From NCBI GenBank assembly GCA_944389385.1, contig CALXMC010000002.1, forward strand, positions 1 to 64,000: DNA of 64,000 nucleotides, given 5' to 3'. Source of the stretch: an uncultured Alphaproteobacteria bacterium. GTDB lineage: Bacteria; Pseudomonadota; Alphaproteobacteria; Rs-D84. The position numbers and the translations under genes are program-made. Below are positions 1 through 64,000 of the stretch, piece after piece. Below the pieces are notes generated by a model. It was not told where the DNA came from and searched no databases. It saw only the letters and a list, made by a program, of their open reading frames with translations. How positions within the stretch are numbered: position 1 is the stretch's first letter; every line of letters begins with the position of its first letter.

Positions 1-63
1 TGTAACTGGATAATAAAACGCCAGTGATTACCGGCCCGGAATAACGATAAGGAAAACGAACAA

Positions 64-375
64 ATGGTACCAGCATCAAAAATTCGCATCAAATTGACAG
101 CGTTTGACCACAGGGTTTTAATGGAGTCTGTGGATGAGATAGTCAAAACTGCAAAGCGCACAGGCGCAGATGTAGTTGGACCCGTTCGCTTGCCGACACT
201 GATTAAGAAATTTACTGTGAACCGTTCGCCACACGTTCATAAAAAGTCACGCGAACAATTTGAAATTCGCAATCATAAAGCGGTTGTTGATATTGTAAAT
301 CCAACCCCTCAGACAGTAGATGCTTTGATGAAGTTGGATTTGGCGTCCGGTGTTGATGTAAAAATTAAATTGTAA
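64..375 (+). CDS. rpsJ: 30S ribosomal protein S10
   Basis: This 103-residue protein matches S10 over its full length, with the early [11 protein letters not shown] strand and the central VGPVRLPT and [11 protein letters not shown] segments. S10 sits in the 30S head and is also the NusE antitermination factor. It is the first gene of the S10 cluster here. The AAGGAAAA stretch before the ATG at 64 acts as ribosome binding site. The promoter, and any upstream tuf or fus genes, lie outside the window. Confidence 0.98.
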
Positions 376-386
376 CAAATGTTTGT

Positions 387-426
387 GTTGGACGAACGTA
401 AAAAATGGTGTGTATGAACGTCCAAC
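387..426 (+). other. Intercistronic hairpin, rpsJ-rplC
   Basis: Arms 387-394 (GTTGGACG) and 419-426 (CGTCCAAC) are perfectly complementary over 8 bp around a 24-base loop. No T-run follows, so it is not an intrinsic terminator. It may be an RNA stability or processing element in the polycistronic message. Confidence 0.5.
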
Positions 427-450
427 CTACTGACAAAAAAGGCAAATAAA

Positions 451-1206
451 ATGAAACGTAGCGGTTTAATAACAACTAAAATAGGTATGACACGTCTGTA
501 CGACGACGGTGGCGTGGCACATCCAGTAACTGTTTTGTCCGTCGGCGATTGCACGGTTATTGGTAATCGTACAATGGAAAAAAATGGTTATGTCGCAAAT
601 ATTCTGGGCATGCGCGAGGCCAAGGCCAAACATGTCGCAAAACCCCAGGCAATCGCAGCCGAAAAAGCGGGCATCAAACCATATCGTAAAGTCGTGGAAT
701 TCCGTGTGTCTGATGACTGTGTGATTCCAGTCGGAACGGCTTTGTCTGCGGCTCATTTTATTGCCGGTCAATTTGTCGATGTCCAAGCAACCAGCAAAGG
801 TAAGGGATTCCAGGGTGCTATGAAACGTCATAACTTTGGCGGTAAAGAGGCATCCCACGGTGTTTTGAAAGCGCATCGTTCCATCGGTGGTACAGGTATG
901 CGTGAATGGCCGGGTCGTGTGTTAAAAGGTAAAAAGATGGCCGGTCAGATGGGAAATGAAACCGTTACGGTTCAAAATCTGAAAGTGTTCGGCGTTGATG
1001 CGGCTGAAAATCTGATTTTCGTCGAAGGCGCAGTCCCAGGTGCAAATGGCACATTCGTGTTGGTGTTTGACGCTGTTAAAAAAGAGCAGGCTGAATTGCC
1101 GGTTCCAACACACACTGTTCAGGCCCCAGTTGCCGAAGAAGCACCGGCAGAAAATGAAACCGCAACCGCGGCAGAAACCGAAACAGCAGAAACTGTTGCG
1201 GAATAA
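451..1206 (+). CDS. rplC: 50S ribosomal protein L3 with acidic C-terminal tail
   Basis: L3 is an early 23S-binding assembly protein. The start GLITTKIGMTRLY and the HRSIGGTGMREWPGRVLKGKKM region (seen here as separate conserved motifs near residues 138-165) identify it. At 251 residues it is about 40 longer than usual. The excess, from about residue 213, is an Ala/Glu/Thr/Pro-rich low-complexity tail. The reading frame is continuous to the stop at 1206, with no sign of a frameshift. rplD follows after 34 bases. Confidence 0.97.
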   Translation: MKRSGLITTKIGMTRLYDDGGVAHPVTVLSVGDCTVIGNRTMEKNGYVANILGMREAKAKHVAKPQAIAAEKAGIKPYRKVVEFRVSDDCVIPVGTALSAAHFIAGQFVDVQATSKGKGFQGAMKRHNFGGKEASHGVLKAHRSIGGTGMREWPGRVLKGKKMAGQMGNETVTVQNLKVFGVDAAENLIFVEGAVPGANGTFVLVFDAVKKEQAELPVPTHTVQAPVAEEAPAENETATAAETETAETVAE

Positions 1207-1240
1207 TTAAATGGGCAACAGATAAAGCAAGGTGGAAAAA

Positions 1241-1861
1241 ATGCAAGTTGATGTTATAAATTTTGATGGCAAATCTGTCGGTAAAGTTGATTTGGCAGAC
1301 AGCATATTTGGTATAGAACCACGTGCCGATATTCTGCATCGTGTGGTTACATGGCAACGTGCAAAATCACGTGCAGGTACGCATGCGGTGAAAACTGTGT
1401 CCGATGTCGCTGGCAGTGGTAAAAAAGCATTCAAACAGAAAAAAACTGGTAACGCACGCCAGGGTGAAAGATACAATGTTCATATGCGTGGTGGTGGTGT
1501 CGTTCATGGACCAGTTGTTCGCAGTCATGAAATCGATTTGCCGAAAAAGATTCGCAGTTTGGGTCTGAAAATGGCTTTGTCGTCCAAGGCCAAAGATGGC
1601 AATTTGATTGTGATAGATTCTGAAAAATTGTCTGCGGCAAAAACAGGCGCGTTGGCCAAGCAGTTGAAAAAACTGAACTTGGATTCTGCGTTGTTCGTTG
1701 GTGCAGATGAATTGGATGCGAATTTCAAAAAATCCGCAGCGAATATTCCAAACATCGATGCGTTGCCGACAATCGGTTTGAACGTGTTGGATGTTCTGAA
1801 ACATAATAAATTGGTTTTGACGGCTGATGCGGTCAAAGCGGTGGAAGCGCGTTTGGCATAA
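1241..1861 (+). CDS. rplD: 50S ribosomal protein L4
   Basis: L4 lines the exit tunnel and in some bacteria represses its own operon. The motif KKTGNARQGERYN and the LPKKIRSLGLKMALSSK region are characteristic. The frame is open from a GTG at 1232, but the ATG at 1241 is preceded by a strong AAGGTGG at five bases' distance. That start yields 206 residues beginning MQVDVINFDG, the normal L4 N-terminus. Confidence 0.97.
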   Translation: MQVDVINFDGKSVGKVDLADSIFGIEPRADILHRVVTWQRAKSRAGTHAVKTVSDVAGSGKKAFKQKKTGNARQGERYNVHMRGGGVVHGPVVRSHEIDLPKKIRSLGLKMALSSKAKDGNLIVIDSEKLSAAKTGALAKQLKKLNLDSALFVGADELDANFKKSAANIPNIDALPTIGLNVLDVLKHNKLVLTADAVKAVEARLA

Positions 1862-1894
1862 TTTGCATAACGCAAGACGAAAAGGTATAACAAA

Positions 1895-2230
1895 ATGGCA
1901 GAAAAAAAAGTTACATCAGAGAAAAAAGTCGTGCGCACCGCCGGTATTTACGATATACTGCGTCGCCCGATAATCTCGGAAAAATCGGCCAAATTATCCG
2001 AAAGCAACGGTGTTGCGTTCGAAGTTGCAGCAAATGCAACCAAGGCTGATGTTGTTCGCGCAATCCAGGCGATTTACAATGTAAAACCAACCAAGGTTAA
2101 TATTGTCGTCGTCAAAGGAAAAGAAAAATCTTTCCGTGGGCGTGGCGCGGGCACACAACGTACTGTTAAAAAAGCATACGTTTCTTTGCCGGCTGATGCT
2201 AAATTGGATTTGGCGGCAAACGTACAGTAA
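1895..2230 (+). CDS. rplW: 50S ribosomal protein L23
   Basis: L23 sits at the tunnel exit and docks trigger factor and SRP. The protein has 111 residues. The L23 fold starts near residue 19 with the YDILRRPIISEKS signature and ends near FRGRGAGTQRTVKKAYV. The first 18 residues are a Lys-rich extension. The start follows a purine-rich AAAAGG site. Confidence 0.97.
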   Translation: MAEKKVTSEKKVVRTAGIYDILRRPIISEKSAKLSESNGVAFEVAANATKADVVRAIQAIYNVKPTKVNIVVVKGKEKSFRGRGAGTQRTVKKAYVSLPADAKLDLAANVQ

Positions 2231-2303
2231 TAATCGCGCCAGGGCAGAGAACCCAAAATAATATGGATGTTAGTGTTCTGGCATAAACAAAGGTAAGAAA
2301 AAA

Positions 2304-3137
2304 ATGGCATTAAAGCATTATAAACCAACAACAGCGGGCACACGCGGTTTGACACTGATTGACCGCAGTGAATTGCACCGTGGCGCGCCTGAAAAAGCGC
2401 TGACCGTTGGGTTAAAGTCCAAAGGTGGACGTAATAATTTCGGTCATGTCACCGTTATGCATCAGGGTGGCGGACATAAACGCAAATATCGCTTGATTGA
2501 TTTTGCACGCAAGAAAAAAGGTGTTCCTGCGACGGTTGTGCGTTTGGAATATGATCCGAATCGTACTGCGTTCATTGCGTTGATTGAATATACAGATGGT
2601 GCGCGTTCTTATATTTTGGCACCACGCGATTTGAAGGTTGGCGATGTTGTTATTTCCGGCGAACGCGAAGATATCAAGCCGGGTAATGCAATGCCTTTGA
2701 AAAATATGCCAATCGGTACAATTGTGCATAATGTCGAGTTGAAACCAGGTGCCGGCGGCCAATTGGCGCGCAGTGCGGGTTGTTATGCGCAGTTGATGGG
2801 TAAAGACGGTGTCTATGCCCAGATTAAAATGAACAGTGGCGAATTGCGCAAAGTTCATTCCGATTGTATGGCGACGGTTGGCACTGTGTCTAATCCGGAT
2901 CAACGTAATGTTAATCTGGGCAAGGCCGGTCGTGCGCGTTGGTTGGGTATTCGTCCGTCCGTTCGCGGTATGGCACAGAACCCAGTCGATCACCCGATGG
3001 GTGGTGGTAACGGTCATTCCAAGGGCCACGAACCAGTATCACGTACAGGTATTCCAGCCAAGGGATATCGTACCCGTAGCAATAAACGTACTGCTAAGAT
3101 GATTATCCGCAGCAGACATTTGGCAAAGAAAAAATAA
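2304..3137 (+). CDS. rplB: 50S ribosomal protein L2
   Basis: L2 (277 residues) is the large-subunit protein needed for subunit joining and peptidyl-transferase assembly. The conserved segment [18 protein letters not shown] near residues 218-235 includes the functionally important histidine. KKYRLIDF-like and [10 protein letters not shown] motifs lie in the N-terminal half. Length and position between rplW and rpsS are standard. Confidence 0.98.
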
Positions 3138-3158
3138 TATAAAAAAACGGAGTAATTG

Positions 3159-3440
3159 ATGTCTCGTTCAGTATGGAAAGGTCCGTATATTCATCCGTCG
3201 CTGTTGAAGAAAGTTGCGGCGGCAAATGAAGCAAATGACCATAAACCGATTAAAACTTGGTCGCGCAGCAGCACGATTATACCGCCGATGGTTGGTTTGA
3301 CAATCGAAGTGCATAATGGTAACAAATTTATTCCTGTGTCCATCGTAGAAGATATGATTGGGCACAAGTTGGGTGAATTTGCGCCAACCCGCACGTTCAA
3401 AGGACATGCGGCAAATAAAAAGGCCGCCGCGGCAAAATAA
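3159..3440 (+). CDS. rpsS: 30S ribosomal protein S19
   Basis: S19 (93 residues) binds the 16S 3' domain beside S13. [11 protein letters not shown] at the start and [20 protein letters not shown] towards the end identify it. A TTG at 3156 lies directly upstream in frame, but the ATG at 3159 is better placed behind the ACGGAG site at 3147-3152. Confidence 0.97.
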
Positions 3441-3456
3441 TTAAAGGGTTACAGTT

Positions 3457-3882
3457 ATGACAGCAAGATATGGAATAAAAGAAAATCAAGTGCGCGCGTT
3501 CAATAAACTGATTCGTATCAGCCATCAAAAATTGAATTTGGTGTGCGATTTGATACGTGGTTTGCCGGTTGATCGTGCGATCGATGTCTTGAAGTTTTCT
3601 AAAAAACGTGTCGCGGGCGAAGTGCTGAAAACTTTGATGTCGGCCATCGCAAATGCAGAACATAATAAAAATCTGCCGGCGGAAAGCCTGTACGTCAAAG
3701 AAATTTGGTGTGGCAAAGCGCTGACTATGAAGCGTATTATGCCTGCATCCCAGGGACGTGCACGTCCGATTTTGAAACCGTTTTCAAATCTGACGATTGT
3801 TTTGGAATCTGGGGTTGCGCCAACAAAAAAGAAGGCGGCACAGCCAGCCAAGGCAGAAAAAACAACAAAAAAGGCAAAGTAA
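3457..3882 (+). CDS. rplV: 50S ribosomal protein L22 with Lys/Ala tail
   Basis: L22 reaches into the exit tunnel with its beta-hairpin. Conserved segments are KLNLVCDLIRG, the AEHN region and MKRIMPASQGRA. At 141 residues it is longer than most bacterial L22 proteins. The last roughly 20 residues (from TKKKAAQPAK) are a basic low-complexity tail. It sits 16 bases after rpsS and is followed by a 90-base spacer with a strong hairpin. Confidence 0.97.
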   Translation: MTARYGIKENQVRAFNKLIRISHQKLNLVCDLIRGLPVDRAIDVLKFSKKRVAGEVLKTLMSAIANAEHNKNLPAESLYVKEIWCGKALTMKRIMPASQGRARPILKPFSNLTIVLESGVAPTKKKAAQPAKAEKTTKKAK

Positions 3883-3888
3883 TTCATC

Positions 3889-3949
3889 GGGCAAGTGGTA
3901 TGGATGTAAATCCTGAATAAAGATGGCCTGTCTTCAAGAACACTTGCCC
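3889..3949 (+). other. Intercistronic hairpin, rplV-rpsC
   Basis: Arms GGGCAAGTG (3889-3897) and CACTTGCCC (3941-3949) pair perfectly over 9 bp. No T-run follows, so read-through into rpsC is expected. Its role is unknown. Confidence 0.5.
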
Positions 3950-3972
3950 ATAAAAATATAAGGAAAATAAAA

Positions 3973-4674
3973 ATGGGACAAAAAGTATCGCCGATTTCAT
4001 TGCGCGAATTTATTAACAAGGTAACTGATTCACGTTGGATTGCGGGTAAACGTGACTATGCGAATTTGTTGGCAGAAGATATTAAAATCCGCAAATTTAT
4101 TGAACGTAAATTGAAAAAAGCCGGTTTGGCCAAGGTCGTTGTTGAACGTTTTGCTAAAAAGGTTGTGGTGACAATTCATACATCGCGCCCTGGTATGATT
4201 ATCGGTAAAAATGGTGCGGATATCGAAGCATTACGTAACGATATTAAAAAATTGGTTAAAAACGACCAGGTTGTCGTTAATATTTACGAAGTGCGTCGTC
4301 CTGATTTGAATGCTCAATTGGTTGCACAAAGCATTGCACAACAAATCGAGGGACGTGTTTCATTCAAACGTGCAATGAAGAAAGCCGTCCAGAACGCTGT
4401 AAAGGCGGGTGCCCAGGGTATTAAAGTTATGTGTTCGGGTCGTCTGAACGGTGCGGAAATCGCGCGCAGCGAACAAATTCGCGAAGGTCGTATTCCGTTG
4501 CACACTTTGCGTGCCGATATTGACTATGCGTCAATCCAGGCAAAAACCACTTATGGTGTTATCGGTGTAAAGGTTTGGATTTATACCGGTGATGTCGTAA
4601 ATAAGGAAAAATTGGCGTCGGAAATGGCTCGTCCCGCTGAATACGCCGGCACCAGTGAAAGAAAAAGCAAGTAA
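3973..4674 (+). CDS. rpsC: 30S ribosomal protein S3
   Basis: S3 (233 residues) forms part of the mRNA entry site. A KH domain with the [17 protein letters not shown] loop lies near residues 72-90. The C-terminal domain contains [14 protein letters not shown] and the [14 protein letters not shown] segment. Gene order and length are normal. The start is behind ATAAGGAAAAT. Confidence 0.98.
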
Positions 4675-4741
4675 TTTTTGTCGGCATCTATATGGTGTCG
4701 GGGACACAAAAATGAAACACAGAAATTAAAAGGTTATTGTT

Positions 4742-5155
4742 ATGTTAATGCCAAATAAAACAAAATTTCGCAAACAGCACAAAGGCCGTATTCACGGACT
4801 GGCCAAAGGTGGCAGTGAATTGGCGTTTGGGTCGTTTGGTCTGAAAGCGATGACGCCGGAACGTGTTACCGCGCGTCAAATCGAGGCTGCGCGTCGCGCA
4901 ATTACCCGTCACATGCGTCGTATGGGTAAATTGTGGATTCGCGTGTTCCCAGATGTTCCAGTAACTAAAAAGCCCGCTGAAGTCCGTATGGGTAAAGGTA
5001 AGGGTGCGGTTGAATACTGGGTTTGTCGTGTAAAACCGGGTCGTATCTTGTTCGAATTGGACGGTGTTAAACCCGAAGTCGCATACGAAGCATTCGCGTT
5101 GGCGGCGGCAAAGTTACCAGTTAAAACCAAAGTTGTTGAACGCAAGGTCAATTAA
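4742..5155 (+). CDS. rplP: 50S ribosomal protein L16
   Basis: L16 (137 residues) lies near the A-site of the 50S subunit. Conserved parts are KFRKQHKGR near the start, [17 protein letters not shown] and [13 protein letters not shown] second in-frame ATG at 4748 would give the common MPNKTKFRK start. The upstream ATG at 4742 is nearer the AAAAGG ribosome-binding stretch, so the exact start is uncertain by two codons. Confidence 0.97.
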
Positions 5156-5166
5156 AGGTTGGAAAA

Positions 5167-5361
5167 ATGGCTCAGAAAAAAGTTGAAAAAGAAGCTTTGA
5201 CAGCAGAAGCGTTGCAAAGCAAACTGGAAAATCTGAAAAAAGAACAGATGAATCAACGTTTCCAGCACGCCAGCGGTCAAATGGCAAAAACGCACGTTAT
5301 GCGTCAGACCAGACGTGAAATCGCGCGTGTGAAAACCGCTATTGCTGCGGCGAAAAAATAA
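5167..5361 (+). CDS. rpmC: 50S ribosomal protein L29
   Basis: L29 is a 64-residue helical-hairpin protein at the tunnel exit. The sequence is mostly helix-forming, with the typical LENLKKEQMNQRFQHASGQ stretch and the R-x-x-R-R-E-I-A-R-V-K-T ending. It begins 11 bases after rplP behind AAAGGTTGGAAA. A 122-base spacer follows, unusually long for this position. Confidence 0.96.
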   Translation: MAQKKVEKEALTAEALQSKLENLKKEQMNQRFQHASGQMAKTHVMRQTRREIARVKTAIAAAKK

Positions 5362-5483
5362 AATTGCTGATTTTTGTTGAGATTTCTAAATTTTTAGTTA
5401 TCATAAAACGAAATTGGCCAAAAAAATGGTGGGTTTGTGCGAATATAACGCATAAATCTGTAAACGAATAAGGGACAAAAGTT

Positions 5484-5753
5484 ATGCCAAGACGTGTATT
5501 GCAAGGAACAGTCAAAAGTACAGCAAATGACAAGACTGTCGTAGTCGAAGTCGAACGTCGTTTCCGTCATCCGCTGTATGGCAAGTTCGTTAAGCAGAAC
5601 AAAAAATACAAAGCGCACGATGAAAACAACGAATATAAAGTTGGCGACATCGTCGCGATTGAAGAGCATCGTCCGATTTCCAAGACCAAGACTTGGATTG
5701 TCAAGGGACGCGTTGGTGTTTCCAAAGACGAAACCGTGGATGTTGCTGAATAA
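5484..5753 (+). CDS. rpsQ: 30S ribosomal protein S17
   Basis: S17 (89 residues) is a primary 16S-binding protein with an OB fold. [20 protein letters not shown] at the start and the [12 protein letters not shown] segment are diagnostic. The spacer from rpmC contains a possible weak internal promoter (TTGTTG near 5374, TATCAT near 5399), which I would not rely on. Confidence 0.97.
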
Positions 5754-5761
5754 TACCAGGT

Positions 5762-5794
5762 GGGTTCTTTGAGGCCGCAAGGCAGTCGGAACCC
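5762..5794 (+). other. Intercistronic hairpin, rpsQ-rplN
   Basis: GGGTTC (5762-5767) pairs with GAACCC (5789-5794) around a loop that itself contains GCC/GGC complementarity. No T-run follows. It belongs to the set of sequence-unrelated hairpins in the longer spacers of this cluster. Confidence 0.4.
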
Positions 5795-5846
5795 GAAACA
5801 AAGCAGTGGGGGATTGCCCCGCGTGCAGGATAAAAGGTGAAAAGTT

Positions 5847-6221
5847 ATGATACAAAATGAAACAGTTATGACAGTGGCCGACAACTCGGGTGCACGTAAG
5901 GCAATGTGCATCAAAGTGTTGGGCGGTTCACATCGTCGTTATGCGACGGTCGGCGACAAAATTGTCGTTGCCATCAAAGATGCGATTCCACGCGGTAAAG
6001 TACAAAAAGGTACTGTGCAGCGCGCGATTATCGTTCGTACCAAATTCCCGGTTAAACGCCCGGATGGTTCGATTATTCGTTTTGATGACAATGCGGTCGT
6101 TTTGATTAACAAAAACAATTTTGAACCAATTGGCACACGTATCTTTGGGCCGATTGCGCGTGAAGTGCGTCGTAAATACGATGTTCAGAAAATTGTATCT
6201 TTGGCACCCGAGGTTATTTAA
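5847..6221 (+). CDS. rplN: 50S ribosomal protein L14
   Basis: L14 (124 residues) contacts 16S rRNA at the subunit interface. [18 protein letters not shown], the [16 protein letters not shown] segment and the [13 protein letters not shown] ending are conserved throughout bacteria. The start follows AAAAGGTGAAAAG. rplX starts about 30 bases downstream. Confidence 0.98.
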
Positions 6222-6254
6222 CAGCGGTAATTGCAACAGACAAAGGGTTATAAA

Positions 6255-6557
6255 ATGAAAATCAAAAAAGGCGATGAAGTCATAGTTATTTCGGGAAAGT
6301 ACAAGGGCGTCAAAGGCAAAGTGTTAGAGGCGCGTCCGTCTGAATCCCGTGTTGTTGTCGAAGGTGTTAACCGTCACAAATGGCATGTGAAACCAACCCA
6401 AGAACAGCCAGGTCATATCGTTGATCGCGAGGCGCCTGTTCATGTTTCTAATGTTGCGTTGGTGGATCCGAAAACTAAAAAAGCCACACGCGTTGGTTAC
6501 AAAATCGACGGCGATAAAAAAGTTCGCATTGCGAAAAAATCTGGTGCGGAACTGTAA
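6255..6557 (+). CDS. rplX: 50S ribosomal protein L24
   Basis: L24 starts 50S assembly. The 100-residue product has an N-terminal KOW motif ([18 protein letters not shown]) and the later [12 protein letters not shown] segment. The frame is open from a TTG at 6231. The ATG at 6255 is preceded by AAAGGG at 6242-6247 and gives the standard MKIKKGDEV start. Confidence 0.97.
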
Positions 6558-6567
6558 TGAAAAACTG

Positions 6568-6587
6568 GTTCCCGCTGTTACGGGGAC
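6568..6587 (+). other. Short hairpin with CTGTTA loop, rplX-rplE
   Basis: GTTCCCG (6568-6574) pairs with CGGGGAC (6581-6587) including one G-T wobble, around the loop CTGTTA. The core CCCGCTGTTACGGG occurs again at 8543-8556 between rplF and rplR, so this is a recurring element. Confidence 0.45.
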
Positions 6588-6608
6588 AAAACGTTAAGGA
6601 ATAAAGAG

Positions 6609-7154
6609 ATGCAAAGCAGATTGCGTGAAATTTATGAAAAAGAAATAGTGCCGGAACTGATTAAAGAGTTCGGGTACAAAAATGCGTTGGAAGTGCCAAA
6701 ACTGACAAAAATTGTTTTGAACATGGGTGTCGGCGAGGCAGTTGCCGATAAAAAGAAGTTGGATTCCGCTGTCGCGGATATGACGGCTATTGCCGCCCAG
6801 AAACCAATTGTTACGCATGCGAAAAAATCCATCGCAACATATCGTCTGCGCGAAGGTCAGGCCATTGGTTGCAAGGTGACTTTGCGTGGTAAAAGAATGT
6901 ATGATTTTCTGGACAAGTTGATTGTTGTGGCTTTGCCTCGTGTCAAGGATTTCCGTGGTTTATCAAAGTCTAAGTTTGATGGGCGCGGTAATTATGCGTT
7001 CGGTATCAAGGAACATTTGATTTTCCCAGAAATTTCCGTTGATAAAATCGATGCAATCCGTGGTATGGATATCGTTATCGCAACAACCGCAAAAACAGAT
7101 GACGAAGCACGTGCGTTGCTGACTAAACTGGGATTGCCGTTGGTTTTGAAATAA
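6609..7154 (+). CDS. rplE: 50S ribosomal protein L5
   Basis: L5 (181 residues) carries 5S rRNA into the central protuberance. Diagnostic stretches are [28 protein letters not shown] and the [13 protein letters not shown] segment. Length is normal. The SD-like AAGGAAT precedes the ATG, and rpsN follows after 15 bases. Confidence 0.98.
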
Positions 7155-7169
7155 TAAAGGGTATACAAT

Positions 7170-7472
7170 ATGGCTAAATTAGCGTTAATAAATAAACAAA
7201 AAAAACGTGAAAAATTGGTCGCAAAATACGCCAAGAAACATGATGCTATTATGGAAAAAATGTCCGTAAATGCAACACCAGATGAACGTTTCGAGGCTAT
7301 GAAAAAAGCGGCAAAATTGCCACGTAATGCGAATCGTACACGGTTGCACAATCGTTGTTCGGTGACTGGACGTGCCCGCGGTTATTCCCGTTGGTTTGGG
7401 CTGTGCCGTCAACAATTGCGTACAATGGCGTCCAAAGGCGAATTGCCGGGCGTTCGCAAGTCCAGTTGGTAA
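7170..7472 (+). CDS. rpsN: 30S ribosomal protein S14, zinc-free type
   Basis: S14 (100 residues) sits in the 30S head. The long form with [20 protein letters not shown] lacks the two CxxC pairs of the short zinc-binding form. It is therefore the zinc-independent type usual in proteobacteria. The C-terminal RKSSW is typical. Confidence 0.97.
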
Positions 7473-7493
7473 TTTTGTATTTTTAATTAAACG

Positions 7494-7516
7494 CCAGTTG
7501 TGGACAATGCAGCTGG
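7494..7516 (+). other. Intercistronic hairpin, rpsN-rpsH
   Basis: CCAGTTG (7494-7500) pairs with CAGCTGG (7510-7516) with one G-T wobble around a 9-base loop. A GC-rich stretch follows, then the rpsH ribosome binding site. There is no terminator-like T-run. Confidence 0.4.
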
Positions 7517-7559
7517 GGTCGGGGCGGGGTAACCCAACCGAGTAACAAGGAGTAAAATG

Positions 7560-7958
7560 ATGTCATTATCACACCCAATCGGAGATATGCTGACCCGTAT
7601 TCGTAATGGGCAGAATGCCGGTAAAGAATTTGTAACCGTTCCAAACAGCAAACTGCGCGCCGCAGTTTTGGCTGTGTTAAAGGATGAAGGTTTTATTACT
7701 GATTTCCGCAAAGAGCAAATTGACGAACATCGTGCCAATTTGATTGTTGAATTAAAGTATGTTGGCGGAAAAGGTGCAATCCAAGATATTACAGTTGTTT
7801 CCAAACCTGGTCGTCGCGTTTATTCTGGCAGTGCCAAAATGCCGCGCGTTTTGAATGGTTTGGGTATTGCAATTGTTTCGACACCAAATGGGGTTATGAC
7901 TGATCACAAGGCACGCTTGATGAATGTCGGTGGCGAAGTGTTGTGCAAGGTTATTTAA
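7560..7958 (+). CDS. rpsH: 30S ribosomal protein S8
   Basis: S8 binds the 16S central domain and in enterobacteria represses the spc operon. SHPIGDMLTRIRNGQ at the start and RVYSGSAKMPRVLNGLGIAIVST at the C-terminal half identify it. Two adjacent ATGs (7557, 7560) follow AAGGAG at 7547-7552. The second gives a 7-base spacing and the common MSLSHPIGDML start, so it is preferred. Confidence 0.97.
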   Translation: MSLSHPIGDMLTRIRNGQNAGKEFVTVPNSKLRAAVLAVLKDEGFITDFRKEQIDEHRANLIVELKYVGGKGAIQDITVVSKPGRRVYSGSAKMPRVLNGLGIAIVSTPNGVMTDHKARLMNVGGEVLCKVI

Positions 7959-7976
7959 TTACAGTAAGGATTGAAA

Positions 7977-8528
7977 ATGTCTCGTGCAGGAAAACATCCA
8001 GTTAAATTAAAAGAAGGCGTGTCGGCGGCAATTGCGGGCGACGTGCTGACCATCAAAGGTCCAAAGGGTGAATTGAAGGTTTCGTTGGATACCAAACATG
8101 CCGGCTTGGTTGATGTTGTTATAGAAGCAGACCAGGTTGTCGTTACACCAAAAGATGCTGAAGATAAAACATCGCGCGCAATGTGGGGAACTATGACCCG
8201 CAATGTTCGGGCGGCTGTTGATGGTGTGACCGATGGTTTTACCAAAGAAATGTACATGAAAGGCGTTGGTTATAAAGCGTCTGTGAATGGTAATAAATTG
8301 GTGTTGGTGGCGGGGTATTCCCATGATGTTATTATGGAAATTCCAACCGGTTTGTCCGTTAAAATGGGCGAAACACCAACTGAATTTGCCATCAGCGGTA
8401 CAGATAAATGCTTGGTTGGACAGTTTGCAGACAAAATTCATAAAGTTCGCAAACCGGATCCATACAAAGGCAAAGGTATATTCTATAAGGGTGAACGTAT
8501 CCGCCGCAAAGAAGGTAAAAAGAAATAA
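7977..8528 (+). CDS. rplF: 50S ribosomal protein L6
   Basis: L6 has two homologous domains and lies near the factor-binding site. MSRAGKHPVKL, TIKGPKGEL and the C-terminal GQFADKIHKVRKPDPYKGKG signature are present. The frame is open from TTG 7971, but the ATG at 7977 is 6 bases from TAAGGA and gives the normal start. The product has 183 residues. Confidence 0.97.
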   Translation: MSRAGKHPVKLKEGVSAAIAGDVLTIKGPKGELKVSLDTKHAGLVDVVIEADQVVVTPKDAEDKTSRAMWGTMTRNVRAAVDGVTDGFTKEMYMKGVGYKASVNGNKLVLVAGYSHDVIMEIPTGLSVKMGETPTEFAISGTDKCLVGQFADKIHKVRKPDPYKGKGIFYKGERIRRKEGKKK

Positions 8529-8538
8529 TAATTAGTAT

Positions 8539-8560
8539 GATTCCCGCTGTTACGGGTATC
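8539..8560 (+). other. Short hairpin with CTGTTA loop, rplF-rplR
   Basis: GATTCCCG (8539-8546) faces CGGGTATC (8553-8560) with one T-T mismatch around CTGTTA. The 14-base core CCCGCTGTTACGGG is identical to the core at 6571-6584. Confidence 0.45.
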
Positions 8561-8579
8561 GGATAAAAAAGGAAACAAA

Positions 8580-8936
8580 ATGTTGAAACATTTGTCATCA
8601 GAAGAAAGACGCACGTTGGCCAATCGCAGTGCGTTGAAAAGAAAAAATCCGGGCAAAATCCGTTTGTCGGTTTTCCGTTCGGGACGTCATATCGAAATCC
8701 AGGCCATCGATGATGTGCGTGGGCATACTGTTTGTGCTGCGTCGTCAAAGGAAAAAGATTTCAAAGGCAAGGGTTGGAATGTCGCTGGGGCTGAATTGGT
8801 TGGTAAAGCATTTGCCGAACGTGCGGTGGCGGCGGGCATAGCCGAAAATTGCTATTTCGATCGTGGCGGTTATCGCTATCACGGCCGGGTCAAGGCTCTG
8901 TGCGAAGCAATCCGCGCGGGCGGGGTCAGAATTTAA
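8580..8936 (+). CDS. rplR: 50S ribosomal protein L18
   Basis: L18 (118 residues) binds 5S rRNA together with L5. [17 protein letters not shown] in the first half and the C-terminal [20 protein letters not shown] segment are diagnostic. It starts behind AAAAAGGAAAC and ends 23 bases before rpsE. Confidence 0.97.
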
Positions 8937-8959
8937 TCGATAATATACGGAGTTTTATA

Positions 8960-9529
8960 ATGGCACGTTATGATGATAAAAAATTACAAACGGATAATTT
9001 AGTGGACAAGTTGGTTTCCATTAACCGTGTTTCCAAAACTGTGAAGGGTGGCCGTAATATGTCGTTCGCTGCGTTGGTCGTGGTCGGGGACAAGGCTGGT
9101 CGTGTTGGTTTTGGTAAAGGTAAAGCGTTGGAAGTGCAATCTGCGGTTCAAAAAGCAACCAAGGCCGCCAAAGCAAAAATGATTCGCGTCCCGCTGAAAG
9201 AAGGTCGCACATTGCACCATGACATAAGCGCAAAATATGGCGCAAGTAAATTGGTTGTTCGCAGTGCTGTCCCCGGTACTGGTATTATCGCGGGTGGTGC
9301 ATTGCGTGCAGTGTTTGAATGCTTGGGCGTCCAGGACGTTGTTGTGAAATCCCAGGGTTCCAATAATCCGAACAATATGATTCGTGCTGCGTTTTTGGCA
9401 TTCGAAAAAATGAATTCGCCGAAAATTGTGGCGGCGCGTCGTGGCAAAACTGTCGCAGAAATTATTGCAGGACGTGACGGTAAAAAAATGGAACCTGCGT
9501 CCGATCAACCCGCCGCAGAAGAAAAATAA
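8960..9529 (+). CDS. rpsE: 30S ribosomal protein S5
   Basis: S5 (189 residues) helps decoding fidelity. The double-stranded-RNA-binding domain includes [18 protein letters not shown], followed by [31 protein letters not shown] and a [15 protein letters not shown] ending. The open frame extends back into rplR to 8849. The ATG at 8960 is chosen because ACGGAG (8947-8952) precedes it and the protein then begins MARYDDKK. Confidence 0.97.
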
Positions 9530-9563
9530 TTCGGCTGTGCGCCAATAAGAACGGAGATATATT

Positions 9564-9743
9564 ATGGCAAAAATAATTGTAAAGCAGGTTAAAAGTGTTA
9601 TTGGTCGTCCGGCTGCGCAACGCAAGGTTGTTGCTGCGTTGGGATTGGGACGTGTTGGCAAAATGCGTGAAGTCGAAGATACACCGACTGTGCGCGGCAT
9701 GGTTGCCAAAGTTTCACACTTGGTCGAAATTGTTGAAAAATAA
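9564..9743 (+). CDS. rpmD: 50S ribosomal protein L30
   Basis: Translation of 9564-9743 gives a 59-residue L30: [16 protein letters not shown], then [15 protein letters not shown] and [20 protein letters not shown]. The short ferredoxin-like L30 and its place between rpsE and rplO are standard in proteobacteria. An ACGGAGATAT ribosome binding site precedes the ATG. Its length would put it below many ORF cut-offs. Confidence 0.96.
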
Positions 9744-9830
9744 CTTTGTTAAACCGAGTACGTCATTTTACGTGGCGTGCGATACAGAACTGTGATAAAA
9801 TCCAGTTCGCAGGATAAAAGGAAATATAAA

Positions 9831-10289
9831 ATGAAATTGAATGCTTTGATGGATAATTACGGTGCACGTGGTAACGCCAAACGCGTTGGTCGCGGTATCG
9901 GTTCGGGTATGGGTAAAACCGCAGGACGTGGTAACAAAGGTCAAAAGGCACGCAGTGGTTCGCGCAAGCAGGCGACGTTCCAAGGTGGTCAGATGCCAAT
10001 TTTGCGCCGTTTCCCGAAATTTGGGTTTAATAATCCATTCGCCAAAGAATATGTAACAATTAACTTGGGTGATATTGAAAAATTTATTGCGTCTGGCAAA
10101 ATCGATGCGGCAAATCCAATTACCATCGATTCTTTGTTCCAGGCTAAAATTATCAACCGTAAAAAAGATGGTTTGAAAGTTTTGGCCAAAGGCGAAATCA
10201 AAACATCTGTTAATGTGATTGCAACTAAATGGTCCAAGGCGGCCGAAGACGCAATCGTCAAAGCGGGTGGTTCAATTAAAAATAAATAA
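9831..10289 (+). CDS. rplO: 50S ribosomal protein L15
   Basis: L15 (152 residues) is a late assembly protein. The Gly/Arg-rich N-terminus (NAKRVGRGIGSGMGKTAGRG) and FQGGQMPILRRFPKFGF are characteristic. The frame is open from 9777, but the ATG at 9831 follows AAAAGGAAATATAAA and gives the normal MKLNALMDN start. secY follows after a spacer with a strong hairpin. Confidence 0.97.
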   Translation: MKLNALMDNYGARGNAKRVGRGIGSGMGKTAGRGNKGQKARSGSRKQATFQGGQMPILRRFPKFGFNNPFAKEYVTINLGDIEKFIASGKIDAANPITIDSLFQAKIINRKKDGLKVLAKGEIKTSVNVIATKWSKAAEDAIVKAGGSIKNK

Positions 10290-10297
10290 TTTATAAT

Positions 10298-10320
10298 GTC
10301 TGCATCCATCGGGTGCAGAC
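10298..10320 (+). other. Intercistronic hairpin, rplO-secY
   Basis: GTCTGCATCC (10298-10307) pairs with GGGTGCAGAC (10311-10320) over 10 bp with one G-T wobble around ATC. No T-run follows. Its position directly ahead of secY could matter for relative expression or message processing. Confidence 0.5.
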
Positions 10321-10342
10321 AACAAATTAAAAGTTCGTTCGC

Positions 10343-11659
10343 ATGAAATTTTTGAAGAAATTTTTTGGCAGTATGTCCGATTTGCAAAAGCGCATATTAT
10401 TTACAATTGGGGCGCTGATTGTGTATCGTATTGGATCATTTATACCTTTGCCGGGTGTGAATGCGTCTGCTGTAATACATCTTTTCACTGGCGAGGGCAG
10501 TGGTATGATGGGAATGTTTGACATGTTCGCGGGTGGTTCGTTGTCGCGTATGTCTGTGTTGGCATTAAATATTTTCCCATATATTTCTGCGTCGATTGTG
10601 TTGCAGTTGTTGACCGCAACCAGTAAATCGTTAAGCGAACTGCGTAAAGAGGGCGAGTCCGGTCGTATTAAAATTAACCAATATACACGTTATTTGGCCG
10701 TGTTCTTGGCCGTTGTCCAGGGATGGGCGGTTGTTCGTGGGTTGGAATCTATGGCGCCGGTTAATGGTGTGGCGGCCGTGGTAAATCCTGGATTTGCGTT
10801 CGAATTATCTGCCATCATTGCGTTGGTTGGTGGTACCGTATTCGTTATGTGGTTGGCCGAACAAATCACTGCACGCGGCATAGGTCAGGGCGCGTCGCTG
10901 TTAATCTTTGCGGGTATTATTGCCGAAGTGCCGGGTGGAATCGCGCAGTTGTTCTCGTTGGGATCGGTTGGTCAGATTTCGCCGGCTATGATTGCGTTGG
11001 TCGTTGCGTTCGTGATAGGTATTGTTGCGTTAATCGCGTTCTTTGAACAGGCACAACGTCGTATTCAAATACTGTATCCGCGCCAGGTTATGTCCAATGG
11101 CGTGATGAACACGAATGCGTCTTATTTGCCAATCAAGGTTAATATGTCGGGCGTCATGGGGCCTGTGTTTGCGGCCAGTATCATGATGTTGCCGGCATTT
11201 GTGCAGCAATTTGTGCAAAGTGAAAATCCAATTATGCAATCCATTATGGGATTCTTTACGTATGGTTCATGGTCTTACATAATTACGTATACTGTGTTGA
11301 TTGCGTTCTTTGCGTATTTCCAAACTGCGGTTATATTTAATTCCGAAGATACCGCGAACAATCTGAAAAACGCAGGCGGTTATATCCCAGGTGTTCGCCC
11401 GGGCGAGCAGACCATGCACTATCTGGATTCGGTTGTGTCGCATACGACTGCGATTGGTGTTTTGTATTTGATTGTGGTGTGTGTGATTCCGATTATCTTG
11501 AATACTCATGCGGGTATGCCGTTGACGATTGGCGGAACCAGTGTGTTAATCGTTGCGGGCGTTGTTTTGGATACTATGAACCAAGTGCAATCATACTTGG
11601 TCGCCAAACAATACAGAAGTGTGATTAAAAAAGCACAGAAAAAGGGGCGCTTCCGTTAA
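10343..11659 (+). CDS. secY: Protein translocase subunit SecY
   Basis: SecY (438 residues) is the channel of the Sec translocon in the inner membrane. The sequence shows about ten hydrophobic spans. The plug and TM1 region starts RILFTIGALIVYRIGSFIPL and later RQVMSNGVMNTNASYLPIKV and GGYIPGVRPGEQT are hallmark cytosolic and periplasmic loops. It exports the many signal-peptide proteins in this window. The usual downstream neighbour adk is not here; rpsM starts 153 bases later. Confidence 0.98.
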   Translation: MKFLKKFFGSMSDLQKRILFTIGALIVYRIGSFIPLPGVNASAVIHLFTGEGSGMMGMFDMFAGGSLSRMSVLALNIFPYISASIVLQLLTATSKSLSELRKEGESGRIKINQYTRYLAVFLAVVQGWAVVRGLESMAPVNGVAAVVNPGFAFELSAIIALVGGTVFVMWLAEQITARGIGQGASLLIFAGIIAEVPGGIAQLFSLGSVGQISPAMIALVVAFVIGIVALIAFFEQAQRRIQILYPRQVMSNGVMNTNASYLPIKVNMSGVMGPVFAASIMMLPAFVQQFVQSENPIMQSIMGFFTYGSWSYIITYTVLIAFFAYFQTAVIFNSEDTANNLKNAGGYIPGVRPGEQTMHYLDSVVSHTTAIGVLYLIVVCVIPIILNTHAGMPLTIGGTSVLIVAGVVLDTMNQVQSYLVAKQYRSVIKKAQKKGRFR

Positions 11660-11812
11660 TGGCGGGGGTGAATAAAGATTTGACTTTTGCGGCACAGATT
11701 GTAAAATCATGCGGCAAAATAAAATGCGTTTTATAATCATTTGTGTTGATTTGAAACGTTCTTAATCGATGCGCGTCGCGCGTCACAGTAAAAATAAAAA
11801 GGAAAATGAAAA

Positions 11813-12190
11813 ATGGCACGTATAGCAGGTGTTAACATTCCAACAGAAAAACGCATCGAAATTGCGTTGCAGTATATCCATGGGATTGGCCCGGCCAAGT
11901 CTGCACAAATTTGCAAGGCTTTGAAATTAAAAGACGGGTTGCGCGCCAAGGATTTAACTGACGAGGATGTTGTTAAAATTTCAAAATACATCGAAGAAAA
12001 TTTCAAAGTAGAAGGTGATGTCCGTCGTGAAGTCGCTATGAACATCAAACGTTTGCAGGACTTGAAAACATATCGCGGTATTCGTCACCGTAACCGTTTG
12101 CCCGTTCGTGGCCAGCGTACTCGTACAAACGCACGTACCCGTAAAGGAAAACGCGTCGTTGTTGCTGGGTCGGCAGTCAAGGGTAAATAA
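11813..12190 (+). CDS. rpsM: 30S ribosomal protein S13
   Basis: S13 (125 residues) contacts the P-site t[21 protein letters not shown] at the start, [10 protein letters not shown] and the C-terminal [20 protein letters not shown] are conserved. It opens the alpha part of the cluster behind AAAAAGGAAAATG. Confidence 0.98.
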
Positions 12191-12256
12191 TATAAAAATA
12201 GGGTAGAGATTAACACCATAGTTAATTGAAGACATCTTACAAAAAGGTAAAAAGTA

Positions 12257-12640
12257 ATGGCAGTAACAAAAGCTAAAAAGAAAGTCGTTAAAAAAGTATC
12301 ACACGGCATTGCGCACGTGGTCGCGACAAATAACAATACTCGTATAACCATCACCGATCAGTCTGGGGCCGTATTAACATGGGCCACCGCCGGTGCAAAT
12401 AACTTCAAAGGCGCGAAAAAATCAACGCCATACGCCGCAACAGTTGTTGCCGACGCCGTTGGTAAAAAAGTCGCTGAAATGGGCATGAAAACAGTCGATG
12501 TTTTAATGCGTGGTATTGGTCAGGGTCGTGAATCTGCTGTCCGCGGTTTGGCGAATGCTGGTTTGATTGTCCAGTCCATTACTGACACGACACGTATTCC
12601 GCATAATGGGTGTCGTCCAAAAAAAGTTCGCCGCGTATAA
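12257..12640 (+). CDS. rpsK: 30S ribosomal protein S11
   Basis: S11 (127 residues) lines the mRNA channel on the platform. The HVVATNNNTRITITDQSG motif and the ending IPHNGCRPKKVRRV are diagnostic. In most alphaproteobacteria rpoA follows directly. Here a repeat array, a bidirectional terminator and an opposite-strand gene intervene. Confidence 0.98.
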   Translation: MAVTKAKKKVVKKVSHGIAHVVATNNNTRITITDQSGAVLTWATAGANNFKGAKKSTPYAATVVADAVGKKVAEMGMKTVDVLMRGIGQGRESAVRGLANAGLIVQSITDTTRIPHNGCRPKKVRRV

Positions 12641-12663
12641 TTAAATATAATAATATATCTACT

Positions 12664-12918
12664 CGCGGTGGGGGTTGCTCGTGTATGTTCTAATACACTT
12701 CGCAACCCCCACTGCGCGTATCTATATCATTCTATTTAATTTTATGGAACGCAGACCATGCAATCCCGTTTGCGTATCTCTGCACCATTCTATTTAATTT
12801 TATGGAACGCAGACCATGCAATCCCGTTTGCGTATCTCTGCGCCATTCTATTTAATTTTCACAAAATGCCATTTCGCAACCCCCACTGCGCGTATCTATA
12901 TCATTCTATTTAATTTTC
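12664..12918 (+). repeat. Hairpin repeat expanded into a 58-bp tandem array
   Basis: A long hairpin spans 12664-12716. The outer arms 12664-12678 and 12702-12716 pair over 15 positions with one G-T wobble, and the inner arms GTGTAT/ATACAC lie at 12681-12698. The sequence then repeats with a 58-base period from 12728, 12786 and 12844. The right part of the hairpin (TTCGCAACCCCCACTGCG) returns at 12873, exactly 174 bases (3 x 58) after 12699. The core is shared with the element at 61822-62064. No coding potential is seen. Confidence 0.75.
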
Positions 12919-12941
12919 AAGTGGGGAATAATTTTGACGAT

Positions 12942-12969
12942 AAAAAAATCCGCGTTTGCGGATTTTTTT
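12942..12969. terminator. Bidirectional Rho-independent terminator
   Basis: The stem TCCGC/GCGGA with a GTTT loop is flanked by seven A and seven T, so it can end transcription from rpsK (+) and from the gene at 12973-13410 (-). Confidence 0.8.
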
Positions 12970-12972
12970 ATT

Positions 12973-13410
12973 TTATCGTGCGCAGGTGCCGCAGTGTGGA
13001 TTGGGCGCCTGGATATAACGGCGGGTTGAATATGTGCCGGCCGGTTTATATGTTACAACCGGTTCATAAATCTGATAATGATCTATGACTTCGGTATATG
13101 TTTTTACGCGAACTGGGTTCAAGTGTGCTGATTTTGCGCAACCGTTATCGCATTTACCGCAACCGTTATTGCATTTCGCGCAACGGCCATGTGCCACATC
13201 CAACGATGATGCCGCGCGGCATGGTGTTGGTTTGACTGCGCGTGCGCGTTTCGGCGCAACGTATACACCGTCAATATATTTTACAGTGTCCACCGTAATC
13301 GTACCATAGGTTTCAAATGTTTCGGTTTCTGTGACCGCGAATCCGTCCGCCATGGCGGGTGTTGCAATCGTTGCAGCCGCCAAAATTCCGAATAATATGT
13401 TTTTCTTCAT
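12973..13410 (-). CDS. Exported cysteine-rich protein, unknown function
   Basis: The 145-residue product has a clear signal peptide (MKKNILFGILAAATIATPAMA, cleavage after AMA). The mature part centres on a cluster C-x2-C-x3-C-x2-C-x3-C near residues 78-90 and ends in C-x2-C. Such spacing suits metal binding or disulfide pairing in the periplasm; neither can be decided from sequence. I recognise no family. It is transcribed against the ribosomal cluster from its own promoter and splits rpsK from rpoA. Its cysteine layout differs from the large CMD-motif family elsewhere in the window. Confidence 0.85.
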   Translation of the reverse strand: MKKNILFGILAAATIATPAMADGFAVTETETFETYGTITVDTVKYIDGVYVAPKRARAVKPTPCRAASSLDVAHGRCAKCNNGCGKCDNGCAKSAHLNPVRVKTYTEVIDHYQIYEPVVTYKPAGTYSTRRYIQAPNPHCGTCAR

Positions 13411-13439
13411 GTTATGTCCTTTGTTTCGGGTTTGTATTA

Positions 13440-13468
13440 AAATTAGTACAATATTTTATAATTGTCAA
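13440..13468 (-). promoter_or_regulatory. Sigma-70-type promoter for the gene at 12973-13410
   Basis: On the minus strand TTGACA (13468-13463) and TAATTT (13445-13440) are separated by 17 bases. The start codon lies about 30 bases downstream. Confidence 0.6.
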
Positions 13469-13503
13469 GTTTTTAAGATAAAATCGTAAATCTTAATAAT
13501 TGT

Positions 13504-13530
13504 TTGACTTTTGGTGATTTGTGGTATAAA
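13504..13530 (+). promoter_or_regulatory. Promoter of the rpoA-rplQ unit
   Basis: TTGACT (13504-13509) and TATAAA (13525-13530) are 15 bases apart, or 16 if the upstream box is read as TTTGAC. It lies 76 bases before rpoA, as expected once the gene is cut off from rpsK by a terminator and an opposing gene. Confidence 0.6.
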
Positions 13531-13606
13531 ATTCGCGGGCGCGTTGGGGATTCTGGCGTGTAATCACATTGGTGAAAATGATAAACTAAGCCATGGAGTT
13601 AAAATA

Positions 13607-14635
13607 ATGATTGAAAAAAACTGGGTTACTTTGATTAAGCCCAAAAAACTGAATATCAAAACAGATGAACATAACCCGAACCAGGCGACTTTGATTGCCG
13701 AACCGTTGGAAAAGGGTTTCGGATTGACATTGGGTACGGCGCTGCGTCGCGTGTTGTTGTCTTCGTTACAGGGTTGTGCGCCGATTTATATCAAGATTGA
13801 TGGTGTCCAGCACGAATTTTCCAGTATTTCCGGCGTGCGCGAGGATGTCACCGATATTATCCTGAATTTGAAGGGTGTTTATTTCAAGGCTTTGACCGAA
13901 GGCCAGCACAAGGCCACATTAAAGGTTCGTGGTCCAGCCGTTGTTACCGCGGGTATGATTGAAACATCCGGCGGGGTCGAAGTTATGAACAAAGATGCTG
14001 AAATCTGCAATTTGGATGATGGCGCGAATTTGGATATGGAAATTACTTTATCGACCGGGCGCGGATATGTGCCGGCGTCTGCACATGCAGAAGGTTTGCC
14101 ATTGGGTGTTATTCCGGTTGATTCTATTTTCTCGCCGATATTAAATGTTGCAACCGAGGTTTCTGAAACGCGTGTTGGTCAAAGCACTGATTACGACAAA
14201 TTGGAAATGATGGTCAAAACGAATGGGTCTGTTTCACCCGAAGATGCAATCGCTTTGGCGGCGCGTATTTTAACCGACCAATTGGTTGTATTTATTAACT
14301 TTGAAGATCCGGCACAGATTAACGCACCGGCCGAAGAAGAAAAGGCCAAAGATGCACTGCCGTTCGATCCGAAATTGTTAAAGCATGTCGATGAATTGGA
14401 ATTGTCTGTTCGTGCCAATAACTGTCTGAAAAATGACAAGATTAACTGGTTGGGCGAATTGGTACAAAAGACCGAGGCTGATATGTTGAAAACACCGAAC
14501 TTTGGCCGCAAATCGCTGAACGAAATCAAAGTTCAATTGGAAGCGATGGGTTTAAGTTTGGGTATGGAGGTTCCAGGTTGGCCACCGGAAAATATTGCGG
14601 AGTTGGCCAAAAAATACGAGGACCCCTACAAATAA
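13607..14635 (+). CDS. rpoA: DNA-directed RNA polymerase subunit alpha
   Basis: The alpha subunit (342 residues) nucleates RNA polymerase assembly through its N-terminal domain ([20 protein letters not shown] near residue 40). It contacts promoters and activators through the C-terminal domain ([33 protein letters not shown]). The frame is open from 13511, but the ATG at 13607 follows GGAGTTAAAATA and gives the standard start. The C-terminal tail [16 protein letters not shown] is alphaproteobacteria-like. It is separated from rpsK by about 970 bases. Confidence 0.98.
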
Positions 14636-14642
14636 ATTAAAT

Positions 14643-14850
14643 TTTATGGATGCTTGTCGCGATTGTCGGTTCTTATGTAGGTTTACTACACTGCGAACCG
14701 CCAATCGTTTCCAATCATCTCATAAACTTTAATTTCTTGCTTGTGCAAGTGAATTTTACAATTAAACTTTATGGATGCTTGTCGCGATTGTCGGTTCTTA
14801 TGCAGCGAACCGCCAATCGTCTCCAATCATCTCATAAATTTTAATTTCTT
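14643..14850 (+). repeat. Direct repeat of a hairpin element (two copies)
   Basis: Copy 1 (14643-14738) contains a 13-position stem 14660-14672/14695-14707 with one mismatch and inner arms TGTAG/CTACA. Copy 2 (14768-14850) keeps the outer stem but has lost 13 bases of the loop, including the inner arms. The layout matches the elements at 12664 and 61822, with a different stem sequence. Confidence 0.7.
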
Positions 14851-14869
14851 ACATATACTGGTGGAAAAA

Positions 14870-14992
14870 ATGACAACGAAAAAGAAAGATTCTTATAATA
14901 ATGCGAAAAAGCGCGTGCCGTTCTTGCAGGGCGACAGTGTTTTTGCCCAGATGTTTCGTATGATATTTTTTGGCGCCGATAAACAAAAATAA
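14870..14992 (+). CDS. Possible 40-residue protein between rpoA and rplQ
   Basis: An ATG at 14870 behind GGTGGA opens a 40-codon frame with a Lys-rich start (MTTKKKDSYNNAKKRV) and a hydrophobic patch FAQMFRMIFFGA. The ribosome-binding spacing is good and it sits in the rpoA-rplQ transcript. No family is recognised. It could be chance, because the frame stays open upstream into the repeat. Confidence 0.4.
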   Translation: MTTKKKDSYNNAKKRVPFLQGDSVFAQMFRMIFFGADKQK

Positions 14993-15041
14993 ATTCGCGT
15001 TACTGGCCCCGGTGGGTCAGGGCGCGCGTCTCAACACCAAT

Positions 15042-15057
15042 CCCGGGTTTGCCCGGG
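15042..15057 (+). other. Hairpin before rplQ
   Basis: CCCGGG-TTTG-CCCGGG forms a 6-bp GC stem 26 bases upstream of the rplQ start. No T-run follows. Confidence 0.35.
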
Positions 15058-15082
15058 CGGAAACAACAAAAGGAGTAGTTAA

Positions 15083-15652
15083 ATGAGACACATGAAAGCG
15101 CATCGCACGTTTAATCGCGATACTAATGCTCGTAAAGCCTTGTTCATTGGGCTGGCGAAAAACTTGATTGAAAAAGAACAAATTAAAACAACTTTGCCAA
15201 AGGCCAAAGACCTGCGCGGTGTGGTCGAAAAGTTAATTACCCGTGCCAAGGTTGATACAGTTGCAAATCGTCGCTTGGTCGCGTCCCAGTTGGGCAATGC
15301 GTCCGATACAACGGTTAAAAAATTGTTCGATGTTTTGGGGCCACGTTATGCAAAACGTCCAGGCGGTTATACACGCGTGTTAAAGGCCGGTTTCCGTTAT
15401 GGTGATGCTGCGCCGATGGCGATTATCGAATTGGTTGATCGCGATGTAAATGCGAAAAAGGCAAACAAACCTGCTGCGGCTGCGGAAGAAAAAGCGACTG
15501 AAAAAGTTGCTGATAAAGCGGACAAAGCAGAAAAGGCGACAAAAAAAGCCGCCACAACCAAGGTTGAAAAAGAAGAATCTGCACCAAAGGCTGCCAAAGC
15601 TGCGGGTGCAAAAAAGACCGTAGCGGTAAAACGCCGTACAACCGGTAAATAA
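15083..15652 (+). CDS. rplQ: 50S ribosomal protein L17 with long Lys/Ala tail
   Basis: L17 occupies residues 1-120, with the [20 protein letters not shown] and [22 protein letters not shown] segments. The protein runs to 189 residues. From about residue 123 it is a repetitive Lys/Ala/Glu-rich tail (units like [14 protein letters not shown]). Most alphaproteobacterial L17 proteins are around 140 residues. An AGGAGTAGTT site precedes the ATG. It ends the cluster at a strong terminator. Confidence 0.97.
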
Positions 15653-15678
15653 AAAACGGGGCATCGCCCCGTTTTTTT
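15651..15678 (+). terminator. Terminator of the ribosomal cluster
   Basis: CGGGGC-AT-CGCCCCG with A-run before and seven T after; it starts at the rplQ stop codon. Confidence 0.85.
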
Positions 15679-16260
15679 GTTACTCGTAACTCCACCGCTG
15701 TCATTGCGAAGGAGCGCGAAACGTTGAAAACGTTGTCGTACGACTGTGGCAATCCAGTTATAATATGTCTGCGGGCAAACGCCCGCAGTGCTTTTTTATT
15801 TACTGGATCGCCACGGTCGTTTCACTCCCTCGCGATGACAAAGGGGACTAAGTGGCTAATCCCACACCACTCTTGTCATTCCCGCACACTCTCTCGTCAC
15901 CCCGGCATCGGGCCCCCACAAACACAAATGTGTTTGTGGGGTGATAGCAGGCCGGGGTCCATTGCGTTCCCTTGGATGTTCGAAATTATAGGGTACGTAT
16001 GTATGTTTCCATTATTACGAATTATCATTATATCAATGGATCCCGGCCTGCGCCGGGATGACAAGTTACAAATAACCAACACCTGCACTCCGCACTCTCT
16101 AACCACCCCGGCACTTCGTGCCACCCCTCCAACGGAGGGGAACTTGGTGCGTTCCCGTCGCGGAACAAAGTTCCCCTCTGCGGAGGGGTGGCGGCTTGCC
16201 GCCGGGGTGGTTCATCACCCGAAGTCTTGGCGAAGGGGGAAACACGAGTAACCAGTAACT
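15679..16260. repeat. Composite GC-rich intergenic repeat bounded by TTACTCGT/ACGAGTAA
   Basis: No gene is seen in this 582-base gap. It begins GTTACTCGTAACT and ends CACGAGTAACCAGTAACT, an inverted terminal motif. Inside are three parts. The 15693-15855 block (TCATTGCGAAGGAGCG...) occurs inverted at 54620-54771. A perfect 13-bp hairpin lies at 15914-15941. A CACCCCGGC...GCCGGGGTGG palindromic block (about 16103-16213) recurs at four other sites. The structure resembles mobile palindromic repeats (REP/MITE-like), but no transposase gene is present. Confidence 0.7.
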
Positions 16261-16261
16261 A

Positions 16262-18664
16262 TTAAAACTGGGTATCGCTGCATGTTTCGACCGGATCCGC
16301 CCATGTTTTACAATATTTGTTACCAAACAATGGATTACCAGTTTTTGTGCATTGTTGGGTGCGCGTGCATTTATGGCATACCAGATTTTCCCAATCAAAC
16401 GTTGTTGTAATCGTTTCTTTGTAATTCCACTGATTTACCGATTTTGAACCAGTTAAATCAAGTTGACCCGCACCATCGGCACCATTCGCACTGCCAGAAC
16501 CTACATTCCCTAACAATCCTACTCCACTAGTTGCTATAGCAGCACTCGCCAACCATATTGCCCCAACAGTAGTCACAGGAACAGTAAACGCAACGACCGT
16601 TGCAGCAGCAATTGCAACCGCCGACAACATTTTTCCAAATGCGTTTTTCGGTGGTTCGGCCGATTTTGGCAAACTGGACAGTTCTGCAAAATTAACGCAT
16701 GCTTCGCGTGCCATTTCACGGCGCGCATCTTTGGCATTTTCGCCATGTATTTCGGCAATGCGTTCGCCGATTGTTACATAGTCTTGCTGTAACCGTTCGG
16801 TTAATTCATCATATTTGGCGTAATAATTGTCTTTGGCGGCTTTCAGCGCGGCATTCGCGATAATCATACGCATTTGCGTTGTCAAGGCGGGAAAACGTCC
16901 GCGGACTTGACCCGTGTTGCCGGCACGGTCGACTATGGTTTCAATACCGTCAACCTCGCGTCCGTTCATACAGTATTGAACGTTTGGATCGGATTCAATC
17001 GCGTTAATTGCTGTGTCGATGTTACGTTGCAATACCGCCAATTCAGACGAAATCATTTCGCGCTGACTTTCGGGGATGTTCGTTTCGCCGATATTTTTCA
17101 AGTATTCATCAACCGAGATTAACCGACCGTCTTCATTAATTTCAACACTTTCCCAATAAATCACCCCGTCAATAACCCCAGCCAATGGCTTGATTGTTCC
17201 GGGAATTTGTTCACCGGTTGCGGGGTCAATGCCCGGACTGCGCCCCAGTTCGTCATCTGTGATTTGCGAAACATCGGTGCGGCAATTTGTATAGTTGATG
17301 TCCATGCTGTCGTTTTCGCCAGAATATTCGCAAATCTTGTATTCCAACGACCGTGACCCCAGGTTTTCATCAACGGTCAGCCCCAGGCAGTTATCTGTGT
17401 CACCACATACCTTTATCATGGCTTCGTCTGCGATTTTTTGGCATTGGGTCAGCATATTATTGTCGATGTTTAAGAATATGCCTTGGGCAATGTTGTATAA
17501 TTCATCATAGACCGCATCGTCACGGATGTCGGTTTCGCCATATTTTTGTTGGCACCCGACCAAGGTGTCGTACGGGCACATGCGAACGATTGTGTCTGTA
17601 TCCAAACCGATACACTGTGTGTAATCGGGACCGCATCTGTCTTCGGATTGCAGACAGTCTTTGAACTGAGTCGTACAAGAATTAACGCGCATGGATGCCA
17701 AACGTGCCAATATGAAATCCCATATATCGGATTCTGGGGCGGATTCTTCTGATATACCGCATGCGTTCAATGGTACTTTACACAGGTTTAGCATCGTTTC
17801 GGGGCGGGTCAGGCACATATCGTATGAACCGTCTGGGTCGTTGGGATCCATTGTGTCTTTACAGGCCTGTTGGAAACAAGACGATATATTACCAATACAA
17901 TTTTGACGGGCGTTATCCTCGGCAATCAGTTCGGCAGATTTAACCTGGGGCGCAACCTCGCGCAGGAATGTATCCCAAACCTGGGATGCAACGTTTTGGC
18001 ATTGTCTGGTGATGCCTTCACACAGCGGTTTTTTGGACAATAAAATGTCATAGGTCGATGCCTGGATTTCAATGCTTGTTGCGCTGCCTTTGATGGTGTA
18101 TGTGTTGCTTAAATCGCGGTTAGTGCTGCGTGTGTTGGTGGAATCAAACGCCGCAATGGATGCGCAACCTGAAAAGTCAGAACCGCAGCCGCCTGTTTCA
18201 ATCATGCAATTTTTGAATTCCACAACGCATTGTCCCAAATCATACTTGTTTGCAGACTGATATTGTTCCAATGCCGCACTGCGCAGTGCTTGCTCGGCGG
18301 TATATAATTTTTGCGCACTGGCGTTACGTTGTTGCTTTAATGAATTTTCATACGCGGTACAATCAGAACGAATTTGTTGCGCGTACATCAAACGCAACAT
18401 ATCCATTTCATCGGCACATTCAGGCATTTGTTGGGCGCAAATTTCATAAGATGCCTGATGTAATGCGTCGCCGGTTTTGTTGTCAATAGGGCTTTGGAAT
18501 ATGTCGGCATTGGAAAAAATGTCTTCGTCAGATACATCAACCGGCATCAGCCAAGAATTCAAATCTGTGACATTGGTCAGATCTGGCAAATCTAACGGTG
18601 GTTTGATTTTCCACATTTTTTTGATGATAAAAAATTGTCGTAAAATGATAAAAAATCCTTTCAA
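16262..18664 (-). pseudogene. Start-less, signal-less copy of the large cysteine-rich protein (silent cassette or pseudogene)
   Basis: An open frame of 800 codons is homologous to the body of the neighbouring 1004-residue protein from about its residue 216 to the end, including both C-x6-C-x6-C-G-x-D-[FY]-x2-C modules and the C-terminal C-S-D-T-Q-F. It lacks the signal peptide, the Arg/Thr-rich stretch and the CMD cysteine motif. The frame begins with a TTG at 18664; the first ATG (18616) has no ribosome binding site and no signal peptide follows. Frame integrity is excellent, with no stops or frameshifts, so it is either very young or maintained by recombination with the + strand gene. Tracts of 72 and 77 bases are identical between the two. 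A minor possibility is a cytosolic protein. Confidence 0.7.
18287..18358. repeat. 72-bp perfect inverted repeat, left arm
   Basis: Identical in reverse complement to 19580-19651; a second exact tract of 77 bases pairs 17832-17908 with 20042-20118. The flanking sequence is clearly more diverged, so the pattern is patchy as expected from gene conversion. Confidence 0.85.
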
Positions 18665-18679
18665 AAATACACCGATATA

Positions 18680-18695
18680 TGATAGAATTATGTAA
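18680..18695 (+). promoter_or_regulatory. Promoter element shared with the gene at 49069
   Basis: The 16-base string TGATAGAATTATGTAA occurs here, 17 bases before the start codon, and again at 49029-49044 before another family member. TAGAAT is a plausible -10. No good -35 is visible here. Confidence 0.45.
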
Positions 18696-18712
18696 ATAGG
18701 AAGGACCTTTTT

Positions 18713-21700
18713 ATGAGAAAATTTGCAATTTTTTGTGCATTGTTGATTGGTGTTGTTTATAACGCAGATGCTGCGACCGCACGAAATCCACGCGGTGGGA
18801 CGGTTGCGACGACCGGGGGGGCGGCCAGTACGGGTACTCGGTCGACTACTGCGCGCAGTGCGACGACGGCGCGTGCCGCGACGGCGACACGTGGTGCTGC
18901 ACCGGCGGCGGCAACAACGGCGCGTGCGGCAACTGCGGGGCGTACCACGGTCAGTCGCGGCCCGGTTGCAACAACATCTTCGTCTTCATCGGGATCTGGG
19001 GTTGCGCGCAGTGCGGTTGCGCGTGCGGGTGCCACGCAGAAGGTTATATCCACTGGAACCAAGGTTGCCACCGCAAATGAAAATGTAGTCGTCAGTCAAG
19101 AATGTCGCCAGAAATATTACGGTTGTATGGATTCTTTCTGTATGTTGGATAACGATAATGGCGGCCGCTGTATTTGCAGTGACCGCAGTGCTGAATTGGA
19201 TTCGATTTTGGCACAAATCGAGGAACTGGATCAGCAATCTTATCAGATGGCAACGTATGGCGTTGAACGTATCGAAATGGGTGATGCGGCCGAGACTGCA
19301 ATCGCAAATGCAAATGCCGTTGCCCAGGCCATTTTGGACGAGCAAGAAAATGGACCGTTAAAATTGCCTGATTTGAATACTTGGATGACGCCTGTTGGTG
19401 CCGAAGAAGAAGATATTTTCGAAGATGTTACAAATATTTACCAAAGCCCGGTCGAAGGCAAAGAAGGGGATGCGCTGTATTCCGCTTCGCATGATATTTG
19501 CGCGGCACAAATACCCGAATGCGAGGCTGAAATGGATATGTTACAGTTGATGTATTCACAACAAATTCGTTCTGATTGCACCGCGTATGAAAATTCATTA
19601 AAGCAACAACGTAACGCCAGTGCGCAAAAATTATATACCGCCGAGCAAGCATTGCGCAGTGCGGCATTAGAACAATATCAAAATGCAAACAAGTATGATT
19701 TGGGGCAGTGTGTTATCGAATTTAAGACCTGTATGATTGAAACTGGCGAATGTGGCGATGATTTTTCTGGATGCGCGTCCATTGCCGCGTTTGACGAAAC
19801 AAATACACGTGGTGCAGGGGATCGTGCAAAAACATATAAAATTCAGGGCAGTGCCACCAGTATAGAAATTAAAGCGTCTACCTATGACATTTTGTTGTCC
19901 AAAAAACCGCTGTGCGAGAGTGTTACCAAGCAGTGTGTGGCCGCAAACGAAGCCGATGGTGGTGACCAAGTGTGGATGGCGTTCCTGCGCGAGGTTGCCC
20001 CCCAGGTTAAATCAGCCGAACTGATTGCCGAGGATAATGTTCGTCAAAATTGTATTGGTAATATATCGTCTTGTTTCCAACAGGCCTGTAAAGACACAAT
20101 GGATCCCAACGACCCAGATGGTTCATACGATATGTGTTTGACAAGACCGCAAACGATGTTTTCGCTGTGTACTGTGCCATTAAACGCGTGCGGTATATCG
20201 GCAGAAGATGGTGATGCAGACGATGTTAATGATCCAAACGGAATTTGGGACTTTGTTTTGGCGCGTTTGGCGTCTATGCGTGTGAATTCGTGCACAGACC
20301 AGGTAAAACAATGTTTGCAATCCGAAGACAGATGTGGGTCTGATTACACACAGTGTATCGGTTTGGATACAGATACAATCGTTCACATGTGCCCCGAGGA
20401 ATTGTTGGTTGGTTGCCAAACATACGATGGTGGCAGCAGTGCCCAAACATACGGTAATGATGAAGAAGATTTCTATGCCAAATTAGAGCCCATGATCCAG
20501 GGTATTTTGCTGAATATAGATAACAGTTTGTTGGAAGAATGCCAACGTGCCGCAGATGAAGCAATGATTACAGTATGTGGCAGTACTGAAAACTGCGATA
20601 ATATGACTGTTGATGAGTATATCGGCGCAAATACGTTGGAGTATAAGATTTGCAGAATAATTGGTGATGACGACAGTACTGATATAGATTATAACAATTG
20701 TTATACTGATTTATCCCAAATTTCTGATACTGAATTGGGATTGCATGATTTGAACAAGGGGGCTGATGGTGTTCGGGCGGCAAACGAGAGAATAGATTTC
20801 GCCATCATTATCGAAGGCGAAATGCCGTGGGAAAATGTAATATTTGATGAAAATGGAAAAATAGCCATAACTTCAATCGACCCAGATACACAAAACCAAC
20901 GTAAAATCGAATCGGAATTGGCAACATTGCAGAATAATATAAATAATGCAATTAACGCGATTGAATCAAACCCTGATGTGCAATTCTGTACTGTTGGGCG
21001 TATTGTTCAGGGCGTGAATGATGATGATGTCGAGGTTGGACGTACACCACAGGTGTCTCAATCGTTGCAGACGGCACAAAGATTGCAACCAAATGCGCAA
21101 GTAAATCCAAATGCACAGTTGGTTCAGACCGCGCGGTCTGTATCTGACAGAACCGCAACCCAGGTCAGTGCATTGGATGTCGCGGTAAATAATCAGACAA
21201 TTGTCGATCGTTCCGGGGCGGGCGGACGTTTCCCGGGGTTGACCATGCAAATGCGTACTATGATTGCGACGTCGGCGATAAATCGTGCCATTGCCAATTA
21301 TCGCGCAAAATATCAAGAGTTGGAAGAACGCCGTATGCAAGATTATGTGACACTGAATGAACGTATGGCAGAAATCGATAACGAAAATACATTAGAGGCA
21401 CGGCGCGAGGCTGCGCGTATGGCGTGTATCGGAACTGCGGGGGCGTCTACGTTTAGTGCTGATGCGTTTTCTGTCAAAAAAGGACGCGAAACCGCCAAAG
21501 GTGATGTCGACAGCAGTTTGGTCGGCAAAGCCAATGATGAATATGTTGGAACCGAAGATAACAGCCGTTGGAATTATCGCGAGGTTATAACGTCTACATT
21601 CAATCCGTCGACTTTGGTGTGTAATCGTTGTACCAGAACACAAAACTGTGCAGACCCCAAGGGTGGACGTAAATTGTGCAAAAGATGGTCAGACCCGGTT

Positions 21701-21727
21701 GAAACGTGCGAAGATATACAGTTTTAA
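18713..21727 (+). CDS. Large exported cysteine-rich protein (CMD-motif family), full length
   Basis: A 1004-residue protein with a signal peptide (residues 1-20, ending NADA). Residues 21-105 are Ala/Thr/Arg/Ser-rich and low complexity. The CMD motif is C131-x6-C138-M-D-x2-C143-x9-C153-x-C155-S, followed by a helix-rich stretch. CGxDF modules lie at C333-C340-C347-C354 and C527-C534-C541-C548. The C-terminus is C-x2-C-x5-C...C-E-D-I-Q-F. Abundant paired cysteines after a signal peptide point to a disulfide-rich periplasmic or surface protein. I recognise no named family. The start follows AATAGGAAGG. A direct paralogue follows 10 bases downstream and an inverted, truncated paralogue lies 48 bases upstream. 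Confidence 0.9.
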   Translation: MRKFAIFCALLIGVVYNADAATARNPRGGTVATTGGAASTGTRSTTARSATTARAATATRGAAPAAATTARAATAGRTTVSRGPVATTSSSSSGSGVARSAVARAGATQKVISTGTKVATANENVVVSQECRQKYYGCMDSFCMLDNDNGGRCICSDRSAELDSILAQIEELDQQSYQMATYGVERIEMGDAAETAIANANAVAQAILDEQENGPLKLPDLNTWMTPVGAEEEDIFEDVTNIYQSPVEGKEGDALYSASHDICAAQIPECEAEMDMLQLMYSQQIRSDCTAYENSLKQQRNASAQKLYTAEQALRSAALEQYQNANKYDLGQCVIEFKTCMIETGECGDDFSGCASIAAFDETNTRGAGDRAKTYKIQGSATSIEIKASTYDILLSKKPLCESVTKQCVAANEADGGDQVWMAFLREVAPQVKSAELIAEDNVRQNCIGNISSCFQQACKDTMDPNDPDGSYDMCLTRPQTMFSLCTVPLNACGISAEDGDADDVNDPNGIWDFVLARLASMRVNSCTDQVKQCLQSEDRCGSDYTQCIGLDTDTIVHMCPEELLVGCQTYDGGSSAQTYGNDEEDFYAKLEPMIQGILLNIDNSLLEECQRAADEAMITVCGSTENCDNMTVDEYIGANTLEYKICRIIGDDDSTDIDYNNCYTDLSQISDTELGLHDLNKGADGVRAANERIDFAIIIEGEMPWENVIFDENGKIAITSIDPDTQNQRKIESELATLQNNINNAINAIESNPDVQFCTVGRIVQGVNDDDVEVGRTPQVSQSLQTAQRLQPNAQVNPNAQLVQTARSVSDRTATQVSALDVAVNNQTIVDRSGAGGRFPGLTMQMRTMIATSAINRAIANYRAKYQELEERRMQDYVTLNERMAEIDNENTLEARREAARMACIGTAGASTFSADAFSVKKGRETAKGDVDSSLVGKANDEYVGTEDNSRWNYREVITSTFNPSTLVCNRCTRTQNCADPKGGRKLCKRWSDPVETCEDIQF
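19580..19651. repeat. 72-bp perfect inverted repeat, right arm
   Basis: Partner of 18287-18358. Recombination between the arms would invert about 1.2 kb holding the promoter, signal peptide and CMD motif of the gene at 18713. Confidence 0.85.
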
Positions 21728-21737
21728 TCTGTGATGA

Positions 21738-24683
21738 ATGTTGAAACGAATACTTGTTGTTTTGATGTTTGTGTGCGGGTTTAATATTCCCGCAGATGCT
21801 GCAACACGCAGTGTTTCGACTCGTACCGTGTCGCGAAATGCTGCGCCGGTGGCGAATGCCCCGGCGACCGCGGTTGCAGCACGCAGCGCAACGACGTCAA
21901 CAAATCCATCCGCCGGTGTCGCGGCGCGCGCGGCAACAACACAAAAAGTTATCGGAACGGGTACCAAAGTTGTTGCAGCAACCAAGCCCGTCGTTTCAAA
22001 CGAAGAATGCCAACAAAAATATTTCGGTTGCATGGATTCGTTGTGCATGTTGGACAGTGCCAATGGTGGGCGGTGTGTGTGCAGTAATAAAAATGCGACC
22101 TTTGATTCCATTTTGGCTGAAATCGAAGATTTTGATTTGAAAACATATCAGATGGTAACCGTTGGTGTCGACAGTCTGGAACAGGGGTACGATATAAACG
22201 CGGTTTATGCCAAACCTGAATCTGGGGTGGATTTGTCGGCATGGAATGCTGTGTCAGATGAAGAGTTTGTGCAATCGTCGTCGGCTTTGCCGTTAAGTGA
22301 CGTGACGGGTGATGCTTTGTTTTTGGCCGCACATCAAAATTGTGCTGCTGCGATTCCTGAATGCAGTGCCAATATGCAATTTTTGCAATTGTTATACAGC
22401 CAACAAATAAATAATGATTGTGCCGCGTATGAAAATTCGTTAAAACAGCGTCGTAATGAAGCCGCACAAAAATTAGAGTCTGCCCGTTTGGGGTTGTTGG
22501 ATGCGTCTTATACCGCGTTAAGTAATGCCAATAAATGGGATTTGGGACAATGCGCGGTGGAATTCAAAAATTGTATGATTTCCACGGGTGGATGTGGTGC
22601 CGATTTTTCGGGATGTGCGCCAATCGCTGCGTTTGATGCAACAAACGCCCGTTCATCTGGGGCAGGGCGGCAATATAATATCGCGGGCGAACAAACCACC
22701 GTTACAATTTCTGCATCTACGTATGATACTTTGTTATCTAAAAAGCCGTTGTGTGATAATGTTACACAAAATTGTCAATCCGTAGCGGATCAGGTTTGGG
22801 ATACATTCCTGCGTGCGAATGCGCCCCAGATTAAATATGCTGAACTGATTGCCGAAGATAACGCGCGCCAGGATTGTGTCGGCGATGTGTCGTCTTGTTT
22901 CCAACGTGCGTGCCGCGATAATATTGATCCGAAAGATCCGTCGGGGTCGTATGATGCGTGTCTGACGCGGCCCGGGACAATGTTGTCGCTTTGTACTGTG
23001 CCGTTGAATGCGTGTGGGATTTCGACTGAATCAGCCGAGGCCGCAGAAAAATCGGATATATGGCAATTTGTTTTGGCGCGTTTGGCATCTATGCGTGTGA
23101 ATTCTTGCACCACTGAATTCAAAGAATGTTTGCAATCACCGGACAGATGCGGTTCTGATTATACTCAATGTATTGGGTTGGATACTGATACAATAATGCA
23201 CATGTGTCCGTATGACACCTTGGTCGGATGCCAGCAGGTTTATGGCGCGCGCAATATTCGCGGTAATGCAGTATATGACGAATTGTACAATGTTGCCCAG
23301 GGTATCTTTTTGAACATAGATAATGAAATGTTGGATTATTGCGAAGCCGCACTGGAACAGGCGACCATTACCGCATGTGGCGATTTGGATACGTGTAAAA
23401 CACTGGTTGATGATACTTTGTTGGGAACTCGTTCGTTAAATTATGAAGTGTGTGAAATTGTTTTCTTGGATGAAGGTCAAAAAATCGCGTATCAAAACTG
23501 TGTTGCAAATGCGGGATTGGTGTCGGATGAAAAATTGGGGCGCGTGGTAAATGCAGGCGGCGAAGGACTGGGGCCTGTTACCCCGATGGGTGGTGTGATC
23601 GACGGCAATATTTATTGGGATGGCGTTAAAATTGACGACGATGGAAATATCAGCAATGTGGATGAGTATTTCAAAAATATAGGAATCACAGAACCAGAAC
23701 AGGATGAATATAATTCCGTTCATCGTGAATTGGGGCAATTGCAAAATAATTTACAGCGGATTTATGACGTAATTGAATCCGATCCCACGGTGCAGTTTTG
23801 TATGACTGGGCGCGAAGTGGATGGAATAAAGCCTTATTCGGGTACGTCTGTGCCACGTTTCCCAGAATTAACCAAGTCCACACGTCTGAAAATTGCAAAT
23901 CAGGGTCTGCGCCAGGCGATGGATAATTATTATCAAAAATATGATAAGTTACAGGCGCAACAGGCCGAAGATTATGCGACCATTACCGAACGTTTGGCGG
24001 AAAATCGTGGCGAAAACGGCAAAGATGCCCGCCGCGATGCCGCACGTCAATCCTGTGTCGATTTGGCCAAGGGTGCGGCACTGCCACGTGCGAAAACCCC
24101 CACGTCTTTGATTGGAATCATTACCACAATAGTTGTGGTTATCGCAGTTGTGACCGTCGTTACTGTATTTACAGCCGGTGCCGGTACAATAGCGGCAGGG
24201 GCGGGTATGGCGGCCGGATTCGAGGCTGCTGCGGGTTCTGGATTATCACTTACAACTGTTTCTACTTTGAGTGCTGTTGGAACAGGCGCGGGGTTATCCG
24301 GTGCGTCTGGGGCTGGACTTAGCGGAATTGCGGCTGCGGCTTTTAGTGCCACTACGACTTCTTTGGCAACATCGGCAACGGTTGCAACGGTTGTTGGGGT
24401 TGTTGGTGGAACGGCCGCCGCTGCGGGTATTACGGCCGCCGCCGCGGTTGATTACACTGGCCCCCAGGCGGTCGATGGTTCTGGGGAATTGCAGGGCAGG
24501 TATGAAAATGACCAATGGAATTATCGCGAAGTCATCGAAACGCGGTTTAATATGGATACTTTGGTGTGTGAAAAGTGTGTAACCCAACAACAGTGTAATC
24601 AGACAAAATCGCCTTTCTTTGGTAATATGTACTGTAACAGTTGGGCAGATCCTGTTACTGAGTGCACGGATATTCAGTTTTAA
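21738..24683 (+). CDS. Large exported cysteine-rich protein (CMD-motif family), paralogue
   Basis: A 981-residue paralogue of the upstream gene with the same plan. It has a signal peptide ending PADA and an Arg/Thr/Ala-rich stretch with the shared TQKVIGTGTKV. The CMD motif has identical spacing, and two C-x6-C-x6-C-G-x-D-[FY]-x2-C modules follow. Its C-terminus is C-T-D-I-Q-F. Unlike the neighbour it has a roughly 120-residue Gly/Ala/Thr/Val-rich hydrophobic region near residues 790-910, before the final cysteines, possibly membrane-inserted. It begins 10 bases after the previous stop without a clear ribosome binding site, so translational coupling is likely. Confidence 0.88.
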   Translation: MLKRILVVLMFVCGFNIPADAATRSVSTRTVSRNAAPVANAPATAVAARSATTSTNPSAGVAARAATTQKVIGTGTKVVAATKPVVSNEECQQKYFGCMDSLCMLDSANGGRCVCSNKNATFDSILAEIEDFDLKTYQMVTVGVDSLEQGYDINAVYAKPESGVDLSAWNAVSDEEFVQSSSALPLSDVTGDALFLAAHQNCAAAIPECSANMQFLQLLYSQQINNDCAAYENSLKQRRNEAAQKLESARLGLLDASYTALSNANKWDLGQCAVEFKNCMISTGGCGADFSGCAPIAAFDATNARSSGAGRQYNIAGEQTTVTISASTYDTLLSKKPLCDNVTQNCQSVADQVWDTFLRANAPQIKYAELIAEDNARQDCVGDVSSCFQRACRDNIDPKDPSGSYDACLTRPGTMLSLCTVPLNACGISTESAEAAEKSDIWQFVLARLASMRVNSCTTEFKECLQSPDRCGSDYTQCIGLDTDTIMHMCPYDTLVGCQQVYGARNIRGNAVYDELYNVAQGIFLNIDNEMLDYCEAALEQATITACGDLDTCKTLVDDTLLGTRSLNYEVCEIVFLDEGQKIAYQNCVANAGLVSDEKLGRVVNAGGEGLGPVTPMGGVIDGNIYWDGVKIDDDGNISNVDEYFKNIGITEPEQDEYNSVHRELGQLQNNLQRIYDVIESDPTVQFCMTGREVDGIKPYSGTSVPRFPELTKSTRLKIANQGLRQAMDNYYQKYDKLQAQQAEDYATITERLAENRGENGKDARRDAARQSCVDLAKGAALPRAKTPTSLIGIITTIVVVIAVVTVVTVFTAGAGTIAAGAGMAAGFEAAAGSGLSLTTVSTLSAVGTGAGLSGASGAGLSGIAAAAFSATTTSLATSATVATVVGVVGGTAAAAGITAAAAVDYTGPQAVDGSGELQGRYENDQWNYREVIETRFNMDTLVCEKCVTQQQCNQTKSPFFGNMYCNSWADPVTECTDIQF

Positions 24684-24940
24684 TAGTTACTCGTAATTCG
24701 TGATAGATCACCCTTCGCCAAGGCTTCGGGTGATAAACCACCCCGGCACGCTTACCACCCACGAAAATTGCATTTTCGCGGGGCCCGGTATCGTGCCACC
24801 CCTCCGCTAGATGAGGAACTTTGTTCCGCGACGGGATGGGGGCGGTAGCCATAGCCTGACTCAGAGGAGAACTTGTTCCGCGACGGTACAGTCTAACTTC
24901 CCCTCCGCTAGATGAGGAACTTGTTATATTCCTATCGTGG
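24684..24940. repeat. GC-rich intergenic repeat
   Basis: No gene is seen. The block begins AGTTACTCGTAATTCGTGATAG straight after a stop codon. It carries the CCACCCACG-arm-loop-arm-CGCGGGGCCCGG hairpin (arms GAAAAT/ATTTTC near 24763-24778) and two copies of CCCCTCCGCTAGATGAGGAAC. The remainder up to the terminator at 24997 shows nothing recognisable. Confidence 0.65.
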
Positions 24941-24996
24941 GCAAATTCTCACACCGTTGGATGTGCGCTTCAATACCTGTTGTGTGGGTGGGGTGT

Positions 24997-25022
24997 AAAA
25001 AATCCCCCAGATGGGGGGATTT
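24997..25022 (-). terminator. Terminator of the gene at 25043-27151
   Basis: Read on the minus strand, a CCCCC/GGGGG stem is followed by six T. Confidence 0.75.
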
Positions 25023-25042
25023 GACACCTGTTAAATTTCTTA

Positions 25043-27151
25043 CTATTCACATGCACCGTGCGATTTCGCAACCGGATAGTTTTCCAGACATACACTGCCC
25101 GAAACTGTGCATGCGCCCGGAACCAATGTTATGGCATTGCTGTCCGCGGGTTTATAGTTAATTTGCGCCGATGCACACTGGTTCAAGTCAGTTATCGAAT
25201 TGCACGAACGACGCCATGAATCACAATCTGAGGCAGAACCAGTCGGACTGACCGTTTCCGGCAAATTCAGATTCCATTTTACATAGAAATCTTTCAGTGA
25301 TTCAATTGCGTATGATTTGTTATATCCGACCTGGGCCAGGTTATCGCCAACATGACAACTGATGTTGCTGCGTTCGACAAATGCAGTTATCGCGGTTGCC
25401 AACCCACCTGCGCCTGCACCAACGCCCGCGCCAATGCCGATTGCTTTACCCATGTTGGATTCTTCGCCGTTTCGCAACAAGTCTGTGACGTCGGCGTTGA
25501 ATATCCGTGACAAGATATCGTTTGCCTGTTGACATGTCATATATTGGGGTTCGTCACAATGCAGTAATGCCAACGGTACGTCCGTGGTTGCGTATGTTTC
25601 GGCTATTTTGGTTTGTGATACTAATTTGACCGTTGCGTGTTGTGGGTCGATGCCATACTTGTTGATGAATTCGTTTTGGCAACTTGTTGCATCATCGCTG
25701 GAACACGCGAAACTGACGTTATTCAAGTAATTTTCACATTCATCAACTGTGTCGAATTGTGTGCATGCAGTGGCGTATTGACTGAAACATTCGCCCGCAT
25801 CCATGGAACCACAGTTCAATGACGTTGCAAATTTGAATATCGTGCTGTTTATGTTGATTATGTCAAAACTGATGCCTTCCCCAAAATCAAACAGTTTTGT
25901 AATCTGTTCGCATTGGTCGATGGACACCATTTCAGTTATTGCAGATATTTTCAAAGATGGATCGTCAATGAATTCATTCACAGAACCAATCAAACCATCG
26001 TTCTTTAACAAATCGGTCAACATCTCACGATGTTTATCACGTGTGCAATCAAACGCGCGGTCGCCATGACCCGCAATTGCACCAACGCCCGCGCCAACAA
26101 CTGCGCCGCCACCGATACCCACAACCGCCGCAGTATTTGTTTGATTCATTAACGAAAATCCGAATAAATCGCGATTGCATGTGAATGTATCGCCCGCGCG
26201 ACGCCATACTTCGGCGGGTTGGTCGTTACCGACCGCACCGAATAACCAACTGTTTTTAATTTGTTGATTTTTGTTGTATGCCGCAACACGTATCCAACAT
26301 TCAGCGGTTTCTGGATCCCAACGGGCGTAGTGTCCGCGTGCACCATCAACGCCCGAGTTGCCATAGTTTAATGCAGCACCCTGGGGGTTGCGTTTCACCA
26401 ATATTCCGCCGTTTTGATTGTTGTATGCACCTGTGCTGATGTTGTATTCAGATGTAACACTGCCTGCATTCGATACCGCATCAAATGATGGACCGTACGT
26501 ATTTACATCCAAAAGTTTGCATGTGTTTTCAGCCTGGTACGGGGTTAATCCAGTTTTGCGTAATACAAAGTTATAGTATGTTGGTTGAACCTTGCGCGAG
26601 TTAAAGTCAATCCATACATCAGACGGCATACGATATACGTTGGAACAATCCTGGCGTACTTCGGCTATGCAGCGTTCAACCTGGGGTTGACATAAATTCA
26701 TGCCGTTTATGATGGAATTGCGCAATTCCGTGTTAAACATGTCGTTAATGCCGCCGGGCAGGGCGCCACTGTTGATACATAACAACAAATCATCCATACA
26801 GTTATCAACCGTGTATGTTGAATTTTCAACGCCACCATCGGGGCATTCGGGTTCTGGATCCGGGTCTGGGTCTGGATCAGGATCTGGATCTGGGTCCGGA
26901 TCTGGATCCGGTTGATCCGGATTGTCCGGCGTGACAGATGGTAAATTTGGTGAAGTATTACCGACCGTAAAATTTGGTAATGTCGGCATTGTTGGCATGC
27001 GTTGAGACGAACCGGCCGTTGTGGCCGCAGCACGCCCAGATGGTGCAGTATTGGCGCCACTGCGTGCGGTAACCGCGTCCGCCGAGCCGATTATTGCACA
27101 TACAACAAATCCCGTTAATGGTGTCAAAAATAACCTGTGCCAAGATTTCAT
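25043..27151 (-). CDS. Exported protein with Asp-Pro repeat linker and glycine-rich membrane segments
   Basis: A 702-residue protein with a signal peptide ending GSADA and an Ala/Thr/Ser/Pro-rich region. An uninterrupted Asp-Pro dipeptide run lies near residues 80-98 and ends in Glu-Pro. A Cys-rich body follows with C-x6-C pairs (CMDDLLLC, CQPQVERC). Two Gly/Ala-rich hydrophobic segments (GIGGGAVVGAGVGAIAGH and GIGAGVGAGAGGLATAITAF) look like glycine-zipper membrane or oligomerisation helices. The start follows AGGGGGAG. The -10 candidate on the minus strand is TATAAT near 27182. It lacks the CMD motif, so it is a distant relative at best. Confidence 0.85.
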   Translation of the reverse strand: MKSWHRLFLTPLTGFVVCAIIGSADAVTARSGANTAPSGRAAATTAGSSQRMPTMPTLPNFTVGNTSPNLPSVTPDNPDQPDPDPDPDPDPDPDPDPDPEPECPDGGVENSTYTVDNCMDDLLLCINSGALPGGINDMFNTELRNSIINGMNLCQPQVERCIAEVRQDCSNVYRMPSDVWIDFNSRKVQPTYYNFVLRKTGLTPYQAENTCKLLDVNTYGPSFDAVSNAGSVTSEYNISTGAYNNQNGGILVKRNPQGAALNYGNSGVDGARGHYARWDPETAECWIRVAAYNKNQQIKNSWLFGAVGNDQPAEVWRRAGDTFTCNRDLFGFSLMNQTNTAAVVGIGGGAVVGAGVGAIAGHGDRAFDCTRDKHREMLTDLLKNDGLIGSVNEFIDDPSLKISAITEMVSIDQCEQITKLFDFGEGISFDIININSTIFKFATSLNCGSMDAGECFSQYATACTQFDTVDECENYLNNVSFACSSDDATSCQNEFINKYGIDPQHATVKLVSQTKIAETYATTDVPLALLHCDEPQYMTCQQANDILSRIFNADVTDLLRNGEESNMGKAIGIGAGVGAGAGGLATAITAFVERSNISCHVGDNLAQVGYNKSYAIESLKDFYVKWNLNLPETVSPTGSASDCDSWRRSCNSITDLNQCASAQINYKPADSNAITLVPGACTVSGSVCLENYPVAKSHGACE

Positions 27152-27238
27152 AAGGAATCTCCCCCTTCTGTCATTTCTGTAATTATATCACTAATCAGGA
27201 TATAAACAAAGCACTTTTTGGATATAATAGTAAACGGG

Positions 27239-27266
27239 TTGACAAATATATAAAATTGTCTATAAT
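27239..27266 (+). promoter_or_regulatory. Promoter immediately upstream of the gene at 27273
   Basis: TTGACA (27239-27244) and TATAAT (27261-27266) are perfect consensus boxes with a 16-base spacer. The GTG start is only 6 bases beyond the -10, so the message would be leaderless. Confidence 0.7.
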
Positions 27267-27272
27267 TTCAGT

Positions 27273-28247
27273 GTGAAGAAAATATTTAAATTTTTGCAGA
27301 AAAATAAATATGCCATTGTGTGGACGGGCTGTTATGTCGCGATAATGTGGGCAATTTTGAAATTCATGTTCAATTTTGATATGTTTTCGGTCGCACAATG
27401 GAATGTTTTGGTACATGCCCAGTTGCGCGGATTCCCGGGTTTTGTGTTTGGTATCTTGATTCTGGCGGCTTTACCGTTATATATTGCCACAACAATGGTT
27501 GTTGTGCGTACGGGTAAACCGTTGATTAAATTAAGCGTTCCAAAGTTTATGACACCCGTTGCAATCGATGATGGTAAAAAGAAAGATGATGCGGCACCCG
27601 TCGTAAAAACAGATCCAAAACCAGATGATAAAAAAATTATTCCCACAGAATTACAGGCTGCATTTGACCGGGCGCGTGTGCATGGTGGTGCGGCTGCGCC
27701 AAAATCTGTGTTTGATATTGGCAACATGATGACGCAAAAATCAGAGCGCGCCGACGATAATTCTGTCCCAGAATTACAGCCGTCAGACGCGTTTCCATTG
27801 CCGAATGATTTTGATTTGTCGGTGGGGGATGCGGTGCCGTCTTTTACGCCTGTGTTTTCCGATATGGATTTCGAGGTTGAAGATACCGATGACGATGTTA
27901 TGCGCACGCATGGTGTTGGTGGTGCGGTTGGCGATTTTTTGACCAATAATGGTGTTAATTTTAATATGGACGGTGATGTTGTGTTGACTGCACGGGATGC
28001 GATTGCCGTGCATAATGACCCTGATTTTTGGGTGGCGGATGATGATGCTTGGTTTGCAAATGGCAATCAGAAAACATCGCCCATTGCGAATGTGTTGGAT
28101 GTGGCGGCTGCGCACGGGTTGCGGCCTGTGCTGTATTTGGGCGCGACCAATATTATGGATTTGGATGCGCGTCGTGCGGCGTGGGAATCCATGGGTGTTA
28201 CCGTTATTACTGATTTGAATGATTTGTTGGGGGCTAGTTACTCGTAA
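27273..28247 (+). CDS. Two-TM membrane protein with acidic cytosolic domain, unknown
   Basis: The 324-residue frame begins with GTG. Two hydrophobic spans lie near residues 14-32 and 54-76, joined by a short loop. An Asp/Lys/Pro-rich linker and an acidic C-terminal half follow, ending in a segment (LRPVLYLGATNIMDLDARRA) that resembles a small alpha/beta domain. No family is recognised. No other in-frame ATG precedes the first TM. The final codons (ASYS) and stop come from the repeat that starts at 28238. Confidence 0.75.
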   Translation: MKKIFKFLQKNKYAIVWTGCYVAIMWAILKFMFNFDMFSVAQWNVLVHAQLRGFPGFVFGILILAALPLYIATTMVVVRTGKPLIKLSVPKFMTPVAIDDGKKKDDAAPVVKTDPKPDDKKIIPTELQAAFDRARVHGGAAAPKSVFDIGNMMTQKSERADDNSVPELQPSDAFPLPNDFDLSVGDAVPSFTPVFSDMDFEVEDTDDDVMRTHGVGGAVGDFLTNNGVNFNMDGDVVLTARDAIAVHNDPDFWVADDDAWFANGNQKTSPIANVLDVAAAHGLRPVLYLGATNIMDLDARRAAWESMGVTVITDLNDLLGASYS

Positions 28248-28485
28248 TTCGTTACTGGTTACTCGTGCCACCCCCCGTCGCGCGGGGCGCGCCACCCCCC
28301 GCCCCCAGAATCCACCCACGCAAACTTTGTTTGCGCGGGGCCCGGTGTGGGACGGTGGGGATTAAACCACCCCGGGCTTGACCACCCACGCGACACGTCG
28401 CGCGGGGCCCGGTGCCGCCCACCCCTCCGCTAGATGAGGAACTTAGACCGCGACGGAATGAGGTGAGGTCCCGTCACGTGGGCAA
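28238..28485. repeat. GC-rich intergenic repeat overlapping a gene's 3' end
   Basis: It begins AGTTACTCGTAATTCGTTACTGG inside the last codons of the preceding gene. It contains two hairpins of the constant-flank class, with arms GCAAAC/GTTTGC (about 28319-28335) and GCGAC/GTCGC (about 28389-28402), each followed by CGCGGGGCCCGGTG. CCCCTCCGCTAGATGAGGAAC recurs near 28422. Confidence 0.65.
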
Positions 28486-28500
28486 ATATTGGAATCTGTA

Positions 28501-28530
28501 AAAAAAAACGGGGCGTGCCCCGTTTTTTTT
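28501..28530. terminator. Bidirectional terminator
   Basis: CGGGGC-GT-GCCCCG stem with eight A before and eight T after; serves the gene at 28539-30128 on the minus strand and could stop + strand transcripts. Confidence 0.85.
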
Positions 28531-28538
28531 ATATTGGA

Positions 28539-30128
28539 TTATTCCGTGATAGTGGTGGTACCACCACCGCCTGTGTCAGTATTGACGCTGATGCTGCCAT
28601 TGGGGCGGGGTATTGTGTTTAATGCTTCGGTACGTCTTGCGGCTGCATCGTCTTGTATCCTTTGTGACACTTGTGCGGTGTATGTCGCTGTCTTTTCGTT
28701 GGCGGTTTTCTTTTGTTTTCTTGTGCCCGTTGGGTTTCTTTGGTTAAGCGGTTGATCGCCGCCTGGTTGTTCAGATGGTGCTTCTGTACCAGTTTTATCC
28801 CCGTCGCTGGTGGTCTGAGGGGCTTCGCCGTCGTCGGCTTTTTTATCCCCGTTGTCGCCGTAATTCTTTTCGTGTTCTTTTTCGGCCTTTCTTACGGCGT
28901 TTTCAGCCTTGGTTCGGTCAATTGCCCGGTCAATTGCGCCAGATGTTATCGCACCCGCCGCAACACCAATACCCGCACCCATAAATCCAGATGTGGCGGA
29001 TGATTGCTCGCGCGTTGCACGGTACGCATTTTCCATAAATGTTGTAACGTCGATGCCAAACCAATTCGGGGTGCAGTCAAATACACCACCGGCATAGGCC
29101 TTTTTCGATGCGAATAATGTTGTGCTGTCGCCGGCATAGAATTCAACCGTAAATACACAACTGAATGTACGTTCGTCAAATGTTGCACCCAACATTTGGC
29201 ATTGGTTCATCATATCGTCGCGCAATTCGTACAGACGTTCTTCGTCGCGTTTAACCTGTTCTTCGGCATCAACACGCAGATTGGCAAATACCTGCATCGC
29301 GCGGGATGCCAGACCGCTGTCTTGTTCACGGCAATTTTCTGCAATTGTTTTGCATTTTGCAATTGCTGCATCGCCGGCCGACTTGCCCAGGCATTTTGAA
29401 AATGTTGTGCCGCATTCAGTAATTATGCAATCGTTGTAAGTGTTGCCGCAATCCAATATGTTTTCATAATATGCCATTTCGGCGTTAAAATCGCGATCCG
29501 CCTTGATTTCCGCCGCAAATTTGCTGAATGCCGTGCCGGTGCAGTTTGCGTCGATGCTGTTGCGGCAACTGTCCAATTTGGTGCCCCATAATGTATCTGT
29601 GTCGCCCGCGCATTCTGTGAAATCGTTACCACATTTTTCGCGCATACAACTGCGTAATTCCACATCGCAGGCGCTTTGATTGCCACTGGTTGTGGTTGTC
29701 GCGGCCGCAATCGCATCCAATGCGTCCAGTTCCGCACGTTGAGACGCAATTAAATCGGCCAAACGTTCGGATGATGCATCCGATGATTCGGTTGTGTATG
29801 ATAAATAATCGTCAAACTGGGATGTTTTGTCTTCGATAACAACTTCGGGTTCTGGTTCAGGTTCCGGTTCAGGCGTAGGCTCTGGTTGGGTTTCTGGCGT
29901 TGTTGTCGATGTGTCGGTTGATGTTACGCCAGATGACGATACCGATGTCGTGGGCATACGTGCCCCAACAGTGCCACGCGTTGATACACGTGCCGATGTT
30001 TCCGTCGGTGCCGCACGCGAAACAACCGCTGCATCCGCGCCAGGTGCAAGCAATGCAACCACCGCGGCACATATTACACCACAATGTGCAAATTTGATTT
30101 GATAAAGATTATGTTTCAATCCAATCAT
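28539..30128 (-). CDS. Exported cysteine-rich protein with Glu-Pro linker
   Basis: A 529-residue protein with an N-terminal hydrophobic signal (cleavage near PGADA), a Thr/Ser/Arg-rich stretch and an alternating Glu-Pro/Thr-Pro linker near residues 80-95. Two modules C-x6-C-x4-C-G-x-[DT]-F-x2-C (near CDVELRSCMREKCGNDF and CGNTYNDCIITECGTTF) follow. After them come a charged coiled-coil-like stretch, a Gly/Ala helix (GFMGAGIGVAAGAITSG) and a polar tail. It overlaps the upstream gene's stop by four bases (ATGA) and is the second gene of a coupled pair. Confidence 0.85.
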   Translation of the reverse strand: MIGLKHNLYQIKFAHCGVICAAVVALLAPGADAAVVSRAAPTETSARVSTRGTVGARMPTTSVSSSGVTSTDTSTTTPETQPEPTPEPEPEPEPEVVIEDKTSQFDDYLSYTTESSDASSERLADLIASQRAELDALDAIAAATTTTSGNQSACDVELRSCMREKCGNDFTECAGDTDTLWGTKLDSCRNSIDANCTGTAFSKFAAEIKADRDFNAEMAYYENILDCGNTYNDCIITECGTTFSKCLGKSAGDAAIAKCKTIAENCREQDSGLASRAMQVFANLRVDAEEQVKRDEERLYELRDDMMNQCQMLGATFDERTFSCVFTVEFYAGDSTTLFASKKAYAGGVFDCTPNWFGIDVTTFMENAYRATREQSSATSGFMGAGIGVAAGAITSGAIDRAIDRTKAENAVRKAEKEHEKNYGDNGDKKADDGEAPQTTSDGDKTGTEAPSEQPGGDQPLNQRNPTGTRKQKKTANEKTATYTAQVSQRIQDDAAARRTEALNTIPRPNGSISVNTDTGGGGTTTITE

Positions 30129-31003
30129 TGCAAATCCAACAGTTCACACGCCAAATCATAAAACTCGCACAATAATTCGGCGTTTACACGTTCCGATTCA
30201 TAACCCACTGCGCATTTATTGGGCATGTTTTGTTCGCATACAGTTTCAACGCATGTTGTGCGCCCCGATGCGTCACGGCACATCGCGCGCGCAGATGCCA
30301 ATTTTTGTTCACGCGCATTCTGGTAACCGGCAACAATGCTGTCAATCAAGGCGTCCGCACTGGCAATAGCAGAATCGCGATCGTCCGTCATCGTTGTGCG
30401 AATGTCTGCAATAAACCCGCTGCAATCATTATCCTGGACCGCGCATGTTGATAAAAATTCATCAAACGATGCGTCGTCGGCACAATTTGACCAATCAGAA
30501 CCGCACCGATTCGCCGCAATCATGCACGTACGAATCGACATCGTGCATGTCGCCAGGTTCGCTTTACTTTTATTCCGGTCGGCCAAAGTTTCGGCCAATT
30601 GGGCAGAAACACCCGCCGCACGACACGATTGTTCAATTAACTTGTCATAATTATCGGTAACATCGTCGGGGGTACAGCCCTGGACCTTTTCAATACATTT
30701 CGCAGTTGCCCATGCGTAACGTTGGCCGGGGTCGGTTGGGGCGTTTTCCAATTCATCGTCGCTGATTGTATATCGTGCAGATGCGCCCAAAGATAAACTG
30801 ACCATTCCACCCAATTTTGAAGGCGGTTCGCCCGCACTGGATGTGCCGCAATATTGACACCGGGCGGACGGATTCGATGATACGTTTATCGCACATACCG
30901 AGTCCAAACAACGCGTCAAATTCATTACAGAACATGTGGCCGCCGCAGCAATCCCAGGGCAGGTCGATATAATAACCGTAAATAATAATGTGCGTGTTTT
31001 CAT
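30125..31003 (-). CDS. Exported cysteine-rich protein, first gene of a coupled pair
   Basis: 292 residues from the ATG at 31003, which follows AGAGAGAA. An alternative ATG at 31018 would add five residues. The signal peptide ends GIAAAA. The N-terminus has a variant of the family motif: C-x7-C-L-D-x2-C-x11-C-x2-C. A canonical C-x6-C-x6-C-G-x-D-W-x2-C module lies near residue 150, and the C-terminus has further Cys pairs (CVETVC). Its stop overlaps the next start, so the two products are probably made in fixed ratio and may act together. No named family is recognised. Confidence 0.85.
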   Translation of the reverse strand: MKTRTLLFTVIISTCPGIAAAATCSVMNLTRCLDSVCAINVSSNPSARCQYCGTSSAGEPPSKLGGMVSLSLGASARYTISDDELENAPTDPGQRYAWATAKCIEKVQGCTPDDVTDNYDKLIEQSCRAAGVSAQLAETLADRNKSKANLATCTMSIRTCMIAANRCGSDWSNCADDASFDEFLSTCAVQDNDCSGFIADIRTTMTDDRDSAIASADALIDSIVAGYQNAREQKLASARAMCRDASGRTTCVETVCEQNMPNKCAVGYESERVNAELLCEFYDLACELLDLQ

Positions 31004-31087
31004 TTCTCTCTTGTGCATCAGTATATCAAAAAATGCAATTTGTGCAAAGTGAAAATAACAGGTGGTAAATTTTTATTTTTATTATAC

Positions 31088-31116
31088 TTGACAAAAGAAA
31101 TATTTTGTCCTATGTT
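31088..31116 (+). promoter_or_regulatory. Promoter of the gene at 31146
   Basis: TTGACA (31088-31093), a 17-base spacer, then TATGTT (31111-31116); the start codon is 30 bases downstream behind AAAGGA. Confidence 0.65.
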
Positions 31117-31145
31117 ATAGGTGAACTTGAAACAAAGGATTAAAA

Positions 31146-31865
31146 ATGAATTGGAAAAGAGCAATTGGTTGGAGTGCCGGTGTTGTTGGGGCTGCGGCAG
31201 TTATCTTTTTGGCCGTGCGTGCATGTGACAACAGTGGCGTTCGTAACGAGATTTTGGCGACGCGGGCCCGTGTTAACGAGGCGCGTGCCAAATTAGACAG
31301 CTTGGCAAAACAAAATCAGGCTTATCGTGATTCTGTTGCTATGTGGCGCGATTCCACAGCAAAGGTTAATGAAAAATTGGCTGAATGCGAGAAAGGTTCA
31401 AAACCTGCACAGGCAAATCCTGGTAAAAAGCCAGCGCCGAAAAAACCGGCAAAACCACAGGATGCGAAACCAAAAGTTATTCGCGATACTGTTTTTGTCG
31501 AAAAGCAGGCTATGCCAATTATCCCAGAAGGTAATAATACAAAAATTACCGCGAATGATAACCAAAAAAATATTGTCGTTCAGAACGAAGAAGGTGGTAA
31601 AGGCAGCATGACTGAAATAAATGCTGAAAATAACCAGGGTAATATCGTTGTGAATAACGGCAGTGGTAACGTTAATATCGAAAAAGATCCATTTGTCGAT
31701 ATCAAGGTTGCATATCTGGAATACAAATTGGATTCGTTGGGACGTGAATTTGCCATCGTTCGTGATGAAAAAGGTAATGTAATCGACAGCGTGGTGAATG
31801 CTGTATCCCAAGGAACTTACAAAGAAGTTATCAGACGTCGTGTGAAATTTAATAAGCAACGCTAA
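31146..31865 (+). CDS. Membrane-anchored coiled-coil protein with Asn-rich beta region, unknown
   Basis: The 239-residue protein has one N-terminal TM span (residues 8-25) without obvious cleavage. A helical stretch rich in Ala/Arg/Asp/Lys (about 33-83) and a Lys/Pro/Ala linker (about 88-108) follow. Next comes an Asn/Gly/Val-rich segment with repeated I-V-V-x-N patterns (NIVVQNEEGG, NIVVNNGSGNVNI) suggesting a short beta-solenoid, and a final helical part. It is probably anchored in the inner membrane facing the periplasm. I do not recognise a family. Confidence 0.85.
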   Translation: MNWKRAIGWSAGVVGAAAVIFLAVRACDNSGVRNEILATRARVNEARAKLDSLAKQNQAYRDSVAMWRDSTAKVNEKLAECEKGSKPAQANPGKKPAPKKPAKPQDAKPKVIRDTVFVEKQAMPIIPEGNNTKITANDNQKNIVVQNEEGGKGSMTEINAENNQGNIVVNNGSGNVNIEKDPFVDIKVAYLEYKLDSLGREFAIVRDEKGNVIDSVVNAVSQGTYKEVIRRRVKFNKQR

Positions 31866-31890
31866 TAATTTCTTGGTGTATTTATAATGT

Positions 31891-31921
31891 CGGTGTCATA
31901 TATGTGACACCGATTTTTTTT
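31891..31921 (+). terminator. Terminator after the gene at 31146
   Basis: CGGTGTCA/TGACACCG stem with TATATG loop followed by a run of T. Confidence 0.8.
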
Positions 31922-31977
31922 ATAGACTTATATTTTCAAAGTGTGTTAAGATATTTTCTGTACAGAGAGAATTGTTG

Positions 31978-34900
31978 ATGAAATATATAAGATTATTGTT
32001 GGTTGCTTTGTTTTTGATTCCGGCGGGGTCTGCGGTTGCGGCGGTTTCGGTTTCGAATAATGAATTTATGGTTGCGGCGCAATTGTTGGCGGCTGCGAAA
32101 AATGCCGATATTCAACAGGTTCAGGCCTTGATGAACGCGGGGGCGAATATAAATTATGTCGACAGCACGGGGTTGTCGTTGGTTTGTACGGCGCTGATGA
32201 ATAATGATATTCGGGCGGCGCAAATTCTGCAAATGTATGGCGCGGACGCATCAAATTGCGATCGACAGATTAAGCAATACGAATCGCGAACTAAACCCGA
32301 ACCCAGTGGGGGATTGTTCAGCGGACTGTCATCCGCCCAGACAATATCTTTGGCGGCGGCGGGGGCCGCCGTTGTTGTAGGTGGACTTTTTTTATTGACT
32401 GATTGGTTGGATCCTGGAAACGAAAACGGTGGCGGTGCGTCCAGTGGTGGAAATCGCCCGGGCCCCGGTGGCGACGAAGGCGATGACGATGTTACAACCG
32501 AAGAAATCACAATACCTGTTGGACCGGCTTATTTTACCAAAGATGGTGACATTGCTTACAGTGAATCTGCATATCAAGATAATTTAACGATGTGGGGAAA
32601 TACGCTGAAAAAAGATTTTGATTTTTTGCGGCCGTTGGAACAGCCAACTGATAACTATTTGACGGCGGGTATTACGGTGCCGTTGCAAAATTATTTGCTG
32701 ATTATGCACGGATATTCTGCGTTCGCAAACGGATATCTGGGGCAGGAAACTTTTCGCGATAAAGAACACAATCCTGTCCAGGTGATGAATAAAACCGGCG
32801 GGGGTGAACCTGTACGAGTGTCTTTGATTACTGCGAATGGTATAAACCCTGCGGGGTCGGCCGGGCGCAGTGTGGATGGAATTGCGTGGGCTTTGTCAAC
32901 TGATGCCAAGGCCGAGACCAAGGTTTATGATAAATATTATAATTATGCAAATCCATCTGGTGGAAATTTGGGCGCAGAAAAATCTGGGTTCGATTTATCT
33001 GGCAGTGGTACCGCAATGAATCCATTTGCCACGGCGAATGAATCTGCGCTGGCCAAGGTTATTGGCGGGTGGGAGGCCGGCGGTCGTGCATACGCTGATT
33101 TGTATGGATTTGTGCCAAATGGGCAATTGTCTGTATACAGAACAGGTGGCGGTAAAGAATGGGTCGATGCCGCCGAAGAAATACGCGAAACACCGGTCGG
33201 TAATTTATATGATTTGTCAACAACTGCTGATATTGCAGGCGAAGTAAATCCCGGCGATACTATCGAATTGGGCGGCGTTGTGTATAAAATTTTAAGCGTT
33301 TCGTCTGATGAGGCATTGGATAAACCCGATGGGGGCAGTTCTGACAGCGCGACCAGCAGTGTTACACGCCCAACAATCACAATTGGTGGGACTAAGTTTG
33401 AAGTTGGTGCGGGCAGTCCTTTGTTAGTTGGGCGGTGCGATATGGAAAATTGTGCCGATGTTGGTGATATTGCAATATATCAGGGCGATGATGGATATTA
33501 TTATGTGAATACTACGGGTGGCAGCGGCCCTGATATGGTTTATGATATTCGAGACGGTGTGATATATCAACAAAAGGAATTGGTGCAATCCCAGGTACGT
33601 ACGTTCGAGGCTTTGTATGATGCGTTTATAGGGGATGGGGCGAATGTTTTGGCTAACTTGGCGGTTAACCCAGACTCGCGTAAAAATTCATATCTGAATA
33701 CGAATCAAATCGAGGCGATTTTTGCGGGATTGGGCAATGGTACAGACGATATGACAAAATTTGAAGCCTTGATAGATTATTATTATAAAAATCCCAATCA
33801 GACCGATGAAGATTCTGATTCTGGCCGCGGTCAGGGATATTATGCGGGATCTGTGTTCGGGCGTTATAATTCGGGATCGCCGATTTTGGTTATGCCTGCG
33901 GGTGAATTTGAATGGGGGCTGGGGGACGGTAAAAATCCCGATGCACTGGATGCAACGTTCGAAAACTATGCGCCGGCACTGTATGATAACAGATTGGAAC
34001 ATTTATTCATGACCGTTGTCGCGGTTCAACATGCAACAAATTCTAATTATCCATTGGAAGAGGGTACCGCCCCCGCAGACAGTATTACTGATTATGGTAA
34101 TGGGGTTGAATATGGGCCGCTGTATTTGTCCCAGTGGACGGACACCAAAGGCACAGAAACAACCGATGATGATGTTATATATATGTCACGTAAATGCGGT
34201 ATTGCAGGTTTGGGAATAAATGGTGTCGATCCGTGGTGCTTTTCGGCGGCGGGTCCCACAACCGAGATAGCGGCGGCATCCGCGGCGGGGGCTGTTGCGG
34301 CGTTGCAGGGCGCGTTTTCTTACATGAGTAATGGTGAAATATTTACTTTGTTGGCGCTGACTGCTGATGGGGCTTATTTGGGATATAAAGATGATGGCAC
34401 AAGATTTACAACGGATACTTTGGTTGAATATTTGCAGGATATGTATTCTTTGCCACCGGAATATGCCAAACAAAATTTGCAGGGGAAAGAATATTTGAAG
34501 GCCTTTGCCGAGGTTTATGGTTATGGCATGATAAATCTGGAACGCGCAATGACGCCTGGGAAACGTGTGTTTTATTATGATGGCGATGAAATTGTTTCGG
34601 GGCGTGGCGAATTTTTCCGCAGTGCGTCTGCCAATACTGTATTCCGCGCATCGTCTGTGTTTGGGCCGGGCAGTGCAACAATCAGTGCGCCGTTCTTTGA
34701 TATTCTGGAAAGTGTTAATGGCGATATGTCTTTGCCACGCATTTGGAAAAATGAGTTTGCGCTGGGGGTAACTGATAAACGTGGTTTGTATATGGGCGAT
34801 GTTTTGGGCGAATTTACAACGCGCCGTGATGCACCGCAACGTGTCCAGTTTGGAAACTTTGGTTTTTCAATGACTGTGTCTGAAAAAGAATATGTCGATA

Positions 34901-35790
34901 ACCTGAATGGTTTGGATAATATCCGTTTGGATTATACGCATGGTAATTGGAATTTTGCGGCCGGTTATCAACGTCACTTTACGGACGGTGCGTCGCGGTT
35001 TGACGGAATGTCTAATCCGATTTTTGGGTTGGCGTCAAATGCGATTACCACGGATGCGTGGTATAATATGGGGCGTTGGTCGTTCGGTGCGCGTGCGTTT
35101 TCGGGTTCTGTTACAGATGAAACCATGTTGGATAATGACCCCACGATTTCGTCGCAGTATATGCCTGCGCGGTTGGGGTTGATGCAGGGGGCGCAATCCA
35201 GTGTTGCCTGGCATGGCGATAAGTTTGGTTTTAACACCTCTGTCGGTGCAGCGTTCGAATCGGATACATTGTTGGGTGCTTTGTCGGGCGGTTTATTGGA
35301 CATGGGTAATGGTAATACAATATACGTTGATTCTGAATTCAGTTTCAGCCCCGCTGATGATGTGACGTTCAAATTGCGTTCCACTTTTGCCCGTACAAGT
35401 GCCGCGCCAAACGGGCAGTTTATATTGGGTATGTCTGAATTGAATTCAAATGCGTTTGCGTTTGGTGTCGATGCGGGTAATTTCAGTTTCAGTGTGTCCA
35501 GTCCGTTGGCTGTGGCGGATGGATATTTACAATATCCGTATGCTGAATACGAAATTGTAAATAATGGCGATAACGAATATGAATTGAATATAGTTGATAC
35601 GCATATTGAAAATCTGTCGTTGCGTCCCGATAATCGCGAGGTTCGATTCACTGGTGCATATCGCCATAACTTTGGTGAATTTACAGACGGTGCGATTGGA
35701 TTTATTTATCGTGTGCATCCGAATAACACAGATGAATTTGGTAATGAATCCATATTTATGATGAAAATGACGCATCGTTTGGGTATATAA
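31978..35790 (+). CDS. Autotransporter with ankyrin-like N-terminus and degenerate subtilase passenger
   Basis: 1270 residues from the ATG at 31978 (behind AGAGAGAA). The signal peptide ends AVAA. Residues about 28-95 form two ankyrin-like repeats (AGANINYVDSTGLSLVCTAL). A hydrophobic helix lies near 117-138. The passenger then follows autotransporter S8 peptidases: VPNGQLSVYR matches the VAPxAxLxVYR strand. CGIAGLGINGVDPWCFSAAG leads to the Ser-loop position, where GTSxAAP is replaced by PTTEIAAA. YGYGMINLERAMTP closes the fold. The HGTH position reads ESAL, so the catalytic residues appear lost. The last roughly 280 residues are a beta-barrel ending MTHRLGI. It is probably surface-exposed. 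Confidence 0.85.
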   Translation: MKYIRLLLVALFLIPAGSAVAAVSVSNNEFMVAAQLLAAAKNADIQQVQALMNAGANINYVDSTGLSLVCTALMNNDIRAAQILQMYGADASNCDRQIKQYESRTKPEPSGGLFSGLSSAQTISLAAAGAAVVVGGLFLLTDWLDPGNENGGGASSGGNRPGPGGDEGDDDVTTEEITIPVGPAYFTKDGDIAYSESAYQDNLTMWGNTLKKDFDFLRPLEQPTDNYLTAGITVPLQNYLLIMHGYSAFANGYLGQETFRDKEHNPVQVMNKTGGGEPVRVSLITANGINPAGSAGRSVDGIAWALSTDAKAETKVYDKYYNYANPSGGNLGAEKSGFDLSGSGTAMNPFATANESALAKVIGGWEAGGRAYADLYGFVPNGQLSVYRTGGGKEWVDAAEEIRETPVGNLYDLSTTADIAGEVNPGDTIELGGVVYKILSVSSDEALDKPDGGSSDSATSSVTRPTITIGGTKFEVGAGSPLLVGRCDMENCADVGDIAIYQGDDGYYYVNTTGGSGPDMVYDIRDGVIYQQKELVQSQVRTFEALYDAFIGDGANVLANLAVNPDSRKNSYLNTNQIEAIFAGLGNGTDDMTKFEALIDYYYKNPNQTDEDSDSGRGQGYYAGSVFGRYNSGSPILVMPAGEFEWGLGDGKNPDALDATFENYAPALYDNRLEHLFMTVVAVQHATNSNYPLEEGTAPADSITDYGNGVEYGPLYLSQWTDTKGTETTDDDVIYMSRKCGIAGLGINGVDPWCFSAAGPTTEIAAASAAGAVAALQGAFSYMSNGEIFTLLALTADGAYLGYKDDGTRFTTDTLVEYLQDMYSLPPEYAKQNLQGKEYLKAFAEVYGYGMINLERAMTPGKRVFYYDGDEIVSGRGEFFRSASANTVFRASSVFGPGSATISAPFFDILESVNGDMSLPRIWKNEFALGVTDKRGLYMGDVLGEFTTRRDAPQRVQFGNFGFSMTVSEKEYVDNLNGLDNIRLDYTHGNWNFAAGYQRHFTDGASRFDGMSNPIFGLASNAITTDAWYNMGRWSFGARAFSGSVTDETMLDNDPTISSQYMPARLGLMQGAQSSVAWHGDKFGFNTSVGAAFESDTLLGALSGGLLDMGNGNTIYVDSEFSFSPADDVTFKLRSTFARTSAAPNGQFILGMSELNSNAFAFGVDAGNFSFSVSSPLAVADGYLQYPYAEYEIVNNGDNEYELNIVDTHIENLSLRPDNREVRFTGAYRHNFGEFTDGAIGFIYRVHPNNTDEFGNESIFMMKMTHRLGI

Positions 35791-35815
35791 AAACGCCCCC
35801 CAAAGGGGGCTTTTT
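35791..35815 (+). terminator. Terminator after the autotransporter
   Basis: GCCCCC-CAAA-GGGGGC followed by five T. Confidence 0.8.
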
Positions 35816-35831
35816 AATGAATAAATATATC

Positions 35832-35860
35832 TTGATAAAATCATTTTTGTAGTTTAATAT
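35832..35860 (+). promoter_or_regulatory. Promoter of the gene at 35892
   Basis: TTGATA (35832-35837), 17-base spacer, TAATAT (35855-35860). Confidence 0.55.
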
Positions 35861-35891
35861 ATATTGACAAAAAACAAAAAGGTGATAAAAA

Positions 35892-36305
35892 ATGAAAATT
35901 TTACGTGAAATTCGCGATTATTTTTTGCCTGCGTACAGTGTGAAATACGCAGACCCAGAAAACGATATTAAAATGTTGGCAAAAATGGTGCGCCAGACGG
36001 AACGACTGATTAATAGTAAAACAGGGAAACGGTATGTGTATTGTTTCTTGTCGGATGACAAAAATTTGCGCACAGCCCAATATTTATTCCGGCGTAATGG
36101 CGTGCCTGTTGTTTGTCACAAATCGCACTATAATTGGTCGGGGTATGAATGGGTGTTGCGTATATCCAATGATGTTTTGGATAAAGATGAAAATATAAAT
36201 AACTTTATTAACAGTATCGAGGCACAGCGTCGCAGTGTATCTGTTCCTGATTACGAAGAACGTATTAAGATAATTAAACGTCAGAAAATGGGATATGAAC
36301 GTTAA
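35892..36305 (+). CDS. Small cytosolic protein, unknown
   Basis: The 137-residue protein has no signal peptide or TM span. It is mixed alpha/beta, with a conserved-looking central part (YVYCFLSDDKNLRTAQYLFR) and a basic C-terminus. AAAAAGGTG precedes the ATG. It has its own promoter and terminator, which supports a real gene. I do not recognise a family. Confidence 0.8.
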   Translation: MKILREIRDYFLPAYSVKYADPENDIKMLAKMVRQTERLINSKTGKRYVYCFLSDDKNLRTAQYLFRRNGVPVVCHKSHYNWSGYEWVLRISNDVLDKDENINNFINSIEAQRRSVSVPDYEERIKIIKRQKMGYER

Positions 36306-36311
36306 ATAAAT

Positions 36312-36336
36312 AACCCCGCATACGCGGGGATTTTTA
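36312..36336 (+). terminator. Terminator between the gene at 35892 and grpE
   Basis: CCCCGC-ATAC-GCGGGG then TTTTT for the + strand; the minus-strand T-run is weak, so it may also serve grpE only partly. Confidence 0.7.
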
Positions 36337-36873
36337 TTTGCATACCGTTACCATCGCGGTTCGCAGAACTGTATCGCCAAACATATATCCCGGTTGTAAT
36401 TCAGATACAATTGTGTTTGGTTCTGGTTTGGGTTCAGTGTCTGCGGGGGCATCAACAACCTGGATTGCGTTATGAAATTGTGGATTCATAATTTGCCCAA
36501 CCGATTCGATTTTTGTTATCCCGATTTGTGAAAAAGCGTCATTCATTGCGGCCGCCATGGATTTTATGCCTGCGTCATCGGGGCTGTGTTGCAGTGCGGC
36601 GTCAATTGCATCCATAACCGGTAAAAACTTTTTTGCAACAGACATCGCCCGATTGCGTGCGGTTGATTCAATGTCGATTGCTGCGCGCCGGCGTGTGTTT
36701 TCCAATTCCGCCGCCAAACGCAAAAATTTGTCGGTTAATTCCGCAATTTGTGCGTTTAATTTTTCAATTTCTGAATCAGACGCGTCGCCCGTTGTTGCGT
36801 TGTCTTTGGTATTGGTGTCATCTGTGACGGACACTGTATCTATTTTTACTTCTTTTTTTTCTTGGTCGTCCAT
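36334..36873 (-). CDS. grpE: Nucleotide exchange factor GrpE
   Basis: GrpE (179 residues) releases ADP from DnaK in the cytosol. The acidic disordered N-terminus, the long helix (ELTDKFLRLAAELENTRRR, near 45-63) and the C-terminal beta domain (VVDAPADTEP, then VSELQPGYMFGDTVLRTAMV) match the family. It may form a unit with tpiA, whose gene ends 30 bases upstream. Confidence 0.96.
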   Translation of the reverse strand: MDDQEKKEVKIDTVSVTDDTNTKDNATTGDASDSEIEKLNAQIAELTDKFLRLAAELENTRRRAAIDIESTARNRAMSVAKKFLPVMDAIDAALQHSPDDAGIKSMAAAMNDAFSQIGITKIESVGQIMNPQFHNAIQVVDAPADTEPKPEPNTIVSELQPGYMFGDTVLRTAMVTVCK

Positions 36874-36903
36874 TTTTATCTGTCCCTGGATTTTAATATA
36901 ATA

Positions 36904-37605
36904 TTATTTTACGCTGGTTATTATAGGTATGAAATCATCAACTTTCAAGGATGCGCCGCCAACCAAGACCCCATCAACGTGCGGAATGGACATAATTTGG
37001 GCGGCGTTCGATGCGCGTACGCTGGCGCCGTACAGTATCGGGGTGCCCCCCAATCCCATGTCGGATAAAGTGTCTGCAATCAGTTGATGCGCGGATGCGA
37101 TTTCGTCATCTGTTGGTGTTATGCCCGCACCGATTGCCCAGCGCGGTTCGTATGCGATGATTATATTTTTTGTGTCCTGGGGTACAGATTCACGCACGCC
37201 CGATTGGATGATTTCCATTGTTTTACCGGCATTTTTTTCATCCATCGTTTCGCCAACGCATATAATCGGCGTCAGCCCCGCGGCAACGGCGGCGGCGGCC
37301 TTTTGCCGGACTGTGTCATTTGTGTCGCCGTTATATTGGCGGCGTTCGCTGTGGCCGACGATGGTATATGTTGCGCCGGTTGCAGCAACCATATTGGCAG
37401 AAACCTGGCCGGTGTATGCGCCGTGGTCGTGTGCGCTGACGTCCTGGGCGCCGATGGCAACGCGCGCGGATGATGCGGCCAACATTGTGTATGGAACACA
37501 CAGGATAACCTTATTTTCTGTGTCAATATTTTCCAGTGCGACAATCATTTCATTTAACAGTTCGCGCGTGCCGTTCATTTTCCAGTTACCTGCGATAATT
37601 TTCAT
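36904..37605 (-). CDS. tpiA: Triosephosphate isomerase
   Basis: TIM interconverts dihydroxyacetone phosphate and glyceraldehyde 3-phosphate in glycolysis and gluconeogenesis. The substrate-binding Asn/Lys are in GNWKMN (Lys9), the catalytic His in GHSERR and the catalytic Glu in AYEPRWAIGAG. The phosphate loop ends near YGASVRASNA. The usual AYEPVWAIG has Arg for Val here. 233 residues is slightly short but complete. It is divergent from the PpiD-like gene, an arrangement common in alphaproteobacteria. Confidence 0.97.
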   Translation of the reverse strand: MKIIAGNWKMNGTRELLNEMIVALENIDTENKVILCVPYTMLAASSARVAIGAQDVSAHDHGAYTGQVSANMVAATGATYTIVGHSERRQYNGDTNDTVRQKAAAAVAAGLTPIICVGETMDEKNAGKTMEIIQSGVRESVPQDTKNIIIAYEPRWAIGAGITPTDDEIASAHQLIADTLSDMGLGGTPILYGASVRASNAAQIMSIPHVDGVLVGGASLKVDDFIPIITSVK

Positions 37606-37674
37606 GGAATTTTCCCCTTTTTTTCGTTGATTTTCGTGATATTGTTTTGCTATGGTATCGCAAAAGGGGAATAA

Positions 37675-39087
37675 ATGCTAGAATATTTACGTAATGCGGC
37701 GGACAAGCCGTTGGCAAAGATTTTAATTGGTATATTGGCTTTTTCATTCGTGGGGTGGGGCGTTGCAGAATGGATTTTTGGTGGCACCGCCAGTGATACT
37801 ACATTGGTACGTGTCGGGAATTCCGAAATCACCATCCAACAATTCAGTATGGAAAAATCACGTCTGTTATCAGAAATGTCGCGTGATGAACAACGTGAAA
37901 CGTATGCTGACCCTGTGTTGAGTCAGGCTTTGGATACGCGCGCTTTGTCAAATTTAACGACCCAGGCAATGGCCGACGAACGTGCGGCTGATTTGGGATT
38001 TGTTGTGTCTGATGCGCAAATTGCACGTGAAATTCGGGCGTTTCCTGAATTTCAAATCGATGGGCAATTTTCAACGTACGCATTTGATACCGTTTTAATG
38101 AACAGCGGTTATACCGAGGCCGCGTTCGCAGATGTTTTGCGGAAACAGGTTTTGCGCGGATATACACTGGGGGCGATGTCTGTGCCGGTGGCGGTGCCTG
38201 AATTCGCGGTTCGTGCTGTGTTTGATGCGCGGTATGCAGAACGCGAAATTAAATATGCGACCGTTGATTTCGACGATTTTGATGTGGAAACGCCGACCGA
38301 AGAACAATTGCGCGCGTTCTATGAACAAAATCCGCATGTCGTGCCTGAACAGCGGACTGTGTCGTACGTTATTGTTAATGCCGATATGGATGCGCCAGAT
38401 GAATATGATGCAGCGTACGAACGTGCAATCGCGGTCGAAGATGCAATTATCGGTGGGGAAACTATGGCAGATGCGGCGGATGCAAATGGCGCGAAATATG
38501 TTTCTTTGGGAACATTTGATGCGGGCAATCGGCCTGTGGATGAATTGCTGACCGATAATATGATGGTGCGCATTTTTGATATGGAGCAGGGCTTGGAAAG
38601 CGAGTTGATTGAAACCAAAAAGGGTTTTGTCATTGTTCGTGTTGATAATGTAATCCCATCGCATAATGCCGAATTTGATAAAATTCATGATGAATTGGTG
38701 GATGATTGGCGGCGCGCGGAACAGCGTAAACAAGCGTACGTTCGCGCGAATGAGTTGTTGGTGGGGTTAAATGAAAATGGCGAATTAGGTGGCGCAAAAA
38801 GTGTGACTGTTACACGGGCTGATGGCGCGCCGTTGGAATTATTGTCTGCGGCTTTTTCAGGCGAAATTGGGGCAAATTCGATTGTAAATGGTGCAGATTC
38901 ATTTTATGTTTTGCACATAGGTGCAGAAGTAATGCCAGATGTTGATGATAAAAAATTGGCTGAAATTCGTGATGAATTGGAAGCGTTGGGTAATAATAAT
39001 ATCACGGATGATTATAACGAATTTTTATCGCGTGAATATCCGGTTAAGGTAAACGAGAAAGTATATAATCGTTTCTTTGCAAAATAA
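37675..39087 (+). CDS. PpiD/SurA-type periplasmic folding chaperone
   Basis: The 470-residue protein has one N-terminal membrane anchor (residues 16-35, with the KILIGILAFSFVGWGVAEWI stretch). A SurA-N-like chaperone region (VGNSEITIQQF, then FQIDGQFSTYAFDTVL) and a region in the parvulin position follow. The RNADKPLAK-type start and tpiA divergence match alphaproteobacterial PpiD-like proteins. Such proteins help newly exported proteins fold, relevant to the disulfide-rich clients here. Whether the parvulin domain is enzymatically active cannot be judged. Confidence 0.88.
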   Translation: MLEYLRNAADKPLAKILIGILAFSFVGWGVAEWIFGGTASDTTLVRVGNSEITIQQFSMEKSRLLSEMSRDEQRETYADPVLSQALDTRALSNLTTQAMADERAADLGFVVSDAQIAREIRAFPEFQIDGQFSTYAFDTVLMNSGYTEAAFADVLRKQVLRGYTLGAMSVPVAVPEFAVRAVFDARYAEREIKYATVDFDDFDVETPTEEQLRAFYEQNPHVVPEQRTVSYVIVNADMDAPDEYDAAYERAIAVEDAIIGGETMADAADANGAKYVSLGTFDAGNRPVDELLTDNMMVRIFDMEQGLESELIETKKGFVIVRVDNVIPSHNAEFDKIHDELVDDWRRAEQRKQAYVRANELLVGLNENGELGGAKSVTVTRADGAPLELLSAAFSGEIGANSIVNGADSFYVLHIGAEVMPDVDDKKLAEIRDELEALGNNNITDDYNEFLSREYPVKVNEKVYNRFFAK

Positions 39088-39112
39088 AAAACGGGGCGAT
39101 GCCCCGTTTTTT
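39085..39112. terminator. Bidirectional terminator
   Basis: CGGGGC-GAT-GCCCCG with A-run before and T-run after, between convergent genes. Confidence 0.85.
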
Positions 39113-40349
39113 ATGACAATTTGTGAATTACCAATCCACTGCGCAATTTCGGTTCAAACCATGTCGTTTTTGGCGGCATGATGTTGCCTGTGTCTGCGAT
39201 GTCAATGATTTGGCGCATTGTGACAGGGTACAACGCAAACGCCACGGCCATTTCGCCGGAATCTACACGTTTTTGCAATTCGCCCAATCCGCGTATGCCA
39301 CCAACGAAATCGATACGTTTGCTTGTGCGCAGGTCGCCCAAGTTCAATATTTTATCAAATACCAAATTGGACAATACCGTCACGTCCAAAACACCAATCG
39401 GATCACCGTCGTTGTATGTGCCGGGTTTGGCGGTCAAAGAATACCATTTGCCGTCCAAGTACATGCCAAAGTTATGTAATTTATTCGGCTTGTAAATTTC
39501 AGTGCCCATTTCGGTGACTTCAAACGATTCGCGCAATTTGTCCAAAAATTCAGCGGGCGTCAATCCGTTCAAATCACGAACAACGCGGTTGTAATCGATA
39601 ACGTGCAACTGGCTTTCTGGGAAAATTACAGCCAAGAAATAGTTATATTCTTCGTTACCGGTGTGATTTGGATTTTGTTCGCGCTTTTCCGCGCCAACGC
39701 GTGCGGCGGCCGCAGTTCTGTGATGGCCGTCTGCAACGTACAGGGCAGGTATGTCGCGGAAAATTTCCGTTATGCGATTTATAATTGCATCATCGTCGAT
39801 TTTCCAAAAAGTGTGACCAAATCCGTCGGGTGCAACAAAGTCATATTCTGGTTCGTGCGATGCAACGTAATCAGATATGATTTTGTTCATTTCTGCAACG
39901 TCCGGGTATGCAAAGAATACAGGTTCCAAATTCGCGTTTTGAATACGAACGTGAATCATGCGGTCGTCTTCTTTGTCTTTACGGGTTAATTCGTGTTTTT
40001 TGATCTTGCCGGTCATATAATCATCCACGTTTGCGGCGGCAACCAAACCGTACTGGGTGCGACCGTCCATTGTTTGTGCATAGATGTAATACATTTCTTT
40101 GTCATCTTGGACCAACCAACCGCGTTCTTGCCACAGTTTGAAATTTTCAACCGCTTTGTCATAGACGGGTTGTGAATGTTCGTCCGCAATCGGATCAAAA
40201 TCGATTTCTGGTTTGATAATATGCAGTAATGATTTTTCGCCGGCTTCGGATTTAGCCTCGGCCGAGTTCAGAACGTCATACGGGCGTGACGCAACATCCG
40301 CCGCCAATTCACGTGGTGGGCGAACACCTGCAAATGGTTTGATTTTCAT
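39111..40349 (-). CDS. DUF1015 family protein
   Basis: The 412-residue cytosolic protein begins MKIKPFAGVRPPRELAADVA and contains the family hallmark YVADGHHRTAAA near residue 205, as well as RPYDVLN near residue 22. This matches the widespread uncharacterised DUF1015 family, described as ParB-like or kinase-like in places but without settled function. AAGGAG precedes the ATG at 9 bases. It is convergent with the PpiD-like gene. Confidence 0.92.
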   Translation of the reverse strand: MKIKPFAGVRPPRELAADVASRPYDVLNSAEAKSEAGEKSLLHIIKPEIDFDPIADEHSQPVYDKAVENFKLWQERGWLVQDDKEMYYIYAQTMDGRTQYGLVAAANVDDYMTGKIKKHELTRKDKEDDRMIHVRIQNANLEPVFFAYPDVAEMNKIISDYVASHEPEYDFVAPDGFGHTFWKIDDDAIINRITEIFRDIPALYVADGHHRTAAAARVGAEKREQNPNHTGNEEYNYFLAVIFPESQLHVIDYNRVVRDLNGLTPAEFLDKLRESFEVTEMGTEIYKPNKLHNFGMYLDGKWYSLTAKPGTYNDGDPIGVLDVTVLSNLVFDKILNLGDLRTSKRIDFVGGIRGLGELQKRVDSGEMAVAFALYPVTMRQIIDIADTGNIMPPKTTWFEPKLRSGLVIHKLS

Positions 40350-40421
40350 GATATGATTCTCCTTGTGTTATTTATAAGGCCTGTTAATTATATACCTATA
40401 AAAACAAAAGGCAAATAAAGT

Positions 40422-41510
40422 TCATCGATCGATTTGTGCCGGGATAATCGTTTCTGATTTCGTGGCGTCCAATGGGTGCGATTGGAATTTAATCGTTGCG
40501 AAATCTATGTTTGATAAATCCAATTCGCGTATCGTGCGATTGTACATAGTGTGATAATATATCACGCGGTTGCGCATATCGTTCGCAATTGTCCATTGTG
40601 TCGCAGACGGCATATTAACCGGTGCGTCACCCGGCGCAAATTCAGTTCCCAGTGGTACGTCAAAATTATTCAGAATATGAAATGCCTGCATTGCTGCATC
40701 AAATGTGGTTTCTTGTTTTATCGAGTAAGTCTGTAAAAATGCGGCGCGAACGAATCGCGATGGCGGGGTGAAATCACCCGGCAGCCCCAACAAACCTGAA
40801 CCTGTACCAAATGCCCGCAGTGTTATCGGACCGAATTTTACCGGTCCCGCCGCGCCCGGCGCCAAATTTACATAGTTGTTCAGATTTTTTAATTGCCATG
40901 GATATTCGGGCGAATTTGCCAATACGCCCAGTTGGCTGTCATACACGTTGGCGACGCCATCGACAAATTCAATGATGATTTGTTTGCCTGATGGTTCGGT
41001 TACGCGCCAATGCGCGGTGGATGCACGTGGATCTATGCTTGCCACGCGAATGTTTTTGATTGCAGATTTAACCTGATCCACGGTGGAAAAGCGCGACAGA
41101 ATCCATGATACCAATTGAAAATCTGATATAGTATTTGCATTGTCGTTCGCGTCGTACGGTGGGTATTCGCCGTATCCTGGGAAATAAAACAGACCCGCCG
41201 ACAGGCCGGCTTCGTTCATGCCGTCAACCACCCAATCGGGGCGAACCACCGCCAATCCGACATAGCCATACATGCTGGAAAAAGTCATGCCGCCAGTTTT
41301 GCCGCCCGGTAACATAGATTGTTGGACATATCCGCGTGGGACGATTGTGTAAAGATTGTCCATCTCGGATTCGCCCCATTCAATCGTGCGTGCGGCAACA
41401 ACACCGCCGTCATTTGCAGTCAGGGTAATACCCGTACAGGCATCCGCCCCGTGTGCGCCAATAATGCCGATAATCACGGCCAGCGCAGGTAAAATCTCTC
41501 TCGGTTTCAT
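40422..41510 (-). CDS. Choloylglycine hydrolase family (bile salt hydrolase / penicillin acylase type), exported
   Basis: From the ATG at 41510 the product has 362 residues: a signal-like N-terminus (MKPREILPALAVIIGIIGAH) then GADA before Cys25. In this Ntn-hydrolase family the Cys becomes the N-terminal nucleophile, so signal cleavage could expose it. The motifs CTGITLTANDGG, ART-I-E-W, DGMNEAGLSAGLFYFPGY and ANSPEYPWQLKNLNNY are family hallmarks. A Glu replaces the usual Asp in the R-x-x-D region. Substrate (bile salt, penicillin V or acyl-homoserine lactone) cannot be settled. The frame extends to 41666 through a tRNA gene, so the longer start is rejected. No clear ribosome binding site. 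Confidence 0.88.
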   Translation of the reverse strand: MKPREILPALAVIIGIIGAHGADACTGITLTANDGGVVAARTIEWGESEMDNLYTIVPRGYVQQSMLPGGKTGGMTFSSMYGYVGLAVVRPDWVVDGMNEAGLSAGLFYFPGYGEYPPYDANDNANTISDFQLVSWILSRFSTVDQVKSAIKNIRVASIDPRASTAHWRVTEPSGKQIIIEFVDGVANVYDSQLGVLANSPEYPWQLKNLNNYVNLAPGAAGPVKFGPITLRAFGTGSGLLGLPGDFTPPSRFVRAAFLQTYSIKQETTFDAAMQAFHILNNFDVPLGTEFAPGDAPVNMPSATQWTIANDMRNRVIYYHTMYNRTIRELDLSNIDFATIKFQSHPLDATKSETIIPAQIDR

Positions 41511-41572
41511 GATTGGATTGTGGCACAGTTTGAAATATTTTTCCACAGGAAACATGTCGGAAAATATACAAA

Positions 41573-41605
41573 TAAAAAAAATACCCCGGCGGGGTGTTTT
41601 TTTAT
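41573..41605 (-). terminator. Terminator after tRNA-Gln
   Basis: On the minus strand ACCCC-GCC-GGGGT is followed by eight T. Confidence 0.8.
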
Positions 41606-41606
41606 T

Positions 41607-41680
41607 TGGTTGGGGCACACGGACTCGAACCGCGATATACAGAGTCAGAGTCTGCTGTTCTACCATTAAACTATGCCCCA
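41607..41680 (-). tRNA. tRNA-Gln (anticodon CUG)
   Basis: On the minus strand a full cloverleaf folds. The acceptor is TGGGGCA/TGCCCCA with A73 and encoded CCA. The D-arm is GTTT/GAAC. The anticodon stem is GCAGA/TCTGT with loop CTCTGAC (anticodon CTG), the variable loop ATAT, and the T-arm CGCGG/CCGTG. Pairing is complete with a few G-T wobbles. Length including CCA is 74. Confidence 0.95.
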
Positions 41681-41917
41681 GTCGTGCGGGGTATTATACA
41701 TTATTATGCGACATTTGCAATCTATTTTTTTATTTGATTTGGTTGTTATATTACATGCAATTTTTTGTGAAAACGACCGTCATTTCCGTTTGGATTGGCG
41801 GTATATTTTTTTTGGGAATTTTTTCAAAATAATTTTTGTTGCAACTTTTTCCCCATGTGGTACCGTGGGTGTACAGAAGGGTTTTGTACAATAAAAAACT
41901 AGAAAAAAGGAGAAAGT

Positions 41918-44900
41918 ATGTCAGCATACAAGCATTTGACAGATTTGCTGAAAATCTGTTCTGTGTTGCCGGCGTTGGCAATTATGCCTGCGGTTGCGGC
42001 TGAAACTTCAAATGATCCGAATAAAGTTGGGCAATGGTCGGGTAATGAATATATAGAAGAAGAGAATGTAAAACGTGGTGGCGGTGTGTTGAAATTGGCC
42101 ACTGGCGATACATATCAGAATGATTATATCCAGGCCGGTTTGGTAAGTGGAAATTCCATATCTGTGACCAAGACAGGTGGTGGAGTAGCTAATGATGTTT
42201 ATGCCCAAGGTTCTGTGTTGTACAGCCATGGTTCGTTGGGTGGTATCAGCGGTACTTTCAAAAACAACAGCGTGAATACATCTGCGGCTGAACGCGGCAA
42301 AGCGTCCGCCAATGGTGGTGCTTTTGCTTTGTATGCGGGGACGGATATAAAATCTATTTCTGGGGATTTTATTGGTAATAGCGCGACGTCAAAAGTTGAT
42401 GGTGGAAAGTATTCTGATAAAAACAACCAAGTATCCGCAGGTGGTGGCGCAATACATATCGAGGGTCAGTATGGTAACAAAGCAGTAAGTATCGGCGAAA
42501 TCGATGGCGATTTTACTTCCAATTCTGCCAATGGTGATGCGTATGCCAATGGTGGTGCAATTTATATCAAGGGCGGTGCTGATCGTGAAGGTAATTCCGG
42601 GTTTGCCGTTACTGTCGGTATGATTGACGGTGATTTTTCCAGAAATTCGGTTACTGCAACTGCGGACAAGGGTGCGTTTGTTGCCGAAGCTTATATGAAA
42701 AACTCGACCGGTGGCGCTGTTTCCATCAAAGAAGAAAATGGTGGTGCTGCGACTGTCACAATTGACGGCGATTTTGAATATAACACGGTAACAACAAATG
42801 CAACAAATGCGTTTGGTGGTGCGATTTATAATGAAGGCACATTGACACTGGCAGACAGTGATTTTACGTATAACAAGGCTGCATCAACCAGTGGTGACAG
42901 TCGCGGTGGTGCGATTTATAATGCCGCAACGAATGCCAAAGGCGATACCGTCGCGGGTTCTGTGACCATAAACGGTGATGTTGATATTATTGGTAACTCG
43001 GCCGGTTGGGGCGGTGCGATTTGGAATGAAGGTGAATTGGTTTTCGACAATAAGGGCCAACAGGTTACATTCGGTGGTAACAGCGCAACAGCCGGGAATG
43101 CCGGTGGTGGCGCGATTTATAACATTGGTTCCATCGGTACATTGTCGCACATGTTGTTCCAAGGCAACAGTGCCGACATGGGTGGTGCGATAAATAATGG
43201 GTGGTTTGAGGGTAAAGGTGGCCAAATCGAAACCATAACCAATTCATTCTTTGTCGGAAATGTTGGTAAAAACGGTGGTGCAATACGCAGTAATTCTCAT
43301 ATTGGCAGCATTACCGGTGTTCGATTTGAACGTAATGTTTCGGCAAATGGTGGCGCATTATGGAACGGATCGCTTGCTGATCTTAACAAAATAGACGGTG
43401 TTCAATTTTTGTATAATGCCGCAACGGCAAGTGGTAAGGGCGACAGACAAGGTGGTGCAATTACCAATGGTGGTGTAATTACTTTGGTTTCAAACACGAA
43501 CTTTATTGGTAACCAAGCCGGTGATATTGGTGGCGCAATTGCCAATGATGTATCCCAGGCAGGTAAAACACCAACAATAACATTACAAAATGTCTTGTTT
43601 GATTCCAATTCAGCCGGGAAAAATGGTGGTGCCATCCACAATGTCAGTGGCAGTGTTGTTAACCTGATGGGTAACAATACGTTCGTGAATAATTTTGCGG
43701 GCGGTGTTGCCAATGATATTCATAACTTGGGGACGCTGAATATCAAGGGTGGTGTAACAACCATGACCGGCGGTATTACGGGTGATGGTGGTGTGCTGAC
43801 CATTTCTGGTGGTGCAATTTTGGATATCGGCACCGCGTCAATCCAACAGTCTTCAATTAAATTTGACGGCGAAGGCGGTAAATTGTTTGCATCGTTGGTA
43901 AATGAGGACTATTATTCAAAATTGTTGGTTGATTCTATCGAAGGTGATGCAGATATTACGCTGAAGATAGGTTCTGTTGGCGAATATGATGTCTTTGGTA
44001 AAGATGGTGTGACAAGTATAACATTTAACCACGGTAATTTGTTCAATGTCACAACGTCCGATGACAATAAAGTAATCGTTACCACCAAAGACGTGGCGAC
44101 TGTCGCCAAGGATAATGGTTTGGCAAACGAATCGGCGGCTGTTTTGGTTGGATTGGCAAACAGTGGTAACAACGCTATGAACGCTATGGCAATCCGCGCG
44201 CAAGATGCGTTAAAAGAGCAGGGCGGTGCCCAGTATGTCCAGGCGGAAGCCAAAAAATTACTGCCCCAGGATACGCCAGTTGCGCAATCGGTTGCATCGT
44301 CTGCACAAAGCCAAGTGTTGTCTTTGGCGGCGGGACGTATGTCCGGTAATGCGCTGGTTGGACGCAGCGGTGGTGATGCGGCCAATATGGATTACGGCGT
44401 ATGGGCCCAGGGCTTGATGAACCATTCGAAATATGCCGATAAGTTCAGTGGCGATACATACGGCGTTGCCGTTGGTGCGGATGCGTTGATTAACGGTAAA
44501 TACACCGTTGGTATCGGTTATGCGTATAACGAAACTGATATCGATGCAACGCATGATATGTCAATCGACAGCAGCAGTTTGTTCGTGTATGGCCAGTATA
44601 AGCCAACGCAATGGTATATTAACGCCGCGTTGAACTATACAATGGCGAATTACGAAGAAAGTGGCGTTGCATTCGATAGGGCGTTCGATTCATATAAATA
44701 TGATGTCGATTCGTTTGGTGGGCAAATCATGACTGGATACGATTTTGCATCTGGTTTAACGCCCGAGGTTGGCGCACGTTACCTGCATATCGCGACCGAT
44801 GATTATAACAACGGTTTCAATGTTGAAAACGAAGATACAAATTATCTGACCGGTGTTGCAGGATTGAAATATGCGTTCGAAATCGAATCGGATGCACGGT

Positions 44901-45154
44901 TGAAATTCCGTCCAGAAATCCGTGCCGCCGCGACATACGATTTCTTGTCGGATGAAGCGGTAACCACCGTTACAATCCCGGGTGCCAGTGCGTACGTGCT
45001 GAATGGTGAACGGTTGTCTCGGTTCGGTGGGGAATTCGGTATCGGATTGTCCGCGCTGTACGAAGGATGGGAAATTTCTGTGAATTACGATTTGGATTTG
45101 CACGAAGATTACACATCCCAGACAGGTATGCTGAAATTCAGATATAACTTCTGA
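41918..45154 (+). CDS. Pmp-like autotransporter (GGAI/FxxN repeats)
   Basis: The 1078-residue protein has a signal peptide ending AVAA. A passenger of about 700 residues carries roughly a dozen G-G-A-[IL] motifs, each close to an F-x-x-N (for example FTYNKAASTSG before GGAIYN, FVGNVGKNGGAI, FIGNQAGDIGGAI). These are the repeats of chlamydial polymorphic membrane proteins, which fold as a beta-helix. The C-terminal roughly 270 residues are an autotransporter barrel ending in LKFRYNF, the terminal Phe typical of Bam substrates. AAAAAGGAGAAAG precedes the ATG. It is probably an adhesin or surface antigen. Confidence 0.93.
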   Translation: MSAYKHLTDLLKICSVLPALAIMPAVAAETSNDPNKVGQWSGNEYIEEENVKRGGGVLKLATGDTYQNDYIQAGLVSGNSISVTKTGGGVANDVYAQGSVLYSHGSLGGISGTFKNNSVNTSAAERGKASANGGAFALYAGTDIKSISGDFIGNSATSKVDGGKYSDKNNQVSAGGGAIHIEGQYGNKAVSIGEIDGDFTSNSANGDAYANGGAIYIKGGADREGNSGFAVTVGMIDGDFSRNSVTATADKGAFVAEAYMKNSTGGAVSIKEENGGAATVTIDGDFEYNTVTTNATNAFGGAIYNEGTLTLADSDFTYNKAASTSGDSRGGAIYNAATNAKGDTVAGSVTINGDVDIIGNSAGWGGAIWNEGELVFDNKGQQVTFGGNSATAGNAGGGAIYNIGSIGTLSHMLFQGNSADMGGAINNGWFEGKGGQIETITNSFFVGNVGKNGGAIRSNSHIGSITGVRFERNVSANGGALWNGSLADLNKIDGVQFLYNAATASGKGDRQGGAITNGGVITLVSNTNFIGNQAGDIGGAIANDVSQAGKTPTITLQNVLFDSNSAGKNGGAIHNVSGSVVNLMGNNTFVNNFAGGVANDIHNLGTLNIKGGVTTMTGGITGDGGVLTISGGAILDIGTASIQQSSIKFDGEGGKLFASLVNEDYYSKLLVDSIEGDADITLKIGSVGEYDVFGKDGVTSITFNHGNLFNVTTSDDNKVIVTTKDVATVAKDNGLANESAAVLVGLANSGNNAMNAMAIRAQDALKEQGGAQYVQAEAKKLLPQDTPVAQSVASSAQSQVLSLAAGRMSGNALVGRSGGDAANMDYGVWAQGLMNHSKYADKFSGDTYGVAVGADALINGKYTVGIGYAYNETDIDATHDMSIDSSSLFVYGQYKPTQWYINAALNYTMANYEESGVAFDRAFDSYKYDVDSFGGQIMTGYDFASGLTPEVGARYLHIATDDYNNGFNVENEDTNYLTGVAGLKYAFEIESDARLKFRPEIRAAATYDFLSDEAVTTVTIPGASAYVLNGERLSRFGGEFGIGLSALYEGWEISVNYDLDLHEDYTSQTGMLKFRYNF

Positions 45155-45168
45155 TGATGGTATGCAAA

Positions 45169-45199
45169 TAAAAATCCCCCAATCGGGGGATTTTTTTTA
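45169..45199 (+). terminator. Terminator after the Pmp-like gene
   Basis: TCCCCC-AATC-GGGGGA followed by eight T. Confidence 0.8.
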
Positions 45200-45225
45200 T
45201 CGTTTTTTTTATATTTTTTTTATTT

Positions 45226-45930
45226 TTAATCTTTGAAATAAATGTCACGTTGCGATTCGGATTTGGATTCCATTTCGTCAAACAATTTATCCGCCGCACG
45301 TTCATCAGCCGGTGCATTCCCAGATGCCATGGTGTAATCCGCACCGTTTAATAAAATCAAACGACTGGGCATGACGTCGTCGCCATTGCATTCAATATAA
45401 TACTGGGCGGCGTCGTAATATTTTCCATAGCAATTATTATTTATTGCAGCAACGTATCCATATTCAGCCAACTGGGCGCATGTTGGTTGTGCGCCATAAG
45501 TGATTTCACCGTTCTGCATATATTCATCCGGGTTATCCAAAATGCCGTTACACCAAACACGGGTGTATTCGCCGTTAATCATTGCCATCGCGCCGTTTTC
45601 AGTTGTTTTGCGTACGCCAAAGCAATCGCCATCCAAGATATTTGTGTCAAAATCTGCATTTATTCCAGTTCCGTTTTTAATATCGTCGCGTCCCATCGCA
45701 ACTGGATAAGTGCCACCGGACTTTAACGCTTCGGGACAAATCAGTTTCATGCCCCAACATTCGGCACCACTGTCCCATTCTTCGGGTTCATATCCAATAC
45801 CCATGGATGTATAACAATCAGTCGGATCCAATTTACAGACAGTTGGTTGTTCCCACCAATTTGTTACAGCGCCCGCCATGCCCGGCGCAAACGACAAACA
45901 CAGTACAGAAATGGTAAATATTTTTTTCAT
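45226..45930 (-). CDS. Exported cysteine-containing protein, unknown
   Basis: The 234-residue protein has a signal peptide ending MAGA. About ten cysteines are spread over the mature part (PTVCKLDPTDC, GAECWGMKLIC, GDCFGV, PTCAQL, NNCYGKYY). The C-terminus is acidic and charged. It lies 88 bases downstream of the 851-residue family member and is probably cotranscribed. No family is recognised. GAGAAGGAAAA precedes the ATG. Confidence 0.83.
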   Translation of the reverse strand: MKKIFTISVLCLSFAPGMAGAVTNWWEQPTVCKLDPTDCYTSMGIGYEPEEWDSGAECWGMKLICPEALKSGGTYPVAMGRDDIKNGTGINADFDTNILDGDCFGVRKTTENGAMAMINGEYTRVWCNGILDNPDEYMQNGEITYGAQPTCAQLAEYGYVAAINNNCYGKYYDAAQYYIECNGDDVMPSRLILLNGADYTMASGNAPADERAADKLFDEMESKSESQRDIYFKD

Positions 45931-46018
45931 TTTTCCTTCTCTTCTCTCTGAGATTCTATCAAAAATTTTTATCTATGGCAACAGATAAACGCTGGGTCGT
46001 TTTACACAGTTGTTTATT

Positions 46019-48574
46019 TTATCCCCCTGGTTTGAACATTGACTGGTACGCGTTGGATACCGCTTTTGCGGAAATTTCCGCGCAAAATCCCCATTTTGTG
46101 TTCGACCCGGTTTCGTCATAGAAATATTTGAATTGTTGTTGACCCGTTTTATCGTGCAGTTTATCGGGACCAGGGGTTCCATATTTATTATTTATTTCAT
46201 CAACCCATGGTGTGTTAACCCATATACCGCCCAAACGTTCGCATTCTTTTGATAATTCAGATGCCATGTCTGCACGGATTGAATCCATTACAACGTTAAC
46301 GTCTTGTAATACGTTTTGCGGTAACTGCGAGTATCCTGCAACAATTGCATCGTATTCAGATGGACGTATACATACCTGGGTGGCATATTTAACCATTTGT
46401 TGGTACAGACTGCCGATGTAATCGTCGCCACAGTCCGTTGCATCGGCATCCAATATGGGCGTGTCCGTTGCGCATTGTGGTTCGGCTGAACCGCCCGGAC
46501 AATCGCATCCCTCGGGGCAGGGGCGACATCTGTTATTCGGGGTTGGTGTTGGATCATATACCCATGTTGTTGCGTATTTTGATTTTGTCGCCATGTAATA
46601 TCCACTGTTGCATGATACGTATGTGCGGGCGCATACATATCCGGTTTGCCCGATTGTTATATGATCGTCGCCTGTGTCTGTCCATGGTTGGTCGCCCCCA
46701 GGTTGGGTTTGACGGTTGCAATAAGCCTTGGTTGCATATATCGCGTCGCCGGGCGCATAAACACGGCATCCGTATGGATAAGAATGCAGCGTGTCGTTGT
46801 TGCTGACGGTGCATGTGTCTTGGGCAAAAACTTCCAGTAATGAACGACATTCAGCCGCGATTTTTTGATCGGTTAAATCATGCATTGCAACCAACAATAA
46901 TTCCAAACCATTTCCGCTGGGTTCGCCGTATAAATTACTGCATGCGTATAATTTTTCTTCACATAATGTTTCAGATAATTCAAGACGTGACCCAGTTAAT
47001 AATTCAGGCGGTAAATCGCCGACATAGTCTTTTAACTGTTCGCTTTGAGTGTCATAGCATATATTTACAACGTTCATACATTCGTCTTTGACGGCACGAA
47101 CTTTTTGTTGTTGACCCTGATAAATTTCAACGATTGCTTGGCGAAGAAATTCATCCCAAACCTGGTCCGCGATGTCGCGGCATGTTTCCAAACCACGTTC
47201 GGCGAAAATACGTTTTCTGTTTAATTCTGCAACTATCAGTCGGTTGGTGGAATTTGTTAACACGTCGCCATCCAACGAAATCTGGTGTTCCAATTGGTAA
47301 AAATCAGGCGTATATATCGGTTCGCCTGTGTCGCGATTCAAATACAGACCGGTTATATCCAAACAATGTACGTAATCTGTACCGCATGCGTTGTCCGCCG
47401 TGATGTCGGCACGAACCTGGGCTATGCAGTCGTTGATGGATGTAGAATTATGGGCGTTATAATTTTCCAAGCGCGCAACATTCATTTCGCGTTCTGTGTC
47501 GCGAATTGTGCTGTTGGCCTGGGTTAATTGGGAATTCAAAGCGTTCGTTAATGCAGAACAATCGTTTTCAATGTACATACCATACGCAGATACAACCATG
47601 TCGAATGTTGATGCAGAACACATGGGGGAAACCAAATCCGCACATTGTGAATGGACGGCATTGTACAGCGCTTCGCCCGTAAGGTTCGCAATGTTTTCAC
47701 CGGATGCCAAATTTGTAGTTGCCCAAATCTGGTTTATGTCGCCCGCTATGTCCAGTGTGCCCAATGTGCTTAACGATTGGCTTTTTGCAGATGATAATAC
47801 GTCGCGTATCCCAGTCAGTTTTGCCGCTGAATCAGATGTATCTTTGGCGGATTCTGCGGCCAATTCGCCTTCGGATGCGGTAAGCATGGCTTTGACTTCA
47901 TCGGCAGTTTTGGGGATTACCTCGATATTCAAATTATGAAAATCCTGTAATTGGCCAGATGCCTGGGATAACGCGCGTTCGCGTTCTTGGATTTCAGTCA
48001 GGCGCGATGAACATACGCATCTGCGGTACGAGTCATTGGCAGTGGCGCAAAATTGATCCATACAGGTAAAATATGCGTTTCGACACTGATTGTATTCTGT
48101 GCCAAATGTATTAGTTACACTGGCGGGGGCGACGGTTGTGTTGCGCGCGGTTGTGCGACCTGATTGTGTTGTGCCAATGGATGCGCGTGATACGGTGCCA
48201 CTGCGCGCCACAGTTACAGATGAATTGCCGCGTGATGTTGTTGCAGTTGATGGGGTTGTGGTATTGTTTCGCGCAATTGTCGTTGCCGCACGGGACACAG
48301 ATGTATTACGTGTTTTTTCATTTGTTACATCTTTTTGCGGTGTCGCCGTGCGGGATATTGTGTTGTTTGTATCCGCTGTTCTGGCAATTGTGTTTTTTGT
48401 CGTGTTTGTTTGTGTCGTTGTGATTGTGCGGCCGGCGCGCGCAATAACGTTCGATGATTTTTCAGTTGAGTTTTGTTGGGCTGTGCGATTTACAGTATCT
48501 GTTCCACGAACAACAGCATCAGCATTCGCGATGCTGATGCAACACGCGGCAATAAAGAATAAAATTTTTCTCAT
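46019..48574 (-). CDS. Large exported cysteine-rich protein (CMD-motif family)
   Basis: The 851-residue protein has a signal peptide ending NADA. An Arg/Thr/Asn/Ser-rich stretch of about 135 residues precedes the CMD motif with the canonical spacing (CRNAYFTCMDQFC, then C-V-C-S), followed by a coiled-coil-like region. The CGxDF module near residue 395 keeps ACGTDY but lacks the second Cys. A later segment with GYYMATKSKY and CRPCPEGCDCPGG is an EGF-like Cys/Pro/Gly cluster. The C-terminus differs from the other members (no C-x-D-x-Q-F). Confidence 0.87.
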   Translation of the reverse strand: MRKILFFIAACCISIANADAVVRGTDTVNRTAQQNSTEKSSNVIARAGRTITTTQTNTTKNTIARTADTNNTISRTATPQKDVTNEKTRNTSVSRAATTIARNNTTTPSTATTSRGNSSVTVARSGTVSRASIGTTQSGRTTARNTTVAPASVTNTFGTEYNQCRNAYFTCMDQFCATANDSYRRCVCSSRLTEIQERERALSQASGQLQDFHNLNIEVIPKTADEVKAMLTASEGELAAESAKDTSDSAAKLTGIRDVLSSAKSQSLSTLGTLDIAGDINQIWATTNLASGENIANLTGEALYNAVHSQCADLVSPMCSASTFDMVVSAYGMYIENDCSALTNALNSQLTQANSTIRDTEREMNVARLENYNAHNSTSINDCIAQVRADITADNACGTDYVHCLDITGLYLNRDTGEPIYTPDFYQLEHQISLDGDVLTNSTNRLIVAELNRKRIFAERGLETCRDIADQVWDEFLRQAIVEIYQGQQQKVRAVKDECMNVVNICYDTQSEQLKDYVGDLPPELLTGSRLELSETLCEEKLYACSNLYGEPSGNGLELLLVAMHDLTDQKIAAECRSLLEVFAQDTCTVSNNDTLHSYPYGCRVYAPGDAIYATKAYCNRQTQPGGDQPWTDTGDDHITIGQTGYVCARTYVSCNSGYYMATKSKYATTWVYDPTPTPNNRCRPCPEGCDCPGGSAEPQCATDTPILDADATDCGDDYIGSLYQQMVKYATQVCIRPSEYDAIVAGYSQLPQNVLQDVNVVMDSIRADMASELSKECERLGGIWVNTPWVDEINNKYGTPGPDKLHDKTGQQQFKYFYDETGSNTKWGFCAEISAKAVSNAYQSMFKPGG

Positions 48575-48642
48575 TTCCTGCTATATTTATACAAATGATA
48601 ACAAAAATATGTTTTTATGAAAAGTAATATTTACGTAATGGG

Positions 48643-48670
48643 AATAAAAAAACCGCCGTTTGGCGGTGTT
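48643..48670 (-). terminator. Terminator of infA
   Basis: ACCGCC-AAAC-GGCGGT on the minus strand followed by seven T. Confidence 0.8.
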
Positions 48671-48921
48671 TATTTATTTTCAGTATTTTCAGCCGTCGGA
48701 CGGTTGCGTTCAACGAATGTTATACGACCCTTGTCCAAATCATAAGGTGTCATTTCAACGCGAACGTTTTCACCAACATTTACCCATATCCGTAATTTTC
48801 GCATTTTTCCACATACTGTGGCCAATATTTCGTGTCCGTTTTCCAAACGAACCCGGAACATAGTGTTGGGTAATTTGTCAATCACTGTGCCGCTGAAAAC
48901 AATAACGTCATCTTTTGCCAT
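48670..48921 (-). CDS. infA: Translation initiation factor IF-1
   Basis: IF-1 occupies the A-site during initiation. The 83-residue product has the OB-fold core ([29 protein letters not shown], given here as a region near residues 9-38) and [22 protein letters not shown] at 48921 is the normal start; the frame is open 14 codons further up. It sits divergent to a cysteine-rich family gene. Confidence 0.96.
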
Positions 48922-49008
48922 TGTGTATTCCACTTTGTATTTACGTATATTTATTTCGCGCACTATGATATTATTTCAATTAAAAAATTGCAAGTTGTTT
49001 TTAAGTGC

Positions 49009-49044
49009 TTGCACAATATGGGGGTATTTGATAGAATTATGTAA
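49009..49044 (+). promoter_or_regulatory. Promoter of the gene at 49069 with shared element
   Basis: TTGCAC (49009-49014), 18-base spacer, TAGAAT (49033-49038) inside TGATAGAATTATGTAA (49029-49044), the string also found before the gene at 18713. Confidence 0.55.
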
Positions 49045-49068
49045 GATTAACAATGTAGGGTGGAATTT

Positions 49069-51225
49069 ATGAGAACAGGAATTTTAATCGCTTTATTATG
49101 TTTCTTGCCGGGGATTGCGGATGCCGCTACGGCGCGTGATCAGGCTGAAAATGTGCGTGTCGGTGTAAATCGAATGGCTCAGGCGGCTGTCAGAATTCCG
49201 GATATGACTGTGGATTTACCAACAGACAGTACCACATTCCAACCAACGTTGTCGGAAAAGCCTGATGTGCCATCGACTGGCGGTGGTGATAACGATGATG
49301 ATGGTGATGATGATACACCGGATCAGCCGGTTGTTGAACCGTCCAGTGAAACATGTCGTGAAGCGTATCGTGCGTGTATGGATGAATTTTGTTTGTTGGA
49401 TGAGTCTGAAGGCAGTCGTTGTGCGTGTTCGTCAAATATAAATCAGTCGAAATCGTTAATCCAAGAAATTCAAGATATCCAGGCCGAAGCAGATAAATTA
49501 TATACCGAGGGTGTCGAACGTGAACAGATGGGTGCCCAGGCGCGTTTGGTCTTTGGTGAAAGCGAGGCTGCACAAAAAAGTTCGCGTGTGTCTGGTATTA
49601 ACTTTGCAGACTGGATAAGCAGCGGCAGTGATGATGACAGTTTGGGCGCAGACAGTGATATTGGGGATTCTTTGTATGCGATGGCGGCTGAATTTTGCGC
49701 CAGTCGTTTGGAGGCCTGTGGTGATGATGCCGCGATGGAGGAAATGTTATATTCGCGTATGGTTGTCCAGGATTGCAAGACTTTTGAACGTTATTTGAAT
49801 GATCAAAAAACTGTGGCCGAGATGAATTTGCGTACTGCTGAATCCGCCGTGCGCCAGGCGCGTTTACAAATGTTGGATACAACAAATAAGTATAATCGCG
49901 GCGAATGTTTGTTGGCTTATCGTTCGTGTATCGCAGACAAGGGCGGTTGTGGCGTTAATTTTGAAAACTGTTTGGATGCCGATTTGTTAAACCGTCGTGC
50001 GAATGCGTGCGAAAATGTTTTGGATCAGTGTATGGCTGTGCGTGAATATGTTCTGGAAGATTGGGAGGCTGAATCAGAAATGATTTTGGTCGAAGCAGCA
50101 AAATATGCCGATCGTAATGCGCGCGGAACATGTTTGGCGCGAATCCAATTGTGTTTGGAAGACAGTTGTTCGACCGAGACAAATTCTGCATGTTTAACCG
50201 ACGTTAATGTCGCGGCTGGTATTTGTCCGGTTATTGACGAATGCGAGGATATGATTCCAGGAATAAAAGCGACTGTAAATGACAAATTGGGATATTTGCG
50301 TTTGCAATTTTGCCAAAACGATGTCGATTCTTGTTTGCGTGACAGATGTGGCGAAAACTTTACTGCGCCGGAATGTGTTGGGAAAAGTGCGCGCGAAATC
50401 GCGGAACTGTGCCCCCAAAATATGTTCCCGTCTTGCAAGAATGAAACTCAATTCGACATCATTGTCCAGGCCGCTTTGATGCAGATGGATTACCAGATGT
50501 TGCAGGGATGCTTGAATTATTTCAGTGAACAATTGGGCGCGGTTTGTGGAACGGATATGTCTTGCTTGCCATTGGATACGCAAATTGCATCGTTGACCGA
50601 GGTTCCCGATAACCAAGAAGATTTGGCGGCCCTGCGCGAGTCTGTCAAGGCAACTACGCAGTCGGCGGTCGATGAATTCTTTGAACAATTCGAAGCGAAT
50701 AAAACGGTGGCGGCGTGTCAAGACAGTCAAAAACCGTCTGATCGGCGCAGTTTGGGCGACAGCGTATTTACCAGTGCAAAAATGATTGCGGAAATAAATG
50801 CACAAAATCGTTCTATGCGTGAACTGGAAAGCAAAATCGCAGAATTATCGCGTGAGCAAGAATTGGAAGAGGCTGAACAAAACTGCTATAATACGTACCA
50901 AGTTGAAGATCCAAAAGAAATGGAAGGGCAAAATTACAGTTATATCCGCAGTGTAACATGGGAACCTGCTTTGCGTAATTGCCATGTTTGCCGTATGCAG
51001 CAGGTTTGTGAAGAAGGTGGCCAAGACAAGATGACCGGCGCGTTACAGGGTGTCGCAGGTGGTTTGTCGGCCGGCGCGTCAATGGGTACCATGGTTAATG
51101 CCGGATGGGGTACGTTAATCGGTGGTGTGGTTGGTGCCGTTGGTGGTGGATTTATGGGCGCTGCGGCCAGTCACGAAGATACTTTCTGTCAGGAAATAGA
51201 AAGTTGTGAAGATATAAACATGTAA
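49069..51225 (+). CDS. Large exported cysteine-rich protein (CMD-motif family) with glycine-zipper helix
   Basis: 718 residues from the ATG at 49069 (a GTG at 49060 is in frame; TAGGGTGG is the ribosome binding site). The signal peptide ends IADA. An Asp-rich linker precedes the CMD motif (CREAYRACMDEFC). CGxDF modules are CLLAYRSC...CGVNFENC and a variant CQNDVDSC-x4-CGENF. The terminal cysteine region is split by a Gly/Ala helix (GALQGVAGGLSAGASMG, then GGVVGAVGGGFMG). It ends C-E-D-I-N-M. Confidence 0.88.
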   Translation: MRTGILIALLCFLPGIADAATARDQAENVRVGVNRMAQAAVRIPDMTVDLPTDSTTFQPTLSEKPDVPSTGGGDNDDDGDDDTPDQPVVEPSSETCREAYRACMDEFCLLDESEGSRCACSSNINQSKSLIQEIQDIQAEADKLYTEGVEREQMGAQARLVFGESEAAQKSSRVSGINFADWISSGSDDDSLGADSDIGDSLYAMAAEFCASRLEACGDDAAMEEMLYSRMVVQDCKTFERYLNDQKTVAEMNLRTAESAVRQARLQMLDTTNKYNRGECLLAYRSCIADKGGCGVNFENCLDADLLNRRANACENVLDQCMAVREYVLEDWEAESEMILVEAAKYADRNARGTCLARIQLCLEDSCSTETNSACLTDVNVAAGICPVIDECEDMIPGIKATVNDKLGYLRLQFCQNDVDSCLRDRCGENFTAPECVGKSAREIAELCPQNMFPSCKNETQFDIIVQAALMQMDYQMLQGCLNYFSEQLGAVCGTDMSCLPLDTQIASLTEVPDNQEDLAALRESVKATTQSAVDEFFEQFEANKTVAACQDSQKPSDRRSLGDSVFTSAKMIAEINAQNRSMRELESKIAELSREQELEEAEQNCYNTYQVEDPKEMEGQNYSYIRSVTWEPALRNCHVCRMQQVCEEGGQDKMTGALQGVAGGLSAGASMGTMVNAGWGTLIGGVVGAVGGGFMGAAASHEDTFCQEIESCEDINM

Positions 51226-51230
51226 TTTGT

Positions 51231-51260
51231 AATTTGGGCACTTTGCCCAAATTATATAAT
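51231..51260 (+). promoter_or_regulatory. Hairpin and -10-like box between two family genes
   Basis: AATTTGGGC-ACTTT-GCCCAAATT (51231-51253) is a perfect 9-bp stem. TATAAT (51255-51260) follows directly, 14 bases before the next start codon. It may reduce read-through and give the second gene its own promoter. Confidence 0.45.
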
Positions 51261-51274
51261 TGTGGGAATAAGCG

Positions 51275-53785
51275 ATGAGAGTAAAAATCTTTTTGACGTC
51301 TGTGTTATGTTTGATTGTGGCGGGGGTGGCGGTTGATTCTTTTGCGTTGACGGCTGCTAAAAAACAGGCTGCGATTCAACAAGGTACGACCGTGCGTACC
51401 AAAGTTGAAGCCACTGGTTTGTACGACCAGGCGTGTTATGACGCTTATTTCAGTTGCATGGATCAATTTTGTATTACTGAAAATGCCAGTGGTGGTGCAT
51501 GCGGGTGCAGTGATGATATTATTGGGTATAATTCCGAGTTGGAAGAAATCCAGGCGATGATAAATGAAGCCAACCGTATTCGCACGGAAGAGATTGAACG
51601 TGTTAAAGCCGGTGCCAATGCTGATATTGTGTTTTCGGGCGAACGCCGGTATGATAAAGATGGTAATATTCTGGATGTGGGCGAATATACCGAAGAAGAA
51701 CAGAAAGAACGTGAACGTGCCGATTTGTTGGCTATGTGGAATACCACCTATGATGACGAAGAAGATATTTGGGATGATGGTTCTGGGGAAGATATGTCCA
51801 CTATGCAGGGGGCGCAATTAAAAAGTGCCGCCAATGAACTATGTGTGAACCAGGTGCCCGAAGAATGTGCGGATGATTTGGCGTTCTTGCAACAATTATA
51901 TTCGCGTCAAATTACATCTGATTGTTTGGGATTCAAAAATTCTTTGGCCAAGCAGCGCGCAGATGCGGAAATCGAATTGGCAGATGCAGAAAGCGCTGTG
52001 CGCACCGCGTTACAGGAAAGTTTTGAAAGCGCAAATAAATACGACCTGGGGCAATGTATGGTCGAGTTCAGAAATTGTATGCGTACCGAAGATGCGTGTG
52101 GTGAAGATTGGGAAAATTGCGTCGGCGTCGTTGCCGCTGAAAATGCCCAGGCTGAAACAACCAGTACCGCCGGAACCAAATATAAAAGTGTCGATACATT
52201 CTTTATATCCGATGCGACAATGGAAATTTTGAATTCAAAACGTCCGATTTGCGAAAGTGTTTTGGCACAATGTGTTGCCGTCCGGGACGAGGTTTGGCCC
52301 CGTTTCTTGAAAGAATCCGCACCCACAATTCGTGTGGCGGAAAGTATGGCTGAATCCAAATTCCGTCAATCTTGCCTGACCAAGATTTCTGATTGTATTC
52401 AAACCGCGTGCCGTGATGATATTGCGGGCAAAGGGGTCGCAACCATGGATGCGTGTTTGGCACGTCCCGATATGGCGCGCAGTTTCTGCAAGGTTGAAAT
52501 TGACCCATGCGAACGCATGGAACCCCAGATTTGGGACTATGTCCAAGATAAATTGGCCGCTATGCGTGTGGACGCATGTACCCAGGAAGTAAAAGATTGC
52601 TTTACTGCGGATACACGTTGTGGGCCGAATTTTGAAAACTGTATCGGTATGGATTATGATTACATCCATGATATATGCCCAATTGACTCATTGGTCGTGT
52701 GTAAACAAGATAATGAAAATTTCAGTATGGATGATTTGGATGGAATCTTGATGGGGTTGTATCTGAATATCGATAATGCCTTGATAGAACAGTGTCAAAA
52801 TCTGGTCGATCAAAAAATGGCTGAAATTTGCGGCAGTACAACCGACTGTAATTACTTCGCGGCCGATGATACGATTGGTTCGGGATCGTTGCGTTCGCAA
52901 AAAGATGGCGATATATATCGCGTGACTGGGATGATTTCGTTCGGCAGTATCAAGATGGGCGACATGGATGGTGAAACCGTTGGTGATGGTAATGGTGGCA
53001 CGATGAAATTGGGCCCGGGTGAAATCGGTGTTGCGGATTATATAGAAAAAATAAAAGAAGAAAATAAAAATAACGGCATGGATGAAGAAGAACGTAATGC
53101 CATTATCGCAACAATCGAAGAAGAACTGAATAATATCGCGGGTACGATTAACCGAACAATAGATTTAATCGAAAGTGACCCTGAAATTCAGTACTGTGTA
53201 AGCGGGCGCGATTTATCACAAATTACCGGGGAAGAGGGCGCAAAAACATCCGCACGATTCCCGAATTTGTTGAACCAGGTAAAGATGCAGATTGCTGTAT
53301 CCGCATTGCGTCAGGCCCAGGATAATTATAACGCGAAATTAAATACTGCAATAGCAGAAGCAACACGTGATGCCGACCTGGACGTCGCACAATACATGTG
53401 CCAAAAAATGGCCGAGAATGGCGGCACGAGCACGGTGGGCGTGGAAACCCGCACAACGTTGGCACCGCCGTACTCCATCAGTTACGAGGTTGGCGTCGGT
53501 TTGACTGCTGATGAATTGACCCAGGGCGGTTCAGGCGTTGTACGTTCCGGTGGCGTCAAGTTCAGCAATGGCGGATATTTGGGCGGTGCCAGTTTTGAAG
53601 GTGGCGGTTCGTCCAAAGAAGTTACGGCCATATTCAGTCGTGAGACCAGAATCTGCCACATCTGTACAACAATTACGACCGAGAATTGTAAAACAACGGG
53701 CAGCAGCAGTTGGTTCCACAATAATCGGAATACATCTTGCAGCACGGAAACAACCGATCCAATATGCGAAGATATCCAGATGTAA
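51275..53785 (+). CDS. Large exported cysteine-rich protein (CMD-motif family)
   Basis: The 836-residue protein has a signal-like N-terminus (VKIFLTSVLCLIVAGVAVDS). The Arg/Thr-rich stretch is shorter than in its relatives. It has the CMD motif (CYDAYFSCMDQFC, C-x9-C-x-C-S) and an acidic helical region. The modules are CMVEFRNC...CGEDWENC and CTQEVKDC...CGPNFENC. A Gly-rich region near 740-780 precedes the end, C-x2-C...C-E-D-I-Q-M. Same strand as and 49 bases after its paralogue. Confidence 0.88.
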   Translation: MRVKIFLTSVLCLIVAGVAVDSFALTAAKKQAAIQQGTTVRTKVEATGLYDQACYDAYFSCMDQFCITENASGGACGCSDDIIGYNSELEEIQAMINEANRIRTEEIERVKAGANADIVFSGERRYDKDGNILDVGEYTEEEQKERERADLLAMWNTTYDDEEDIWDDGSGEDMSTMQGAQLKSAANELCVNQVPEECADDLAFLQQLYSRQITSDCLGFKNSLAKQRADAEIELADAESAVRTALQESFESANKYDLGQCMVEFRNCMRTEDACGEDWENCVGVVAAENAQAETTSTAGTKYKSVDTFFISDATMEILNSKRPICESVLAQCVAVRDEVWPRFLKESAPTIRVAESMAESKFRQSCLTKISDCIQTACRDDIAGKGVATMDACLARPDMARSFCKVEIDPCERMEPQIWDYVQDKLAAMRVDACTQEVKDCFTADTRCGPNFENCIGMDYDYIHDICPIDSLVVCKQDNENFSMDDLDGILMGLYLNIDNALIEQCQNLVDQKMAEICGSTTDCNYFAADDTIGSGSLRSQKDGDIYRVTGMISFGSIKMGDMDGETVGDGNGGTMKLGPGEIGVADYIEKIKEENKNNGMDEEERNAIIATIEEELNNIAGTINRTIDLIESDPEIQYCVSGRDLSQITGEEGAKTSARFPNLLNQVKMQIAVSALRQAQDNYNAKLNTAIAEATRDADLDVAQYMCQKMAENGGTSTVGVETRTTLAPPYSISYEVGVGLTADELTQGGSGVVRSGGVKFSNGGYLGGASFEGGGSSKEVTAIFSRETRICHICTTITTENCKTTGSSSWFHNNRNTSCSTETTDPICEDIQM

Positions 53786-53811
53786 AAAATCCCCCGTCTG
53801 GGGGATTTTTT
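53785..53811 (+). terminator. Terminator after the gene at 51275
   Basis: CCCCC-GTCT-GGGGG stem with A-run before and T-run after. Confidence 0.8.
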
Positions 53812-53888
53812 ATCGTAATAAAATTCCTAGACATTTTTATAAATAAATGTGATATTATATGTGCGTACAATAACAAAAGGGGTTGTGA

Positions 53889-54269
53889 ATGAAAAAAATA
53901 TCGATTGTGGCGGCTGCGGTCGCTTTGGTTTCTGGGGCTGCTGTGGCTGATTTTCGTCCAAATGCGCCTCAGCCGAATGTTAATATGCGTGGTGGTTTCG
54001 TCGGTGGCGAAGAACAGATTTCAACCGTAAAACAGGCAAAAGAAATGCGTGATGATGTTCCTGTTATTTTGCAGGGACGTATTGTTCAACGTATGGGCGG
54101 CGAAAAATATTTATTTGAAGACGCAACAGATTCAATCACTATCGAAATCGACGATGATGATTGGCGCGGCCAGGTTGTAACACCGTCTGATACAGTAAAA
54201 CTGTATGGCGAGGTTGATGCCGGTTTATTCAAGACTGAAATCGATGTAGATTACGTCGAAAAGATGTAA
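53889..54269 (+). CDS. BOF-domain (YgiW/YdeI-type) periplasmic protein
   Basis: The 126-residue protein has a signal peptide ending AAVA and a bacterial OB-fold: STVKQAKEMRDDVPVILQGR, QRMGGEKYLFEDATDSITIE, and VKLYGEVD. These match the YgiW/YdeI/NirD-like BOF family, linked in enterobacteria to stress tolerance. AAAAGGGG precedes the ATG. Confidence 0.9.
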   Translation: MKKISIVAAAVALVSGAAVADFRPNAPQPNVNMRGGFVGGEEQISTVKQAKEMRDDVPVILQGRIVQRMGGEKYLFEDATDSITIEIDDDDWRGQVVTPSDTVKLYGEVDAGLFKTEIDVDYVEKM

Positions 54270-54297
54270 AAAAGTCCGCCAATCGGCGGATTTTTTA
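54268..54297 (+). terminator. Terminator after the BOF-domain gene
   Basis: TCCGCC-AATC-GGCGGA followed by six T. Confidence 0.8.
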
Positions 54298-54792
54298 GTT
54301 ACTTGTTATTCGTGATAGACCACCCCGCCCGGATTCTACCCACGCAAACTATGTTTGCGCGGGACCCGGGGCGGTGGGCGTTCGTGCGACCGATGCGACG
54401 TGTAGCCCTTTCCACTCTTGGGCGGTGGGGATTAGACCACCCCGGCACGCTGGCGCGTGCCACCCCTCCGCTAGATGAGGAACTTTGTTCTGCGACGGTA
54501 CTGGGGGCAGCCCCATCCGTTGTAAAGGGGGACTTAGGCCGTGGTGGGAAGGTACCAAGTTCCCCTCCATTGGAGGGGTGGCGGCTTGCCGCCGGGGTGG
54601 TTAGAGACTGCGGAATTATCCACTTAGTCCCTTTGTCATCGCGAGCGGAGCGTGGCGATCCAGTAAATAAAAAAGCACTGCGGGCGGATGCCCGCAGGCA
54701 TATTGCACTGGATTGCCACCGTCGTACGACAACGGTTCCAACGTTTCGCGCTCCTTCGCAATGACAGCGGGGAAATCACGAGTAACCTGTAA
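54298..54792. repeat. Composite GC-rich intergenic repeat
   Basis: No gene is seen. It starts GTTACTTGTTATTCGTGATAG and ends CACGAGTAACCTGTAAC, the same inverted terminal motif as 15679-16260. The block 54620-54771 is the inverted form of 15693-15855. A constant-flank hairpin has arms GCAAAC/GTTTGC near 54343-54359. CCCCTCCGCTAGATGAGGAAC recurs near 54463. Confidence 0.7.
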
Positions 54793-54815
54793 CAAAAAAC
54801 GGGGCGATGCCCCGT
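54793..54815 (-). terminator. Terminator of the MotA/MotB-like pair
   Basis: CGGGGC-ATC-GCCCCG read on the minus strand, followed by six T. Confidence 0.8.
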
Positions 54816-54820
54816 GCTTA

Positions 54821-55933
54821 TTAACGATTGGTTAATTGTAATTCTATACGACGATTTTGTTGCAAACTGGTCGCGTCGGTACCCAAAGTAACAGGGTGTA
54901 AATCGCCAAAACCACTGGGAACCAGGCGACGACGCGATACACCATTGGCCGCCAATTCGGTCGCCACAGCGTTCGCACGCAACAATGACAGTTCCATATT
55001 ATTCGAATAATCGCGCGTGCCACGCATAACTTGTTTGCGATCTGTATGTCCGTCAACGCGGATAATCCAATCGATGTCTGTCGGGATTTTGTCTTCCAAA
55101 TCGCGGATTACCTTTGCAATCAAGCGCAGTTGATTTTTACCCTCGGGCGACAGGGTATAAGAACCACTGCTGAACAAAATATCGCTGGAAATTATGAAAC
55201 GGTCGCCTTGGGCCTCGATAAATTTTTCTTCGCCAAGTGCGTCTTTTATTCCGCGGTAAAATTCAGATTGGTATTGTGCAACGTCATTTAATTCTGCGAC
55301 TTTATCGGCCAAAGCCTGGTTCAATCGATTCGACATTTCCAGATATTCTATGTCTTTTTGGTTTGATTCTTCTTGGGCGGCATCCAGTGCGGCCTGTAAC
55401 TTATTTAATTGTTCGGCCAATTCTGCACGTTGTGCTGACATTTCTTGCTGTAATGCGCGGCGTTCTTGTTCCAGTTCAGCGGTGCGTTGTTTGTCCAAGT
55501 TGGCCTGATTCAATTGGGTGGTTAATTCAGCGACCTGGGCCGACAAATCCGCGCCCTGGGTTTGTAATTCTGCGACTTTGGCCTCGTAATCTGCAATCAG
55601 TTCATCCATTGTCATATCAACCTGTTGCAGTTCGGTGGTTAATTGGTTGTTATTTGCAGATAAATTTTCCAATTCGGCACGCGCCAAAATCAGTAAACGT
55701 TTGGCTTCTTCTTCGTCGGCAGTCATTTGCACAATGCGTTCAGATTGTTCTGCGTTGATTTTTTTCAAATCAGCCACCGTTTTCGCACCTGTGTCACGGT
55801 TAAATACACTGGTTGTTGTCCATAAAAACACAAACACAATCAACAAAAATATAAGTATAATCACCAGGTTCGAAAACAAATCAACGAACGCAGGCCAAGT
55901 GTTTGCACGTTCACGAAATCTGAAATTCATCAT
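54821..55933 (-). CDS. MotB/OmpA-like peptidoglycan-binding protein
   Basis: The 370-residue protein has one TM span (residues 22-44) with the MotB-like Asp18 ahead of it. A long coiled coil (about 60-215) follows, then a C-terminal OmpA/MotB domain: FSSGSYTLSPEG, VDGHTDRKQV, LSLLRANAVATELAANG and NRRIELQL. It fits the stator-like partner of the adjacent MotA/TolQ-type gene, 24 bases upstream. Such pairs use proton flow to act on the cell wall; no flagellar genes are here. Start codons at 55933 and 55930 are both possible. Confidence 0.92.
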   Translation of the reverse strand: MMNFRFRERANTWPAFVDLFSNLVIILIFLLIVFVFLWTTTSVFNRDTGAKTVADLKKINAEQSERIVQMTADEEEAKRLLILARAELENLSANNNQLTTELQQVDMTMDELIADYEAKVAELQTQGADLSAQVAELTTQLNQANLDKQRTAELEQERRALQQEMSAQRAELAEQLNKLQAALDAAQEESNQKDIEYLEMSNRLNQALADKVAELNDVAQYQSEFYRGIKDALGEEKFIEAQGDRFIISSDILFSSGSYTLSPEGKNQLRLIAKVIRDLEDKIPTDIDWIIRVDGHTDRKQVMRGTRDYSNNMELSLLRANAVATELAANGVSRRRLVPSGFGDLHPVTLGTDATSLQQNRRIELQLTNR

Positions 55934-55957
55934 TTTTCTCTCTCTTTTTTTGGGACC

Positions 55958-56707
55958 TTATTGTGTAACTGTGTTTTTTATTTGGCGCAGATTGTCATTT
56001 ATCTGGGGCAGAACAGTTGCGACTGTATCCGTGGTTGCGACACTTGTGTGTGCAGACAGATAATCTTCAACCTCGCGGAAAATGGCATTCTGAGCCAATT
56101 GAACCTGTAACCCCAGGAATCCGACAGCCAAACTGCCCGCCAATCCCATCAGTGAACTGGTAAATGCGGTCGCCATGCCCGACAAAGGGCGGGTCAGGCC
56201 GGCCTGCATATTTTGTAAAACCGATTCGTCCGAAAAATCCAAAGCACCGATTAAGTCTGCAAATCCGCCGACGGTTAAAATCAGTCCCCAAAATGTTCCC
56301 AATAATCCCAAAAATATCAGCGTGTTTGTGATATACCGCACCGATTCGCGTGAATCTTCGAAACGATTCAAAATCATTTCCAACATGCCGTTCAATGTTG
56401 TCCCAGATATGCGGACGGGGCGTGCACGCAATATCAACGCCACGGGCCGCAACAAACGCGGGGGCAGGGCAACCCGTTTGCGGCCTGAAAAATACGCACG
56501 TGCCCATTTGTATTCGGGTAATAATTTGAATATTTCAACAAAGCACAGTCCAATTCCGAAAACAGTTGTACCAATGATGATGCCGTTTAATAACACGTTT
56601 GCCGCCGCTATGCGTAAAAATGGCGCATAGAACAAAATCAACCCAACCAACAATAATGCTGTGAACAAAGCCATGCGGTTAAGTGCGTTATGGAATTGGC
56701 GTGTCAT
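55958..56707 (-). CDS. MotA/TolQ/ExbB-like proton channel subunit
   Basis: The 249-residue inner-membrane protein has about four TM spans (near 13-30, 34-55, 130-155 and 172-196). The conserved MotA-ExbB region reads YITNTLIFLGLLGTFWGLIL and SGMATAFTSSLMGLAGSLAV. With the downstream MotB/OmpA-like gene it forms a two-gene unit seen across alphaproteobacteria. A Zorya defence role is unlikely because no ZorC/D/E partners are present. Confidence 0.9.
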   Translation of the reverse strand: MTRQFHNALNRMALFTALLLVGLILFYAPFLRIAAANVLLNGIIIGTTVFGIGLCFVEIFKLLPEYKWARAYFSGRKRVALPPRLLRPVALILRARPVRISGTTLNGMLEMILNRFEDSRESVRYITNTLIFLGLLGTFWGLILTVGGFADLIGALDFSDESVLQNMQAGLTRPLSGMATAFTSSLMGLAGSLAVGFLGLQVQLAQNAIFREVEDYLSAHTSVATTDTVATVLPQINDNLRQIKNTVTQ

Positions 56708-56847
56708 GAATCTCTCTTCTTTTGGTACCTTTACAATGATGGTAGTAAATTTTTATCGTTCAAGTCAAGCGGTTACATCACCGTATCTTTGGTTATTAAC
56801 ACAACATCCGCATGGTATGGTACAGAAAAAGTTTGTGAATATGGATG

Positions 56848-57411
56848 TTAATCCAAAAATGTCGTGCATGGGTCAGACTGCAATTTCTGCAAGTCTGCTT
56901 GGTCGCTTTCGGAATTGTCATAGAACAGATAAAACACGACTTTTCTGTCCGTTTTTTTATCTTCCTGGGAACCTGTTTTTACTTTGGCACATTGTGCGCC
57001 GACCCCACGACTTATAATTTTTACGTTTTCTGGCCGATTTTTCCAATTGGTTTGGATATAATCAGCCGCTGACAGTGCGCGTTTTGCTGATAATTGTTCG
57101 TTTGTACAAATCTTTTCTTTTGCGCACAAATCAGAAGTTTGGATAATCTTGTTGTTGTCTGTATGCGCAATCAAATACAATGTTGCAGGATAATCTGTAA
57201 ACGATGCCGCATTTTCTTCAAATTTTTCAATAACATCATCCAAAACTTTACTATTTTCTATCTTATACACCCCATCACCAAACAAAGACTCATTATACAG
57301 CCTCAATAACTCTGATGATTCCGTTTCTTCGGCCTGTGGGGCGTCTTCCTTTTCCTGTGTACTTGGTTGATCTGGATAACATCTGCCATTACCGGTATTC
57401 AAGGACTGCAA
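56848..57411 (-). pseudogene. Start-less OmpA-domain cassette (silent copy of the gene at 58836)
   Basis: A 187-codon frame opens at a TTG (57411) with no ribosome binding site and no signal peptide. It encodes the same linker as the 629-residue protein (RCYPDQPSTQEKEDAPQAEE) and an OmpA domain. The first 78 codons are nearly identical to the downstream gene. After IAHTD the domain diverges (NNKIIQTSDLCAKEK versus RDDVRKNSSLCRNDK) but keeps all OmpA landmarks and a 24-base identical island. It is inverted relative to that gene and points away from the operon, so it could be a reserve C-terminus. Alternatively it is a decaying duplicate. Confidence 0.75.
57158..57389. repeat. 232-bp inverted repeat, left arm
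   Basis: By hand alignment, 227 of 232 bases match the reverse complement of 60115-60346 without indels; the longest exact run is 89 bases. A separate 24-base exact match pairs 56922-56945 with 60559-60582. Confidence 0.9.
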
Positions 57412-57485
57412 ACGGCATAAAGCCCAAAAGAAAAAGAACCAGAATTCCGCCTTTTTTTATCTTTGAAAAATGCCGAAAAAAAAGG

Positions 57486-57515
57486 TTGGATTTTTTTGGC
57501 AAAATATGGGATAAT
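57486..57515 (+). promoter_or_regulatory. Promoter of the two-gene OmpA operon
   Basis: TTGGAT (57486-57491), 18-base spacer, GATAAT (57510-57515). It lies between the inverted repeats and would therefore invert with the operon. Confidence 0.5.
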
Positions 57516-57540
57516 GTCAAGGATCAGAAAGAATGAGAGA

Positions 57541-58839
57541 ATGAAGTTATTTCGCAGTATTTTTATTGCCGTCATTGTGATAGTTCCTGGTTTGGCGCGG
57601 GGTGAAGTTGCTAAGTTTCCAAAAGAGTATACTATGGACGCTGCCAATTCGCCAGTTTTTTATAATTCTATGATCCAACAACTTTGTGTGGGTGGCGACG
57701 GTACCATGGTGTTTATGGGATTACAGGCCATAAGGATAAATTGTACCAATGGTTGGAAAAATAACGCCGAACCAACCCAAGCAGAATTTGACAAAGCATA
57801 TGATGCAGCATTGTCAACGGCCGGGATTGGTAACAGTGCCGCTGAGAAAAGTACGAAAAACACCGATACAGTTGTATCCAGAAATACAACATCACGTGGT
57901 GGTTCTGCATCCGTTGCTACGTCGACAGTGCCGGCGTCGGGAAATCGAACGGATTATACAGTTGTCGGCAATATTGTTCGTTACACTGGTATGATTTCTG
58001 ATTGGGATTTTGTAAATGCTGATTTAAACACGGGTGGTCGCAAGGCCTTTGACAATCATTTGACGGAAAAATTCTGTATGACCACCGCGGGTAACAACGT
58101 TACTGTTGACCAGGCAGGCATAGTAATTACCTGCAATACGATAAAACCAGAAAGTATGCGCCCCAACAGTTTATTGGAAGAATATTATTACGCCCTGTGT
58201 CGTGGCAAATGTGCTGATGGTGGGGGCACATACAGCAGCGGCAGTGGAACTGGTGACGGATGCGTTTGTAAAGGAATCGTCAAGCCCGAACCCATCCCAG
58301 AATATGATGCAGAAAAATTAGAGAGATTAAATGCCCAGGTCGCACGTCAAGCGGATAAAAGTATAAGCAAAGATGTGAAACAATTAGAACAGGAATCCGA
58401 TAAGGAACTGCAAAAAGATGTAAAGGCTGACTCGCGCCAGTTGGACAAGGATATTCAAACGGAATTCAACGATATTGACGAAAGTACAGAAAAACTGACG
58501 GACGAATTAAATCGCCAAAAGTTCGAGTCCGATATGGAACAGGCTGCAATCGATGATGCGTTAATTTCCGTCGATGAAATAAATTCAGAATCCGATAAGG
58601 AACTGCAAAAACAGCTAGAATGTGAATCTAAAAATCCACCAAAGGCGGCCAAGAAAAATTTCCTTGGTATTTGGGTCTGTGTTGATACCCAGGAAACTGT
58701 TGATGCACGCAAGGCTGCGCGGGCAACAAATAAAATCTTAAACGCATTCTGGAACGAAATGGAAGACTTGGAACGTGCATTTAATAAACGCGTGCGCCAG
58801 TTGCGACGTGATGCCAAACGCGATGGGGATGACAAATGA
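57541..58839 (+). CDS. Exported coiled-coil protein, first gene of the OmpA operon
   Basis: 432 residues from the ATG at 57541, where MKLFRSIFIAVIVIVPGLARG is a clear signal peptide; the frame is open from 57463. A Ser/Thr/Arg-rich stretch lies near 105-140. A C-x-C pair sits near 241 (GDGCVCKG). A long charged coiled coil about 255-365 contains ESDKELQK twice. It overlaps the next start by four bases (ATGA), so it is translationally coupled. Unknown function, possibly a partner of the OmpA protein at the cell wall. Confidence 0.85.
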   Translation: MKLFRSIFIAVIVIVPGLARGEVAKFPKEYTMDAANSPVFYNSMIQQLCVGGDGTMVFMGLQAIRINCTNGWKNNAEPTQAEFDKAYDAALSTAGIGNSAAEKSTKNTDTVVSRNTTSRGGSASVATSTVPASGNRTDYTVVGNIVRYTGMISDWDFVNADLNTGGRKAFDNHLTEKFCMTTAGNNVTVDQAGIVITCNTIKPESMRPNSLLEEYYYALCRGKCADGGGTYSSGSGTGDGCVCKGIVKPEPIPEYDAEKLERLNAQVARQADKSISKDVKQLEQESDKELQKDVKADSRQLDKDIQTEFNDIDESTEKLTDELNRQKFESDMEQAAIDDALISVDEINSESDKELQKQLECESKNPPKAAKKNFLGIWVCVDTQETVDARKAARATNKILNAFWNEMEDLERAFNKRVRQLRRDAKRDGDDK

Positions 58840-60725
58840 TGAAAAGACCATTGGTTGCCGCTTTGATGTTGTTGTATCCGTTGGTTGCGTTTGGTGCCGC
58901 CAAGACTGATGGTGTTGATACATCCAGTTTGGAAAACGCACAAACGTTCGATGATTTGAAAGCCGCTTACCAGGATACTTCAAATGAAGTGATGAAAAAA
59001 TATGATAAGCAGATTGATCGAGAGGAAATTATTGCAGCCCAGGGTCAAGTCTTGGAGAATATAGAAGCGTTAGACGAAGTGCTTGCAGAAGACGCGTTAA
59101 AAGCAGAAAAAGAAGCAAAAAAGAACCAAGACTCAGAGCCCGATGCGACATTATCAGAAGAAGATTCATTGGCGCAGATAGAAGAATTACAGGCGAATGC
59201 GGACGCTATGCGTGAAAAAGAACAATCGTTTGGTAATCGTATGGTTGGTGGTGCAGCCATGGGCACGATGGGGATTGGGGGTCAGATGATAGGTTCTGCG
59301 TTGGCGGAACAAAGCGCTGATTCAGATGCAGAAATGGATATGGCTGCATACCTTGCGACATTCAAATGCGATTATGGTGCCGGGAAAAATATCGCGGGCG
59401 GTACGCTGAATGTGGAATTGCCTGGTGCGAATATATTATTGCCGATATATACAGAATACGTAACATTGGCGGCGGATTTGAAGACTCGGAAAGAAGCGTT
59501 GGGGATGGCGCCAGGGATAGAATCGAACGAGATATTGGATGCGGCGACATCTGGTTTATATGACAATGTGTCGACTGGGGTGACGGGTGGTGCGTATGCG
59601 TCGATTGCGCGCGCGCTGATGAATCCCGAGGGTGCGGATGCAGCGGCCTGGGCGGCACAAAAGGCGGAAACGTCTGAACAATTAAAGGCAGGTGCGATAA
59701 CGGCTGGGGTTGGTGCCTTGGTTGGGATAAGTGGCAATGTATTGCTGAACGAGATAGGTCCGAACAAGGTTGAAGAACGCAGTGATGAAATAATGTCTGA
59801 ATACGACAAGAAACGCCGCATCATCCGCGAAGAGTTGGAAGAAGTAGAAGAAGATTCATTGGAACAACAAATCACTGAAGCCCCCGACGTCGAACCGTTT
59901 AAGATAAGTGATGCGGAGTTGGCATGTCAATCTGTGGGAACGTGGGATGCAGAGTTAAATACCTGTCATTGCAATAATGGAAATCCATGGGATTTTGATA
60001 ATTTGGTTTGCATGGGTGATGAAGTGATAAATGGAGATAGTTGTTTTGATTCTGGTGGTGAATGGGATGGTGATAAGTGTGTGTGTCCAGATAAGTATAG
60101 GTTGAATCCCAGTGATGGCAGATGTTATCCAGATCAACCAAGTACACAGGAAAAGGAAGACGCCCCACAGGCCGAAGAAACGGAATCACCAGAGTTATTG
60201 AGGCTGTATAATGAGTCTTTGTTTGGTGATGGGGTGTATAAGATAGAAAATAGTAAAGTTTTGGATGATGTTATTGAAGATTTTGAAGAAAATGCGGCAT
60301 CGTTTACAGATTATCCTGCAACGTTGTATTTGATTGCACATACAGATCGTGATGATGTTCGGAAAAATTCTTCTTTGTGTCGAAATGATAAGATTTGTGA
60401 CAATGATGCGCTTTCCGAGGCGCGGGCGAATTCGGTAAAGAATTATTTGAAAGAACATTGGCCAAGTAATCTGACCGATGTAAAAATAAAAACGCAGGCC
60501 GCTGGGGAAAAATGTGCAGATCAGAGTGCAATTAGCGACGACAAACAGAAATTAGACCGAAAAGTCGTGTTTTATCTGTTCTTTGATGATGTTAAAGCTG
60601 ATCAGGAGTATTACGAGCAGTTACAGGACAATCCCTGTTATAAGTTAAACAGAAAATCAAGTACTGTAAGTGAAGCGGTTAGAGAGACAAATGTTTTGAA
60701 AAAATTGTTTAAAAACATGGCTTAA
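58836..60725 (+). CDS. Exported protein with Cys-repeat and C-terminal OmpA domain (switchable C-terminus candidate)
   Basis: The 629-residue protein has a signal peptide (LVAALMLLYPLVAFGAA) and a helical acidic region. A Gly/Ala helix (MVGGAAMGTMGIGGQMIG) near 137-155 and a central domain follow. Two Cys repeats share C-x3-G-x-W-D-x(2,5)-C-x-C (ACQSVGTWDAELNTCHC and CFDSGGEWDGDKCVC, near 364-425). An OmpA/MotB peptidoglycan-binding domain spans about 455-590 (LYLIAHTD, ALSEARANSVKNYL, DRKVVFYLF). Codons about 427-503 lie in the 232-bp inverted repeat shared with the silent cassette. Confidence 0.88.
   Translation: MMKRPLVAALMLLYPLVAFGAAKTDGVDTSSLENAQTFDDLKAAYQDTSNEVMKKYDKQIDREEIIAAQGQVLENIEALDEVLAEDALKAEKEAKKNQDSEPDATLSEEDSLAQIEELQANADAMREKEQSFGNRMVGGAAMGTMGIGGQMIGSALAEQSADSDAEMDMAAYLATFKCDYGAGKNIAGGTLNVELPGANILLPIYTEYVTLAADLKTRKEALGMAPGIESNEILDAATSGLYDNVSTGVTGGAYASIARALMNPEGADAAAWAAQKAETSEQLKAGAITAGVGALVGISGNVLLNEIGPNKVEERSDEIMSEYDKKRRIIREELEEVEEDSLEQQITEAPDVEPFKISDAELACQSVGTWDAELNTCHCNNGNPWDFDNLVCMGDEVINGDSCFDSGGEWDGDKCVCPDKYRLNPSDGRCYPDQPSTQEKEDAPQAEETESPELLRLYNESLFGDGVYKIENSKVLDDVIEDFEENAASFTDYPATLYLIAHTDRDDVRKNSSLCRNDKICDNDALSEARANSVKNYLKEHWPSNLTDVKIKTQAAGEKCADQSAISDDKQKLDRKVVFYLFFDDVKADQEYYEQLQDNPCYKLNRKSSTVSEAVRETNVLKKLFKNMA
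60115..60346. repeat. 232-bp inverted repeat, right arm
   Basis: Partner of 57158-57389, located inside the gene at 58836 and ending exactly where the two OmpA domains diverge in protein sequence. Confidence 0.9.
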
Positions 60726-60748
60726 AATATGTATTTATGCGAGTTTTT

Positions 60749-60774
60749 CCCGCACGGGTTGTGCGGGATTTTTT
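60749..60774 (+). terminator. Terminator of the OmpA operon
   Basis: CCCGCAC-GGGTT-GTGCGGG followed by six T. Confidence 0.8.
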
Positions 60775-61110
60775 AGTTACTCGTGACTTGTTACTCGTGT
60801 TTCATCCTTTGCCAGGGCTTCGGGTGATAAGTCCCCACCCCCCGTCGCGCTTTGCGCGACACCCCCCGCCCCCACACCGGGCCCCGCGCAAACAAAGTTT
60901 GCGTGGGTGGATTCTGGGGCGGTGGGCATTCGTACGACCGACGCGACGAATTATTGTAATTCTTTCCACTCTTGGGCGGTGGGGATTAGACCACCCCGGC
61001 ACTTCGTGCCACCCCTCCGCAGAGGGGAACCTAGACCGCGACGGTATGGTCTAAGTTCCCCTCCATTGGAGGGGGGGCGGTCACCAGACCGCCGGGGTGG
61101 TTAGAGACTG
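60775..61110. repeat. GC-rich intergenic repeat
   Basis: No gene is seen. It begins AGTTACTCGTGACTTGTTACTCG and carries a constant-flank hairpin with arms GCAAAC/GTTTGC (near 60888-60904, inverted orientation). The CACCCCGGCACTTCGTGCCACC block and a GCCGGGGTGG end lie near 61090. Only the left terminal motif TTACTCGT is present. Confidence 0.65.
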
Positions 61111-61138
61111 CGACCTTTTGTAGCTTTTAACAAAACGC

Positions 61139-61166
61139 TTGATTTTATTAAAATTTTCGGCATAAT
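61139..61166 (+). promoter_or_regulatory. Promoter of the rpsF-rpsR unit
   Basis: TTGATT (61139-61144), 16-base spacer, CATAAT (61161-61166); 60 bases of leader precede rpsF. Confidence 0.55.
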
Positions 61167-61226
61167 TGGTGGGATTCCTGCTGACGACATGGGGTTGTCG
61201 GCTGTATAAACCAAAGGAAACTTTGA

Positions 61227-61565
61227 ATGGCTTACTATGAAAGCGTCCTGGTTTTTCGCCAGGATCTGACCGAACCGCAGGTCAAAGAAAAAGCGGCAAA
61301 ATATGCTGACATTGTTCGCGAATTGGGCGGGGATGTTAAATCTACCGAGTTTTGGGGATTGAAAAATCTGGCCTATATCATCCGTAAAAATCGCAAGGCA
61401 CACTATGTTATGTTGAATATCGATTTGCCGGGCGACAAATTGGCGGAATATGAACGGCGTGCCCGTATCGACGAAGACGTTATTCGTTTCTTGAACGTTC
61501 GTGTCGATGAATTATCAGATGCGCCGTCAATCATGATGAAAAAGAATACCGAGGAGGCTGAATAA
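61227..61565 (+). CDS. rpsF: 30S ribosomal protein S6
   Basis: S6 (112 residues) binds the 16S central domain with S18. [19 protein letters not shown] at the start and [19 protein letters not shown] in the middle are diagnostic. Its stop overlaps the rpsR start by one base (TAATG), so the pair is coupled. The AAGGAAAC site precedes the ATG. Confidence 0.97.
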
Positions 61566-61792
61566 TGGCAGTTCGTGCAGCAATTTATCGTAAGAAATCT
61601 AACCCATTAAAGGGCAAGGTTATCGATTACAAAGATGTTAAAACACTGTTGCGTTTTATCACTGAACGCGGCAAAATTGTTCCGTCGCGTATCAGTGGCG
61701 TGTCCCAGAAAGATCAGCGCGAGTTGGCAAAAGCCATCAAGCGCGCACGGCATTTAGGGTTGTTGCCATTCGTTCGTAACAATCTGGGATAA
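61565..61792 (+). CDS. rpsR: 30S ribosomal protein S18
   Basis: S18 (75 residues) forms a heterodimer with S6. The [23 protein letters not shown] core (residues 20-42) and [14 protein letters not shown] ending are standard. The GAGGAGGCTGA upstream lies within rpsF. rplI follows, but only after a 333-base repeat-filled spacer. Confidence 0.97.
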
Positions 61793-61821
61793 AAATCAAT
61801 CATAGCGCACCATCTGCGCGC

Positions 61822-62064
61822 GGTTGGGCTTGCTCATGTATGTCAAATACACTACGCAATCCCAACCGGACGCATCTGGTACGTTATGATTGATTTTGCG
61901 GGGTCTGGGGTGAACGCTGCCAATCCCCGCACATAATCGCCCCAGGTGTGTACGGTTTGTGTAATGTATGTCAAATACACTACGCAATCCCAACCGGACG
62001 CATCTGGTACGTTATGATTGATTTTGCGGGGTCTGGGGTGAACGCTGCCAATCCCCGCACATAA
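61822..62064 (+). repeat. Hairpin element with 101-bp exact direct repeat
   Basis: A hairpin with outer arms 61822-61833/61856-61867 (12 positions, one mismatch) and inner TGTAT/ATACA is followed by an exact 101-base duplication. The copies are 61836-61936 and 61964-62064, 128 bases apart. The second copy carries the right half of the hairpin only. The loop-and-right-arm core (TGTATGT...AATACACT-x-CGCAA) matches the element at 12664. The rest of the rpsR-rplI spacer shows no gene. Confidence 0.75.
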
Positions 62065-62125
62065 CTGAATCAGGTACAGAAAAATATTTGGGTTTTACCC
62101 TAACTTGAAATAAAGGACAGATAAA

Positions 62126-62737
62126 ATGAAAATTATTTTAACAGAAAAAATTACAAAATTGGGCAACATCGGCGATACTGTCGAGGTTAAAACAGGTTTC
62201 GCACGCAATTATTTGTTGCCATTGGGCAAGGCTATGCGTTGGTCGCGTGAAAATGTGGCTTTGTTCGAAGCGAAAAAGGCTGAATTGCAGGCGCGTCAGG
62301 ATGCCGCACGTAAATCTGCCGAGGCCAATGTGGATGCGGTTAAAAATGCAAAATTGTATATGATTCGTCAGGCCGGTGATACAGGTCAATTGTATGGTTC
62401 TGTTTCTACGCGCGATATTGCGCGCACATTGCGCGAGATTGCAAATGTTGCAGTTGAATCAGCCCAGGTTATGTTGGGCGCGCCGATTAAATCAGTTGGT
62501 GTGTTCGATACGCAAATTGCTTTGCATCCGGATGTTATCGTTCCGGTCAAAGTATATGTGGCACAAACCCAAGATGAAATCGAGGCTCTGGTTGCGGGTA
62601 AAGTTCTGACGTTCGGTAATACAAAGACCGAAGAAGAGGAATCCGAGAATGCAGCGGAATCCGCAGATGAACAACCGGCTGAACAACAGCCAACAGAAGA
62701 AGCGCCGGTCGAAGAAAAAGCGGCAGACGCAGAATAA
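62126..62737 (+). CDS. rplI: 50S ribosomal protein L9 with acidic tail
   Basis: L9 protects the frame at the L1 stalk. The N-terminal domain (LGNIGDTVEVKTGFARNYLLP) and the C-terminal RNA-binding domain (LYGSVSTRDIARTL) are intact. The product runs to 203 residues; from about 167 it is a Glu/Ala/Pro-rich tail, a further instance of the low-complexity tails on L3, L17 and L22. Confidence 0.96.
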   Translation: MKIILTEKITKLGNIGDTVEVKTGFARNYLLPLGKAMRWSRENVALFEAKKAELQARQDAARKSAEANVDAVKNAKLYMIRQAGDTGQLYGSVSTRDIARTLREIANVAVESAQVMLGAPIKSVGVFDTQIALHPDVIVPVKVYVAQTQDEIEALVAGKVLTFGNTKTEEEESENAAESADEQPAEQQPTEEAPVEEKAADAE

Positions 62738-62765
62738 AAAAATCGCCCATCTGGGCGATTTTTTA
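62736..62765 (+). terminator. Terminator after rplI
   Basis: TCGCCCA-TC-TGGGCGA with A-run before and T-run after. Confidence 0.85.
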
Positions 62766-62789
62766 TTAAATTTTTTATCGGGCTTGTTA

Positions 62790-62795
62790 TATAAT
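62790..62795 (+). promoter_or_regulatory. -10 box of recO, near-leaderless
   Basis: TATAAT is perfect and ends 9 bases before the recO ATG at 62805. No -35 close to consensus is evident. No ribosome binding site lies in the short leader. Confidence 0.5.
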
Positions 62796-62804
62796 GGGCG
62801 CGAA

Positions 62805-63458
62805 ATGAAGTTGGATTCTGTTGGTGTTTTAATAAATTTGCGTCCCTTTGGTGAACGGGATTGTGTCGCACATGTTTTTACCCGTGATTTCGGTGTAATG
62901 TGTGGTGTTATGCGCGGGGCCCAGGTCGCACGAAAAAACAGACCGTTAATTGGACAAATTGGCGATGTTTCATGGAATGCGCGACTGGATTCACAGTTGG
63001 GTGCGTTTCATTGGGAGTCTGAAAAAAATTTGGCTGCACCGTTGATGATGCGGCATGAGACATTATCATATATGAATGCGACATTCGCTTTGGTTGATGC
63101 TTTGTTGCCAGAACGAGAACAGTTTTGTACGTTATATAACGAAACAATCGAACTGATGCGCGAGTTAAACGGAAATAACCCAAAACAGGCGTATTTGGTG
63201 TGGGAAATTTCGCTTTTGCGTGAATTGGGATATGCGCTGAATTTAACGGCTTGTTCAGGATGTGGAACTTGCGAAAATTTAATGTATTTATCGCCGCGGA
63301 CTGGGCGGGCGGTATGTGAAAAATGTGCCGCGCCGTATATCGAAAAATTGTATAAATTGCCGTTGGATTTAAGTGTTACTGGGGCGTTTTTGGAACGGGC
63401 TTGCGCGGCCCAAGGTGTTGATTTGCCGTGCGCACGAAAAAAGTTGAAAATCTGGTAA
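62805..63458 (+). CDS. recO: DNA repair protein RecO
   Basis: RecO (217 residues) helps load RecA with RecR. The N-terminal OB-fold is seen as GVLINLRPFGERDCVAHVFT. A Cys4 zinc motif (CSGCGTC...CEKC) lies near residues 154-180. The frame is open from within rplI at 62649. The ATG at 62805 gives the normal start, is not preceded by a ribosome binding site, and lies 9 bases after a TATAAT. Confidence 0.93.
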   Translation: MKLDSVGVLINLRPFGERDCVAHVFTRDFGVMCGVMRGAQVARKNRPLIGQIGDVSWNARLDSQLGAFHWESEKNLAAPLMMRHETLSYMNATFALVDALLPEREQFCTLYNETIELMRELNGNNPKQAYLVWEISLLRELGYALNLTACSGCGTCENLMYLSPRTGRAVCEKCAAPYIEKLYKLPLDLSVTGAFLERACAAQGVDLPCARKKLKIW

Positions 63459-63466
63459 ATATTCCC

Positions 63467-63495
63467 TTGCACAATAATTTTTTTTTCAGTATGGT
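63467..63495 (+). promoter_or_regulatory. Promoter of the DsbA-family gene
   Basis: TTGCAC (63467-63472), 17-base spacer, TATGGT (63490-63495); followed by AAAAGGAG ahead of the ATG at 63528. Confidence 0.55.
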
Positions 63496-63527
63496 GGGGT
63501 TGTTCAACAGAATAAAAGGAGAAAATT

Positions 63528-64000
63528 ATGACTTGGACAATCTTGATTCTGGTCGTTGGTATCCTGTTGTTCTTGTTTGGTGGCTTGATGTTACCCAAGG
63601 GCGACGAGAAAAAACCTTCTGCTGGAAAAATCGTTGCAAAAAAATGTATTTCTTTGATTGCAATCATCTTGATTTCGGGCAGTATGTGCCGTCTGTACAT
63701 GCCGTATTACTTGACTGCGGTTAATCCTGCTATCGTTCAGGAAATGATTACCAGTATGCAGGAACAGCAGCAGGCTGAAAAGAATAAACAGATTCGCAAG
63801 TTCGTTCGTGAACAGGGCGATTCTATGATGCGCGATGCACCTGTTTTGGGTAACCGCAAAGATGCCAAGAAAACGATTTATGTTTGGACAGACTTCTCTT
63901 GCCCATACTGCCGTCGTGTTCATGGTGAATTGGATCGTGTAATTGCGGGTCGTGATGACGTTCGCGTGGTTGTTAAAAACTTCTCGATTCATGGACCATT
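63528..64000 (+). CDS. DsbA-family thiol oxidoreductase, partial (runs off the window)
   Basis: 157 codons are visible before the window edge. Two hydrophobic segments (residues 3-21 and about 43-60), a Gln/Glu/Lys-rich helix (about 75-95), then a thioredoxin-fold start are present. In the latter TIYVWTDFSCPYCRRVHGEL holds the CPYC redox motif. This is the Com1/DsbA-like type seen in alphaproteobacteria. It introduces or isomerises disulfides in the periplasm, a need implied by the cysteine-rich proteins here. AAAAGGAGAAAATT precedes the ATG. Confidence 0.88.
   Translation, partial: MTWTILILVVGILLFLFGGLMLPKGDEKKPSAGKIVAKKCISLIAIILISGSMCRLYMPYYLTAVNPAIVQEMITSMQEQQQAEKNKQIRKFVREQGDSMMRDAPVLGNRKDAKKTIYVWTDFSCPYCRRVHGELDRVIAGRDDVRVVVKNFSIHGP

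Follow-up and report, generated by a model that had tools for sequence, protein, structure and literature searches.

An uncultured alphaproteobacterium carries, beside a two-gene operon whose second product ends in an OmpA domain, an inverted and start-less copy of that domain. Is this copy the silent half of an invertible switch, as the first-pass annotation of this DNA proposed, or is it what remains of a gene now lost? The window, i.e., the whole stretch of DNA analysed, comprises 64,000 nucleotides of contig CALXMC010000002.1, and the locus consists of the following elements.

55958 to 56707, minus strand: motA/exbB-like gene with a weak PF01618 match, present in 142 of 156 congeneric genomes; fixed flank
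56848 to 57411, minus strand: start-less OmpA-domain cassette, 187 codons from TTG 57411, with its own stop; located on the motA side, in the same orientation as motA
56848 to 57157, minus strand: cassette tail beyond the arm, the divergent second half of the OmpA domain
57158 to 57402, minus strand: inverted-repeat arm A, the 5' half of the cassette OmpA domain
57408 to 57539, plus strand: gene 1 upstream region, with 91-100% identity to the relative G132
57540 to 58839, plus strand: gene 1 (g1a), ORF for a secreted protein of unknown family; mechanical start TTG 57463
58836 to 60725, plus strand: gene 2 (g2a), 629 aa, with a signal peptide, an N-terminal domain (residues ~95-340), a Cys-rich linker and a C-terminal OmpA domain
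60102 to 60346, plus strand: inverted-repeat arm B, inside gene 2, the first half of its OmpA domain
60347 to 60725, plus strand: gene-2 tail past arm B, towards rpsF
61227 to 61565, plus strand: rpsF, present in 138 of 156 congeneric genomes; fixed flank

A long inverted repeat encloses the operon

The cassette and gene 2 share a 232-base inverted repeat (57158-57389 and 60115-60346) in which 227 positions are identical without indels, exactly as annotated, and a repeat finder extended the arms to 245 nt (97% complementary, zero indels). A match of this length (232 nt) and identity (98%) far exceeds what chance would produce, and the arms are long and similar enough for homologous recombination. 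The five mismatches within the 232 nt lie at 60189, 60279, 60281, 60323 and 60338, and the longest exact run measures 89 nt. According to the ORF coordinates, the arms enclose gene 1, its upstream region and almost the whole of gene 2, largely as described before. No confident promoter emerged from a consensus scan of this upstream region (57408-57539); a promoter-like GGATAAT-type element located there is common to a divergent gene-1 remnant in G132. Neither Pfam nor NCBIfam gave a match for gene 1. Although misjoining of inverted repeats can occur and the relatives used below are draft MAGs, an assembly artefact of this metagenome-assembled genome is scarcely credible: exact runs in the arms do not exceed 89 nt, which is below usual read length, the junctions are interior to a 173,830-base contig, and the corresponding junction in G132 fits a biological join.

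The cassette is indeed start-less, as it lacks an in-frame ATG while its own stop is present. Its product matches PF00691 with an E-value of 2.4e-4 (21.8 bits) and that of gene 2 with an E-value of 3.5e-5 (24.5 bits), both under the curated cut-off of 27.2. A Foldseek search with the model of the cassette domain (mean pLDDT 88.8) returned OmpA, MotB, TssL and Pal structures, with E-values of 1e-7 to 1e-5 for OmpA, MotB and TssL domains; the domain thus models as an OmpA/MotB-type peptidoglycan-binding fold, for which binding is predicted. Identity drops immediately past the arms to 162 of 309 nt and 38 of 103 aa, in a gapless alignment. The two tails diverge while keeping the landmarks of the fold, as had been noticed from the sequence: T-D and N..L...R are present in both, and the T-D and R columns are invariant, preserving the fold and the conserved D/R of the ligand site. 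Further start-less OmpA cassettes, which the annotation considered worth seeking, were not found in the genome; the arm pair exists in just two copies within its 993 kb and two proteins contain this type of domain, six further OmpA matches being other genes.

Inversion would yield an intact alternative product

When a crossover between the arms is simulated, gene 1 and gene 2 become inverted and the N-terminal part of gene 2 is fused to the alternative tail, as predicted, in an in-frame product of ~606 aa. The flipped order (rpsF- / g1+ g2+ / motA+ ompA+) matches that of seven congeneric species. Since the flip both restores the gene order of relatives and produces an intact fusion, it provides the strongest support for the geometry first described. 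In a maintained two-state switch, the 232-nt arms would cross over, either through RecA or with the help of a recombinase, so that the OmpA tails alternate and a peptidoglycan-binding or exposed domain varies. Such a switch is further favoured by the retention of the conserved D and R in both tails, which model or align as OmpA domains, and by the intactness of the cassette, whose tail has neither stops nor frameshifts and keeps its OmpA landmarks, a feature that counts against a leftover. The genome also encodes RecA, along with five clear serine recombinases located elsewhere. The absence of an adjacent recombinase gene noted earlier was upheld, no recombinase ORF being found within 50000-64000, and the locus has long homologous arms, unlike the short defined crossover sites of shufflons. 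The persistence of five arm mismatches argues against the switch, as does the comparative evidence below; we regard it as an unlikely explanation that nevertheless deserves consideration.

The arms have recombined recently

The arms differ by a dN of 0.016 and a dS of only 0.067. By contrast, synonymous sites are saturated in the adjoining tails, and flanking genes compared between G000 and G132 show a dS of ~0.2-2. Homogenisation of the arms is consequently recent. The divergent remnant in G132 is likewise distant in sequence from gene 1. That the first half of the OmpA domain became alike recently requires homologous recombination between the inverted copies, whether by conversion, crossover or conversion-linked deletion; the copies have thus recombined, and RecA-dependent inversion is possible. 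Repeated inversion would produce recent homogenisation too, which favours the switch and counts against a leftover.

Could the cassette instead be a silent donor for one-way gene conversion, giving gene 2 alternative OmpA segments without inversion, as pilS does for pilE? The variable segment is bounded by identity on both sides, namely by the 232-nt repeat and by a 24-nt block identical in both tails over RKVVFYLF, near the 3' end. This block, which has a chance of ~0.004 from codon usage but was picked after the fact, hints at a possible second conversion tract. The cassette also appears mosaic: the middle of its tail most resembles motA-side tails, those of G029 (47%) and G102 (46%), and its end most resembles that of G025. 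However, the genome holds a single donor, the mosaic is drawn from short segments whose trees do not resolve, and a codon-identity test over the whole tail revealed no overall excess, identical residues sharing codons about as often as expected (20 vs 16.8). We therefore consider a donor role improbable.

Both orientations occur in the genus but the cassette is not conserved

We examined the locus in 156 congeneric genomes, one per species, and scored operon orientation against the fixed flanks rpsF and motA. These two genes are divergent neighbours ~200 bp apart in most genomes; in some, a gene 1-gene 2 unit, or gene 2 alone, lies between them. The N-terminal domain of gene 2 (residues ~95-340) is found in 149 of the 156 genomes with very different C-termini, and gene 2 with an OmpA tail is confined to this genus (12 of 183 family genomes). 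Gene 2 points towards motA in seven species (G025, G029, G102, G039, G155, G139 and G033) and towards rpsF in the window, G057 and G132, as does an orphan tail in G149. In G132, gene 2 runs into rpsF while motA-ompA has been relocated beyond rplI. The comparison of related genomes advocated by the annotation thus did uncover both orientations, between species. These differences in orientation show that the unit was inverted in the course of evolution, which does not imply turning within a population. As the majority arrangement puts the gene-2 tail at motA, the cassette sits at the ancestral position of the gene-2 C-terminus.

The presence of both orientations across the genus agrees with a switch, but the distribution of the cassette does not. 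A C-terminal copy outside the gene was found at 0 of ~47 other family loci, and orphan tails are restricted to 2 of the 156 genomes, the window and G149, the latter being apparently relaxed. A scan of contigs, one genome per species, matched only the G132 record (L042) and a distant one (L043). The sole outside match in the cassette search of relatives, L049, proved to be the linker of a neighbouring gene rather than an OmpA tail. Hence a silent cassette is not maintained in related species. A recombinase-free two-state inversion in a small-genome alphaproteobacterium, in which both genes of the operon turn together and a surface protein changes its C-terminal peptidoglycan-binding domain, the locus having flipped repeatedly in the genus between rpsF and motA, seems doubtful.

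The change of orientation between species could also reflect a one-off event, in which a motA-pointing operon recombined with an orphan tail already present near rpsF, flipped once and left its own tail at motA. An rpsF-side orphan tail does exist in G149, and the middle of the gene-2 tail most resembles the rpsF-side tail of G057 while the cassette is nearest to motA-side tails. Conserved tail classes by position, although suggested by such pairwise identities, were not taken as proof because the trees of the tails do not resolve. This scenario moreover leaves the second gene-1 5' end at the cassette junction of G132, described next, without explanation, and we consider it highly improbable.

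A probable remnant of a second operon at the cassette junction

G132 (record CALXXD010000006.1) is the nearest relative of the organism studied here, and the 3' part of gene 1 is 99% identical between the two. Its comparison with the window delimits the following feature.

57397 to 57407, no strand: junction, common to G132 up to CCTTG(G/A)AT, with TTG.AT microhomology

Upstream of gene 1, the window and G132 stay 97-100% identical as far as the word CCTTG (57397-57404). Past this word, the window continues as TTGAATACCGGTAATGGCAGATG into the cassette, whereas G132 continues as TTGGATTTTTTTGGCAAATATGCGATAAT into a promoter and some 30 initial codons of another gene 1 in divergent orientation. 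The gene-1-like 5' end of G132 (MKNFQYIFAILIAFMPLSAFADYTVTGVV) has an alignment score of 54, while none of 200 shuffles exceeded 30, and it occupies the exact spot of the window's cassette. The cassette thus lacks a start and its 5' part, while G132 retains in that position other parts of what was presumably lost. In the window, TTG.AT is read on either side of the join, as expected of a microhomology deletion. The simplest common ancestor would have had two head-to-head operons, of which G132 kept the 5' end of the second and the window its 3' end. Two observations weigh on the other side: the relic in G132 is short (~30 codons), and the relatives compared did not include a living species in which both head-to-head operons are complete.

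Given the second gene-1 5' end at the cassette junction, a leftover is the simpler reading, and we propose that the cassette is probably what remains of a deleted twin operon, with incidental recombination with gene 2. A second operon, g1b-g2b, would have been oriented towards motA, as in most relatives, and placed head-to-head with the surviving one. A single deletion, starting at the promoter of g1b and reaching codon ~420 of g2b, would have removed its body and left the OmpA tail beside motA. The first half of this tail would have been homogenised with the gene-2 copy through homologous recombination between inverted paralogues, before or with the deletion. The cassette is presumably silent at present. 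Given 232 nt at 98% and a RecA gene, rare inversion (i.e., a tail swap) or conversion would be expected as a by-product and not as an evolved switch. The invertible OmpA switch put forward by the first-pass annotation is consequently supported in its geometry, the in-frame flip, the two orientations across species and the recent recombination of the arms, but not as a working or maintained device, given its absence from ~47 loci and the alternative account of the G132 junction provided by a deletion relic.

The orphan tail of G149 bears on the same question. The rpsF-motA interval of this species contains only an OmpA tail, open but start-less, while its sister G057 has a full gene 2 there, suggesting that deletion of gene-2 bodies leaves tails behind. 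Between the G149 orphan and G057 gene 2, dN is 0.308 and dS 0.322 (ratio ~0.96), compared with dN/dS ratios of 0.05 to 0.06 for the flanking motA, ompA and rpsF. The annotation had named relaxed selection on the cassette in relatives (dN/dS near 1, frameshifts) as evidence against a switch; the ratio of the G149 orphan agrees with relaxation, albeit in another species, whereas the cassette of the window is intact. Fast evolution of expressed tails is an alternative explanation of this ratio, for which no pair of expressed tails is close enough to serve as calibration.

Comparison with known variation systems

In the shufflon of R64, Rci joins the constant N-terminal part of pilV to alternative C-terminal segments (PMC11852207), much as inversion would do here. 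The shufflon relies on a dedicated invertase and 31-bp sfx sites, whereas our candidate has long homologous arms, one alternative and no adjacent recombinase. At the pneumococcal SpnIII hsdS locus, inversion exchanges alternative domains of an active gene for those of a silent one, at inverted repeats whose lengths of 15, 85 and 333 bp (PMC6620402) span a size range similar to that of the arms. SpnIII inversion, unlike that of the candidate described here, has been shown experimentally, involves several silent domains and a recombinase gene, and is reported to be RecA-independent.

Inversion at sap in Campylobacter fetus is RecA-dependent. This species is named among inversion systems (PMC11852207); inversion there, as at vsa of Mycoplasma pulmonis (PMC4534519), moves a promoter and N-terminal coding region onto silent surface-protein genes. 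Both vsa and sap draw on multi-gene silent repertoires, in contrast to the single leftover proposed here. The Neisseria pilS copies, which are promoter-less and partial and provide up to 19 donors for demonstrated conversion into pilE (PMC4534519), resemble the cassette in combining conserved and variable stretches and as possible RecA-dependent donors, but the cassette stands alone. A truncated paralogue kept similar by gene conversion is also comparable: like the cassette, it is a start-less 3' fragment in single copy, with a junction inside the gene, microhomology at the join and local homogenisation. The cassette differs from an ordinary truncated paralogue in its inverted layout around the surviving operon, which makes a tail-swapping inversion geometrically possible. 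Because conservation of the cassette was tested and not found, the locus cannot be filed with the shufflon, SpnIII or vsa-type switches. No OmpA inversion of this kind was found in the literature searched, which was covered in part.

Implications

An inverted start-less domain beside a gene is, by itself, no evidence of a switch. If a switch did operate here, it would show that plain homologous recombination can generate domain-swapping variation in a reduced genome, with an orientation that can be scored across many species. Under the preferred reading of a deleted twin operon, the locus documents the origin of inverted leftovers of duplicated surface-protein genes that still recombine with the live copy. 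Such leftovers are a plausible starting point for inversion switches.

Apparent exchange of the gene 1-gene 2 module

The two-gene operon beside the start-less OmpA cassette looks to have been exchanged recently between the window species and that of its nearest congeneric relative, G132, as judged by sequence comparison. Across gene 1 and into the first part of gene 2 (window 57397-59149), identity to positions 4907-6314 of the G132 record CALXXD010000006.1 is 96-100%. Synonymous divergence (dS) between the two genomes stands at 0.011 over the 3' portion of gene 1 vs ~0.2-2 in flanking genes. Identity falls at ~59150 and homology stops near 59740.

In G132, the counterpart operon is bracketed by a perfect 60-bp inverted repeat built of interspersed repeats, and related repeats lie in the window on either side of motA, the cassette and the operon. 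The motA-ompA pair differs between the two species, being shifted in position and reversed in orientation.

Repeats and genes around the operon
4478-4639 and 7927-8095 (G132 record): operon-flanking repeats
54303-54770 and 60770-61110 (window): repeats related to those of G132
54821-56707 (-) (window): predicted MotA/ExbB-like protein and peptidoglycan-binding OmpA protein, adjoining the cassette-operon region

The MotA/ExbB-like protein of this pair weakly resembles ZorA from the Zorya defence system, although its gene is found in nearly all congeneric genomes. Further along the window, a tandem duplication between rpsR and rplI (61836-62075; 128-bp unit, 1.9 copies, 95%) includes inverted-repeat stretches.

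The gene 2 protein family

Another member of the gene 2 family, of 1,831 aa, is encoded elsewhere in the genome that the window comes from, ~2 kb from a recombinase gene.

C5:111518-112111 (positions 3519-4112 of stretch L100): small serine recombinase, 198 aa, PF00239

The N-terminal domain of gene 2 (residues ~95-340; region 58836-60110) is present in 149 of 156 congeneric genomes, in 1-6 copies, within proteins of about 240 to 2,500 aa whose C-termini differ. Pfam and NCBIfam hold no family for this domain; the proteins that carry it are an undescribed family of surface proteins.
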